Shown: positions 1 through 64,000 of the stretch, one piece after another | Layout of the letters: each line of letters begins with the position of its first letter | How positions within the stretch are numbered: position 1 is the first letter of the stretch | NCBI GenBank assembly: GCA_949152475.1 | Contig: OX424568.1 | Coordinates: forward strand, 12,685,667-12,749,666 | DNA: 64,000 nucleotides | Origin: Terebella lapidaria | Lineage: Eukaryota > Annelida > Polychaeta > Terebellida > Terebellidae | Reading direction: 5' to 3' | The notes under the pieces: generated by a model | Databases searched by the model: none | The model's input: the letters and a program-made list of their open reading frames with translations, nothing else | Told to the model about the DNA's origin: nothing | Made by a program: the position numbers and the translations under genes

Positions 1-889
1 AAGATGCAATGTAAACAATGAGCGTTTCTTTTTCTTTTTACAGGTCATGGCTTGCTGCTCTACTTTGCGGTCTGAAGTTAATGTACCGTGTAGTGATTAT
101 TATCTTGGTTTATACTTTTCTCGTGTCGTCAACTTATTGACCGTTTCATGCCTGGCAACCCCCATGGAAGTCTGCATTTTGTACGGGACAATGTTAAATA
201 CCACACAGCATGAATTGACGTGACAGTGGTGACAGCATTGAATTCAACTACTAGTCCGTACGGTAGCGCTTTATAAATGTGTCGCGCTCCAAACAGAAGA
301 GAGCTTTTGTGTGACAAATGTGGTGTAATAAATAACCATCAGTACACAGAATGTCAGAGAAACATCATCGTTTGTGGAAATTATCAGCATAACTAGCTGG
401 GACTTGACGTGAAACACCATCGCATGGCGTGTGAAAATTTGCGGGTTTCCAGAAAACTCGAACATAATGGGCAGAGTCCTTGATTGCTGCTACGCGTGTC
501 TGTGTGGATATTGACGGGTAGCAACATCAATGGATTGACGGTAATAAGCATAGCGGCCAAGCACCTGAACTCACCTCATACACCTGTGTAACGTCACCTT
601 AGAGCGGGGTTCCTGGAGGATAGATACACGGCTCAGTCCGTAGAGGATACATGCCTTGGGGCATGTGATATGGGCGCCATGCATTAATGATGTTGGGTAC
701 AAGTAAGCTGTGAGCTTACCACCAGTGTTGGATAATACTCACGTATAGACACAACGAAATTAGCTGAAGCAGAGCGTCGGAAATCCTGAACATTTACGAG
801 CTGGCGGATGGGAAATAGGAAACGAACCTGGATTGGGGAGTCTGGATATTCAAAGGGTCATTGCCCTTGGAAATAGTTCGACCGAGGAG
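1..889 (+). other. 5' flank of the transporter gene with a short upstream ORF
   Basis: No protein gene is visible here. An ATG at 808 opens a 22-codon reading frame that ends at TAG 874-876, 13 bases before the ATG chosen for the transporter. It is out of frame with that gene and could act as a translational brake if it lies in the mRNA. A splice-acceptor-like TTTTTACAG lies near the left edge, so an upstream exon outside the window is possible. Confidence 0.35.
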
Positions 890-3800
890 ATGTATATTCA
901 CGAGCGTCTGTTGCCATGGATATTGACCGCCAGTGCGTGCCTCGCCCAGGCCCTAACAACGGGCGTATCCTTCAGTGTGGGCGTATATTACATGACTTTC
1001 CTAGATGTCTTTCAATCGGGAAATGGTGCTAATTCGTGGATTGGTTCGCTCAATCTTGGAATGCTATGTGCTGTTGGTAAGATGCTGGTAACGTCAAAGT
1101 ATCTGCTAAAGTGTTAGTTTGTTGAAACGATTTTGTGTTTTCAGGTAAAAATCGTAAAATAGATGGAAAATGTTATGTAGATTTATATTCACAGTACCCA
1201 CAGAAATACCTAATAACCAAAAAGTGGTTGAGCGCGCATATAAACATGATAAACAGGTCACCAGGTGCAAGTAATGGCGTACGTGTATATGAATCAATTA
1301 TTATTAGACATCCGTGTATTTGATATGTGTACACACCATTAGTTTATCACCAACATATCCTACAACGGGGTATCAATATTCATTCGCTAATGGTATTGCA
1401 GTAAAGTAGGTGTACTGCGATGACCCAGTTCCCCCTAATATGACCCATATTGAGCACTCAGAAAATCTATAACTGCTTCAAGGTGCTAAAAAACTGCCTG
1501 TATATCAATACAGTGTATTCATCTGCTCCTTTCGACTGTTGATGGATTCCAGTCCATCCGTCCTTAAATGGTGCACAGAAAAATCGATTTGCCACCGCTC
1601 AATATCGTACCATTTCAATAGTCTCTCGAGGTTATTGCAGTTTTTTGTTGTTCACGAGTTTCAAGCTCCACATGTTTTTGTGCGTCAGATACAATATAGC
1701 TCCACCGTACTCTTAAATGAACTCGACTTGGTTAGTACCTATACTAGGTGCAAATTTTATGTTCTTTGTGCCCTGGTGCCTACACAACATTGTGATGATA
1801 TACAAAAAGCATATTATATGCTAATAGATTTTATGAACTGAAATGTGCCCGACTGCTTGACCTAGATGTGAATAATTTATTATCACAAGGCAATACTGAT
1901 TGTTCGATACAATGAGGATGAGATATGGACCCACTATTATATGTTTACTGTGAAAACAAACTGGAGGAGCCATTATCCACTAGTTCATTCGTGTATCTTT
2001 TATGCAAAGATGAAATCATTTGCGAGGCAGATGCAATTAGTGCACGGTTACTGACTTTAACACATTCAATTTTACCCCTACGAGACTACACAGAGTAGTG
2101 TTTGTATTTACATTTGCATAGGTGCATCAAATAAACGGCTAACGATAGTGATAATTTATTTGCCCAACACATATTACATAAATAGGCCTATATATGGGAT
2201 ATATAATGATACACGACAGTAAAGAAATAGACATGCGCAATGATACAATTACCCTCGGTATCTGCTGCAGGCCCGCTGGCTAGCTACCTCATTGACAAAC
2301 TGGGAGTGAGAAACACCGTCATCATCGGCGGTATGACGTCATCAGTGGGACTCCTCGTAGCCTCGTTCTCGCCAAGTCTGCTGGTGCTTTTTGTCTCTCT
2401 GGGAATCATTACGGGTAATACCATATGGACACCTATATTCTGACTTTTATGTGATATATATATTTGATCGTCCAGAAATCGGGCCACACCTAAGTAGTAA
2501 GAAAACAACGACGAAGACGCTCATTGAAAATAAACATTCATTTATTTTTAGGTCTTGGATATGGACTGGTTTTCACCAGTGCCGTTGTCGTCATCGGAGT
2601 ATCGCTCACCAGGTATAGAACGCTAGCTATGGGTATATCCATATCAGGGGTGGGCCTAGGAAACTTTACCTATCCATTCCTGGCCACGTATCTCATGGAG
2701 TTCTATGGATGGAGGGGTGCCTTACTCATTACCTCAGGAATCACGCTCAATGTATGTCTGATGGGCATGTTCATGGTTGGCAAAGCAAAAACCAACACAG
2801 CGGAAACAAGTGAGGGTCAATGTGAAAAGGAAACGTTTACTGATGACCACGATAACGCCAAAGGTTTCAAGCAAATTCCTCTGATAAATGTACCTCACGC
2901 AAGTTCGGTGTCTCTCGCCAGCTCAAGGAGGAGTCACGGATCTGGACGTTTTACTAATTCCATGAAAAATCTGGCGAAATTCAGTAGAATTCGGCCTTAC
3001 CTCACAGATGCAGAACGTGCCGCCAGTTCGGAACTAATTTACAGCGCATTGGGTCGCAGCACCTCGCGTACGAATATCAGCAGATCTAGTTTCACAAGTA
3101 TGCAATCTTTGGGCAACTCACGGAAGAACTTGTCCAAATCATACCAACGAATCCCGGTGAAATCTGTAACAGACAGTGCTATATCTATGAATCAGAAAGG
3201 CCCCAGTGCTACTGTATATGTACGAAAGGGGAGTGTTCATGACAAAATCCAAATGGAACCAATCTACCTCAAATCCACCGACAACATGCATGCGATGAAA
3301 GGTGACCTCCTGGAAAACCACCCAGAAGAAGATGACCTCTATCCAAACAAGTTATATTCTTTCACGTTACCGAGTTATTGGCTTATCCATGCTAACGTCA
3401 TTCTATTCTGCCTAAGCCTTTCCGTTGTTCTAACGCACGCCGCACCATACTCGCAATACAATGGACTGTCTACGCGTAATGGCAACGTACTAATCTCCGT
3501 CAATGGCGCCATGAACGTCATCGGTAGAATCTTCCTCGGGGCAATTACGCAACTGCCAGTGGTCAACACGTTCCTGCTGTATGGCTCTTGCTACCTGATC
3601 GCTGGCGTGGCAGTATTACTAATGACCGTATGGACATCCTTCTCAGGTTTGGCGATATGTATTGCCACCTTTGGAACATTCAGTGCCGCTTATGGACCAG
3701 TCCTGGCGGAGGCGACCCTGGAGGTGGTCGGGGTGGAGAACTTCAACTACGCCTATGGCTTCCTAATGATTTCTATGGCGCTTGGTACAACCCTGGGAGC

Positions 3801-4235
3801 TCCATTGGCAGGTATGCCGCTTTGCTTGATATATCATTAAACACCTGGTTATGAAAATCAAGTATTCTAACGATTCGGTGATATCTTGGAAAAGAATCCA
3901 ATCGAATGCGTTCAATTGATAGTACTGTATTAACGTGTCGCTTGTAATTCTTGTAAATGTCTACTCTAACTAGAATATAACATGACAATTTTGCAAGTTT
4001 GTCTCCATGACACAATGCCAAAGGTAGAATAATAAATTAACATTTTCACTTTGTATTCATCCATGTAGGCTGGCTGTATGATCTGACGCTCCAGTATACA
4101 TCCTCCTTCTATTTCGGCGGGAGCTGCTTGTTGCTAAGCGCGTTGTTGATGTTGCCGTTGGCAATAGCACGTGCAAGTTCGTCACGTGACTTGGAGATAC
4201 AGGAAGCAGACGAAACTCCTGAAACAGATGTTTGA
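890..4235 (+). CDS. Monocarboxylate-transporter-like protein (SLC16/MFS), 4 exons
   Basis: Predicted plasma-membrane transporter of the major facilitator superfamily, closest by eye to SLC16. Exons are 890-1076, 2271-2414, 2552-3811 and 4069-4235. All introns are GT-AG in phase 1 and the joined frame is 585 codons plus TGA. The start is the first ATG after an in-frame stop at 761-763. Visible family features are a GPLASYLIDKLG stretch after TM1-2, the TM4-5 block with RYRTLAMGISISG (about residue 130) followed by YGWRG, a long serine-rich cytoplasmic loop (about 193-380) and six more hydrophobic segments. The classic N-terminal DGGWGW motif is absent, so this is a divergent member. The C-terminus is a short acidic tail. 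The substrate cannot be told from sequence. Length fits the 450-600 residues usual for the family. Confidence 0.87.
1077..2270 (+). other. Intron 1 of the transporter gene
   Basis: Intron of about 1.2 kb running from GTAAGA to CTGCAG. A run at 1539-1841 is open, but it has no homology I recognise and no splice signals fit it. I see no repeat structure in it. Confidence 0.6.
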
Positions 4236-4868
4236 TTATCTTGTCAGAAAATGTCTTTCTTTTGAAAATGATGTCTTTCAAGAGGATGTAAACAAAGCTG
4301 CATTACTTGCCTTTGAACAGGATACAATTGCTAGTTTCACAGTTGTTAAAATTTTTGTTACACTATTTGTATATAACGCAGAGTGCCCAAACATATACAT
4401 TTATGTCATAATTCTATAGCACTGATGTTACACTGTGCTATTGAAACATTTTATTTTTATTCAACGATGTACGTGAATATTTTATCCCGAAATATGGACA
4501 GGTATAATACAATTATACATACATTATAGGCTATATCAATTTACGTTTATGTACCTAGTTTATATTGTACACACATTATATTTTGTAGCACAAATTTATG
4601 TACTCATATATCGTATGATAAATATCTTGCGCAAAACGTTATATGGGGTTATTATAACTATACATGCGCTTCTATGCTTCCGTAATACAGAGACAATGAT
4701 GAAAACGTATCATATCGTATAGTGCTTGAGCACCTAATTGCACATCGGAATATTATTGACGTTGCCAGTCTATGAGTTAATTACGAAGTCCTGAATTTCC
4801 ATAATCAGACGACATGAGCATCTTCCTATTTTATCAAATGTAAAACCTTGGTACATACACATGAATAT
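4236..4868. other. AT-rich 3' flank of the transporter gene
   Basis: AT-rich sequence that probably contains the 3' untranslated region. No coding potential or repeat is evident. Confidence 0.4.
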
Positions 4869-5626
4869 CAGGGGCGGGTATAGGATTTTGGAAGAGGAGG
4901 GGCCAAAACCTTTGTTCGACAGAGGGGCGAGCGAAGCGAGCCCATGTCGGCCGGGGGTCTGGGGCCCGCTAAAGGGCCCCAGACGCTGAAGGTTTATGCA
5001 TCCCCAATGATGTGTTCTAGGGCTCTCCTTGGTCCAATATCCATGGCATTGGAGAGTTATGAATACCTTATCTTGGGTGAATCCAGGGTTCTGATTGGAA
5101 GGCCAAGATATGAAATGTCGTGAAGCGAGGTGGTGAAGACCAAGGATCTGGTACCCGCTTGAGGGCCTCAGAAGCTGAAGGGATATGCAGCGGTGGGTTT
5201 TATAGGTTTCCTTTGGTTCATTTCCCATTTCCCTAAGAGTGTGTTGCATGGCTGATTCAGGCAAATCTAGGATTTTGAGGGAAAGCCTAGTTCTGAAATG
5301 TTGTTAAGGAAGTTGAAGCAAGCCCCTGTCGGCCGGGGGTCTGGGGCCCGCTCAAGGGCCCCAGAAGCTGGCGGTATCCGCGTGCCTAATACAGCATCCC
5401 AGAGCTATCCTGGGTCTAACTATCAAGCATTACTTAACACCCATAAATGCATGATCAGAAGTTAAAGCTACTTCCCGGTGTAATGTATCTTGAAAACACT
5501 TCCTCCCCTCTCTTTTTCCCCTTTTCCTCTTTTTTTTTTCTTCTTCTCTTTTTTTCTTCTATTTTTTTTTGTGTGGGGGGGGGGGGGCATGGCCCCCTTG
5601 CCCCCCCCCCCCTAAACCCGCCCCTG
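4869..5626. mobile_element. Non-autonomous DNA transposon with CAGGGGCGGG termini (hAT-like)
   Basis: The left end CAGGGGCGGGT at 4869 is mirrored by ACCCGCCCCTG ending at 5626. Both flanks carry AATAT, but a clean 8 bp target duplication is not visible. The interior is built from three diverged copies of a roughly 190 bp unit, anchored near 4936, 5126 and 5315. Two copies share the GC-rich word GGCCGGGGGTCTGGGGCCCG. The right end has long T/C and C homopolymers. There is no transposase. The CAGGGG ends resemble hAT elements; this assignment is inferred. Confidence 0.6.
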
Positions 5627-6100
5627 AATATAACAGAACTCTGAAGTGGATGATTTCTAGAAGTCGGTGAGGGCGGTCTCCCAACGCAGCCCTAATGATC
5701 AATGGCCCTCTTCAACTTCAGTGTGGGCAGTCTTTCAACCTAAAATCACTCCGAAACATGACCAAAAGCTTCAAAATATACGATTCCTGAGACAGTCTAC
5801 CTTGAATTGGTGACACCCTCCATGGAATCTCCTTTTGTTGTGCATTTTTGCAGAATTTATATTATTTTTGCTCAATATTCAGGGACTACTCACTTGTTTT
5901 GACGGGAATTTCCCCCAGAATCACGAAACCTTGCCCCCCAGAATCACGGGACTTGCCCATAGAGCCATGAAATGCCCCTACAATCACTGAACCGGTTGTG
6001 CCCTGCGAACTTGTTTAGGCTCTACACCGGTTTTTGACGATATTTTTGCGATGCTGAATGATATCGTTCTATGATTTGGCATACATGTATTTCACCTCTG
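5627..6100. other. Unannotated spacer
   Basis: No gene is recognised. A short motif (CCCCCAGAATCACG) occurs twice near 5912-5950, suggesting a small decayed repeat. Confidence 0.3.
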
Positions 6101-6478
6101 AGTCAAACGGCAGTTTTCTACCAAACTTCACACTTCTATCGCAAAAATTGAAGAAGTTGGCAATCTACCCCAATGTTTAATTTCATCTCAAAAACGGATC
6201 TCGAGAATCTGAGCATATTCGAGGACTTGGTCCTGTTTATATCCACCAGGATTCAAAGTATTATTGTAATTTTGGACCAGAAGACTCGTTGGGGGTGTAT
6301 TCTACACAAAGATATTGATTTCGAAAGATTGCACCGCTACAAAATTGAGGAAATTGATGAAATTGTGTGCGGACCCCCAAAAAAGGATGACGGGGCTAAA
6401 TTTAACATTGGTTTAGATTGCCTTCTTCAACTTTTGCGATAGAAGTTGGAAAATCGGTAGATAATTGCCGTTTGACTC
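6101..6478. repeat. Inverted repeat upstream of CLNS1A
   Basis: The 6101-6190 arm (starting AGTCAAACGGCAG) is mirrored with mismatches at about 6395-6478 (ending CTGCCGTTTGACT-like). The spacer is about 200 bp. Words such as GATATTTTTGCGATGCT at 6038 recur inverted near 10110, linking it to the repeat at 9542-10145. Probably a non-autonomous transposon. No target duplication could be fixed. Confidence 0.55.
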
Positions 6479-6909
6479 CCAGGTAATTGATGCCAAGATA
6501 TATAACGATATAACGTTTATTTATCCTAATTACCAAAAAAAAAAGCTGAAAACCAGTTGGGAAAATCAGGGTGTAGCATAATGCAATCATAAATACAGTA
6601 TAGGTCTACTTGAAACAACCCACGGCGTGGCTTGTCTCTGAGCCTACGCATTTAGGATTGCATTATGCTGACACTTGGTACGTTATGACAGAATCGACCT
6701 CTGGCGAAAAAGGAAGGCACGAACGACATACACAGCTTTGTATGTTTTCGACATAGGAAAAAGCGTGCGAAAGACGACAAAGCGAAAGTAAAGAAAAACG
6801 CAAAAAATCGTCGAAACTTCGTGAAAACGGTAGTGTCATTACAGAAATTTGACGGAAATTGAACCCCAACAGCATCAACAAACACTCAAAAACATAAGAC
6901 ATTCCGAAG

Positions 6910-9900
6910 ATGGTTCTATTGACATCTTTCCCACCCCCCAGCGACGGGGTGAGACACCGGCAAGAGAACACCGCGGCACATGTCCAAGGCAAAGCTATGG
7001 GACAAGGCACGTTATTCATAGCGGAGAGGTGAGTGAGTGTAGTTGAGTTGTGTATGGGCCATGCAATATTTTTGAAGAACACAACTCGGAACATATTTTC
7101 ACACATATTTTTTTTATGAACAAAATTCATTAACATTCCAATATCATAATGATTTGAAGCTGCTGCCTTCGAATGTATGCAATACTTTTTACGAAACCAA
7201 TTTTTCTTTTAACACATCTAATGCAATATAACAAAAGGTGTGCTCAATGATTTTGACGATAACAATCCGTCCGAGTTGTCTTTTCATCCTTTTTAGTGCA
7301 AATTTTAAAATTTGTACCGGTTTTGTAAATAAACGAAGTGTATCCATCAAACCCGAATGTAAACAAATGTTCAAATCGCGCTTAAAAGTCCACATCGAGT
7401 ACATTTTCCAGTTCGTATGTGCATATATAGTGTAGTTGTGAGAAAATAATTATAGGTAATTGACTGGATACAGTATTAGAGGCCCGAGGTCGTGTCTGGG
7501 CCGTAGCACGCACGAGCTTGCGAGTGCATCCGCGGTACAGACACGACCGAGGGCCTCAAACACTGTATCCAGTCGATTAACTTATTATTATATGCCTCAT
7601 CATGATATGCATACCCCTCGGGAGAGATATGATTGCAAATGCTGACATTTTCTAGCCATTTTAGACTCTGAAAGCAAATAATTTTATGGACATTCACATG
7701 TACTACAAAACCAAAAAACGTCATTTCACCAGCTCATGAATACGTAAACTTCAAAAGACCGTCGGTTGCTATGCGCGACGCAGGTCGATATGAAGGCGGT
7801 CAATACCGCAATACATCGGACCGATTGCACTCTGTGTAATCCATTGTAGCATTTTCGTAGGCATATAATAATGAGTGATATACCATGATGTGTGTGGAAT
7901 TGTCAGTCTATCTCGCACTTCTATGCTTAGTGTAGCGCGAGTGTAGTGCTCGCTGTGTCATTGCAAAATACGATTCTGCGTGTGATGGATACAGTTCCTG
8001 TATTCACACGATAACCGCCTATTCAAATGAGCAAAATTTCCTGAGAACTGGATATTTTCATTACCGTATTTATTCAATTAGTTCGAACACTCTAATACAG
8101 TGGATCCTGTGTTAACTCATTCACTGCCGGCGACGAGTTATCTCGTCGTCCAAACGTCACGATCTGTGTGCCGGCGACGAGATATCTCGCCTAGGGGGAT
8201 TCCCCACATGGAAAAACCTGGTTTCAGTTTCGTTTAATAAAGATCTATTCCATTCGATAGGTGGCGCCTCAGGCACTGTCTAGCTAGTTTGTACTTCGTT
8301 TTTGTTGACAATATGAACAAATTCAGACATATTTCTGACAATTACTTCTTGTTTTTCAAATTATTTGAGTGAATTTTCATCAATTCTGGGTAATGCCCTA
8401 TATATTGAGAACAGTATGTGAAAATAGCAAGAGCTGATACTTGGAATATTGTTGTTGTTTTCAAGAAATCAGTCTTATTATAAGCTGATTATCAAAAGTT
8501 AGTTGTGTTATTATTGATCTTGGAATAAAAATGATAACTTCTAAAATTGGGAATTTTTCATATTTTCTAAAATTAATGTGGCACACAGGCCTTGAAACCC
8601 AAAAATTATCATGGCAGTGAATGAGTTAAAGACCACCTGGTTTGAGAGACCACCCTGTGTTTTAAGACTGCTCCACTTGGTCCCAAGTGGCCTTTCAACA
8701 TGTAAATGAACCTGTCATGAGAGACCACCTGTCATTAAGGACCTCCTTTTGGGGGTCCCCTGGGTGGTCTTGAAACACAGGATCCACTGTAATTCGAACA
8801 CCAAAAATTATTGAAGACAATAATGTTCAAATTGACTCGTTTAGTTCGAACAGGCAAATTTACGATCAAAATTTCGATTGAAACAATGAACGAAATCAAC
8901 TTGTCAGATGCCAATACTGACAACTCACCAGGCGGCAGCACTACGAAATGAGTAATCAGCGATATATTCGCCAGGTGGCAGTGTTTGCAAAGCCATAGAG
9001 GTACATTATGACGGGCTCATAATGTACCTCTATGATAGGAGCAGAAATATTGAAAGCGCGGACCTCAGAGTGCCAGGCGGTTTGCGAAGTTTTTCCGATT
9101 CGAGGGACTCGAATGCACATGCAATATGACTAGAATTTAGTATCAATGTGAGATTATAAACAACAGTTACCGGGCAATTTAGCAGGAAGTTATTCAAGTT
9201 TTCTAAAAATGCTAGTTGTCTGCGGTTAACCCATCAGTACGAGCCCTAGTTCCAACCACCATGTCCATGATGAACGGTATCTGTCAACTCGCGTATGATA
9301 AATCTGGGTTTGCGTTTTTTTCCGTTTTGACGGACGATTTTATCGTGAATCTAATAATTCGAACATTTCAAAATTTAATTATTTTTAGCTGTTCGATCTA
9401 ATTGAATAAATATGGTACATTTGATGTGAGTATGATTGATTCAGTTAGTTTAGCATGTTGAGTATGAAATATAGTTTTCAAAAAAATATGACTGGTTTCG
9501 AAGGCAGCTGCTTTAATGTGATTTAAACGCTGATTTTTCTGACTCGTTTACACCATTTTTGCCTTTGTTCCAGTCAAATTACTTCAAGTGAACTGTTTAA
9601 CTGAATATTACATGTCTATGATGCAAACGGCAATCGATTTTCACAAACCTGTGTGGCGTTTTTGTCATGACCGTGCCTCGGCGCGGGGCGCTTGCGACCT
9701 GGGTAGCGGGCGTCGAACGTTACACCTGGCTTTCGGAACGCTACTTATTTCTATCAAATTACGAAATTTCGATTTAAGCGAGGATTTTCACTGCTGTAGA
9801 ACGCTTCCGTATTGTCTTGCTCATTATGTAATTCAAGACGACAAGTTCAAGTATTATGTAGCAATTACATGCTGGGACTGTCCTATTCCTAACCCATGCT

Positions 9901-12492
9901 TTCTGTGTAAATCATCTGAATAGACTCTTCCATCACACCCTCAAAATAAACAATGTATGATGACATGCAGACAAAAAGTTTTCAGGAGGAAGTTATCATT
10001 GCAGTAGATTACTATCTTTATCAGTTTCATGAGTAGGAGTCTGAAAGTTTGCAGAAAATTGCCGTTTGGTCCCAACTACAGTGTTTGAGGCCCGAGTTGC
10101 GATGTAGCATCGCAAAAATATCAGCAAAAATGGTATAAACGAGTTAGAAAAGTATAGCATTAGCTTTCATCAACCACTCTGATATTCTCTCCCATGTTTC
10201 TCTCTGCCAGTCGAGTGTCGTGGATGGGTGTGGAAGGCCAGGGTTTTTCCATCGAGTATCCCGCGATAACACTTCACGCCATCTCCCGTGACCTGTCGGC
10301 ATTTCCTCACCCGTGTCTCTACCTCATGGTAGATGCTGACCTCGGTGGTAAGCAATGAAGATTTTAGTAAGAAAAATTTATTTTCACATCTGAAAATGAT
10401 TATTGCTAATGTATTGTGACTTGAATGAACATTTGAATGTCAGAGTTTAAAACTGAGTGCTTTTTGTACCACTGTAAGCATTTCCTAATGTTCTGTACAC
10501 ATGGTATATTGGTTTGTTTAATTTCAGAGGGGAGCACAATGAACGGGACATCAGAATCCTCAGGGGAGGAGGACAGTGACTCCAGTGAGAAGATATCTGA
10601 GATACGATTCATACCTTCAGATCCTACCTCTCGTAAGTAAAACAAGTTGCAGTTTTGGGTTTTATAATCTGAATATGTTTGAATATGTACATACCGTATT
10701 TATTCAATTAGTTCGAACACCTAAAAATAATTAAATTTTGAAATGTTCGAATTATTAGATTCACGATAAAATCGTCCGTCAAAACGAAAAAAAATCCCAA
10801 ACCCAGATGGATCATGCCATGGCAGATAGGCCTACGCGAGTTGACAGATGCCGCTCATGCTGGCTGGTTAGGGCCTGTACGATTGATAGGTTAACTGCAG
10901 ACAACTAGCATTTTAAAAAAAACTTGAATAACTGGCTGCTAAATCGCCGGGTAACTGTAATTTATAATCTCGCATTGATGCTAGATTCTAGTCATATTGC
11001 AAGTGCAATCGAGTCATTCGACTCGGAAAATCTTCAATGGCCCGCAAACCGCCTGGCACTATGAGGTCCGCGCTTTTTGTCATATACCCTAGCATTGGAA
11101 GGCCTAATCGCGATCACTGCCACCTGGCGAATATATCGCTGATTACTCATTTCGTAGTGCTGCCACCTGGCGAGTTGTATGTTTTGGCAGCTGACAAGTT
11201 GATTTCGTTCGTTGTTTCAATCGAAATTTCGATCGTAAATTTGACTGTTCGAACTAAACGAGTCAATTTGAAAATTATTTTCTTGGATAATTTTTGGTGT
11301 TCGAATTATTAGAGTGTTCGAACTAATTGAATAAATACGGTAACTCTGGAATTGACCTTTCTACCACTCTTTCTTTCAATGTTACTCACCTGATTTCACC
11401 ATGTTCACAGATACTAAAGAAAAAATTGCATATGCGAAAAGGCGTATGTTTCACAATATATGAACTGTGTTTTTATCAAGTTTTGACCTCATTTCTTTGC
11501 TTTTGTGGCTTTCCAGTGGATACTATGTTCAAAGTGATGTCAGAATGTCAGTGCTTACATCCAGACCAGAATGATTCAATATCAGATGGTAAGTTGCTAA
11601 ACTTCACATTTTAGTTAAGAATACATCTGGATTTTTTTACATTTGTAATTATATCAATGACATTCAGTGTAAAATATGCCGAAAAATATTGGAGGCTGTC
11701 AACTGTGAGTTTTGATTATAAATTCTCGTAGAAAATCTGTACTCTGATATTCAAATTTGTGGCAGGTTCATGTAATGATATGGACCTAGTTAATCATAAT
11801 AAATAATGTTCTGGATATTTCAACTCTATATTTGATGGTATGTCGAGGTAACTCTCCAGTTCTTATATACAATAAATGAATTCGCTTACCCCACCCCCTC
11901 CCCCCCCCCCACCCCTCTCCCGCCCCCAATGCACAGAAGATGAGGATGAGGAGGGGTACTTTGAGGCGGAGGACGGTGAACAGAACCTGAGCGAGCAGGG
12001 ACAGGAGACGCTTCACCGCCTGGGCGCGATGCTTGATCCCGGAGATGATGGAATCGTGCAGGACGAGCCGCAGATCGGGGCAATAGCTGCCGGGGGTGTG
12101 TTGGAAATCTTGGAATTAATAATTTTGTATCAGTATTTTGAGCGAGCTTTGAAAAACACATAAATTCTGGTAAAGTTGCTCTAAATCAGACACTCTAGCA
12201 TACCATAATTTTAAGCCTCGGTCACATTGGTTAGATGAGCAGGGTTTCTAATAGGTACAAGTGCCTTTAATTTTAGTGAATCCAAACAAACAATGAGAGA
12301 CGCTTGTGCAGATATTTCTACAAGTAAAACTGCACATATTTTCACTGAATTCATCAAAACTCAATATATTTCCTCTTTCCACTGAATGTCATTAAAACTC
12401 AATATATTTTCTCTGTCTGACATCCAGAGCCACGTGTCGTCTCACAAGAAGAAGAAGACATGGATACAGCACAGTTTGAAGACGCGGACTGA
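6910..12492 (+). CDS. CLNS1A: pICln, methylosome subunit (chloride channel nucleotide-sensitive 1A), 6 exons
   Basis: pICln binds Sm proteins and presents them to the PRMT5/MEP50 methylosome during snRNP assembly. It was first described as a chloride-current regulator. Exons are 6910-7028, 10211-10347, 10528-10632, 11517-11588, 11937-12095 and 12428-12492. All junctions are GT-AG, phases are consistent, and the product is 218 residues (vertebrate forms are about 237). Seen directly: an N-terminal SFPPPSDGV, a GQGTLFIAE/SRVSW junction across intron 1, GFSIEYPAITLHAISRD (PH-like fold), an acidic serine-rich stretch, ISEIRFIPSD, FKVMSECQCLHPD, a glutamate/aspartate-rich region with LSEQGQETLHRL, and a C-terminal AQFEDAD. 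These match pICln along its whole length. Introns 1 and 3 are loaded with transposons. Confidence 0.95.
7457..7579. repeat. Foldback element in CLNS1A intron 1
   Basis: The 42 bp arms 7457-7498 and 7538-7579 are inverted copies with few mismatches (TAATTGACTGGATACAG on the left). They enclose a short GC-rich loop. The hairpin is strong and there is no coding content. Confidence 0.75.
7583..7872. repeat. Short inverted repeat next to the foldback
   Basis: TTATTATTATATGCCT near 7583 is mirrored by AGGCATATAATAAT near 7859. Only the tips pair clearly. It may be a separate small transposon, or the foldback may have inserted beside one end of it. Confidence 0.4.
8098..8789. mobile_element. pogo/Tigger-like MITE nested in copy A
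   Basis: Starts CAGTGGATCCTGTGTT and ends with its exact inverse, AACACAGGATCCACTG. TA lies immediately outside at 8096-8097 and 8790-8791. CAGT ends with TA duplication are the signature of pogo/Tigger and related mariner elements. It is itself interrupted by a TTAA-flanked element. Confidence 0.8.
8116..8625. mobile_element. piggyBac-like MITE nested in the pogo-like MITE
   Basis: Flanked by TTAA at 8112-8115 and 8626-8629. Inverted ends are CTCATTCACTGCC and GGCAGTGAATGAG. TTAA duplication with ends of this type is characteristic of piggyBac-derived MITEs. Near the left end a GCCGGCGACGAG word occurs twice with a TATCTCG companion. Non-coding. Confidence 0.78.
8994..9034. repeat. Perfect 18 bp hairpin
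   Basis: Arms 8994-9011 and 9017-9034 are exact inverted copies (CATAGAGGTACATTATGA on the left) around a 5-base loop. The matching place in copy B lacks it, so it arose or inserted after the two copies separated. Confidence 0.9.
9542..10145. repeat. TIR-type repeat in CLNS1A intron 1
   Basis: ACTCGTTTACACCATTTTTGC at 9542-9562 is mirrored at 10125-10145 with one mismatch. Inner pairs (GCAAACGGCAATCG near 9624, TTGCCGTTTGG near 10060) extend the arms to roughly 90 bp. The open frame at 9588-9923 inside has no family features and is treated as chance. It ends 65 bases before CLNS1A exon 2. Confidence 0.55.
10692..11342. mobile_element. TIR element copy B in CLNS1A intron 3, inverted relative to copy A
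   Basis: Ends are TACCGTATTTATTCAATTAG and its near-perfect inverse, ending CGGTA at 11342. Its interior matches copy A in reverse complement, for example the block around 10733-10780 against 9320-9375. It occupies most of intron 3. Confidence 0.8.
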
Positions 12493-14069
12493 GCGGTAAC
12501 TTTCCTTGAGATCATCTGGAAAAAAGTCTCACTTGTGGAGGACTGTGTTCACATGAAAATACGACTGGACTGAAACTGAGTTCATAGAACGTTAATTGGG
12601 AACATCACATAAAATTGCATACAAATGTACTTTTTGGTTCATTCATCATATTTGTCATGTATAACTGGAATGTATCTTCATGTGTTGCAAAATAGTGCAA
12701 AAACACTCATAGCGTGTGTGTGGTGAATTTTGTATACCTCGTTTTGTTTGTTATTAAGGATCAGATGGTCAAAACAAGGATTTTACAGCTTTTTATTTTC
12801 TGTTTGTGTAAATTTGATAGAACCCAAATATTTTCCAAGGAAATAGTGTAGTAATGACCTGGTGAGAGATATGGCACAGAGCAATATAGTTTTATAGTAG
12901 ATATGATTAATTGTCGACCGTGTTGCATTTTCTGAAAAGAAAGCAGTGTCAAGTTTATTTGCAGCTACATCAGAGGCTGTATAGTCAAACACTACATAAA
13001 ACTGCGTTGATTGCTGCCACCTTTGAATGTGACCAGTAGCAACCGAATGAATTTGATTCCGTGTTGATGACCGCAAATAGTTTTCAAGAAGAGAGCGAGA
13101 TCTTCGATACAAACCAGCCTATCAATAATTTGATGTTTCACAGTAATTTCAATATCTCCTTATCCAATATTGATTTTAGAAAAACAATTGCTGGTAATTA
13201 ACATCAAGGTACCAGGTGGTGCTGTATAGGCCGCTTACAATAATGAAAATATAGTACAAATGTAACAAGTGTAAACTTTATTCCCCCAATATTCCATATT
13301 GCAGACTTTGTAATTTGTATGCATTACTGTAAGTAAACTGCGGCTGCAATTTCCTCTGACCATACAGTAACGTGCCTGCCGATACACTTGTTATCATAGT
13401 AGCAGTAAATTTTGATGCAATGGGTCAAGCTAACATCATAGGATACCAGAAGGCAGTCAAAGTAACAATTAGAAAAAGATAATCAGGGCTGGAGATGTAT
13501 CCTTTGTGAGCCTAGCATGATTTTATGGTATTATTTTTATCTATTCTGAAAAAAAAACAATGCCAGCAGGTATGATAAACCACTGAATTTGTGAGTGGAA
13601 ATAATCTCTCTTGATCAAGTTTATGTACATTGTATATATTTGAATACTAGTTAGCGTTCCTTTGTCTCCTGTCATCTTTTTGTATAGGTTAACACTGAAT
13701 CTCATGCATCTGGTCAATAGGAATTCAAATATTACATCCATCATAAATATTTCAACATTTGAATGAAGAATCTTGTTTCTTTTCAAATGAATGATGACAT
13801 TAATAGCTACGCATCTGTTTCATCCGTCATAACGTTCAGTGTCTTGATAATCATTATACGTTCACCTGTGTGGTTTTGTCCTCGTTGTATTTGTTTTTGT
13901 ATGTTTTATGTTGTTTATAGATATGGACTAGATATATATGCATAGATATATTTCTATAGGAAAATAAAAAGATAAACATATCAACCAAAGGCTTCATTCA
14001 ATTGATTCCAACTAGCAGTATTCATATGTAGTCAGAAGGCCTTGTATACCAGATCATAATGTAGTTTTG
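12493..14069 (+). other. 3' region of CLNS1A and intergenic DNA
   Basis: Contains the 3' untranslated region. Several AATAAA-type words occur, for example near 13961-13970, and I cannot choose among them. No other gene or clear repeat is seen. Confidence 0.4.
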
Positions 14070-14770
14070 AACTCCTGTCACACTGGATTATACCGATAGG
14101 GCAGGTGGCGTAGTCAGTTAAGGCGCTCGTTTCGTGACCAGCAGGTTGCTGGTTCGAGCCGCTGCGCTGGCGCTGCTGTGTTGGCTGTCTAACACCCTTG
14201 GACAAGGTGTGCATCACAATGTGTCTCGGTTCACTCAGTCGTACAAATGAGTACCCGATTGGCAGTGTTTGCTGATGTATGTATTGTTGGGCAGAATCAT
14301 ACCTATTCTTTAAGCCCATGTCATTCTTGGTGAACTGTAATCATAAAGCCTGTCATGCTGAATCTTAGCGTTGACATAAACCCCTGTCACACTGGATAAT
14401 AACGTAGTGACGAGCCGAATTCACCTGGTATTTTATTGAGGTCTTAGACCCCACCGAACTGCATTTTAGCGAAATCTTGAGCCCTTGTCATTGCATATTA
14501 CTGTATACTTGATACTGTATCACCCTGGATGATAACGTAGCTTTAAGTTACTGTAACAGTTATACTAGTCATTCAGTAGTGTTGAGCAACTGTCATGTTG
14601 AATCTTACCATAGTCTTACCATAGTCCTAACCTCTGCATCATGGCATAGACTAGACTTGTCGAACCCCTGTTACACTGTTTGATACTGTAGTATTGGATA
14701 ATATTGTAGACTTTAACCTATGTCACATTGGATGATTCCGAAGTTCTTAGCCTATGTCACATTGGACTAT
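14070..14770. repeat. Degenerate minisatellite with CTGTCACACTGGAT units
   Basis: About 40-60 bp units share CC(T)GTCACACTGGATAATA followed by CGTAGTCTTGAGCC-like sequence. The same family reappears at 16200-16340, 29470-29671 and 57760-57835. It hosts the SINE at 14098 and, elsewhere, the Gypsy insertion. Confidence 0.65.
14098..14325 (+). mobile_element. tRNA-derived SINE
   Basis: The head has a box A-like TGGCGTAGTCAGTTAAGG (14106-14123) and a box B GGTTCGAGCC (14151-14160). A non-tRNA body follows with CCCTTGGACAAGGTGTG and GAGTACCCGATTGGCAG, typical of animal tRNA-SINE bodies. The 3' end is approximate. It lies inside a minisatellite. Acceptor-stem pairing is absent, so it is not a tRNA gene. 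Confidence 0.7.
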
Positions 14771-15209
14771 ATTTTTAGATTATCGCACATATGGTCCAAT
14801 AAATTATTGGCGTGGCTTTGCGTCCGTCATCCGTTGGCGGCGTCCGTCCACATTTTTATCTTAAAGTTTATGATCGGATCTTTCTGAAATTTTGCACAAA
14901 GGTAAAAAAAAAATATTTCAAGAGGGGATTATATTCTAGTTTTTAATTTTAGCATTTTTTTTTTCAAAATGACGGCCATTTTTGACGTGAAGCAGCTAAT
15001 TTCTGACTTTGGCGGCCATTTTCTCAAAATCTGTTCAGACAGTATTAAGATTTTTTGTTTAAAAAAATTCCCCTCATATACGTATGTGATGTGTATAAGT
15101 TTCGTTGCCCTTGAATCGACAGTCTGCGTGTGGTGGCCATTTTGGTTTTTTTGATTGGTGCCAAATGGGAGGTTCCTATGTTGAATTCTCCTTAGCTTCA
15201 TAATGGGAC

Positions 15210-16100
15210 AGATTATGTCTAATATCTCACTTAATATTGAAATTAGAGATTAGGAATCAATTGTGGATTTTCTGATTTTCAAGGTCACAGGACAAAATGG
15301 TCAGTATCTGGCTTATTATTGACTTTACAGCTTGGGAATGAATTATGGACATATAGGAAATGATGTATGCCGAATATTTTGATGTCCTTGAATTTGACCT
15401 TTGAGGTCAAGTTTCAAGGTCAGGGCACACAATGGCTAATACCCCCGCTTATTATCCACTTTATACATATAGGAAATGATATATGCTGAATATTCTCGTG
15501 ACCTTGAATTTGACCTTTGACCTAATTTTCAAGGTCACAAGACAAAATGGCTAATATCTCGCTTATTATCGACTTTACAGCCTAGAAATCCATAGTGAAC
15601 ATATAGGGATTGATATATGCTGAATATTCTGGTGACCTCGAATTTTGGTGACCTTTGACGTCGTTTTCAAGGTCAGAAAACAAAATGGTTAATGTCTCGC
15701 TTATTATCGACTTAACAGCTCAGAAATCAATAGTGAACATATAGGAAATGATATATGCTGAATATTCTGGTGACCTTGAATTTGTCCTTTGACCTCATTT
15801 TCAAGGTCAGAGAACAAAATGGCTAATATTTGGCTCATTATCGATTTTACAGCTTAGTAATCCATAGTGAACATATACGGAATGATATATGCTGAATATT
15901 CTGATGATCTTGAATTTGACATTTGAAGCTATTTTCCAGATCAGATCACAAAATGGCTAATATTTGGCTTATTAACAACTTAACAGCTTAGGAATCAGTT
16001 GTGGACATATTATAAATGATATATGCTGGATATTCTCGTGACCTTGGATTGACCAATGACCTTACATTTTAGGTTATGGGACAAAAGGCTAATATTTGAA
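15210..16100. repeat. Tandem array, left arm (unit about 130 bp)
   Basis: About seven units, each containing GATATATGCTGAATATTC, GTGACCTTGAATTTGACC, TTTTCAAGGTCA and ACAAAATGGCTAATATCT. Many units contain two or three AGGTCA half-sites, some spaced by one base. Confidence 0.8.
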
Positions 16101-16199
16101 ATATATATTATCCGGTAGCATTTCTTAGCCCTTGGGCTAATTTTTCTTTAGCCCTTCCAAACTGGATATTACCAGAAATACACAAGATTAAAAAATACT

Positions 16200-16372
16200 G
16201 AAATCTTGAGCCACTGTTACACTGGATGATATCCAAGTCTCAAGTCATGAGATAGACCGTGATGCAGTCTTGAGCCATTATTACACTGGGTTCTGATGTA
16301 GACTTAAGCCATTGTGACACTGGTTCATCAGGTAGCCTAAGGCCAAAAAAAAAATGTTTTGGTTTGCGTCCC
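16200..16372. repeat. Minisatellite fragment plus inverted end fragment of the GACGCAAACC family
   Basis: 16200-16340 repeats the CTGTTACACTGGAT-type unit. At 16341-16372, GGCC plus A-run plus ATGTTTTGGTTTGCGTCC is the reverse complement of the end seen at 29440-29470. The minisatellite lies next to it in both places. Confidence 0.5.
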
Positions 16373-16604
16373 AGTGATGCTCCGAAATCAGTGCTATGGC
16401 GCTGATTTTTTTTTTTAGTACCAGTTCATGTATTATTTTCCGCATCAAAAGTGAGTTTGTACCATATTTTTTATCTGGAACAGTAAAAATACAGATTTAT
16501 TCAAAGTCCATTGGACCTACGATGGCTGGTTTAGGACACCCCGAAAAAAAAACGTCATTTCAAGAAAATTATTTATGACAATAAAAAAATTTGTTTTTAT
16601 CCCG

Positions 16605-16900
16605 CTATTTCGGGTTAATTATCTCGTTATTTCGAGATGGTATTTCGTCATTTTGAGATGATTATATTGTTAATTTAAGATAGTATCTCCTTATTTCGAG
16701 ATAATTATGTCATTATTTTGATATAGTATATATTATATTTTATATCTCGTATATTTGGGGATGCTTACCTCATTATTTAGAGACAGTATCTCCTCATGTC
16801 GAAATAATGATATCATTATTTCGAGTATCTCGTTATTTTGAGATAGTTTTCGAGAGATAATGCTCTCGAAATAATGAGACAATATCTCAAAATACGTCCT
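16605..16900. repeat. Palindromic microsatellite-like tract
   Basis: Repeated ATCTCGTTATTTCGAGATA-like words, each nearly self-complementary, at the centre of the giant inverted repeat. A related motif tract lies at 62316-62660. Confidence 0.65.
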
Positions 16901-17559
16901 AAATCAGCCACTGTATGGAACAAATAACTGGTGGAAAATATTAATTGATATCAAAATCAATAAAAGATAGTAATAAAATAAAACAAGTAAATAAATAAAC
17001 AAAAATGTTCACTTTGGCAGATTCTGACTACGAAATATATCAATGATATTAACTCGTATTGTTTCTAAGCAAGAGGGTCTTTATTATTGCACGCATGCAA
17101 CTTCCTAATTTTCCTATGTCTGTATAAAACAAGTTTCTCACGAAGCGGTTAATCGATGACAAGTGGAAGGGGGTCGTTAGGAAAACTAGGTGTCAAAACT
17201 TCTGCGGCAAGGGATAAGCTAGTGTCGAGAATTAGGAATTAGCCCAAGGGCTAAGATAGGTTACCGGACAATATAATTATAATAACTATTTTGTTCCGTG
17301 GCCTTGAAAATAAGGTAGGTAGGTAGGTGTTTATTCCGATAATACATCTGCACATTTATAACTTTGACATTAAACAATACATTATTAACACGTATATTCC
17401 CGTGGTACCACACAAAGACACAATGTGTCTGTGCCCTGTTTGACAGACAATGATGATGCCCTGTTTAAAAGAATTTCGTATATTACAAAACTGGGTGTGT
17501 GGACCGTGTGTGGACTATAAGGTATACATGATTTCCTATACGTTCACAATTGATTACTA

Positions 17560-18480
17560 AGCTGTAAATTCAGTAATAAGAAAGATTTTAGTCATTATGT
17601 CCTGTGACCTTGAAAATGAAATCAAAAGTCAAATGAAAGGTCATCAGAATACTCAGCATTTATCATTTGCTGTATGTCTATAGTAGAATCCTAAGTTGTA
17701 AATTTGATAATAAACAAGATATTAGCCATGTTGTCCTGTGAGACCTTGAAACTGAGGTCAAACGTCAAATTCAAGGTCACGACAATATTCAGCATATATC
17801 ATTTCCTATCTGTCCACAATTGATTCCTAACCTGTAAAGTCGATAGTAAGGGAGATATTAGCCATTTTGTTCTTTTACCTTGAAAATGAGGTCAAAAGTC
17901 AAATTCAAAGTCTTCACAATATTCGGACTATATCATTTCCTATATGTCCACAATTGATTCATAAGCTGTAAATTCGATAATAAGCGACATATTAGCCATT
18001 TTGTGCTCTGACCTTGAAAATGAGGTTAAATTTAAGGTCATCAGAATATTCGGCATATGTCATGTCCACAATTGATTCCTAAGCTGTAAAGTCAACAATA
18101 AGCGAGATATTAGCCATTTTGTGCCTGACCTTGAAAATGATGTCAAATTCAAGGTCATCTAAATATTCGGCATACATCATTTCCTATACATCCACAATTT
18201 AGGCCCAAGTTGTAAAGTGGATAACAAGCGAGATATTAGCCGTTTTATTCTTTGACCTTGAAAATGAAAGTCAAAGGTCAAATTCGAGGTCATCAGAATA
18301 TTCGGACTATATGAGCTGAGTTGATAATAAGCAAGATATTAGCCATTTTGTGCTCTGACCTTGAAAATGAGGTCGAAGGTCAAATTCAAGGTCATGACAA
18401 TAATCAACATATATCATTTCCTATGTGTCCACAATTGATTCCTAGTCTCTAATCTCAATATTAGGTGAGATATTAGGCAT
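17560..18480. repeat. Tandem array, right arm (inverted relative to the left array)
   Basis: About seven or eight units in reverse-complement orientation, for example AGCCATTTTGT, TGACCTTGAAAATGAGGTCAAA and ATATCATTTCCTATATGTCC, recurring every 110-140 bp. Confidence 0.8.
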
Positions 18481-18930
18481 AATGTGCCCCGTTATGAAGC
18501 ATAGGAGAATCTAACATGGGAAAGTCCCATTTGGGACCCATCGAGAAAATGAAAATGTCCGGTACACGCAGACCGCCGATTCAGGGGCAACGAAACTAAT
18601 ACACATCACAGAGGTATGTGAGAACAATCTTTTGAAAAAAAGTCTCAAAACTGTTCGAACAGTATTTGAGATGATAGGTTGGCAAAGTCAGAAATTGGCG
18701 GTTTTTCGGCGAAAATGGCGGCCATTTTGAGAAAAAAATGCGAAAATCGAGAAACAAAAAAAATAGCCCCCTCTTGAAATATTTTAGGTAGTTGTGTGCA
18801 AAATTTCAGAAAGATCCGATCGTAAACTTCAAAGATAAAAATATGGACGGACGACGCCGCCGATGCCGATGACGGATGCAGCGCCATGCCAATAGGTTAT
18901 CGGACCATAGGTCCAGTAACCTAAGAATCG

Positions 18931-19115
18931 TTTACCGGACGACTCTCCTTCTATCCTTGTGATCAGCCAGTGTTAATATAACGATCAACCATATTCCTAA
19001 AAACGAATCTGTACCGGACGACTCGTTTACCGGACGACTCTCCTTCTATACTTGTGATCAGCCAGTGTTAATATAACAATCAACCATATTCCTAAAAAAC
19101 GAATCTGTAAAGGGG
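18931..19115. repeat. Two-copy tandem duplication, period about 92 bp
   Basis: GTTTACCGGACGACTCTCCT begins at about 18931 and again about 92 bases later. The copies differ by a few bases. Confidence 0.85.
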
Positions 19116-19117
19116 CA

Positions 19118-20471
19118 AGTTTGCTAATTAGCTTTCACAGTTACACGCTTGATTGGTTCCTACAAGATTGCAATCCTCGACAGTCACTGATACAGCCACT
19201 TCGTGGACGCTCATCAACTTGCACAAAATGGAATGAGGCCGCTGCTTGTAAAATACTATCACACCCTGCCAAATGGCATAGAGTGTTGTCCGGCATAGTT
19301 CTTTTGTTTAGGGTTAGGTCATGTTGTTGTCAACGCTGTAATGCTAACTTTTTTGGCAACTTATGACGACACATGGGGAGTAAAATAATCGTTCTGTAAA
19401 ATACTGACCATATTACATTATATGGGGGATTCGATGAAGTGTAAGAGATACCAATGGACAAGTCTAGACTGTCCAATTATCCATAGGAGACTGGTTTGTT
19501 CAGAAACAGGCCCTCGCCCACAGATGTGGTCCATAAATATATAGTGTCCAAACAATGACCACAATGTGTTCGATACTTATGGTCCTTGTACAGCAACACT
19601 GTATGAACTGAAGGTTTCAAATACTACAAACTTCAATTGTGAGCAATATAAAACTCCAACGTCATCTAAATAGGGCTCTAATAACTTATTATCGAATCGC
19701 TTGTGGCGTGTCAACGCTCTAAGGACATGACGTACGCTCTAAAGCTGCCTGGTCAAAGTTAACAGTCTACATTTGCTTGCAGTAATGGGTAGTCTCTGAG
19801 TGAGATATACAAATCAGGTTCACGGAAACTTCACATAAAACGCTTAAAACAGGAGATGGTTACTTGTTCATCAGAACAACTACAAGACATTCTCAATGAC
19901 TGTTTATACTTCCTGGAGAAGGTCTATGTAACTTTGACTAGGCAGCGTTAGAGCGTATACCATAAGCATTACAATTATAAATTATTAGAGCCCTATCTAG
20001 ATGCCATTGTACCTTTATATTGCTAACAAATGAAGTTTAGAGTATTTGAAACTTCCAGTTCATAGAGTGTTGCTGTAGGTGGGCAGTGAGTATCGAATAC
20101 ATTGCGATCAATCTTTGGACACTACATATTTGTGGGCCACATCCATGGGCGGGGGCCTATTAACAAATCAGACTCCAATGGATAATTAGACAGCACAGGG
20201 TTGTACATTGGTATCTCACTCATTGCATCGAAAATTCGTTCTAAAGTAATATGGCAGTAATTTACATAACAAAATATTTTACTCACCATGTGTCGTAATC
20301 AGTTCAGAAAAAGTTAGCTTTACAGCGTTGACAATAACATGACCTGACCCCTAAACAAAAGAACTAGGTCGGTCAACGCTCTATGCCATTTGGCAGGGTG
20401 ATCATAGCAACAACAAAAAATCTGACGTGGGAGGTTTGGGCCGATGCGCGCGGGGACGCAAACCAAAACAT
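19118..20471. mobile_element. Short repeat of the GACGCAAACC family, interrupted by a foldback
   Basis: The outer parts (19118-19261 and 20401-20471) together match 29232-29459: the same CACGCTTGATTGGTTCCT start and the same GGGGACGCAAACCAAAACAT end. The middle is a separate insertion. Confidence 0.75.
19262..20400. mobile_element. Foldback transposon with roughly 480-510 bp arms
   Basis: Begins CACCCTGCCAAATGGCATAG and ends with its inverse. Arms of roughly 500 and 475 bp (19262-19770, 19925-20400) surround a loop of about 150 bp. ATCA flanks both ends (19258-19261, 20401-20404) and is present once at the empty site 29386-29389. Non-coding, 1139 bp. Confidence 0.85.
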
Positions 20472-21220
20472 ATTAATTTTTGCTTAACAATGCTCAGCGG
20501 GCAAATACGAGGGCAGATATCAGGGCGAATACTGGCCGGTATCCTGCCCGCTGTCTATAAGTCTTGATATAACCATACTGGTGATTAATATATTGTCCTT
20601 TCTGTTTTTATTTTATATGAATATATTGATAAAACAGCATCTCAGTAGAATAATATTATGAAGAATATTATAACAGCATTGGGAGTTTGGTTTTATCTCA
20701 ACTGTTGAACTCTGGATAGAATAACGTTATATATGCCACCAACTATAAATGTATATACTGGTGTGTACAATCCTGTGAAAATGCGGGTATGGACTGGGTT
20801 CATTTCCGAAAGGTTTCAATAACTCACCTCAGATGGAAACTACCATAATAAGTGTTATATTAATAAGAAAATGATAATAATTAGTGATTTAAACTCCATT
20901 CCAAAGAAATAGACACACCTTGCCCGATATAATGAGTCTCCTACTCATTTATGAACATTGCTTTCAAACACATACTTGCACCGAAAATAGTACAATGAAG
21001 TAGTTGAGCTATGCTTAGTTTTATTGATAGGAACTTCCATACACTTGATTATTATTTTCTGTGGATTGTTTGTCTATTTACATTGATTCTCACATCTTCT
21101 CCCGCGATCCAGTATGTGTAACATACATCCCATGAATCATAACTAATGCACATGTTATCTATAGGTGCTATTTCATCCAGGTAGTTTGCACATGTGTCTC
21201 TCCTGTAACTATCTGATTTG
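20472..21220. other. Unannotated AT-rich spacer
   Basis: No gene or clear repeat. A small inverted word pair (CAGCGGGCA and TGCCCGCTG) lies at 20496-20562. Confidence 0.35.
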
Positions 21221-22739
21221 TCAGAATTTGATTACAACATCCTCACATGCCACGTACACGTTCCCCTGTCTGTCCACTGTGAGTCCTCGTGGTCTCTGAC
21301 ATCCAGTGACCTTGCTTCCATCAAACACCTTCACCTCCTTCCCTCCAAAGTCGTAGACATGTATTTTGTCAGTATCCTCATCACACACCAGGACATGGTC
21401 TCTGGTAACACACAAACCCGATGATCCTCTGGGGACCTCCCAGCTAGACACTGGATCACACGCCTGGCTGAAAATGTTTATGTGTTTTCTATCAAATTTT
21501 GTAGAAAGAAAACATATTTGGCAATCCTCAGTGATGTCTATCCTCCAAGGCTTTCGTCCACCTATGATACCGTTGCCCCGCACACGAGCACCACTCTGTG
21601 TGACAACCTGCACAAAGGACTTACCCCAGTCACACACGTGGAAATTACCGTTATTATCTAGAGAAATACCAGTGGGATACTTAAACATTTTACTGCCATC
21701 TGCATTGATTCCAAGTACTGAGTGGAGCGACCCGTCTCTGTTGTGAATCTTGAGGCGTTTGTTATTGCCATCACACACAATCACCTGGCCCTTGTCATTA
21801 ATAATAATGCCACAAGGATAACTGAACTCTTTAGGTCCAGATCCTCGTAAACCAAAACACAGAGACACATTTCCCCTGGAGTCAAATTTCACGACTCTGC
21901 CGTGCCTGTGTCGGCTGCAAAGACGTCGCCAGTGTTGCCATCCACAGCTACAGCCTCAGGGTATGACAACTGAACTGAACCTGGTGGTGTCCTGAATGCG
22001 CATATAACCTTTGAGATATCTTTGGACAAGATATCTGCAATCGCTAGTGGAGAAACTGCGGCTGTACTTTCCCCGATCTGTTTGGATAGTACGTGAACTG
22101 GTGTGTTGATGTCATTAAAGAGGGTGAAGCACTCATCCACTGCTTTTGGTAGTAACTCGAAATCAGTAACAAAATCCATTACTTCAAATTTACTGATGGC
22201 TTTCAGATCATGTTCAGTGTGCTGGGGGACCTTTGATGATCGTTCTGCCATTTTTCGTAGTGTTCTTGTCGGTAGTTTCTTATCAATATCAAACAAAGCA
22301 GTCTCGTCTTCCCGGCAGCGAGAAGCAAAATCCACCCATTCATCAAGTAGGGCTTTCTTCGTAGATACTATATCTGTAAGACGTTTTTGATGCTTTGACT
22401 GTACATCATTTCGTAGAGATGCGCATTTCCTCCTAATGAGTTTTATGGCACTTTCCTCAGCTGCATTGATTTGTTTGATAACCAGTTCAGCTTCATCTCG
22501 CAATGATACCTCGAATTTTGTTTCTTTGGAGAGGTCTTGAATAACATTATCTGATTTCTGCAATAGTTTGGTAATTGTTTTGTTCAACTGATCTCTGTAC
22601 AAAGGGACGTGTTCATTTACACAATCCAGACACATCAACATTTGACAATGACCACAATTTCTCAACTCATCTTCTTGTGACCCGAGGAAAAGTCGCAGGC
22701 AATGGTGTTTGCGTTTATTTAACCAAAGACAAATGACCT
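21221..22739 (-). CDS. TRIM-like protein: B-box, coiled coil and NHL repeats (large 3' exon, one frameshift)
   Basis: Likely the substrate-binding part of a TRIM-NHL E3 ubiquitin ligase. The exon opens after an acceptor TTTTGTAG near 22740, in phase 0. A cysteine/histidine cluster follows (HHC, then NCGHC, CLDC, NEH) as in a B-box, then about 130 residues of charged coiled coil. NHL-type beta-propeller repeats fill the rest (YPEAVAVDGNTGDVFAADTG, FSYPCGIIINDKGQVIVCDG, YPTGISLDNNGNFHVCDWG, RPRGLTVDRQGNVYVACED), ending at TGA 21221. Near 21890 the frame shifts: the upstream frame stops just after the first NHL blade, while the next blade continues in another frame. This is either a sequencing error or a pseudogene. 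No RING precedes it directly. The nearest RING exons lie in the palindrome at 23.6-27.1 kb. Confidence 0.75.
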
Positions 22740-23559
22740 ACAAAATATATAAAATACACTTGTTAAAATCCACTAGTTCACGAGTAAAATAACATTAACC
22801 ATCTCTGTAATGCATATTCAGTGAAACTATACAAAACTGGCAATGAAAGATTAAATCAGAAATTAAAACAGACACTGGTAATAATATGAAAGTTTACCTG
22901 GGAGTGTCGGGTGGGCTGTTACCTGGTTACCGTTAATGCTAGAGTGGTTACCGTGTCCGCAGTGACCTCCGGTGAGCGGCACCGCCGCAAGGATCCGGAA
23001 TAGCGGATGCGCGTCCGCAAGGACTCGTGGTGAGAGGACTATCCTCGAGGATCCCGAAGAGCGGACGATAGTCAATAACTTTACACAAATACTCTTTGCA
23101 TTGGTGGTAATACAATGATTGTTTACTACATTAAATAGTAAAAACAGAGTGTGATTAGAGAGCGATTATTCTTGTAATGCTACACTGTTTTTGCTCAGTT
23201 ATGGAGACCTACGTGTCACTGACAATCACTCGTGTATAATAAGATATAGTGAGATCAGCTTTGATCTTGACCCCTGGCAAAAGCTTCAATATCAAATGCC
23301 AAGGTCACGGTCAATGTCATATCTTATACTCTTGACATTACCCTACAGTATGAGCCAAGTTTGAAGTTTCAACAATGAGTATTTTTCATACGTTATGGGC
23401 AAAAACGTATTTTTCACGTTTTCCATTGCCATGGCAAACATTTTCACATGAATTCCTCCGAGGAGGGGAAGGTGAAGCCAAGGGGTTGTCAATTCATCCT
23501 TCAATTTCCGATCGGACCATTCATCTCCGAGTTACATGCCCGAAAAGACCGAGAGACAA
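22740..23559. other. Spacer with a GC-rich block
   Basis: 22920-23072 is GC-rich with a repeated word CCGCAAGGA(T/C)CCG and GAATAGCGGA/GAAGAGCGGA, possibly a short minisatellite. No gene is recognised. Confidence 0.35.
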
Positions 23560-23674
23560 ATTCCGCCAGACTCATGTCCAATTACATCTCCGGAAAGACA
23601 GACAGACATATTAATCCAATTACAATAACCGCGCCCCCTATCGGAGTGAAGGTAATGACTGATATCAGTCATTC

Positions 23675-23795
23675 GGCCCAAGTATCATATGCTGCGCTTC
23701 TCTCTATATTCAATGAGGATTGAAAAGGTGACAGACGGATTAAATGGTATTCATTTAGTGGGCGAGTAGTATTAAGGCGCAGTTTATGATGGGCC
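23675..23795. mobile_element. GGCCCAAG MITE, copy 1
   Basis: 121 bp with GGCCCAAGTATCA at the left and an imperfect inverse at the right. Flanks AGTCATTC and AGTTATTC make a 7/8 matching 8 bp target duplication. Mirrored at 26913-27033 in the right arm. Confidence 0.75.
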
Positions 23796-23834
23796 AGTTA
23801 TTCATAATTGAGTTATATAAATATTGCCCTGTTG

Positions 23835-23959
23835 GGCCCAAGTATCATACGCTGTGCCCTAATACTACTCGCCCACTAAATGAATACCATTTGATCCGTC
23901 TATCACCTTTTTAATCCTTATGGAATATAGAGGAAAACGCAGGATGTGATACTTGGGCC
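23835..23959. mobile_element. GGCCCAAG MITE, copy 2
   Basis: 125 bp, same family in the opposite orientation, with ends GGCCCAAGTATCA and TGATACTTGGGCC. Flanks do not match, so its origin may be by rearrangement. Mirrored at 26749-26873. Confidence 0.75.
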
Positions 23960-25074
23960 ATATGCATGTATCGCATGAAAATAGATCGCTAGAACAGTCA
24001 CAGACGAAGACACTAGCGAAGTTAATGTTATAACAATATATTATATTATTCAATCGGTGGTATTCACATTGTATTGACACTCCTGTGTCCACGAGACATT
24101 CCTGCTTGTACCACGTGACAATCCTACATACTCAATGCTGGTCGGCGAAAGTCTATATTGGACGGCAAAAATGTATATTGGACGATAATGTGCTTATCAT
24201 CCAATCAGAGTGCACGTTACATGTGGGTGTTCCCCACTCTGGGTTTCTCCCAACAAAAAAGAACGTAGACGCCTCGGCCAATACGACATTTCTTCATCCC
24301 GTAAACTGTTTATTGGACCACTCAACATCCAATATTTGTATAGTATTATTCACTCGATGGTATTCTCATTGCAAGGACACTCCTGATTAGACGATTTGTA
24401 CCATGTGACAATCTTACATTCCTATATTGGACCGCGAAAGTCTATATTGGACGGCAAAATGTATATTGGACGATGCTGTGCTTATCAGCCAATCAGAGCG
24501 CGTGTTGCATGTGGGTTATCCACACTCTGGGTTTCTCCCAATAAAAAAGAACGAGACTTTTGTTCGTTCTGACTCCGTGAATAATATAGCATATGTTGGA
24601 TGTTGAGAGTCTTCCAATATACAGTTTACGGGATTCAAAAATGTAGGCCTAATATTGACCTCGGCTGTTGTGCTTATCAGCCAATGAGATCGCGTGTTAC
24701 ATGTGGGTATTTCCCCACTCTGGGTTTCTCCCAACAAAAAATGAACGTGGCTTTTGTTCGTTTTGACTCCGTAAAAAATATAGCAAATGTTGGATGTTGA
24801 GAGTCATCCAATATACAGTTTACGGGATTCAGAAATGTCATATTAACCTCGGCTGACGCCTCGGCCAATATGACATTTCTTCATCCCATAAACTGTATAT
24901 TGGACTCCTCAACAATCAATATTTGTATAATATGCTGAATGGTAGAATGGCTGAATAAGGATCTGTACGGATATCCTGGAATTAATCACATTTAGTTTCC
25001 TAGAATTAAAATACTTTATCAAAATTTGTTGTCAGTGATACACTATATTTTTATTTACAGTACACCCAATCGCC

Positions 25075-25467
25075 ATGGCTGAAGGTCCAGCAGTCTTGAC
25101 CACAGAAAAGCTACTCCGTGGTCTGGAGTGTCCCATCTGTCAGGACTATTACAGAGATCCCAGGATGCTTCAGTGTGGACACACTTTGTGTCTCAAGCCT
25201 TGTCTCGAGCAGATTGTCGCTGGCAAAGAAAGATTCAAGTGTCCAGAGTGCAGGACTGACATTGAGGTCCCATTTGGAGGCACCAACCACATCCCTAGAA
25301 ATGTTGCCATTTCCAGACAACTCGACGTCAGCCTAACAACATCAACATTGCAGCCTAAATCCTCAATTTGTAAAATTTGTGGGGAAGAATGTAACCCGTG
25401 TCATTGTATATATAATTGCTATTGTATTCCATATTATGTATTCCATAACATAGCAATGCATTGCTAG
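25075..25467 (+). CDS. TRIM-type RING finger first exon (intact RING)
   Basis: The first coding exon of a RING E3 ligase. A likely acceptor (TTTATTTACAG) lies at about 25061, and the ATG sits in a strong context (CGCCATGG). The RING has all eight ligands: CPIC, CGH, two cysteines after it (CLKPC) and CPEC, within about 45 residues. A GGTNHIPRNVAISRQL linker typical of TRIM proteins follows, then a CKICGEEC start of a second zinc module. From about 25299 it runs out of the palindrome arm into the spacer, where the frame ends at 25467. A donor may lie near 25390 (AATGTAACC). It points away from the TRIM body at 21.2-22.7 kb, so it is not simply that gene's first exon. Probably a fragment. Confidence 0.7.
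   Translation: MAEGPAVLTTEKLLRGLECPICQDYYRDPRMLQCGHTLCLKPCLEQIVAGKERFKCPECRTDIEVPFGGTNHIPRNVAISRQLDVSLTTSTLQPKSSICKICGEECNPCHCIYNCYCIPYYVFHNIAMHC
25299..25463. other. Palindrome spacer
   Basis: 165 bp of unique sequence between the arms. On the + strand it is the natural continuation of the left RING exon (linker and CKICGEEC). The right arm lacks this continuation. Confidence 0.85.
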
Positions 25468-25630
25468 GGATGTGGTTGGTGCCTCCAAATGGGACCTCAA
25501 TGTCAGTCCTGCACTCTGGAGTGTGTCCACACTGAAGCATCCTGGGATCTCTGTAATAGTCCTGACAGATGGGACACTCCAGACCACGGAGTAGCTTTTC
25601 TGTGGTCAAGACTGCTGGACCTTCAGCCAT
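25464..25630 (-). pseudogene. RING exon copy missing 19 codons
   Basis: The reverse-strand copy begins with the same ATG (25630) and the same N-terminus, but 57 bp are missing between CGHT and PECR. The loss is in frame, yet it removes three of the eight zinc ligands, so a RING fold is not expected. After the arm ends, the frame runs into unrelated spacer. It points the same way as the TRIM-like body at 21.2-22.7 kb and could feed the same transcript, but it would supply no working ligase domain. Confidence 0.8.
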
Positions 25631-26748
25631 GGCGATTGGGTGTACTGTAAATAAAAATATAGTGTATCACTGACAACAAATTTTGATAAAGTATTTTAAT
25701 TCTAGGAAACTAAATGTGATTAATTCCAGGATATCCGTACAGATCCTTATTCAGCCATTCTACCATTCAGCATATTATACAAATATTGATCGTTGAGGAG
25801 TCCAATATACAGTTTACGGGATGAAGAAATGTCATATTGGCCGAGGCGTCAGCCGAGGTTAATATGACATTTCTGAATCCCGTAAACTGTATATTGGATG
25901 TCTCTCAACATCCAACATTTGCTATATTTTTTACGGAGTCAAAACGAACAAAAGCCACGTTCATTTTTTGTTGGGAGAAACCCAGAGTGGGGAAATACCC
26001 ACATGTAACACGCGATCTCATTGGCTGATAAGCACAACAGCCGAGGTCAATATTAGGCCTACATTTTTGAATCCCGTAAACTGTATATTGGAAGACTCTC
26101 AACATCCAACATATGCTATATTATTCACGGAGTCAGAACGAACAAAAGTCTCGTTCTTTTTTATTGGGAGAAACCCAGAGTGTGGATAACCCACATGCAA
26201 CACGCGCTCTGATTGGCTGATAAGCACAGCATCGTCCAATATACATTTTGCCGTCCAATATAGACTTTCGCGGTCCAATATAGGAATGTAAGATTGTCAC
26301 ATGGTACAAATCGTCTAATCAGGAGTGTCCTTGCAATGAGAATACCATCGAGTGAATAATATTATACAAATATTGGATGTTGAGTGGTCCAATAAACAGT
26401 TTACGGGATGAAGAAATGTCGTATTGGCCGAGGCGTCTACGTTCTTTTTTGTTGGGAGAAACCCAGAGTGGGGAACACCCACATGTAACGTGCACTCTGA
26501 TTGGATGATAAGCACATTATCGTCCAATATACATTTTTGCCGTCCAATATAGACTTTCGCCGACCAGCATTGAGTATGTAGGATTGTCACGTGGTACAAG
26601 CAGGAATGTCTCGTGGACACAGGAGTGTCAATACAATGTGAATACCACCGATTGAATAATATAATATATTGTTATAACATTAACTTCGCTAGTATCTTCG
26701 TCTGTGACTGTTCTAGCGATCTATTTTCATGCGATACATGCACCATTT

Positions 26749-26873
26749 GGCCCAAGTATCACATCTTGCGTTTTCCTCTATATTCCATAAGGATTAAAAA
26801 GGTGATAGACGGATCAAATGGTATTCATTTAGTGGGCGAGTAGTATTAGGGCACAGCGTATGATACTTGGGCC
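26749..26873. mobile_element. GGCCCAAG MITE, mirror of copy 2
   Basis: The palindrome counterpart of 23835-23959. Same length, with a few substitutions. Confidence 0.75.
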
Positions 26874-26912
26874 CAACAGGGCAATATTTATATAACTCAA
26901 TTATGAATAACT

Positions 26913-27033
26913 GGCCCATCATAAACTGCGCCTTAATACCACTCGCCCACTAAATGAATACCATTTAATCCGTCTGTCACCTTTTTAATCCTCATTGAAT
27001 ATAGAGAGAAGCGCAGCATATGATACTTGGGCC
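26913..27033. mobile_element. GGCCCAAG MITE, mirror of copy 1
   Basis: The palindrome counterpart of 23675-23795. Confidence 0.75.
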
Positions 27034-27148
27034 GAATGACTGATATCAGTCATTACCTTCACTCCGATAGGGGGCGCTGTTATTGTAATTGGATTAATAT
27101 GTCTGTCTGTCTTTCCGGAGATGTAATTGGACATGAGTCTGGCGGAAT

Positions 27149-29231
27149 ACACCAGAAACTAAAGGCTGCACGCGAAGTATAATCAAACCATTGTTATAGT
27201 TTACTGGAGCGTAAATTACAATGCGTTGCCGTGGCAACGCACGCTCGAACGGAGCGTGTCAAAACAAGGCCAAGAACGAAAAGGCCACATAAATGGCATG
27301 TATGTTTACAATCACCTGCCGCGATCTTAGGGCAAAGTCGTCACATTTGGTTGAAAGAATCACTCACCATTAACTTAGGTACAGTCGCAAATCTATCGTG
27401 TTTGAGTTGGGCTCTATGTTTGTGGTTGCTATCAGTGAAACCGTCAGACACACCAGTCCATGAAAACTCTTATCGTAAAGGCGGTTAGTGTTCCAAAATT
27501 CAAAGTCCATGCGCTCGTATTTCAGAGATCTATTCGTGTGTCGAGTGCACACACTAAAGTAATAACTGTATCTATTAACCCATATTAGGTGCATGCGAAT
27601 CGTGTATGTCAAGACGTATATCATTGTAGACTTACACACTGTCTGATATAACGATGCGAAAGATGAAGAAAAATAACTGTCCCAGGCACATGATCCTGTC
27701 TACGGCTATTGTGGCAGAGCTGTAAAATGGTGTTCCATATTTTATATGTTCCTTTGTTAGCCCTCCCTTCAAAGTTACTGAGTATTACGTTTTTATTACG
27801 TCACGTTTGTGGCCATATGTAAGCTGATCGCGCCAAGTTTGACCCGCCAGTAGCATGAAGCTCATGTCGAGGTGTTGTTTTACATGTTATCTACAACAGC
27901 TCATCCATTGTTCCAGGTATGTGCGCTCATGTACTGTATTCCCATCATTCATTATAGTATTTACCCATTAGTATTCTAATGTATTTCTTGTTATTAATGT
28001 AGATGCTTTAGATAGTTTTGTTAGTTTTATCATAGCCAGTAGCATCAAAGTAATGCCGGGGATAAAGTTATACATATTATTTTTACATGTTAGGTACACG
28101 ATTCAGTTGGTCATGTTATTTCAGGTGACTTCAATATAGTGGAGAATGAATGATTGAAGGACATGTTGTGCAAAGGTCCCAAATATAGGGCCCACGTCGT
28201 TTTCATGGAGATACAATTTCAAGTTAATCATGGATGCAGTTGAGGAGCATGCCAGAGAATGGGCATACCCTTCATGCAACTAGATCTATTTTCATGTTAA
28301 TTTCGGGGAATTCATGGCGGATGCCATTAGTGGGAAAAGAAATGCTCAATCTTTCCGGAACACCTGATTTCACCTCCTAATGGCCATTTTGGGGGGTTCA
28401 TGAGTTTCCCTGTCATTTATGTCTTTTCTCACTTTGTATGTCTGATATGACTTTCTGTCCCCAGACTATGAGATTGGACAACGGACCCTGTTTTGTTCGC
28501 TCGGAATACTTAATACTGGGTATTGATTCTACGGCTACTACACCAGCTCATCCATTGTTCCAGTCACCTGTACAGCACCTCATCTGTAAATAAAATCACC
28601 ATCATTCATCAACTGGGTCCGAATTATTCTCACGAACCACAAGGCGACACTATGCTTAGCAATACGTGGTGCGTCATTGCGCGTGATGAACCAAACTTCA
28701 TGTGTAATTAGCTCTTTCTCTTTCTTTCTGATAGAATACCATCTCGAGCCGTAAAATAAAAAAAACAACTGCATAGTTTTGAAGAAATAGCGATACGATA
28801 GGTCCAATGTGTGAAACAAACGAAACCTTATGATTATTTTTTTTTTAATTACATATCATGGTTCATCACCTGAGCTAAAAGACATCCTATTCAGCAGTCC
28901 AGTTTATAATGTATATACATGTATTATAGTTTGCTGAATGTTAGATAAGATCAATGACAATTTAGCTATTATTGCTTTTGTAGCTGACCCTTGAAACATA
29001 TTGGTCAAACCTTAAACTGGCATACAGTTCCATTCTATTCATCAGAAATTCCAATTAGATTCTTGAATATGTCACTATGTTTTACTTTTATGGTGGACTT
29101 CATGGTGCATTTCAGGGATGCCAAAGTAAGAATAAAAGGCCCATGTAGCTCGGGTCACTATTTCTTCTAAATTTAATGAAAATTAAAAATGTGCCAGACG
29201 GATTAAATATGGTATACATTCAGTGAACTAT
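27149..29231. other. Intergenic region, no gene recognised
   Basis: A roughly 22 bp word CAGCTCATCCATTGTTCCAG occurs at about 27898 and again at about 28543. In the first it is followed by GTATGT and in the second by a stretch ending CTGTAAATAAAATC. They could be two parts of a decayed retroelement or a duplicated exon edge. A fragment resembling the GGCCCAAG MITE (CAGACGGATTAAAT...) lies near 29195-29232. Open frames here are short and featureless. Confidence 0.35.
27225..27238. promoter_or_regulatory. RFX X-box-like palindrome
   Basis: GTTGCCGTGGCAAC differs from the classic RFX-binding palindrome GTTGCCATGGCAAC at one central base. It lies about 75 bp outside the large palindrome. No adjacent gene is recognised, so function is unknown. 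Confidence 0.4.
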
Positions 29232-29459
29232 TAGTTTGCTGATTGATTGGTTTGAAGCTTTCACAGTTAAACGCTTGATTGGTTCCTGAAAGATCGCAAT
29301 CCTCGACAGTCACTAATACAGCCACTTTGGGGACTCTCGTCAACTTGTACAAAATGGAATGTGGTCGCTGCTTGTAAAATACTATATCATGACAGAAATA
29401 AAAAAAAAATGACCCAAGAGGTTTGGGCCGACACGCGCGGGGACGCAAACCAAAACATT
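29232..29459. mobile_element. GACGCAAACC-family repeat, uninterrupted copy
   Basis: The same repeat as 19118-20471 but without the foldback insertion. It contains the empty target ATCA at 29386-29389 and ends GGGGACGCAAACCAAAACAT. Confidence 0.75.
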
Positions 29460-29469
29460 TGTTTTTTTT

Positions 29470-29671
29470 GGCCTAAAACCACAGTCAAACTGGATAGTAT
29501 GTAGACTGATGCCCCTGTCTTATCGTAAGACTATCAATCTGGATCACACCATAGAGTTAAGCTCCTGTTACAGTGGATTATATCGTAGTCACAACCTTCT
29601 GTAAAATTGGATAATACTGCAGTCTTGACACCCTGTTTTAACCTGCATCACAATACCGTTTCAGGTCATAC
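29470..29671. repeat. Minisatellite left of the Gypsy insertion
   Basis: Degenerate CTGTTACAGTGGATTATA-type units. The family resumes at 57760 on the far side of the Gypsy element, marking the original target. Confidence 0.6.
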
Positions 29672-31082
29672 TGTAGCGATTTCTCGCTCAGGATTCTTTT
29701 GATATCTATTCAGTTAAGAACTCCCAGTTTAATATCTGTATCTTCAGAAAGCACTCTGGAGCATATAAGAGACCAAACACAAGACTTTTTAAAGTTCAAC
29801 AACAATTTATTTAAAGTATCAATAAAGAGGGTAAACATTGAACAACTGCAGGCTTCTCATTTCTGACATACATTCACCCAGATACTCACACAGTGTCAAT
29901 AACTGTTAAATAAATATAGACAGTGACCACCGGTGGACAACTCAGTATAATAAATTAGATAACAGACTAATATTCTACTACCACCGCCATCTCAGTGATC
30001 AGTTCAGTCAGCATACATGAAATTACATGTATAATGGTTTTGTACAACCTCAAATGGGCATGTCTTGGAATTATTTCGAAAACTCGTATCGGTAGATTCC
30101 ACAGAGACTCAGAAATAATACTAAGTGTAACCGAAGATTGTACCAGGAATTTCCCTTGTCGAGCACGACCACCTGGAACCAGGGTCTGGTGTCCTCACCA
30201 GCCCTAAATCACTAAATAAATAAAACCAGGCGCTGCTCCACCGAGAGCACTGAGCCCCGAAATATCTCACTACACCATATAATCCAATTAGCTCAGCTGT
30301 AAACGGGCTGACTAATATATGATGTTACAAACTACTCTGCTGACCATCTCCAGTACTCTGGATAAATATATCAATCATAACTTGGCCTAATTATTATGAT
30401 ATAGTCAATGCGTTCGGTCTACAAGTTATGGCTCGGCTATAAATGCTGAATGCCCTGTACCGATAGAGTACGTAACCGAACACTGTACCGAAAGAGGAAC
30501 CGAACACGGTACCGAGTTATTCGGCTACAGACAGACCGCGGTCCCGCTAAATACTTGACAACGGACAACAATCAATACCGAAGGCATACCGAATGGCTGT
30601 ACCGTATGTTTCGGTACTTCTTCCATAAAAGGGCAAAAGCCGGCTCGGTAACTACCGAACAACCGAAACCGGATACTGAAACTTCACCGCATATACCCGA
30701 GATGTCAGCACAATATTTCATGCAAATATTTGCCCAGCGGCAGCCGTTTACACCCAACTGCACGGTAGATAGTCTCTGTGGATCACCGAAAGAATATTCG
30801 GAACAATTCCAATACAGATACAACTCACCAAAAGTCTCGACTTGTTTAGTTCGATCTGTCTCTACCGAAAGTTCTGACAACAAGTGCCGAAACAGCGTTC
30901 GACGATCGCTTAAATAGCTTCCGTGACCTTGACCTTGTGTACAATACCGAAAACACCAAAAAACTTGGATCACGCTTCGAACATACTTTTACACTGTTTA
31001 AGTGGATTAATGCTTCAGGAAAACATCACAGAGTATGTAATATTAGATATAGAACACATTGTATAAGCTTGAAACATAATAT
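29672..31082 (-). repeat. Gypsy LTR at the low-coordinate side (3' LTR), first part
   Basis: Matches 46635-48045 almost base for base. It includes a dense ACCGAA/TTCGGT motif cluster at about 30455-30960. Interrupted after 31082 by the 9.36 kb DNA transposon and continues at 40445. Confidence 0.93.
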
Positions 31083-31259
31083 CGACAGGCTAAAGCAAAA
31101 ATGGCCTAAGTCAATAAAGACGATTTTTCAGGAGAAACAAAAAACTGTCTTCGCATGTGTTTTTTAATTTCACTGCCATGATATTTCGCTAACGTCATTC
31201 TTGGCATGACATTTAAGCATACGTCTGGTCTTATAATCATTATCTTCAAATATTTATTA

Positions 31260-31370
31260 ATAATATGACTTAGGCCATATTTGAACCAGATCGACTGACT
31301 TAGGCCATTTTGTCTTTCGTGACTTAGGCCATTTTGTGCAACTGCATTTTACTCAGGCCATAATGTGTTT
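31260..31370. repeat. Subterminal motif cluster, left end
   Basis: Four copies of (T)GACTTAGGCCATTTT-like sequence near 31267, 31296, 31319 and 31352, plus an inverted copy inside the TIR. Probable transposase-binding sites. Confidence 0.7.
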
Positions 31371-32890
31371 CGCTATTCACAAGTAATTAGTTGTCACAAT
31401 ATGAATTTTAATGTACACAAACTGAAGAAAGTTATTTAGTACCAACTTTATTCAACACGAAAGAACAACAATCTGGTATTTTACTCATTTTCTCAAGAAA
31501 TAGTAGTAGTTCTCAATGTCAAATACACAGTCCTGCAACGCATATAATTATATACAATGTACATTGTGGCGCAAATTTATCTATACATGTACAATGATAC
31601 TTATGTATGGTAATTTATATCCAGTCGTGAATCATATTTAAACTTTGTTGAAACATCATTATCACACATTCGGCCTCACATCATGCAGCGCTTTTTTACG
31701 TGCATTTAAATACATGTACCAATGAACTTTCATAAATAATCATGATATAATCATAATAGCCTATTACGATTCATGTAAAATACTTAAGCAATATTGTACA
31801 ATTCTCATGTAATATAATGATTATATTGATACTTTACGTCAAACTTTGTAATACTTACTAGTAATTGGAATAACAATTCATTACCTCAACCTCAATTACC
31901 TTAACATTATTCGGCACTATGTGTGTCTCGACCTTGTTCACAATGCATATTGAAAACCTTGAAATATAACTATATAGTCACAAAAGATATGTTTTCATAC
32001 AGTTAGACACTGCCGCTTTCATCTGCACTATACAAGAAAGTCACACATCAGATACACATAACATACATGTAATGTACTACTACCACAATGGGTTTGTTCA
32101 TAGAATATGTGTCGTGCCAGGACCGTGTCGTACAATCATCGTGGGATGCATGCATAGCCGAAAGCAAAAGCCAGCGCGCTATCATTTAGCATCATTATAC
32201 TGAGAATCAATGCTATGGACAAATATGTACTGCAGGTTTTAAGCTATGGGATACATTTCTGCATTAATAACGATAATTTTATCTTTACATCGCATAAAAT
32301 CGCATGAAACATAGTACATGCATATATACACTTGAGCTTATTTAGCTGTACGATGATGACAAAGATAAAGATAAAAAGATATAATGACAGATACTAGTAT
32401 GGTACATCATATTCATAACAACATAGAGATAGTACATGTGATCATTATTGCATTGGTTGTAAATAGACACCGTTGGTATAATCCCACCCGTGGAATATCC
32501 GTAGCCGATGATAGGCTGTGCCCAGACAGCGGTCACCGGCAGGGATATTTGGGCGAGCAGGGGATTTATGTAGTGATAAAATGCAAACGATTATCATGTT
32601 TATCAGCTAGACGTGCTTCGTCAAATCAGTGCAGCTCTTCAACATTTTGAACGACAATAGACAGCATCAGCATCGTGCCGACCGCTTCTGCTAGAAATTT
32701 GGTTGTTATTTTGTACGAGTTGCCATTCATCAGTTCACGTCATGGATGTGTGCTTGTCATGTTTGTATTGCACATCATTCAACGACACTTATTTTATATG
32801 CGTGTTTGGTGTCATCCTCGTCTCACAACACGTCGATTTTTAACGTGGTGTTATAGGCCTATGGCAAAAATTTGTGATGATGAATGCTAG
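31371..32890. other. Non-coding interior of the DNA transposon
   Basis: AT-rich; no gene or internal repeat recognised. Confidence 0.4.
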
Positions 32891-32892
32891 TA

Positions 32893-33810
32893 GCAGTCTT
32901 TCACTTTTGACGAGTGAGCGCTATAGTCGCCATCTATGCACTGGCGAATAACTCAAACTGGTGTATATCAGACGAGTAGGGCGAGGGGTCGTATCCACGC
33001 GCACTTGTCAAAATATTTAACATAATTACATGTGTATATGTGCCCAAAGTCAAGTTCAGGACAAAATGATCAATGGTTTGCCCACAAGTGACTGTGTAAT
33101 AATTGTGTAGGTGCATTGAAAACGCATGTTGTTCGAATTGCTTAGAATTCAGACCATCCGCAAATTAAATACAACCAACCATATTGCTAAGGACCGTATG
33201 TATGATATGATATGATAGCCAAGGTGATCGGATACATGGGTGTGGTATATTTTCTTTGATAAGGCTTCAAATTTCATATTTCGTTGCCATGTATGTAGCC
33301 TGCAATACTAGTATGCGTTGACCAGCTACACAAGTAAAATGCGACAAAGTTAGGCAAAAATCGGCAAAAATAATTGCAGGTTTCACGTTGAATTTGAATA
33401 GGTGTGATACAGATTGTCTAACCATTCAAACCTCAACAGCCCAGACCTCCGTCTATCCCACTATCCCACATACCCGTGGTACAAGTACAATAAGCTCGAG
33501 GATGACTCGGTGTATTTGACATTCCCGATGGCTGCTGGACCCAGGTAGAGCACTGCACTATACTAATACTACTCATCCACTGAATGAATGTCATAATTTT
33601 AATTTGTCTCATACATTTTAAATTTTTATTGAATTTAGAAGAAGGCGTAGGCCCTATCCTGCGATACATGGGCTGGTTGTTCAATATTGACCAGTGCGCA
33701 CGGATAAGACTCCTCAGTCTATTCGTCGTCTATACGCCAGTTTGAGTTACTTAGTATTCGCTGGCGAATAGCGTACGACTAACTGATGTGCGTCAAAAGT
33801 GAAAGACTGC
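32893..33810. mobile_element. MITE inside the DNA transposon
   Basis: The arms begin GCAGTCTTTCACTTTTGACG and end with the inverse. TA flanks both ends. Pairing extends over about 100 bp (CGCCAGTTTGAGTTA-type words). A decayed GGCCCAAG-family copy lies inside at about 33560-33690. Confidence 0.7.
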
Positions 33811-33909
33811 TAGTATTAAACTCCATGATTGAGATGTCATCGTTTATCAGAGACGACAAAACATTATCAGTCAGGAGTTAGAATGGAAACGGGACATGAT
33901 ATTGGGGCA

Positions 33910-36900
33910 TTACAAATGCAATATACTGTCATAATATGCATGCACATCCTGTGGTAGGACGCTTTTCAGACACTGGAGATCCTCAAATTTCCGTTTTGTG
34001 ATAGGAATGGGGGCTGTGTACTTTGGGCGTAGTGTGATGGTGGATTTCTTCATTCTCTGTGGCAGTGCAGAAAGCTCATCATCGAAAGAGGTTTTGTAGT
34101 AAATCCCATCCGATGTATACATGAGGACTCTGAGTTCTGTAACTCTACTGTCGCCTGAAGACTTTCCTGGACGTACTGATGAGATGTATGCACAACTGAA
34201 ACCTTCCCTGAAGTCGCTGTATGCGAGTTGCTGGACAACGTACGGTTTGGGGGACTTCCTTGCAAGTTCCATGATTATAATGTAATCTCGTGGTGCATAT
34301 ATGTTGTTTATTTTGCGCTCGATCACGGAGTGCATGGAGTCGCACTCCATTTGAGTATGTCCAGCAATGAGATACTTCTGCAAAATTCTCTTCCCGGTTT
34401 CTTTTGCCAGATGTAGTAGTGCATTTGACAAGGTGGCATTGCGATTTTGATAACCACAGCCGTCAGACCATATGATGATGGTTTCTATCGCAGGGTTGTT
34501 TTCAATGAATTTTCGAAAATGCTCGTATACGATCCAGGAGAATACATCAGCGTCCAGTCCTCCGTTGGTTTCATCCCACACGTAACAATAGCCATCTGAG
34601 CTATCCATGCAATACATTGTGAAGTTATGGACCTTCAACTTTGTCTTGTAGTACATCGCACTAGCATCAGTTTTGGGACTCAGCAACACGGCTTGCAGGT
34701 CCATACTCCAACACGATACAGTTGGATCTGCTTGAGCTTTCACCTTGTCTGCGTCTTTTTCTTGTCTCGCCCTGTCTTTCTGTGTCCTATGTTCTGCAAG
34801 TTTCTCTACTGTGATGTTCCCATGTTTGGCAGCCAAGCACACATCACACTGGTCCTTTCTTGGAGTAAAAACCGAGTATGATTCAGCGTGGAACACTTTG
34901 CTGAAGGAAGCAATACTCACAGCTTCCATGTTTTGCGATGCAGCTTTTTCTTTGTACTGTGTATACAATCCGTTGATTGTCGTGCCTGGCTCCAAGAATT
35001 TCAAGTGCGCATAGGCCTGCCGACAGTAGTGTGACGGTACAGTCGCTAGTGTTGCCAAAAAATCAGTGATGAATGCAGTTGCCCTAGCTGACAATTTGTT
35101 TGGTGCCTTTCTTGCCGCTGGTTGTCTTTCGTCATTATATGTTTGTGATGTCCCTTCGTTTTGTGTTTTGTTTTCTGCTGCCCTGTTCGTGGCTTGTGGG
35201 TCTTCTAGCCAGTGCGCCAATGTACGTTTGGACACACCAAGTGTTGAAGCGAACATGTCCTTGCATACCTGGTACGCCTTGTGTTTATGGGACAGGTAGT
35301 ACTGACAAGTGGATTTTCGCCTCGATTGGTCATATGATTTCTTTTGTTTTACGTCTACTTTCTTCACTAAAGTACACACATACAGACGCCGCTCCTGCCA
35401 AGTGTTCAGCGTTGACCAAAAATTGTGAAATATTGCGAGTCTGTCTTTCTGGCAAATGTCCTGGCATTCTCTTTTTGAAGATTGTCTGCAAAATTTAGAT
35501 TGGCATGGTCTACCAATTGTCCTGGCTTGTTGTTCTCTCCCGAGCTTTGTTTTGTACATCTTTCCCTGTAATCTTCGTGACGTCTGCAGGTTCCTTTTCC
35601 ATTCCTTTTGCCGTGTTGCTTCATATTTCCTTTTCCTTTTGCGAGATCTTGGGTTCAGCGCATCATCGGTGTCACTGTCCCCCTCACTCGTAGCCAACAG
35701 ATTGGTAGCGTGAAGTTCTTCGTCAAACCTGGAAGATTCTACCTCAGTTGGCGTTTCCAAAGCAGCATCTTGAGTTCCTATGTCATCTTGTGATACGTGG
35801 TCGATATCTTGTTGTACAACAAACTGCTCATGGGCAGTGATCCTCTCTTCTACCATAGGTTGATCCACTGCTTGCAAAGATATGACATCTGATGTTTCAT
35901 CATTTGGCACGAGATTGGCATCACTCAAGACACTTTCATAGAGCAACAGATCTACTTCTTCAGCACTTATTGTGACATTTTCGAACAATGGAACATCCAC
36001 GTCAGATGCTCTATGACAAGACTCATCAATGATAATAGGCATTTCAAATGAATGAGACAACATTCCAGAGGGTACATGATTTTCATGAACTTGCACAACT
36101 GTGATTTCTGCAGAACTACAATCCTTCTGAAAGTTCGTTCCAAGCTCGTCGACCCCTGATGACTGATCCAGGCAAGGTGTGGATCTACTGGCCAGCTGCT
36201 GGACCCCAAACGAACGATCCTGTCGAAGTGTGGATCCACTTGCTGGTTGCTTGCACTCTAGCAACTGACTCGGATGAGTAGTTGATCTGGTAGATGTGGC
36301 CTTCAAACAGAACAGTAAATAATACTTGTTGTATGCACTGATTGTAACAGTACTCAAAAGCAACAAAATAATATTTTCAGATAGTACCTAGCAAGAATGT
36401 ATCAAGACCTATGTGTGGACAAAGGAATAGTATGACGTTGATTACGTTAAATTTCTCACCATCTTATCATAGTTAGGAGGCCAATTCTGATCTCTGCAAC
36501 GTGTGGACCCTCTGGCCGGCTGCTCGACGATATCGGCGTGAGGCTGATCCACTGGAAAGCAGCTTGACCCCTGACGACTAGACCCAGGCGTGATGCGGAT
36601 CCAAGGGCAAGGTGCTTGGCCCCTGACGCCCCAACAGGAGTGAGGTGTAGATCCACCAGCCAACTGCTCGACCCCTGACGACATCTCTGGGCGAGGCGTG
36701 GATCCACTGGCTGGCTGCTCGACCCCTGACAACATCTCTGGGCGAGGCGTGGATCCACCAGCCAACTGCTCGACCCCTGACGATATCTCTGGGTGAGGTG
36801 TGGATGCACTAGCCGGCTGCTCGACCCCTGGCGATATCTCTGGGTGAGGTGTGGATGCACTAGCCGGCTGCTCGACCCCTGACGATATCTCTGGGTGAGG

Positions 36901-37600
36901 TGTGGATGCACTAGCCGGCTGCTCGACCCCTGGCGAAATCTCTGGGTGAGGTGTAGATGCACTAGCCGGCTGCTCGACCCCTGACGATATCTCTGGGTGA
37001 GTTGTGGATGCCCTAGCCGGCTGCTCGACCCCTGGCGATATCTCTGGGTGAGGTGTGGATGCACTAGCCGGCTGCTCGACCCCTGACGACATCTCTGAGC
37101 GAGGCATAGATCCGGTGCATGCCGGCTTTGGACATGAGACAAGACAAAATATGACATGGCATTTTATTTCCAGTACTCATTGTAATAGACTTTGGTACAA
37201 AAGCATAATATTTTTTACAGTTGTGCTTGACAAATGACCAACCATAACAATAAATAAATGATCGGATGACCGGTGAACACTTGATGAAATAGTAGGACGT
37301 TATTATGCCGAGCAACCTAGCTACCTCGAAGACATCTTTTCTCATCGCATGACCTTCTGGGGGCTGATCTTTTCCACAGGGAGCTGTGGGTCCAGTGTGT
37401 TTGGTTGAACTGGAGCCTGTGAAAATCAATTGAATATCGATTAAGCATAGTCAACTCGACGAATCCCAAATTTTGTGTACGATTTGAAAGATACACTTAG
37501 GGAAATTCAGATGTATGCTTACACTACCTTTGGTCTTCTTCAATGACATTTGGAGGAGCATCTGGCCACGATTCACTGGAATATTTTTACAGCCCAGCAT
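33910..37600 (-). CDS. Transposase-like protein of the 9.36 kb element, 4 exons
   Basis: Exons 37600-37528, 37416-37325, 37125-36460 and 36300-33910 join with GT-AG signals and matching phases into 1073 codons. The N-terminal part carries about a dozen 17-residue repeats (SSGVEQPASASTPHPEI). An acidic region and a very basic stretch follow (RSRKRKRKYE, a likely nuclear localisation signal). The large C-terminal domain has conserved-looking acidic motifs: WSMDLQ (about 810), IIWSDGCGYQNRN (about 889) and GHTQMECDSMH (about 929). I propose these as a DDD/DDE-type catalytic core. Similar SDGCGYQNRN proteins of unknown function are common in invertebrate genomes, which I recall but could not check. 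The frame is open, so the element may be active. Confidence 0.72.
36490..37095 (-). repeat. 51 bp coding minisatellite
   Basis: About twelve copies of a 51 bp unit (GTGTGGATGCACTAGCCGGC core) in transposase exon 3. The copies stay in frame, and related units continue at the start of exon 4. Confidence 0.88.
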
Positions 37601-38749
37601 TTTGCTGCCTCTGCAAAACAAACTTGAAGGTAGTGAACTTGTCAGATATTCATAGGTTTATAATTTATACCGTGCTCAATGTTAGTGTTTGTTTACTTCA
37701 TGTATATCTAAGAGAACACGTTGTAGGTTTGAAGGCTGGGCAGTGGATGTGTAGGGAAACTTATTGAGTACAATACATATTTTTTTATTCAGTAATTAAC
37801 CATTTTCTGAAGGATGATATACTCATCGAGAAAACCTGGGAAACCGAAAAATGAATATTTAGGACAAGGAATAAAATACTGAGTAAGTATTATGAACTGG
37901 AATTTAATATTTAAATATTAAAGTATTAAAGCCCAGAAATATTTAATTCCAGGTTCTGGTATTTTTAATATATTTAATACAGAGTTTGATATATATATTC
38001 AATTCCCAGTTTCAAAAAGTTTCTTCAGAAGACAAGTACCCTAAGTAAAACAATGAATGTCCTATATTACTTCTCTGGATGTGTAACGTTAGACGCTAAT
38101 TATTTCGATGAGTATAGGACATATATAGAATAGAGCGATAGATGGTGGTTATAGGCCAGAAGAATGTCCTTCCGTCACAACTTATAGCGGGCCCACTGGT
38201 CTATCACATATAATTCGCCATGGAGAGTTAATTAGTTGTTGTTTATTGGGTTAATTAATTATCACGATTCAGTTTAGGACAGAACCACCCACACAACTGT
38301 CACGCAACTGTCTTAATTAAGGCAAAATAATATTGTGTAGGCCTATAGAGTGCAATGCAAAATAACTACCGGTATGTAGGTTTACAAAGTTATGCCCTGT
38401 ATTGGTGACCGTATACAGACTGATTGCAGGAATAAAAAAATGCCCTGCAGCGATGTTCAGGCATACCTTCTAGTTTTTAATAAATAAATTGATGTTACAC
38501 GGTAGCTTGGGCTCATAATAATGTTATCCTTAGCACATATCTACTTGTGGACCTAGTGGTATGGCCATCTAGACCCTATGGTTTATTTCATTATAGGCCT
38601 AGAACCCCATGTACTAGTATTAATGATGTCATTGAAAATTTAGATTATCAGATAGAGATATCAGTTATCAGATAATCGGTTCATACCATATTGATACATC
38701 TTCTAGACATATGCATATGTTTTAACTTCCAGTATTGTCTAGCATGTGA

Positions 38750-39610
38750 TGGGTTTCACATGTAGGCCTATAATCGTTAATCATGACAATAGGATTGTGT
38801 GTCATGCATGACTGAATGTGAGTAGGTCTATACGATTATGCAGATCTATGGGTGGTTATGTTTGTATTTAATTTATGTTCCACTTTGCAGAACAACAAGA
38901 ATTAATTAATTAGATAAATCTATAATAAGCGCATGAATAATCGTAGGGATACAAGTATCATAACGGAACCATTTTGTTTTGCTATTATCTGAAATATGCC
39001 GACAACGCCGAATATAATATGAGTTGCCACTTTGGCCCAGAGAGATGCGTGTGGGACTTCGCGTACGGGGGACTGGAGGTTGTAGGTTCGATACGTGAAC
39101 CAATACCTACGCAATGTTTTTATCACAAATAAATTTCAGATATGGGCCTATATAAAATATACATTATTAATCGAGTTGTCAAGCATGCGATTGGTTTGCA
39201 ACTTTGCATTGGCCCCCCTAAATCATGATAATAGGTTGTGTGTCCGGCATTATGGCATAGCCTACATGTGAATCTGGGCTAGACTGGGGTATACCATTAT
39301 ATGTAGGCTAGATCTATGGGCGGTTGTGTTTGTATTAAAGTTTATGTTCCATTTTGCAGAGCAACAAGAGTAAAGTAATTATGGATAAATCTATACTTTT
39401 CTAGATGTAATTGCATGAAATAAATTGATCGCGTTTGATATAGGCCTAGAAATATCATAACGGACCCCATCTGCTTTGCTATTATCTGACCGGTGTAAAC
39501 AATGTATATAACAAGAGGCGCTTTGGCGCAGTGAGTAGAGTTTGGGATTTCGATGATGATTTGATGGTCGAGGGTTCGATTCTCTAGCAAACTTAACTAT
39601 TTTTTTTTTA
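38750..39610 (+). repeat. Two tandem roughly 450 bp repeats with tRNA-like ends
   Basis: About 38750-39125 and 39200-39605 align along their length (TCTATGGG(T/C)GGTT, ATCATAACGGA, TTTGCTATTATCTGA). Each ends with a tRNA-like segment: CTTTGGC(C/G)CAG followed by GGTTCGAT. The second is followed by nine T residues at about 39600. Possibly SINE-related. Confidence 0.5.
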
Positions 39611-40139
39611 TTACAAATAACATCTAGATACAATCTAAATACATATATATTTTATCTATTTAATTACAATTCTTTACTAAAAATGTAGCATTAGCCTTTA
39701 GGAGTGGGGTAGGGCTACGCCTATAGTATGGGTGGACTATGATTGCTACTCAGCCTACTGTCGCTTCTGCTAGGCTGCTGATCGATCAGATTCACATTTT
39801 GTTATCAGGTGTTTAGGCCTATATAGATTTCTATATTATACATTTGATGCGCCTACAGAGTATCATAGGTCAATTTATTTGTCTTTTTTTTTGCGTGCAA
39901 TCCGGCACATATTCTCTGGATTATCGCCCATGGCGACCACATATTGATCGCAAACATTGAATAGTTACCGAGTCCCAACTGTGCAGCGTGCAAAAACTAG
40001 GCGCCGACCTTCAGCGCTCCAATCAAAACATTTATCAGAAGAGATGGTGGTGATGAAATCAGTAGAAATGAAAAAGTAGAAATGCTTTCTCGAGTCCAGA
40101 CGACAGTTTGAAAAGAAAACACTCGCGCCACGAATACAC

Positions 40140-40300
40140 GACAAATGGCCTAAGTCAAACATGACAGTGTGCAAAATGGCCTAACTCAAATTGGCTAAAT
40201 GGCCTAAGTCTCTGCATGTAGACTGCAGTTGCGAGTAAGTGGCCTAAGTCAAATGTGGGAAAATGGCCTAAGTCACAACGAGTTAGGCCAATTAAATAAT
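40140..40300. repeat. Subterminal motif cluster, right end
   Basis: Five AAATGGCCTAAGTCA-like copies near 40145, 40173, 40198, 40240 and 40260, plus an inverted one at about 40284 and one in the TIR. Confidence 0.7.
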
Positions 40301-40444
40301 GTTAATTATAAGTGATTTACGTGCATTTCCCGGCACATAGGGTTATTTTCATTGGTGTAGAATGTCCAAATGAACCCTATGGAACTAAAATCTCATTTTG
40401 TGAAAAAAATGACTTAGGCCATTTTTGCTTTAGCCTGTCGATAT

Positions 40445-40525
40445 GAGCTGTAACACTTTACGAGTCATGGAAAACAGTGTTCGATGTGAACCGAAACAAG
40501 AATAGTATTTTACAAAATCGCCACA
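40445..40525 (-). repeat. Gypsy LTR, remaining part of the interrupted copy
   Basis: Continues the LTR from 31082 and ends AAATCGCCACA. It contains GTGTTCGATGTGAACCG, the site used by the hAT-like insertion in the other LTR. Confidence 0.9.
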
Positions 40526-40541
40526 TTATTCCCCCCCTACT
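40526..40541 (-). promoter_or_regulatory. Gypsy polypurine tract
   Basis: On the minus strand AGTAGGGGGGGAATAA abuts the 3' LTR, as expected for the plus-strand primer of reverse transcription. Confidence 0.8.
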
Positions 40542-40882
40542 GAGACTGGATGCGTCCTCGCATCATATTCCAACATCTGAACATTCCTCTCATTATGTAC
40601 AACACTCATGCTTAAACCTGAGAACACAATGATAATATTTTTTTTTTTTTAAATGAGGCTCTACCTACAGGAACCTCATGTACAATCATACGATACACAT
40701 ACATCGTACACCAGAATTCAACAAGATGCACTTCAGCGAACGGTTTGAATTTGTATATCCTATAAAAAAAAAATAAACTAGACTAAATATTTAACCTTAT
40801 TAACTTACTAAAAAAATGCAATAACAAAACAAACGGCCTGACAAATTTTATCCCCTAAAAACTAACAATTTAACCCCTCATC

Positions 40883-42019
40883 TTAATCAAGACCCCCACT
40901 AACCCTTCCCACGATATCCGAACGGGTACAGCAAGAAAATTGTTTGGGCATAACATACCATGTGAATTCTTCCGTCACTTCCACCGTCCCATCCGGGTAT
41001 GTCTTACGTCTCTTGATATGATGGTGTACAGGGCGTTGCGCAAGATCTCTAGTTGAGGTTCCCTGGCTCCTCTCATACACTTGTTTGGTGGGCGAGGTCT
41101 GGCTGACAACGGATCTAACCGATGAGCCACGCGATCCGGTTTGGACGGCCTTTGGCTTGGTGCCGATAGGTTCTTCATCGTGCTCATCTGGCAGATGGAG
41201 TGTGATTTGTGGTGACGGCCCAATGTCCAAGCTCTCATCCATCACCTGTGGTTTCTTTATTGGAGTGTATTTAGGACATTGGCTGGCTATGAATCCAGGG
41301 GAGTACGGGGAGATCGCCTGAATCGAGGCGATAGCGTCCTGCAGCTCCGCATCATCCCCCCTCTGCATTGTTGGTGTTCTGATGACCTCCATCCATGCAC
41401 CTACGGGTCGGTTCGGGGACACATCGTGTGTGGTTCTCACTGGGGACTCTGGCCTTCTCCGCTTTTTAGGTGAAGGAGCTGTTTGTGACACGGAGGCACA
41501 TGGGCTGGATGTGGAGAATGTTCTGGAAGGTGACCCTGACAGCCGATTCCTGAGGTTCTCTCTCAGAGGGGATTCTGTCCTTGTCCGTTTTTGAGGCGAA
41601 GGTGCTGGATGCGACACAGAGGCACACAGGCTGGACGTGGAAACCGTTCTCCGAGGTGACCCAGACAGCTGTTTCCTGAGGCTGTTCTCTCTCAGAGGGG
41701 ACTCCGGCCTTGTCCGTTTTTGAGACGAAGGGGCGCTTTGTGGGCTGAACACACGCGGACTGGACTTGGAGAATGTTCTCTCCGGGGTCTCAGCCCGAGG
41801 TATCACGACCTCCTTAATCTCTCGAAGAGAAACGTCCAAAAACTTTGTTGGGTGCTGCCTCTTGATGTGATGACGTATGACGTCGTCCGCACGATTACCC
41901 TCATGTGGGCAATAAGGGCACCGATATCTCTTGATTTGTTGTCCATGTTTGTTATTAATGTGCCGAAACATGGCCGACTTTTGCGTGAATACTTGATCGC
42001 AGCGAAAGCAACGATGCAT
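40883..42019 (-). CDS. C2H2 zinc-finger ORF downstream of Gypsy integrase
   Basis: 378 codons, starting 102 bases after the integrase stop and ending about 340 bases before the polypurine tract, in the position where some Gypsy elements carry env. The N-terminus has two C2H2-type fingers: CFRCDQVF with HINNKH (residues about 4-24), and CPYCPHEG with HHIKRQH (about 33-55). Then come three diverged roughly 41-residue repeats containing SQKRTRPESPLRE-like basic/serine segments, and a charged tail. There is no signal peptide or membrane segment, so it is not an envelope protein. The fingers and basic repeats suggest a nuclear, nucleic-acid-binding accessory protein. The frame is open although pol is broken. 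Confidence 0.7.
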   Translation of the reverse strand: MHRCFRCDQVFTQKSAMFRHINNKHGQQIKRYRCPYCPHEGNRADDVIRHHIKRQHPTKFLDVSLREIKEVVIPRAETPERTFSKSSPRVFSPQSAPSSQKRTRPESPLRENSLRKQLSGSPRRTVSTSSLCASVSHPAPSPQKRTRTESPLRENLRNRLSGSPSRTFSTSSPCASVSQTAPSPKKRRRPESPVRTTHDVSPNRPVGAWMEVIRTPTMQRGDDAELQDAIASIQAISPYSPGFIASQCPKYTPIKKPQVMDESLDIGPSPQITLHLPDEHDEEPIGTKPKAVQTGSRGSSVRSVVSQTSPTKQVYERSQGTSTRDLAQRPVHHHIKRRKTYPDGTVEVTEEFTWYVMPKQFSCCTRSDIVGRVSGGLD

Positions 42020-42121
42020 GGTTGAACCGTCAACTGGAATGTAAACCCTTATTCATTAGAATGCAGATAAGGCACATACATGCACAATCATATTCGTATC
42101 TCACTCAGAGGTCACTGTCCA

Positions 42122-43666
42122 TCATACCCACTCCCCAAACCTATTAGGAGCTCTACGACTGCGTGTGGCTCTACTAACATCATTTTGTTCAGCGGCATAT
42201 GTATCCAAAGATACATCAGTGTCTTTGTCTACCTCATCCACATCACACCTAGATTCCTGGACTGACTCATTCTGAATACTATCATGACTATTGGGCTCCG
42301 TCTGTATCATATCAGAACTTTCATTCTGAGTCAGCCAACTAGGTTCATCTCCATGGTATGGATACAACCGATCCCTATGCACAATAATTTTTCTGGCAGA
42401 AGCAGATTTCTGAATCTTGTAAATATTTTCTCCTATGGTCTGTAGTATCACATATGGACCTTCCCAAAAACTTTGTAATTTGGGGGACAACCCTGTTTGG
42501 CGCTTTGGGGTGTGTAACCAAACTTGATCTCCCTCTGCAAGAGCACTGTCCCGCACCTTATGATCATAATTTCGCTTTTGTCTCTTCGCACTGACTTTCA
42601 GTGCTTGCCTAGCACATTCATGAGCATCTTCCATGCGTTTACGGAGCATATCCACATAATAAAGCTCACTATCAAATATTTCTAGGCTGGAATCAGGCCT
42701 GCCAAACATGAGGTCAATGGGCAATTCCACCTCACGGCCCAACATCAGTAAATTTGGACTACACTGTGTGCTCTCATGTGGTGTAGCCCGATATGCCATC
42801 AACAAACACGGTAACTTCTCGTCCCAATCACTTTGATTTTCATTAACATACATACGCAACATAGTCTCCATTGTGCGATTGAAACGCTCAACAAGACCAT
42901 CAGAGGATGGGTGAAATGGGGTTGTCCGGGTTTGATCAATATCCAGGAGTTCACACATCTCCCGAAATAAATGAGATTGAAAATTTGAACCTTGGTCACT
43001 ATGCAGTTGTCTGGGGACACCAAACCTGGTGAAAAACTCATTAACTAGTTTCTCTGCCACAGTGTAAGCTTCCTGGTCAGGAATAGGATATGCCTCGACC
43101 CATTTTGTGAAATAATCACAGACCACTAGAATATGTTTGTTTCCATTCCTACTGAGTGGCCATGGTCCAGCGATGTCTATTGCAATACGTTCCATTGGGA
43201 GGCCAACTCCATACTGCTTGAGGAAAGCTCTCCTCTGTTTGGGCGTTACATTGTTCTTTGTGCACATACTACACTTCTGGATCCACATCCACACATCTGA
43301 CTCCATACGGTGCCAGAAAAATCTAGTGCGTACAGAACTCCATGTCCGATTAACACCCAAATGACCAGCAGTATGGGAATCATGCAGTTGCCTTAAAACA
43401 TCAGAGACCAAAGATTTCGGCAATACTAACTGCAGGGAAGTTGACTTTAGTTTTTCATGTACCCATCGGCGATATATCACACCATCATGAAACTCAAGGC
43501 GTGACCAATTACTCCACAATAACTTAACCACAGCATTTTCCGTAGATACCTCTTTCCATGGAGGCTTCTCAGACTGCGATTCTTTCCATTTCAGAATCTT
43601 GAAAATATTTGGATCCTCTAGCTGTTTGTTTCGTAACTCATCTGAACTCCAACAGAAAGCCAACAT
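42122..43666 (-). pseudogene. Gypsy integrase region
   Basis: A 514-codon frame. The zinc-binding H-H-C-C region (HTAGHLG, CSMC), a DDE core (AIDIAGPW, HSDQGSNF, GLVERFNR) and a C-terminal GPY-type module (FWEGPYVILQ) are all visible and intact. It overlaps the end of the upstream protease/RT frame by about 50 bases in another frame, so pol is frameshifted at 43.62-43.67 kb. Confidence 0.85.
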
Positions 43667-45174
43667 TCAGAATGGCCATTACTCTTTACAGGTGCATTGG
43701 ACCTCCTAGCCAGGGAACAAACTGAAATACCTGTAGCTGGCTTTGAATGCAAGATCTCTCTTGCCTTCTTTTTGAAATCCTCTGAGTTCAAAAGCTCATC
43801 CCCATCAAACTCAACACCAAACCCACACTGGCCACATGGCCGACGACTCAGCCCATCCGCATTCCCATGCTTCTTCCCTGGCCGATGTTCAATTGTACTA
43901 GGTGCATTACACAACCCGAATGGCATGACAATGAATTGATAAAGACCAGTGCCTGCAGAAAAAGCAGTTTTTGGCCGGTCAGCCTCAGCAACCTCAACCT
44001 GCCAGTAACCACTGCAGAGATCCAAGGTGGAAAACCACTGTGCCCCAGCTAAACCATCTAAGGCTTCATCTATCTTAGGCAAGGGATATGCGTCTTTCAA
44101 TGTCAGATCATTTAATTTGCGATAATCAACACAAAAGCGTGTTGTGCCATCTTTCTTTTTCACCAGTACGATCCGTGAAGTCCATGGACTTGAAAACTTT
44201 TCTATCACACCTTTTTCCAGCATTTTATCTATTTCATTTTCGGCTACCTTTTTCTGATGAAGAGGAAGGCGCCTGGGTGGCTGCTTAACAGGCCTAGAAT
44301 TACCCGTGTCAATGATATGCTTCACCAATGTAGTACGACCTAAGTCACTGTCATCCTTGGCAAATATATCCTGGTATTCAATCAGGAGAGTTCTCAGCAC
44401 ATCCTGTTGTTCTGGAGTCAAATATTGACTAGATTGATCGAACATATTTTGCATATGCTCTGGCAAAACTTGATGCTTATGCTCACCAGAGTCAGGACGA
44501 CCAATAGAACACACTCGTGGGCGCGGCTCATCAGCACTATCAGGTCCAGAAATTTCTATCACTGGATGATACATCCCAATATTTGTGCCCTTATGCACTG
44601 TACGCGGTTCATCAGTCAAGTTAAGTGCTATCAGTGGGACAGTGTCATTGCAACTAGTTACTAGTGATTTTCCAATCAATAACCCGGACTTCTCCACAAA
44701 CTTTTCAGATGCTTCAATGACTCCCTCCGGACTACAGTTACTCCGCCTGTGCAATTTTGCGGGTAGAACCATCTGTTCCCCTGCTGGAATAGTGAAAGTG
44801 TCAAACATCTGAACTCTACATGCTGAGGCGTCATCCCCAACTTCTCGATAATATATCGTGGTTTTCCCAAACTTAACACAGCCTTTACCATAGTCAATTT
44901 TACAACCCTGAGGTTTCAGAAAATCATTTCCCAACAAGCCATCAACTTTGATATCTGCTACAAGGAGCTCATGGCAAAAAGTCAGTGGGCCGAACTCTAG
45001 ATTCAGAGTAATTTTGCCATCCACTTGAATAGCACTATTATCAGCGAGTGCCAATACTTCTGATGACTCACACAAACATAGATTTGAACTTTTTTTCAAT
45101 TTATCAAATGTTTCCCTAGAAACAATAGTGACTGAAGAGCCACTATCCAACAAAAAAATCAACATGAGTGCCAT
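43618..45174 (-). pseudogene. Gypsy protease and truncated reverse transcriptase
   Basis: The aspartic protease motif LLDSGSSVTIV is at the start. The RT fingers/palm follow (VLVKKKDGTTRFCVDYRKLN, LDLCSGYWQVEV, VMPFGLCNAPST). Directly after CNAPST the frame jumps to EHRPGKKHGNADGLSRR, normally the end of RNase H. The RT palm with its YxDD motif and almost all of RNase H, roughly 1 kb, are deleted in frame. A shift in a T-run near 45150 also separates protease from its natural upstream frame. Confidence 0.88.
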
Positions 45175-45300
45175 TCACCCAACCCGGCAAAAATAAACTT
45201 ATGTACCTGTTATTATTAACAGCGGGGTTTTTGATAATATGGGTCACACGCCTACCCTCATTATCAATAGCCAAACTTTGACCCGCAAGTTTAGCCTCAT

Positions 45301-45621
45301 CTAGTTTCCCTGAGTTGACTTTCCAGCCGTCTCATTTTGATCCCTTGGTCCATGTGGACAACGATACTGAAGATGTCCCTCTTCCCCACAGTTCCAACAG
45401 CAACGCTTGTCAGAGTTTGATGATGCCTTGTTCTGTCCTATATTACGCTTCTGACCTGTCGACCCTGGTTGTCTGTCTCTGGTCTGACATTTCTTCAATT
45501 GCTCTATCTCAGCTTTCAAGTCATTGACTATTTTGACCATGTCAGTCATATCCTGGAAATCAGAATTTTGAGCCGAGACATTTGTAGCCCTTACGGGTCG
45601 TCTATTCTGGTCAGACCCCAA
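45301..45621 (-). pseudogene. Gypsy gag C-terminal part with zinc knuckle
   Basis: 106 codons with a CCHC knuckle (CWNCGEEGHLQYRC) preceded by a coiled-coil-like segment. It overlaps the end of the main gag frame by about 10 bases in another frame. The join reads as a mutation rather than an obvious slippery site. Confidence 0.75.
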
Positions 45622-46600
45622 TCCTTGACTTTTTGAAAGCCTGCCACTCTGTTGCTAATTGGATAACATCTTGCAATGAACCCGGTTTACCCTGATAAAT
45701 GTGCATCCGCATCTCGCTATCTGTCAAAGCATCGACGAAATGGCCCTTGGCCAATATATCCCTTAGTGCTACACTAGCATCCGGATATGCACGTGCTGTT
45801 AGCCGCTTTATATCCTGCCCCAAATCAGCGAAACTTTCCTCAGCTCTTTTCTTTCTGTTTTTTACTTGGGTCCGAAAGAGCTCACTTTGACCCTCATGTC
45901 CAAACCTAGACTGAAGCTCCTTCGTTAGCACAGCATAACTCAACAAACTGCTGCTGGGAAGGTCACCCAACAACATGTGTGCAGTGTTTTTCAGACTTAC
46001 AGCCAGAAAGCTTGCTTTCTGCTGTTCATTCCAGCCATTGATAGCAGCACACATTTCAAAATGAGCCTGATAATCCTCCCAACTCCCACTACCATCAAAC
46101 TTATCAGGCATCACAACTGGCTTTTTGTGACTTGTGTGTGTCATTTGGGCATTGCCCTGTGAATAGATGGGAACAGTTGACACACTCGGGCGGGGTGGAA
46201 TGGGTGGGGGTGCCATGAAACTCTCATACAAATTCCCCCCCTGCTCAGTTCTGGAACAGGTACCCCTATGCCTCTCACCATCAACGTTTCCCATATCCAG
46301 GCACTCGTTACTACCACTGTAGTTCATATGTGTAGTTGGAAAACCAGGTTTCAGGTAGTCACCTCTCTCTCGCTGTGTCAACCCCATAACCCCAGTATGG
46401 GAGCTGGTGATACTTGGGCAGATATCGCCAATCAGTGGTGTTCTACCTTTACTGCCGAATTCTTCATTTTCCCCAATCAAAGTTGTTCGACTCTTGAAAG
46501 TCACTGTATCTGGACTGGCATAAAGTCCAGAGTCTTGTGCTAAAAGTTTGGTCTCTTGCTCAGTGCCACCAGCCCCTTTTAATATGTTGGGATCCATCAT
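45611..46600 (-). pseudogene. Gypsy gag N-terminal and capsid part
   Basis: 329 codons beginning 12 bases after the primer site. Residues about 165-320 (MPDKFDGSGSWEDYQAHFE, AHMLLGDLPSSS, RNRKKRAEESFADLGQDI-like) are typical of Gypsy capsid. It ends prematurely at 45611. Confidence 0.8.
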
Positions 46601-46612
46601 TTAACGAAGATA

Positions 46613-46629
46613 TCCCACCGCTGCCACCA
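46613..46629 (-). promoter_or_regulatory. Gypsy primer-binding site, tRNA-Leu type
   Basis: Minus strand TGGTGGCAGCGGTGGGA, complementary to the 3' end of a leucine tRNA (acceptor CGCTGCCA plus CCA), four or five bases from the LTR end. The same 17-mer occurs in the miniature element at 48416. Confidence 0.8.
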
Positions 46630-46634
46630 AAATA

Positions 46635-48070
46635 TGTAGCGATTTCTCGCTCAGGATTCTTTTGATATCTATTAAGTTAAGAACTCCCAGTTTAATATCT
46701 GTATCTTCAGAAAGCACTCTGGAGCATATAAGAGACCAAACACAAGACTAACAACAATTTATTTAAAGTATCAATAAAGAGGGTAAACATTGAACAACTG
46801 CAGGCTTCTCATTTCTGACATACATTCACCCAGATACTCACACAGTGTCAATAACTGTTAAATAAATATAGACAGTGACCACCGGTGGACAACTCAGTAT
46901 AATAAATTAGATAACAGACTAATATTCTACTATCACCGCCATCTCAGTGATCAGTTCAGTCAGCATACATGAAATTACATGTATAATGGTTTTGTACAAC
47001 CTCAAATGGGCATGTCTTGGAATTATTTCGAAAACTCGTATCGGTAGATTCCACAGAGACTCAGAAATAATACTAAGTGTAACCGAAGATTGTACCAGGA
47101 ATTTCCCTTGTCGAGCACGACCACCTGGAACCAGGGTCTGGTGTCCTCACCAGCCCTAAATCACTAAATAAATAAAACCAGGCGCTGCTCCACCGAGAGC
47201 ACTGAGCCCCGAAATATCTCACTACACCATATAATCCAATTAGCTCAGCTGTAAACGGGCTGACTAATATATGATGTTATAAACTACTCTGCTGAACATC
47301 TCCAGTACTCTGGATAAATATATCAATCATAACTTGGCCTAATTATTATGATATAGTCAATGCGTTCGGTCTACAAGTTATGGCTCGGCTATAAATGCTG
47401 AATGCCCTGTACTGATAGAGTACGTAACCGAACACTGTACCGAAAGAGGAACCGAACACGGTACCGAGTTATTCGGCTACAGACAGACCGCGGTCCCGCT
47501 AAATGCTTGACAACAGACAACAATCAATACCGAAGGCGTACCGAATGGCTGTACCGTATGTTTCGGTACTTCTTCCATAAAAGGACAAAAGCCGGCTCGG
47601 TAACTACCGAACAACCGAAACCGGATACTGAAACTTCACCGCATATACCCGAGATGTCAGCACAATATTTCATGCAAATATTTGCCCAGCGGCAGCCGTT
47701 TACACCCAACTGCACGGTAGATAGTCTCTGTGGATCACCGAAAGAATATTCGGAACAATTCCAATACAGATACAACTCACCAAAAGTCTCGACTTGTTTA
47801 GTTCGATCTGTCTCTACCGAAAGTTCTGACAACAAGTGCCGAAACAGCGTTCGACGATCGCTTAAATAGCTTCCGTGACCTTGACCTTGTGTACGATACC
47901 GAAAACACCGAAAAACTTGGATCACGCTTCGAACATACTTTTACACTGTTTAAGTGGATTAATGCTTCAGGAAAACATCACAGAGTATGTAATATTAGAT
48001 ATAGAACACATTGTATAAGCTTGAAACATAATATGAGCTGTAACACTTTACGAGTCATGGAAAACAGTGT
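46635..48070 (-). repeat. Gypsy LTR at the high-coordinate side (5' LTR), first part
   Basis: Counterpart of 29672-31082 plus 40445 onward. It lacks 11 bp present near 29790. It preserves the uninterrupted ATAT site at about 48032. Interrupted after 48070 and resumes at 57715. Confidence 0.93.
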
Positions 48071-48318
48071 CACAGGCATTTGTCTCAAGAGAGGGCGTGG
48101 GGTGGCGTGGGGGTAAAAAAAGAAGAAGGTATGAAACGAATGTTGATTTCTGATACTGTGATAATGAATTCAATGTGCCGCTGTGAATAAAATAATACGG
48201 ATAGAAACAAAATTCTTTCACGGTTTACTTCGTTCGCCTTTCCCCTACCAGAAAACATCTCAATGTGACCTCTCTGATATGTGTGAAATTGTACTCCTAC
48301 TAGCTTGGCTAGTGGGAT

Positions 48319-48390
48319 ATCCCTTTAGCTCATCTGGTAGAGCGGATGGTTGATGTGTGAGAGGTCCCGGGTTCAAATCCCAGTCTGGCC
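48319..48390 (+). promoter_or_regulatory. tRNA-like Pol III promoter inside the left LTR
   Basis: Box A TAGCTCATCTGG at 48326-48337 and box B GGTTCAAATCC at 48370-48380. The 44-base start-to-start spacing is that of a tRNA. The D stem (GCTC/GAGC) is perfect and the T stem pairs four of five. Acceptor and anticodon stems do not pair. Repeated in the right LTR at 48606-48677. Confidence 0.75.
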
Positions 48391-48415
48391 GAGGCATTCC
48401 TCGCTTGGTTACAAT

Positions 48416-48432
48416 TGGTGGCAGCGGTGGGA
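48416..48432 (+). promoter_or_regulatory. Primer-binding site of the miniature element
   Basis: TGGTGGCAGCGGTGGGA, two bases after the left LTR. Identical to the Gypsy primer site at 46613-46629. Confidence 0.8.
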
Positions 48433-49202
48433 TGCCTTGTATTCCTTCGGGATGTGGCCCTGTTATGACTGAGGATGTCCTGAGGTTGAAGTAGGATGTC
48501 TGGTTATAGCTCCTCACCTCGGGACGAGGTTTCAAAACCCCCCGGAAATGTGTGACCTCTCTGATATGTGTGAAATTGTACTCCTACTAGCTTGGCTAGT
48601 GGGATATCCCTTTAGCTCATCTGGTAGAGCGGATGGTTGATGTGTGAGAGGTCCCGGGTTCAAATCCCAGTCTGGCCGAGGCATTCCTCGCTTGGTTACA
48701 TCAACATCAACAATTATGCACTTGCACACATGGATACAACCATCCAAATCATGCCACCACCCCCATTTCCCGCATCTTCTACACTCCTTCATGACACTCG
48801 CAAGCACAAAAATATATGAAAATCACAACTTCACTAGCAGTTATCTCATCCTACATACCGAAACATGTACATCAAACAATTCTCAGTGGCGATATTTTCC
48901 TAATTTGAATCGCTTTCCGGCAGATTTCTGAAAGAATTGTCAAAATTTAGGTGATTTGTCCCAATTTCTATCAATAACACAACGAAATATTTCAGAGGTC
49001 ACATGATCACCTGTGGTGCTGCAGTGAATAAATAATATAAAAATAATGTTCTAATATACCTGGGAAACATATATGGGTTGTGTTTTGGGTCTATATGATA
49101 CATCTATGTACCAATGATTACAGATATATCACAGATAAATATTTCAGACATGTTAAAACATTGTTTCTATATTATTTATTCACTGCGGCGTGGTAATGTG
49201 AC

Positions 49203-49953
49203 TGTATCGGTATCAGTCAGATAATTTGTTGTGTGCGTTATGATTTGAGTGAGTGCAGATAGTAGAAATTTGCAGTTCGCGGATAACATGTTTTGTTGTC
49301 GTCGATCGTACGTTTTTTGTACGCATAAACACTGTGGATCAAGTTGTAAAGTTTAGTGGGTAAGATTACGAAGTATTTTGTAACGAACTGTTATATTGTA
49401 CATCTGGAATTACCGAGATATATTTTGTGATTGTCATTTCGATCGCTGTAGTGAAGTTTGTTCTACGATTGATTTCAGGCATTGTACCCAGTTATCGCCC
49501 ACTCACCCCCGACTGGATGTGTGTTGTCATGTAATACCTCAGAGTTTGTAAGTTCACTAAATTGGTTTAGAGGTTGTTTTTCACATTAGCGATACAAATA
49601 TGTTGTGGATATGTTATCGGTTGGAGAATTAGCATATCATTTCGAATTGTAAAGTAATTTACACAAAACAAGAATTGTGTTTTAAAAGTTTTCTTTTCAA
49701 CAATATATACATCCAAGCATATATATTTCCCTGCTACATAAACATAGTATAAGGTAATTTCGATTACTAAGCGCATTATACATTGAAACAATATGTGTAC
49801 TCACCTATACCTACCTGTATACTTACCTTTGTTTGTGTTTGTGTATTTGTAGGGAACCTACCTACACCATCAATAAACGATTCGCTATCTTATTGGTGGT
49901 TGAGTTTCCAACATTGAGCCGACCTGCATATGAAATACACACATACCAGTACA
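49203..49953 (+). repeat. BEL 5' LTR
   Basis: Begins TGTATCGGTATCAG and ends CCAGTACA. Same length as the 3' LTR. Confidence 0.95.
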
Positions 49954-49994
49954 GTTCCAAACTTCTGACGATCGGATCCAGAAGTCCAAGAAAG

Positions 49995-52900
49995 ATGGCG
50001 ACCTTTCAGCGGCTCAAGCAAGAACGTACCAAGGCGAAGCATCATGTCACTACAGCAGCCAGACGTCTGAAAGGAGCTATAAATCGGGAAGCAGATCAGA
50101 CCTGCATCACGACTTTCATGACAGAGCTAGAGCGCTGCTATGGCGATTTTGAAATGTGCGATGAAGACTTTTGTAATGAGTTAGATAAATTGAGATCTAT
50201 ATGTTCGGACATCGATATGGATGGTGAAGCCATTGTTAATGGGGAGGATCCCCATGAATATAGGGAAAATGTTTTCTGTGTGTACAAAAGTGCTATTGAA
50301 CTGTACAATGATAATGTAGGTAATGTAGAGGAGTCTGTGGAGACTCTGTCTGATAGTAATTTTTCAGGAGTCACAGAATCTCGATTTGTAAGTGCACAAA
50401 GTCCTCCCCTAACCAGCCACAGTGTCATGGGGGCTGGTGTAACAGGTATATACAGTAACCCTGTTATTTTCAATGTACGCACTCAACCAAGTATTCCCAG
50501 TATGTATCCACACAGTGTCATTGGTGCTAGTATTCCAGGTCACTCGGTTCCAGCAGCTAGTCCACCAGGTGTAGTCAGTCACAGTGTAATTGGTGCTAGT
50601 ATTCCAGGTCGCTCGGTTCCAGCAGCTAGTCCATCAGGGGTAGTCAGTCACAGTGTCATTGGTACTAGTATTCCAGGTCACTCGGTTCCAGCAGCTAGTC
50701 CACCAGGTGTAGTCAGTCACAGTGTCATTGGTGCTGGTATTCCAGGTCACTCGGTTCCAGCAGCTAGTCCACCAGGTGTAGTCAGTCACAGTGTCATTGG
50801 TGCTAGTATTCCAGGTCGCTCGGTTCCAGCAGCTAGTCCATCAGGGGTAGTCAGTCACAGTGTCATTTGTGCTAGTATTCCAGGTCACTCGGTTCCAGCA
50901 GCTAGTCCACCAGGAGTAGTCAGTCACAGTGTCATTGGTGCTAGTATTCCAGGTCACTCGGTTCCAGCAGCTAGTCCACCAGGTGTAGTCAGTCACAGTA
51001 TCATTGGTGCTAATATTCAAGGTCACTCGGTTCCAGCAGCTAGTCCAACAGGTGTAGCCAGTGACGATGTCATGGGTGCGGGTGTTGCAGATCACCCAGT
51101 TCTGCCACCAGTATTCAGTTCTGGCTCCATGCTTGAGAGGGATAGTAGAGGTCCTGCTCCTCCTGGAGTGCATCTCAAGAAGTTCACTCTTCCTGAATTT
51201 TCTGGCTACAGGAAAGACTGGCCAGAGTTTAAGGCTATCTGGCGGGAACTGGCAGATACAGCATACACCAACAAAGCCTTACTAGCTTGCCAACTCAAAC
51301 GATCTCTCAAGGGAGAGGCACGAGAGAAGATCAAGAACATCTATATCACAAAACCGGGGGCGTATGAAGCTATGTGGAAGCGATTGGGAGAGCACTACGA
51401 TGATATCACAGCTTGTGTTCAAGCAGCCATGGGAGACTTGCAAAGCCTGAAACAAGTATCGGAAGATGACTACAATAGCCTCATCAAACTTATTGACACT
51501 GTGGAAGGTGCCTATGCACAACTGGAGGAGCTGGGGCAGACTGGCAGTATATCTCTGCGTGAAGTAGACCGCATTGTTACCCTGCTACCTCCCTCTACCA
51601 AGATGGTGTGGATCAGGCAATATCACCAAATGGATGTGTCACTACAGCTGAGACCTCTAGAGATGTTCATGGACTTCCTGAACAAAGAGAGAGCTGCCAT
51701 TGCTCGCTTAGCTGAAAACCAGAAAAAGCCGAGTGGTAGAAGTCAATCTCATGTCACCACTGCACCCAAGTCACACACAAACAACCATTCCAATGACCAC
51801 AGAAAAAATCGCTGCTTTATGCCATGTCATGACAACACCAATGTCAAGCATTCTACTGCGATTTGTCGAGAGTTCCGGAAGCTCAGTGTGGCAGAACGGC
51901 ATGACATAGTGAAAAATGCATCCGCTTGTTTCCGATGTCTCGGAAATCACAGAAGAGAGAACTGTACCAGTGACAAATCATGCAGGAAGTGTGGGAGGGC
52001 AAACCACAATGTACTGCTGTGTCGAAAACCAGACAACAAGCCTACAAATGAAGCCAGTGTCCAGGAGCCTCTATGGGATAAAAATGATGAAAATGAAGAG
52101 AGGCAGAAGAGTGCCACAAACGGAACATACAGTAATAACGTCAAGGATCAGACGGAGTGTGCGTTGTATCCAATTCTACAGGGATTCGTGACAAACAGTG
52201 GAAAGTGGGCAACCATCTTCTGTGATGGGGGGTCAAATTGCTCATACATCACCCACAAGGCAGCCTACAAGTTGAGGGCCAAAAGACTGAACAGGTTCAC
52301 GCTCGATGTGACTACAATGGGTGGGGTTGATACCACTTATGACACATGTCTGTATGAGTTCTCCATCAGATCCGAGTGTGGGAAAACCATTCCAGTCCGT
52401 GCATTTGGGATGGAGAAAATCACAGGCCCTGTTACTCAACTAGATGAGAACTGCATTCATCGGCTGTTTCCCAGCTATGATCCAGTTTTACTTCAGAGGA
52501 AGTCGAAAGAAGTTGATATTTTGCTTGGGTGTGACTACTTCGGACTACATCCCAAGCAGGAAGTATGTACAGCTGGAGATAACCTAAGTATCATGAAAGG
52601 TGACCTTGGTATCTGTCTCCAAGGTTACCACCCTGACTTGTCAGAAGGTACAGAAGTCTATGCAACACTGGTGAAGGAAGTTCATGGAGCTGATCTGAAG
52701 ACGAGGTGTAATCTGGCACAATCACATCACCACATGGTTTTCAATGGCCACGCATCTTCATCCCATCAAGATTCTGCTTGCTGCAGTATTGGGAACGGAA
52801 CTGTCATCAACCCAATGAAAACAGAAACTATGCTAACGAAAGCAGAAGATAAGCAGATGTCATCATTCATCCAAGGAGAAGAGCTTGGCACTGAGATCAA

Positions 52901-55900
52901 ACCCAAATGTGGGGGATGCCAGTGTACAAAATGTCCTTTGGTAGGACATACGTTCTCTTTCAAAGAGCAACAAGAGCTAGACATGATCCGGGGCAATCTG
53001 CGCTATGAGCCAGAGATGCACTGTTGGTTTACCAGTTATCCTTGGCTGATGGATCCGGCAAATCTTCCCGAGAATTATCATGTCGCCCTGGCTACTCTCA
53101 AGAACACAGAGTCTACCTTGAGTAAGGATGCAGTATGGGCAGAAAAGTATGCTTCACAGATGGAAGATATGCTTGATAGAGGTGTGGCAAGAAAACTGTC
53201 CCAAGAAGAGCTGAACACATGGTCAGGGCCAGTGTTCTACATCAGCCACTTAGCTGTAAAAAACCCACACTCCACATCAACACCTGTGAGGATAGTGTTC
53301 AACTCCAGTCAAGTCACCCGAGGCGTGTCTCTGAATTCTTCTTTGGCCAAAGGACCTGATGGTTACATGAATAACATGCTGGGATTACTGCTCCGCTGGC
53401 GAGAAGAACCTGTAGCGGTAATTGGAGACATTCGCAAAATGTTTAACTCGGTACACTTGGAGCCAGTAGAGCAACACTGTCACCGGTTTCTCTGGCGAGA
53501 TCTGGATGTTGCGAGAGACCCAGATGTGTACGTTATCACCAGAGTGAACATGGGAGACAGGCCAGCGCCTGCCATCTGTACAGAAGCCATGTACGCCACA
53601 GCAGATATGTTCGAGCAAGATGATCCCAAAGCAGCTCATGTCATAAGGCACTCCACTTATGTAGATGATATACTGGATTCCTTCCAAGATGAAGCTACGG
53701 CCAAAGAAGTCATAGGGAATGTAGAAGGCATGCTGGCTACTGGTGGGTTCCACATCAAGTGGTGGCGACTAAGTGGAGGAGAAACCATAGAACGAGGGAA
53801 GACGTGTATCTCTGAGAAATCTAGACCAGCAGAACAGCAAACATCCATCCTTGATGGTGGAGAAGCTATCACAAGAGTACTGGGTGTAGGCTGGAGACCA
53901 GAAGAAGATTGTATTGTGTTCGAAGTAAACTTGAACTTCTCACCAAAGAAGAGGGGAAAGCGGACTAGTCCCAATCTAACTGTCACACAAGTGCCAAGGG
54001 AATTACCTGAAGTGGTAACTAGACGAGGAGTGCTTGAGCAGGTGATGATGATCTTCGACCCCTTGGGTCTGATGAGCCCCTTCACTCTGCTTGCTAAAAT
54101 CTACCTCAGAGAAACGTGGGCCCTAAGGAAAGGATGGGATGAAGCTCTGCCTCCTGATCTCCATCAGAAATGGACACAGTTCTTCTGTTTGATGTTCGAA
54201 GCAGAACAGTTGAGATTCGAAAGGAATCTACATCCATCCAATGCGGAAGGTCCACCCTGGTTGATTCTGATGTCAGATGGCAGCGACGTTGCCTACGGAT
54301 TTGTCGCGTACATCAGGTGGAAGTTGACAGATGGCAGCTATTGGTGCAGACTCATCATGTCAAAAAGCAGAATAGCTCCTCTGTCCAAGCGGTCTACTCC
54401 TCAAATGGAACTAAATGGAGCTGTCCTCTCCAAGCGAGGACGAGTCGTCATAGAAAGAGAAATGAGATACTCGTTTGAGAAAGTTCTACACATTGTGGAC
54501 TCAGAAACAGTACTCAACATGATAAACAAAGTTAGCACAAGGTTCAAGGTCTATGAAGGAGTGAGGTTAGGAGAAATCCAAGCGGCAACGAACGGAGACA
54601 TGTCTTGTTGGGCTTGGATAAGCGGAAACTCTAATACAGCCGATCTTCTCACCAGGGGTCGAAATCCTCAGGAGATAGGTCCTGAATCTGAATGGTGGAA
54701 GGGACCTGCGATATTATACCAGCCATTTGAAACGTGGGGCCTGAAGTTTGGACTGCAGAAGGAAGAACCAGTGCCTGGAGAAAAGAAGCTTCCTACCTCA
54801 TCAAACACAGTCACAACTACAACTCATACCCAAGAACGACAAGGAGCTGCACTTGTGAACTATGAAAACTACAGTTCGATCATCCGAGTCTACTGGGTAG
54901 TGGCACGTCTTCTCTCCATGGCCAGACTGAAATCATTCAAAGGAGGACAGATTGAAAATGTCACACCAGAACTATTACTTGCAGCAGAAGAACTTGTAGT
55001 AAAAGATGCCCAAAGGCACATAGGAGGAGAGCTGAGAAAGGTCTCAGCCAAGAAAACTGGTGGTCAGTACGCATCTTTGAAGCCAATGCCTGGAGCCGGT
55101 GGGGTTTGGATTGTTGGAGCACGATTGACCCAGTATAACCCGATGACTCCAGAAAATGAACCTCAACGATTGTTACCACATGGACATGCCATAACAAAAC
55201 TCATCATGAAACAATGTCATGAATCAAGCGGTCACCGTGGAAGGGATGGTACCCTCGCCAAATTCCGACAAAAGTTTTGGACGCCCAGGGCAAGCAAGCT
55301 AGCTTGGACGATTAAGAGCAACTGTCAACTCTGCAGATTACGGGATCCAAAGTTGATTCAACAGGCGATGAGTCCTCTACCAGAGGCCAGGACAAAACCA
55401 TCACCTCCATTCAACAGAGTAATGGTGGACTTCTTTGGACCTTATCTGGTGAGGGGAGAAGTCCAAAAGCGAATCAGCTCAAAGGCATACGGTGTCATCT
55501 TCACGGACCTAACTATGCGCGCTGTGCATATAGAAGCTGTCTTCGGATATGACACAGGATCATTCTTGATGGCGCTGTCGAGATTTGCTAGTCTTAGAGG
55601 TTGGCCAGAAATAATCTACAGTGACCCAGGATCGCAACTGATAGGAGCAGACAGAGAAATGAGAGATGCATGGCACAAGTTGGACAAGCTTCCAATACTC
55701 AAAAAAAGCACAGAAAATGGACTCAGATGGGTATTTGGGCCAGCTGATTCACCTTGGCATCAAGGAGCAGTAGAGTCAATGGTGAAATGTACCAAGAGGG
55801 CAATTCATTATGCTGTACATAGCCAGAGGCTATCACCCGCAGAATTTCTCACACTATGTGCAGAGATTTCCAACCTCATCAACGAGAGACCTCTTGGCAT

Positions 55901-56363
55901 CATGCCTGGAATAGAGGCAAGCATCAGTATCTTGACTCCGAATAGCCTTCTGTTGGGAAGAGCTTCAGCGAAGAACCCTGGAGGTTGGCAACCTGAAAAT
56001 TCGAACATCGCAAGAAGATTCAATCTTGTGCAGCAGATAACCCAGCATTTTTGGGAAAGATGGACAGAGCTTTGTGCACCTTCCTTGCTGGTTCAGAGAA
56101 AGTGGCACAAGTCTAGTCGTAACCTACAAAAAGGAGATGTGGTTCTCGTAGCAGACAAGAACACATTGAGAGGAAACTACCATCTTGGACTCATCAAAGA
56201 AGTGTTTCCAGGGAAGGACGGCAAGGTCCGGCGTGTGAGTTTGACGTACAAGAATTTCAAAGTTGGAGAGCAAGCATGTGAATACCATGGAAGCGCTGAC
56301 ACTGTTGTGACTCGAAGTGTCCAAAGATTAGCACTTCTTGTTCCCATCGAGCCTTTAGCTTGA
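49995..56363 (+). CDS. BEL/Pao gag-pol polyprotein
   Basis: 2122 codons in one frame. The ATG at 49995 has a good context and lies 41 bases after the LTR; the open frame extends back into the LTR without a convincing start. Order: basic N-terminus; eight 23-residue repeats (about 173-356); a gag domain of the DUF1759 type (about 394-545, LPEFSGYRKDWPEF); zinc knuckles CFRCLGNHRRENC and CRKCGRANHNVLLC (about 645-676); aspartic protease (FCDGGSNCSYI, about 742); RT with FNSSQ and YVDD (about 1098-1225); RNase H (LMSDGSDVAYG, about 1423); integrase zinc region (HESSGHRG, CQLC, from about 1732) and DDE core (VDFFGP, YSDPGSQL, GAVESM at about 1811, 1875, 1924); and a C-terminal domain of the DUF5641 type. 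No break is visible. It may be active. Confidence 0.95.
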   Translation: MATFQRLKQERTKAKHHVTTAARRLKGAINREADQTCITTFMTELERCYGDFEMCDEDFCNELDKLRSICSDIDMDGEAIVNGEDPHEYRENVFCVYKSAIELYNDNVGNVEESVETLSDSNFSGVTESRFVSAQSPPLTSHSVMGAGVTGIYSNPVIFNVRTQPSIPSMYPHSVIGASIPGHSVPAASPPGVVSHSVIGASIPGRSVPAASPSGVVSHSVIGTSIPGHSVPAASPPGVVSHSVIGAGIPGHSVPAASPPGVVSHSVIGASIPGRSVPAASPSGVVSHSVICASIPGHSVPAASPPGVVSHSVIGASIPGHSVPAASPPGVVSHSIIGANIQGHSVPAASPTGVASDDVMGAGVADHPVLPPVFSSGSMLERDSRGPAPPGVHLKKFTLPEFSGYRKDWPEFKAIWRELADTAYTNKALLACQLKRSLKGEAREKIKNIYITKPGAYEAMWKRLGEHYDDITACVQAAMGDLQSLKQVSEDDYNSLIKLIDTVEGAYAQLEELGQTGSISLREVDRIVTLLPPSTKMVWIRQYHQMDVSLQLRPLEMFMDFLNKERAAIARLAENQKKPSGRSQSHVTTAPKSHTNNHSNDHRKNRCFMPCHDNTNVKHSTAICREFRKLSVAERHDIVKNASACFRCLGNHRRENCTSDKSCRKCGRANHNVLLCRKPDNKPTNEASVQEPLWDKNDENEERQKSATNGTYSNNVKDQTECALYPILQGFVTNSGKWATIFCDGGSNCSYITHKAAYKLRAKRLNRFTLDVTTMGGVDTTYDTCLYEFSIRSECGKTIPVRAFGMEKITGPVTQLDENCIHRLFPSYDPVLLQRKSKEVDILLGCDYFGLHPKQEVCTAGDNLSIMKGDLGICLQGYHPDLSEGTEVYATLVKEVHGADLKTRCNLAQSHHHMVFNGHASSSHQDSACCSIGNGTVINPMKTETMLTKAEDKQMSSFIQGEELGTEIKPKCGGCQCTKCPLVGHTFSFKEQQELDMIRGNLRYEPEMHCWFTSYPWLMDPANLPENYHVALATLKNTESTLSKDAVWAEKYASQMEDMLDRGVARKLSQEELNTWSGPVFYISHLAVKNPHSTSTPVRIVFNSSQVTRGVSLNSSLAKGPDGYMNNMLGLLLRWREEPVAVIGDIRKMFNSVHLEPVEQHCHRFLWRDLDVARDPDVYVITRVNMGDRPAPAICTEAMYATADMFEQDDPKAAHVIRHSTYVDDILDSFQDEATAKEVIGNVEGMLATGGFHIKWWRLSGGETIERGKTCISEKSRPAEQQTSILDGGEAITRVLGVGWRPEEDCIVFEVNLNFSPKKRGKRTSPNLTVTQVPRELPEVVTRRGVLEQVMMIFDPLGLMSPFTLLAKIYLRETWALRKGWDEALPPDLHQKWTQFFCLMFEAEQLRFERNLHPSNAEGPPWLILMSDGSDVAYGFVAYIRWKLTDGSYWCRLIMSKSRIAPLSKRSTPQMELNGAVLSKRGRVVIEREMRYSFEKVLHIVDSETVLNMINKVSTRFKVYEGVRLGEIQAATNGDMSCWAWISGNSNTADLLTRGRNPQEIGPESEWWKGPAILYQPFETWGLKFGLQKEEPVPGEKKLPTSSNTVTTTTHTQERQGAALVNYENYSSIIRVYWVVARLLSMARLKSFKGGQIENVTPELLLAAEELVVKDAQRHIGGELRKVSAKKTGGQYASLKPMPGAGGVWIVGARLTQYNPMTPENEPQRLLPHGHAITKLIMKQCHESSGHRGRDGTLAKFRQKFWTPRASKLAWTIKSNCQLCRLRDPKLIQQAMSPLPEARTKPSPPFNRVMVDFFGPYLVRGEVQKRISSKAYGVIFTDLTMRAVHIEAVFGYDTGSFLMALSRFASLRGWPEIIYSDPGSQLIGADREMRDAWHKLDKLPILKKSTENGLRWVFGPADSPWHQGAVESMVKCTKRAIHYAVHSQRLSPAEFLTLCAEISNLINERPLGIMPGIEASISILTPNSLLLGRASAKNPGGWQPENSNIARRFNLVQQITQHFWERWTELCAPSLLVQRKWHKSSRNLQKGDVVLVADKNTLRGNYHLGLIKEVFPGKDGKVRRVSLTYKNFKVGEQACEYHGSADTVVTRSVQRLALLVPIEPLA
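50511..51062 (+). repeat. Eight in-frame 69 bp repeats in BEL gag
   Basis: Each encodes HSVIGASIPGHSVPAASPP plus GVVS (23 residues). They alternate H/R and P/S variants, which suggests duplication of two-unit blocks. Degenerate half-units flank the array. Confidence 0.93.
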
Positions 56364-56447
56364 AGTTTTGTAATTGTTCTCAGTTATCAGTTTGTTTTAT
56401 TCAGTTGTTCGATCGCCATTCCAATCAGCAAAACGCCTTCCCCCCGG

Positions 56448-57198
56448 TGTATCGGTATCAGTCAGATAATTTGTTGTGTGCGTTATGATTTGAGTGAGTG
56501 CAGATAGTAGAAATTTGCAGTTCGCGGATAACATGTTTTGTTGTCGTCGATCGTACGTTTTTTGTACGCATAAACACTGTGGATCAAGTTGTAAAGTTTA
56601 GTGGGTAAGATTACGAAGTATTTTGTAACGAACTGTTATATTGTACATCTGGAATTACCGAGATATATTTTGTGATTGTCATTTCGATCGCTGTAGTGAA
56701 GTTTGTTCTACGATTGATTTCAGGCATTGTACCCAGTTATCGCCCACTCACCCCCGACTGGATGTGTGTTGTCATGTAATACCTCAGAGTTTGTAAGTTC
56801 ACTAAATTGGTTTAGAGGTTGTTTTTCACATTAGCGATACAAATATGTTGTGGATATGTTATCGGTTGGAGAATTAGCATATCATTTCGAATTGTAAAGT
56901 AATTTACACAAAACAAGAATTGTGTTTTAAAAGTTTTCTTTTCAACAATATATACATCCAAGCATATATATTTCCCTGCTACATAAACATAGTATAAGGT
57001 AATTTCGATTACTAAGCGCATTATACATTGAAACAATATGTGTACTCACCTATACCTACCTGTATACTTACCTTTGTTTGTGTTTGTGTATTTGTAGGGA
57101 ACCTACCTACACCATCAATAAACGATTCGCTATCTTATTGGTGGTTGAGTTTCCAACATTGAGCCGACCTGCATATGAAATACACACATACCAGTACA
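56448..57198 (+). repeat. BEL 3' LTR
   Basis: Reads the same as 49203-49953. It is preceded by CTTCCCCCCGG rather than a purine tract. Confidence 0.95.
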
Positions 57199-57714
57199 GT
57201 GACCAGTGATGATCATGTGACTGATGGGCTGTTTGTTGTTGGTGCTGTAGAAGAAAGACACTAAAAGAGCTGAAATACAACAAATTGGGATAATGCCTTT
57301 GAAAGTTGATTAGAAATGAACAGATATCATCAGTAGGAATTGTTTCATGTGCCTATACAGGTATATGCAACGAGATAATGTTGTGGAAATTGTGTTTTTT
57401 GTCACTTTTTCGAACTCGCGAGTGTCATGAAGGAGTGTAGAAGACGCGGGAAAACAGGATGGTACCTTGACTTGGATGGTCATATCGCAATGTACAAATG
57501 TACAATTGTTGATATCAAGTGTTATCCTGGTAGAGGAAACACAAACGAAGTACACTGTGAAAGAATTTCGTTTCTATCCGTGTTATTTTAGTCACAGCGG
57601 CACATTGAATTCAATATCACAGTATCGGAAATCAACTTTCGTTTCATACCTTCTTCTTTACATACTCCACCCCACCGCGCGCCCTCTCCTGAGATGGATG
57701 CCTGTGAACAGTGT

Positions 57715-57759
57715 TCGATGTGAACCGAAACAAGAATAGTATTTTACAAAATCGCCACA
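57715..57759 (-). repeat. Gypsy LTR, remaining part of the high-coordinate copy
   Basis: Continues the LTR from 48070 and ends AAATCGCCACA, matching 40481-40525. Confidence 0.9.
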
Positions 57760-57835
57760 GTACCGTTGAAAGAAATGATGTCTCAAGCCCCTTTTACACT
57801 GGATAATACTGCAGGCCTCAAGCCCCTAACAATTT
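57760..57835. repeat. Minisatellite right of the Gypsy insertion
   Basis: TTTACACTGGATAATACTGCAG-type units, the same family as 29470-29671. Confidence 0.6.
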
Positions 57836-58558
57836 ATTTCTAATACCGTTTACGATTCTCGCATCACCATACATGTATCCATAAAATACCACAAAAGAAA
57901 TGTGCACATAAAATGTACAGGATAAAACATCATGACAAATTTGACTAGATACATTGATTAGATATGTATGACTTTATTGTGGGAATATGAATGTTTCTGA
58001 TTTGACTTTAAAACGTTTATCGAATTAGGATGCCAGTAGTTAGTGCGAGAGAGTTCCAGATTTTTTGGGGTTCAGCCTCAAACAGAAGAGTAACGCACTG
58101 TATTCAAGATACACTGATGATTGCGTTCAAAGTGCAAAGTGTGGCATTCATATATGTGCAGGCCTGTGTATATAAGTGTATGCATGAGTAGATTAAACCA
58201 TTGTGTTTCTCTATAGATCTATTCATGGCAATCTTGCAGTACACATGTTGACGTTGTTTGAGGTACAGACGCACATGAACCGCATTGATAAACACTGCTT
58301 GCACTCTTTGGCTTTCTGTATTATTATGACTTCTCTATTCTGCTTTTATTCTGGTATATTGTAGCTATTCTGAATGTTTATGACTTGATATAATAATAAA
58401 GTGAGAAAAAACGAGTGTCTGTTGTCATCAATCTGTGACACTGAGACCTTGTATGAAGAATCTGGCATGCCTTTAGTAATATTGCACGTTGAACAATGCG
58501 ACGAATCCAGTAAATCTATTTTCGAGTTTAATATTAGACACGCTATTGAAACATACAA
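57836..58558. other. AT-rich spacer
   Basis: No gene or repeat is recognised. Confidence 0.35.
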
Positions 58559-58828
58559 ATGAAGTGGAACGTTTCTGCAGAGATCTTGCCCGATAATGAT
58601 ACATATTCGAATTCAGCTTTTTCGATTTTAGTGACTGTTTCTTCGGCATTGTGCTTAGAAGCAGAACATCCTAGTTTGAAGTGTTCACGTGATAAACCAA
58701 AAACATGCCCAGTGGGCAACAATGTTTTATGGTCTCATGACTTCATCGTCCTGTTTTTTGTTTCTGTTTTTTTTGCGTTTGTAATTGTTCTTTTTGTCAT
58801 CTGGTGGAAGTGCAGGGCTGTGGAATAA
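58559..58828 (+). CDS. Possible diverged member of the cysteine-rich peptide family, with a C-terminal membrane segment
   Basis: An 89-codon frame starting at ATG 58559. An internal hydrophobic stretch followed by LEAEHPSLKCSRDKPKTCP resembles the signal-peptide end and first cysteines of the gene at 61.6-62.2 kb (shared bases TTAGAAGC...TTGA.GTGTTC). Several cysteines are missing. After the matching region the frame continues into a strong 20-residue hydrophobic segment (IVLFFVSVFFAFVIVLFVIW) and a basic tail, as if an exon had read through a lost splice donor. It could encode a small membrane protein or be a relic. Confidence 0.3.
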   Translation: MKWNVSAEILPDNDTYSNSAFSILVTVSSALCLEAEHPSLKCSRDKPKTCPVGNNVLWSHDFIVLFFVSVFFAFVIVLFVIWWKCRAVE

Positions 58829-60375
58829 AATTCCACGTTTGCACGACAAGATAGAAGGATAGAACATGTAACGCGAATTATACCTCTATTTTGTAATATC
58901 TTTAATCGCCTGTCTAATCACCAAATTGCAAATCATTCAAAGATTCAAGTGCCTGAGTGCTGCAAAGCAATCCTTGCTATGGCTTCTGAAAACATCAAAA
59001 TAGTTTTTTTATCAAATGAAAAATAGAAAAGGTAATCGTCTCACATGCATGCTACACATTACGGAAAGCATGGTGACATCTGCATGTAGAAACATGTTGG
59101 GCTTCTATTATACGTGGAAACATTTGAGGCTACCACACACAATTATTATCTAAACGTTTCCGAGTACGAACGTGAAAGGAAGCGATTATTCCACGTCTCC
59201 AACATGTAAACTTAGTAGCCTTTGTGCGGAATTGGTAGGTGTAATGCTTCCACGTGTGAAAGTAAAAATATTTGACACATGTACAGGAAGCATGAACGCA
59301 ACAGCCTTACTATTTCCACGTGCGAACATGTGTCGTAAGGTTCAATTGGAAATAGACACCACTAGGGCTGAAATGATCCACTTTGCTTGAACACCGCAAA
59401 CAAAAACAACACAATCGTATAGTTCAACGTTTTAATAGAACAATATTAACGATAGGTACATATATAAATGCCCGGTTATTAGGCCCAAACAGTAGGACTA
59501 ATTTACTAGCTCTGTATGAAGTATAGGGTAACAACTTAATACCGCCTGTTCAGCAGTTATTGAAAATAACAACAATATAAAAGCAAGTAATACTCAGTTT
59601 ACAGTCCACTCAGCACAGTACACCCCTTGTCTTGCAGCCGTCCACATAGCGAAGTTTCCCACAGAGTATATCAACGTGTTGCGGTCCCATGGAGAGTTTC
59701 GACGTGGTGTCAAGTCACATGGATGGTGACGTGGTGCAAGTCTCTCGAAGGTAGCGAGCTGGTCGTGTGACGTCAAGCGTGCATGAGCTACTTGTTGGAT
59801 GCGCGGCTCATGGCAGCATGCACGTGTGCATCGTGACTCTGGACTTCGATTCAACACTGGCTGTAGTGATGTTTCTACCCTGGCTGTGCCCATGGTAGTA
59901 TTGCCCAACGCTTGGAGTTATGATTCCATCATGGAGACAACCACAATGATATTGAATGACAAAATATAAATACACTAAATTTAAATAACCGCTAAAATAG
60001 CATATACACAAACCAATACTATACAAGTGTTACAACAATACATACATATGCAGCACCCGAAATACTTCAACCACGACAATAGCTAGGTTACACACGGTTC
60101 TGGTCAACGACGGGATCTGAAGGTTTACGCAGCCATATTCTGCGTCAATTTCTGCGTCAACGCAATATGAAGGTTATGTTCTTCAGCTTGGAATATTGGC
60201 ATGACAGTTGAAAATGTTTTGAGATTAAATCATATAAGATAGTCCATATCAAAACAGTATCAACGTTTAAGAGTCAGTCGCTACTGCATGGATGATTGTA
60301 GCCGCTCATATCAGTCTCACAAATTCAAATTAGTTTCAAATTTCAATTCAAATTAGTTTGCCTTTGATAACTTAC
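58829..60375. other. Intergenic region
   Basis: No gene is recognised. The word TTCCACGT(G/T) recurs near 58831, 59190, 59249 and 59319, with an inverted copy near 59112. Open frames at 59172-59390 and 59594-59908 lack family features. Confidence 0.35.
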
Positions 60376-60480
60376 TTGCAGATGTTGCATACTGTCTGGC
60401 ATCTCTGGGGTTTTCTGCAGGAAAACAAGGATGCTTGGCTTATGAGAAGCCAGAACAGTCAGGATGGTCATGTGCCTCAT
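60376..60480 (-). pseudogene. Decayed first exon of a cysteine-rich secreted peptide
   Basis: Begins ATGAGGCACATGACCATCCTG and ends CAACATCTGCAA before a GTAAGTT donor, lining up with the first exon at 62063-62199. Relative to that copy roughly 30 bases are missing in the signal-peptide region, and the cysteine-rich part lies in a different frame from the start codon, with a stop between. The cysteine frame (CRKPQRCQTVCNIC) is still recognisable. No second exon was found. Treated as a pseudogene. Confidence 0.6.
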
Positions 60481-60489
60481 TTTGTGATG

Positions 60490-61622
60490 TGGAGAGTAGG
60501 TGAGGAACTGGTACACAAGTAACCCACTCCATCCCTGTTCGCGGGATTGTTCGTCCTAATGTAGTGAGTCCCACACTCCTGTGGATACCTTTTTAGAGTA
60601 CTGTTGTAGCCAGGCGTTTTCCACGTGTTGATGCAGAACATGTGACGGCAAAATCGGTAAACATGTCGCAGTTGGAAAGCCAACGCATTCAACAGTTAAT
60701 ATGACATTACTATTGCACAGGTATTCTAAATTACTGAGGCATATTATTATTAATGTTCGGTGAATCCACCAGTGTGGACTCAATATCCATTTCGAAATAT
60801 GGACCGATGTATGCATGGGCATGGTATGAAAATTCTATAGACATGATGGGACGTTTAATGTACTATGCATCTCTTTACATACTGGTGATGTTTTAGCGTA
60901 GTAATATCATAATTCAGTATAGATTAGCTATGATCAACTGAGCATTTAAGTTCATCAAACTATGAAAATGTGGTGTATTCACGTGGTCATCATATTTATA
61001 CAGTCGTGTATGCTTTGGTATAACCATGTGGGTTTTTCATTGTCACACACAGAAATTTCACGAATGTTCATCTGGGTTGTCATTGTCGAGTTCATCTTGA
61101 TGGTCAATGGAAAGCCGAGTATCAAATGCATGTATCAAGTATCTATCACAACAAGTATAATTATTATTAATAATAATAATAATAATAATAATAAACGCTG
61201 CTCAAAACTGCAGAGTAATCGATAAGATCATAATGAGATCGAGATAATCATGCAACAATTTCAGTTAAACTATAGTTAATACGAGCCAGTATTTCGTTTC
61301 AGCTTTATTCCAGTTAAATCCTTGCATCATGCATCAATTTCAGTTAACCTATAGTTTAATACGGTATTTCATTTCAGGATCACTCTGTCCTAAACACCGA
61401 CTGCCAGCCCTAAATGAACACCATACCCAAAGAACTGAAGCAAGATACGTGTGTGGTGACACAAAGTTGGCTTGACATACCCCATCCATTACTCATGCAT
61501 TGATATTAATTATCAATGATAATACAACGATCATTTTCACTAAAACAACAATAAGAACAATTACTATGTTTTTCATTATTTTTATAAAATAAATCACTAG
61601 ATCACATGGATTTATAAACTTA
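60490..61622. other. Spacer between the peptide loci
   Basis: No gene is recognised apart from the microsatellite at 61155-61192. The word AATTTCAGTTAA(A/C)CTATAGTT occurs twice at about 61258 and 61328, a small local duplication. Confidence 0.35.
61155..61192. repeat. ATT/AAT microsatellite
   Basis: A run of AAT triplets (about ten) preceded by ATT triplets. Confidence 0.95.
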
Positions 61623-62199
61623 TCAAGCAAAGTTGTTGCCATTATCTCTGCAGAACTGTACGAAGATAGGTTCCTCTTCACAAATTGCCAAGTACGTGCT
61701 GAAAAACGATGAAATTTCATACATGTACTTTGTATGTGTGTATTTTCTGTCTGGTATAAAGTTGCTTGGAATGGGTTCTAGTTTCCAGTCCTTTTGATCA
61801 TATTTTCCAATAATATGGTAATTCAGAATGAAATATCAAATATATTAAATATTAAGTTAAAACAAGAATTGAATGATACTCTTTATACCGTTATATTATA
61901 TGTGATATATGTACAATTCGAATATTGCACTCAAACAAAGACACAAATTTCAGGTATATAGTACATGAACTTTGTGAAATTTGATTTCTATATTTTACAT
62001 GGACACATTTATAGTTGTATTTATCTTTTTCCCATTTATTTTTTGTTTGCCTTCCTACTTACTCGCAGATGTTACAGTTTGCTGGACATTTCTCAGGTTG
62101 TGTACAGGAACACCTCAAGCAAGGGCGCTTGGCTTCTAAGACAGTTGCCATGGTGATGGTCAATACGACCAGGACAGCCAAGATGAGTATGTGTTTCAT
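61623..62199 (-). CDS. Small secreted eight-cysteine peptide, 2 exons
   Basis: Exon 1 is 62199-62063 and exon 2 is 61698-61623. The intron starts GTAAGT and ends TTTTTCAG, in phase 2, and the joined frame is 70 codons plus TGA. Residues 1-23 form a clear signal peptide (hydrophobic core ILAVLVVLTITMATV, small residues before the cut near EA/K). The mature part of about 47 residues has eight cysteines: CxxCxC, then CxxxCxxC, then two more spaced 6 and 9 residues apart in the exon 2 part. Such size and cysteine density suit extracellular peptides: antimicrobial, protease inhibitor, signalling or venom-like. I do not recognise the pattern as a named family, so function is left open. Related copies lie at 60.4 kb and perhaps 58.6 kb. 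Confidence 0.7.
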
Positions 62200-62315
62200 T
62201 CTCTGATATAGAAAATATACGAAAATAGAAAATCTTTTCGGGTCTTTGTATTCTACGGAAGGTGACTAGGGCCACCTAACTAAAATTGTATGTTTCCATT
62301 CAAATTTTTTCCCGA

Positions 62316-62660
62316 TAATTTGACTTATTATCTCGATATATCGCCTTGTTATCTCACAAAATCAATATACCGGGTTAGTTTATGATATATTGACTTACAT
62401 ATCTCAATAAATCGACTGACATTTCTCAATAAATAGATTTACCGGCCCAAGTATCATACACTGCGCCTTAATATCACTCGTCCACTAAATGAATGCCATT
62501 TAATCCGTCTGTCACCTTTTTAATCCTATTGAATATAGAAGAAGTCGCAGTGTATTATACTTGGGCCGATTTACCTATTGATAACTCCACTTATAATCCC
62601 AATGTATTGATATAATATCCCAATTGAGGATCAACTTATGTATCTCGATAAATCAATTGC
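62316..62660. repeat. ATCTCGATAAATCGAC-type tract split by a MITE
   Basis: Short words TATCTC(A/G)ATA(A/T)ATCGAC recur about ten times on both sides of the MITE at 62444-62567. Related in style to the tract at 16605-16900. Confidence 0.55.
62444..62567. mobile_element. GGCCCAAG MITE with perfect 8 bp duplication
   Basis: 124 bp, ends GGCCCAAGTATCATACACTG and an imperfect inverse. GATTTACC is duplicated exactly at 62436-62443 and 62568-62575. Same family as the four copies in the palindrome. Confidence 0.9.
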
Positions 62661-63509
62661 CAAGGCATTTAAAGTACAATTAAAATACAAAAAAGAGCCA
62701 CAATAATCGTAAGCCATATCATTTCATTGGTTACTTTGGCAACAATAGGAGAAACTTATTAAGATCATCTCAACCAGGGCTCCCACTGAAGACTTCACTC
62801 TCTGTAAAAACATTTTTGCCGGGCGTTAGGATCAATTTAGACTTTTCCTCAGATGAAACCTCAATTGTATTGCTGAATAGTGATTTTATCTAATACCACT
62901 GTACTCATACTGGACACTATTTGAAATGCATGATTAAAATTCATTACATTAAACATTGGAATAATATAAACCAAACGACCCTACTGAAGAAGGCGTATCC
63001 AGATGAGGTTAGGAACGTACATCATTTGCATTTTTAAAAGCTAAAACCATTGGACAGAATAATGCTGTGACCATTACAGATTTTAATTCAGTAGTTTGGC
63101 CTGTAATATTCTATATTTACATGATTTAATGTTATAAATTATAATCCTAAATCGTATATTCGACATAGTTGTACAATATGAAAAATTCTAAGTTGCCGTT
63201 GTCAATGTAACCAAAGAAGTGGTATGGCTCGCTTGCCTATTCTTGCTGGAGACATATTTCCATGTTACTTGTAATTTAAATACTTGTAATTTAAATACTC
63301 AAATATTTGCAGTCAATATATATGGCAGGTAAGTCGACAAATAGGGGTTAAACCTTTTAGCTGGGTATCCCTAATCCTCTCCCGTGATATACTCACTTGT
63401 CCGTTCCTCCTGGTGGCGTGATTTCTTCCTCAAATGTAAACTCTGTCAATGCAGTGAGTAGATGGAGGCATACTACATCCTGTTTTTGCAATATTAGTGT
63501 GTCGATTAC
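62661..63509. other. Intergenic region
   Basis: No gene is recognised. Confidence 0.35.
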
Positions 63510-63577
63510 ATGACAAATAATGAAACAGACATATGCCACAGCCACACGTGTGGTCTAATGTGGGCAAGGTATTGTGA

Positions 63578-63853
63578 ATGTATGGAGGGGGTCACGGTAA
63601 TGAAGCATGTTTATTCTCACATATTGCGAGTGTTGCCTATTGGAACAATATGTACCACCATAAGCCTACGGATTTCCAAAGAATGTTGTGGAATGATATG
63701 AACAATATATATGAACACAATGCTAATATTATCAGTAATGCATCACCAAACAACACCACGGACTATCTGAAAGTAAACACGCCATGGTACTCTATGATGC
63801 CCAACGTATTTACGTATCACTTGGAATCACATTTACAGCATGAATTGTCATAA
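63578..63853 (+). CDS. Weak hypothetical ORF near the right edge
   Basis: 91 codons, rich in histidine, asparagine and methionine, with no signal peptide, membrane segment or motif I recognise. Composition looks more protein-like than its neighbours, so it may be part of an exon of a gene lying mostly beyond the window. No convincing splice site was found. Confidence 0.2.
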   Translation: MYGGGHGNEACLFSHIASVAYWNNMYHHKPTDFQRMLWNDMNNIYEHNANIISNASPNNTTDYLKVNTPWYSMMPNVFTYHLESHLQHELS

Positions 63854-64000
63854 TTTACGGATCAACAAATGAAACCACCTGCCGTAGCTGCAATGTCAGA
63901 GTGTATGCAATGTCGGAGCGATTTTCGTAGTTTTTCACGCCTGTATGACTCCAGTAGTATGTTAATGCACGCGATACATGATACAATGCAATAAATGATG

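Follow-up and report, generated by a model that had tools for sequence, protein, structure and literature searches.

A miniature LTR retrotransposon of 437 bp is found at positions 48264-48700 of the window (the whole 64,000-nucleotide stretch of annelid DNA that was analyzed), and a box A and a box B of the tRNA type are present in each of its LTRs. The element belongs, as an ordinary member, to a kind of TRIM described in 2024 under the name Helenus, in a phylum that is new for this kind within the literature searched; what looks new lies in aberrant copies of the element, either chimeric or folded back, that are found in the same genome. The best explanation, in which we place high confidence as a whole, is a TRIM that moves in the LTR manner, with a predicted cycle that would combine transcription by RNA polymerase III with mobilization by a Ty3/Gypsy retrotransposon. 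In such a cycle, the tRNA-like boxes A and B of the 5' LTR would attract Pol III, the RNA would start at LTR positions 51-58, some 5-12 nt ahead of box A, and transcription would extend at least as far as the 3' LTR. The element RNA would be packaged into Ty3/Gypsy particles, and minus-strand DNA would be primed by tRNA-Leu at an 18-nt site. Both LTRs would then be rebuilt by two strand transfers, and the Gypsy integrase would insert the product, making a 4-bp duplication.

The two LTRs are direct repeats of 150 bp (TGTGAC...GGTTACA) located at 48264-48413 and 48551-48700. They are 100% identical, as a sequence-only reading that preceded this work had stated. The internal region between them (48414-48550) has 137 bp, and no open reading frame of 120 aa or more overlaps it in the list of open frames of the window. 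Target-site duplications with the sequence tcaa, read from the sequence and then scored by script, are found on the left (48260-48263) and on the right (48701-48704). A primer-binding site of 18 nt, TGGTGGCAGCGGTGGGAT (48416-48433), starts 2 nt inside the end of the 5' LTR; allowing up to three mismatches, 2 matches to this site are observed in the window against 0.01 expected. We take this sequence to be the complement of the 3' end of tRNA-Leu, and under that assumption the tRNA-Leu primer site and target duplication announced by the earlier reading are both in place. The polypurine tract is weak: a single purine-rich stretch, cggaaatg (48543-48550), precedes the 3' LTR directly and is a possible candidate. 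The LTRs, the internal region, the primer site and the purine-rich stretch are all given for the plus strand.

A scan by script located the box A-like sequence TAGCTCATCTGG at 48326-48337 of the 5' LTR (starting at LTR position 63) and the box B GGTTCAAATCC at 48370-48380, both on the plus strand. In the 3' LTR, box A lies at 48613-48624, as deduced from LTR identity, and box B at 48657-48667. The distance from the start of box A to the start of box B is 44 bases in each LTR, the spacing previously proposed. The box B of the 5' LTR is an exact fit to GGTTCRANNCC, which we take to be the consensus, while the element's box A is one base off what is presumably the box A consensus, TRGCNNARYNGG. 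In the window, GGTTCRANNCC occurs twice, both times in these LTRs; taken alone, this occurrence is weak evidence because 18 of 100 shuffles also contain two or more. Rfam detects a tRNA match that covers positions 8-63 of the 71 in its model; the score, 16.4 bits, falls short of the 29-bit cut-off. Because the match is partial and falls under the cut-off, the tRNA-like stretch looks decayed outside the promoter arms, which fits the earlier description of D and T arms that are kept and acceptor and anticodon stems that are lost. ARAGORN, run with bacterial settings, called zero tRNAs in the window and zero in 40 loci; this is a weak test, as the mitochondrial contig included among them gave no tRNA either.

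Other properties of the sequence were also considered. The sense strand of the element contains no TTTT, the Pol III terminator, and thus offers no explanation of where a Pol III transcript would end. This absence is not significant (P about 0.4-0.5), and TTTT avoidance was rejected as a mark of Pol III selection. The RNA structure z-score is -2.05 for the LTR and -0.52 for the internal part. A search of viral contigs for the pattern running from box B to the primer site yielded 0 matches.

Evidence for movement of the LTR type was obtained by searching the 761.6-Mb assembly that holds the window. At least 48 matches to the element were retrieved from the 40 of 598 candidates that were scored: 45 are long and 93-100% identical, and 3 are short pieces with 85-97% identity. 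Perfect 4-bp duplications flank the element at 30 of 40 distinct loci, a set of 42 rows from which L009 (a repeat of L008) and L042 (a repeat of L001) were removed. When segmental duplicates (L015/L016, L018/L029, L022/L028/L034) are collapsed, the figure becomes 26 of 36. The ten distinct loci that lack a perfect duplication are L002, L008, L010, L023, L024, L026, L030, L031, L032 and L041. Tandem arrays with the structure LTR-INT-LTR-INT-LTR are found at L008, L018, L019 and L038.

Solo LTRs are also present. Sixteen places were fetched because they had no near partner among the listed matches to the box A segment, and 11 of these contain a full-length lone LTR, which is flanked by 4-bp duplications in 7 cases. 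An extra small piece of LTR is found near the lone LTR of L098, and the other five places are either truncated or contain internal or foreign sequence. With up to two mismatches, the U3 segment is found 274 times in the genome, the box A segment 206 times and the internal segment 75 times (the reversed-sequence control was 0 for each); hence, LTRs are more than twice as numerous as internal parts. The two LTRs of a copy differ on average at 2.6 of 150 positions, as calculated from 34 copies in which both LTRs are full (segmental duplicates were counted), indicating that the family is young.

An empty site is found in the window itself. At 57324-57720, on the minus strand, lies a paralog of the flanking repeat in which the element is missing; when aligned to the script-joined flanks of the TRIM, 315 of 401 columns are identical (79%) and the alignment is uninterrupted across the insertion point. 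This unnamed repeat occurs in inverted copies around the retroelements of the window (48056-48895 and 57324-57720, and also 40441-40528), and the TRIM sits inside one of them. A tandem array with a 51-bp unit, which overlaps open frames, is found elsewhere in the window (36589-37162).

Altogether, the genome holds what the sequence-only reading had predicted, namely many copies with TG...CA ends, short duplications (of 4 bp) and solo LTRs; with the empty site and the probable scars of reverse transcription described below, LTR-type movement is borne out. A larger autonomous relative, which that reading had proposed to look for, did not turn up: no element with the same LTRs and a gene set of its own was found in the assembly, and the long copies seen look like recombinants.

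Two loci physically link TRIM sequence with Gypsy pol. In L087, 1137 bp separate an LTR with its primer site from a second primer site, which is followed by the internal part and an LTR. Within this insert, 808 bases match the Gypsy stretch of an array on C3 (L060, L059) at 98% identity. Reverse transcriptase (RT), RNase H and integrase domains were detected in the latter. Read by eye, the right joint of the C3 array is a common attcctcg at which the Gypsy stretch meets the TRIM U5, while at the left joint the Gypsy stretch is followed by an inverted RT piece and then by internal position 34 of the TRIM. The flanks of the C3 array do not match. Around L087, aatg stands on either side provided that the final base of its 3' LTR is counted as changed, a reading of our own (the script scored no duplication); if it holds, the chimera integrated as one molecule. 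L087 is located at G000:C1:42096500-42098250, amid tRNA matches at C1:42.085-42.139 Mb.

No other copy of the donor Gypsy with more than 71% identity was found in the assembly (23 of 23 candidates scored), save for a 73-base piece at 77%. The donor is thus absent from the assembly, and a common origin for both chimeras is conceivable: L087 and the C3 array may descend from a single event. The fact that two loci have a Gypsy pol fragment in common hints at a Gypsy helper.

Two retroelements that neighbor the TRIM in the window were considered as well. A Ty3/Gypsy element on the minus strand (40883-46630) contains RT and integrase frames and a weak protease match, with open frames at 42122-46600; no LTR pair was found around it. 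A pattern match located the identical 18-nt, tRNA-Leu-type primer site at 46612-46629, also on the minus strand. The integrase of this element has three close relatives elsewhere in the genome (97-98%), and its integrase region shows 33% protein identity with that of the C3-array Gypsy, which places them in different families. The identical primer site indicates the same primer class and is no proof of a helper role; as only these 18 nt are in common and the integrases diverge to that extent, the window Gypsy is not claimed as a direct helper. A BEL/Pao retrotransposon (49203-57200) carries an open frame of 2176 aa and a pair of 753-bp LTRs that are identical to each other, with 69-bp tandem repeats at 50511-51102. 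In the comparison made within the window it did not match the TRIM, and it was discarded.

A first class of joints in aberrant copies is found at the end of the primer site. In L072, L087 and L092, the LTR and the 18-nt primer site are followed directly by foreign sequence (one side was read in L092). The left joints of L087 and L092 have one further g in common with the native sequence, so they lie at most one base past the site, and at the right joints of L087 and L072 the TRIM is rejoined within 3 nt of the primer-site start. Across the 65 loci examined, INT blocks end internally seven times: at 20-21 in three cases, at 34 in one and at 129-130 in three. The L072 insert is a repeat found elsewhere as same-strand pairs several kb apart, and it looks like the antisense LTR of another element. 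It was rejected as a helper gene, as its open frame has no Pfam match up to E 1. The flanks of L072, tgtg and tgtc, match at 3 of 4 bases. In retroviruses, plus-strand strong-stop DNA is expected to end at the end of the primer site, because copying of the tRNA stops at a modified base. A failed plus-strand transfer would therefore fit these joints, and the simplest reading is that run-off was followed by a jump to another RNA and by faulty second-strand joining.

A second class of joints lies just upstream of box A. LTR positions 51-60 (48314-48323, plus strand) are a perfect 10-bp palindrome, GGGATATCCC, where several aberrant copies have joints and where we place the putative 5' end of the RNA. 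The palindrome is in turn the center of an imperfect one of 44 nt (48297-48340), whose score was reached by 18 of 2000 shuffles. In L039, an inverted LTR arm turns at LTR 51-60 and direct restarts occur at 56 and 57/58; in L090, an inverted arm ends at LTR 60. Both loci are flanked by perfect 4-bp duplications. L071, whose flanks do not match, has a fold-back as well as a jump at this palindrome. When the 65 loci were surveyed, 15 starts of internal LTR blocks were found, of which four are at 51, 56, 57 and 60 and 11 lie outside LTR 51-60. Three of the latter at 34 and one at 45 represent the same fold-backs, with the alignment running through the palindrome; the remaining starts are at 21, 28, 33, 46, 102, 106 and 114. 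Internal LTR blocks end at 32 (two cases), 62, 102, 105, 115, 118 and 123. Considered post hoc, the cluster at LTR 51-60 fits a template RNA that would start 5-12 nt before box A; the transcript start near 48319 that the sequence-only reading expected would fall within the same stretch. The cluster is ambiguous, as GGGATATCCC could itself provoke fold-backs.

A third kind of aberrant structure involves the tRNA-like stretch. Positions 1180-1500 of L071 are a complex assembly of LTR pieces, some inverted and some direct, in which the tRNA core is exchanged: in one of its LTRs the two boxes are nearly the same, and the sequence between them is different. A 65-base query with this second core gave at least 41 matches from the 40 of 143 candidates that were scored. 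A 27-base pattern of the second core occurs at 126 places in the genome (0 in the control), and among the 100 of these places that were listed at least 25 same-strand pairs lie exactly 265 bp apart; C16:20912373 and 20912638 are an example. The second core thus probably belongs to a second TRIM family of the Helenus type with tRNA-type LTRs, and L071 looks like a recombinant of the two families.

A tentative interpretation of these joints as a whole, to which we grant slightly less than an even chance, is that they are scars of reverse transcription. If so, they would show where the RNA begins (LTR 51-58) and where an 18-nt plus-strand strong-stop ends; the Gypsy chimeras would derive from TRIM RNA packaged together with Gypsy RNA, and the two families would swap promoter cores by template switching, as in L071, the promoter behaving as a swappable module. 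Ordinary DNA repair or recombination might instead have produced the first two classes of joints, those of the primer site and those of LTR 51-60. Short microhomologies at the joints and the nested palindromes around LTR 51-60 would be in keeping with repair, as would the lack of perfectly matching flanks in L071, L072 and the C3 array. However, the duplications around L039 and L090 (scored) and around L087 (read by us) flank rearranged copies, which suggests that these copies were probably rearranged before integration, and three left joints coincide at the primer-site end within one base. We consider repair fairly unlikely, although the fact that the L087 duplication is a matter of reading, together with the three aberrant copies without matching flanks, lowered our confidence in copying scars and raised that in repair. 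If the interpretation as copying scars is correct, any genome that contains such elements could be searched for chimeric and fold-back copies, which would document co-packaging and the ends of the RNA, and core swaps by template switching, if real, would be a route to new Pol III-driven elements.

The use of Pol III admits an alternative explanation too: the TRIM might be transcribed by Pol II, the tRNA-like stretch being a functionless relic of an old SINE insertion. The lack of a terminator, the imperfect box A and a tRNA score under the Rfam cut-off are compatible with a relic. Variation among copies speaks against it. Sixty-one loci, after four segmental duplicates had been dropped, supplied 104 LTRs and 52 internal parts; in these, box columns vary 1.0% compared with 2.9% in the rest of the LTR, that is, about one third as much (permutation p 0.014; 7 of 149 circular shifts are as low). 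Primer-site columns vary 1.1% compared with 3.5% (p 0.042; 17 of 136 shifts as low). The copies share ancestry, and this lower variation lends modest support to a function of the boxes and the primer site. A relic would likewise account poorly for the joints of aberrant copies just upstream of box A, and for a second tRNA-like core that keeps nearly the same two boxes with differing sequence between them. Transcription by Pol II with a relic tRNA is, in our view, improbable, and we retain Pol III as the predicted polymerase.

The idea that the element is a SINE, tandem or dimeric, that a LINE mobilizes is scarcely credible and was rejected in spite of the tRNA-type boxes, the small size and the existence of tandem arrays, because the copies have TG...CA ends, exact 4-bp duplications, a primer site and solo LTRs with 4-bp duplications of their own, no A-tails were seen in the short flanks examined, and the count of the box A segment (206) does not exceed that of U3 (274), which leaves no free SINE carrying that segment at up to two mismatches. 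The possibility that other copies would show the 150-bp unit as a tandem SINE devoid of primer site and LTR-type flanks, raised by the sequence-only reading, was checked and is not what the loci examined show: the element is a miniature retrotransposon of the LTR type.

Comparison with known systems places the element among TRIMs. SINEs derived from tRNA have an internal promoter of the tRNA type and lack LTRs, a primer site and 4-bp duplications of the integrase type; the element resembles them in its promoter and differs in possessing the other three. The bivalve biv-TRIM is another TRIM of animals that also occurs as solo terminal repeats and in tandem arrays; as described in PMC6934838, however, its terminal repeats have 202-218 bp and its internal region 77-80 bp, compared with 150 and 137 bp here, and no canonical primer site was unambiguously identified in it. 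Cassandra, a non-autonomous plant TRIM that also forms tandem arrays, has in its LTRs a Pol III promoter that derives from a small RNA gene, as is presumed for the element here, and both promoters and terminators are reported in those LTRs (PMC7215508). The difference is that Cassandra carries 5S rRNA sequence and terminators (PMC7215508), while the present element is of the tRNA type without TTTT, and no 5S rRNA match is found among the 15 Rfam matches up to E 10.

The closest relatives are the Helenus elements, defined as TRIMs whose LTRs contain a promoter that derives from a tRNA and is presumed to serve Pol III (Kojima 2024, PMC10886601). As a result, the earlier proposal that animal TRIMs with a promoter of the tRNA type would form a new and distinct hybrid does not hold. 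According to the founding paper, Helenus elements inhabit six animal phyla, fungi and one plant; their size is 311-1263 bp, with 4-bp duplications in animals, solo LTRs, tandem arrays and several families per genome (PMC10886601). The same source presumes Pol III transcription without proof and derives a Gypsy helper in animals from primer-site similarity (PMC10886601). The element described here agrees with Helenus in that each LTR holds boxes A and B within tRNA-derived sequence, and in the primer site for a tRNA 3' end, the 4-bp duplications, the size (437 bp), the non-coding sequence, the solo LTRs and the tandem arrays. The probable second family would correspond to the several families per genome, Gypsy is the candidate helper here too, and the polypurine tract expected of Helenus before the 3' LTR has a weak candidate. 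The host is an annelid: on the mitochondrial contig C438 (15,973 bases), COX1 shows 88% identity with that of Pilargis wolfi, an annelid of the order Phyllodocida and the best of the 120 hits listed. The open frames of this contig, interpreted by eye as ND4L, ND4, ND1, ND3, ND2, COX1 and COX2 in that order on a single strand, are in keeping with annelids. Annelida is absent from Table 1 of PMC10886601; the words annelid, polychaet and Platynereis do not appear in its main text either. In the open-access literature searched we found no later work on Helenus and no annelid TRIMs with such promoters, so that, as far as this literature shows, elements of the Helenus type are extended to annelids. 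Two further differences concern the aberrant copies, and open a route to questions left by the founding paper, the mobilizer of animal Helenus and the start of its RNA: here, TRIM and Gypsy pol are physically linked at some loci, and joints lie at the end of the primer site and at a candidate RNA start.
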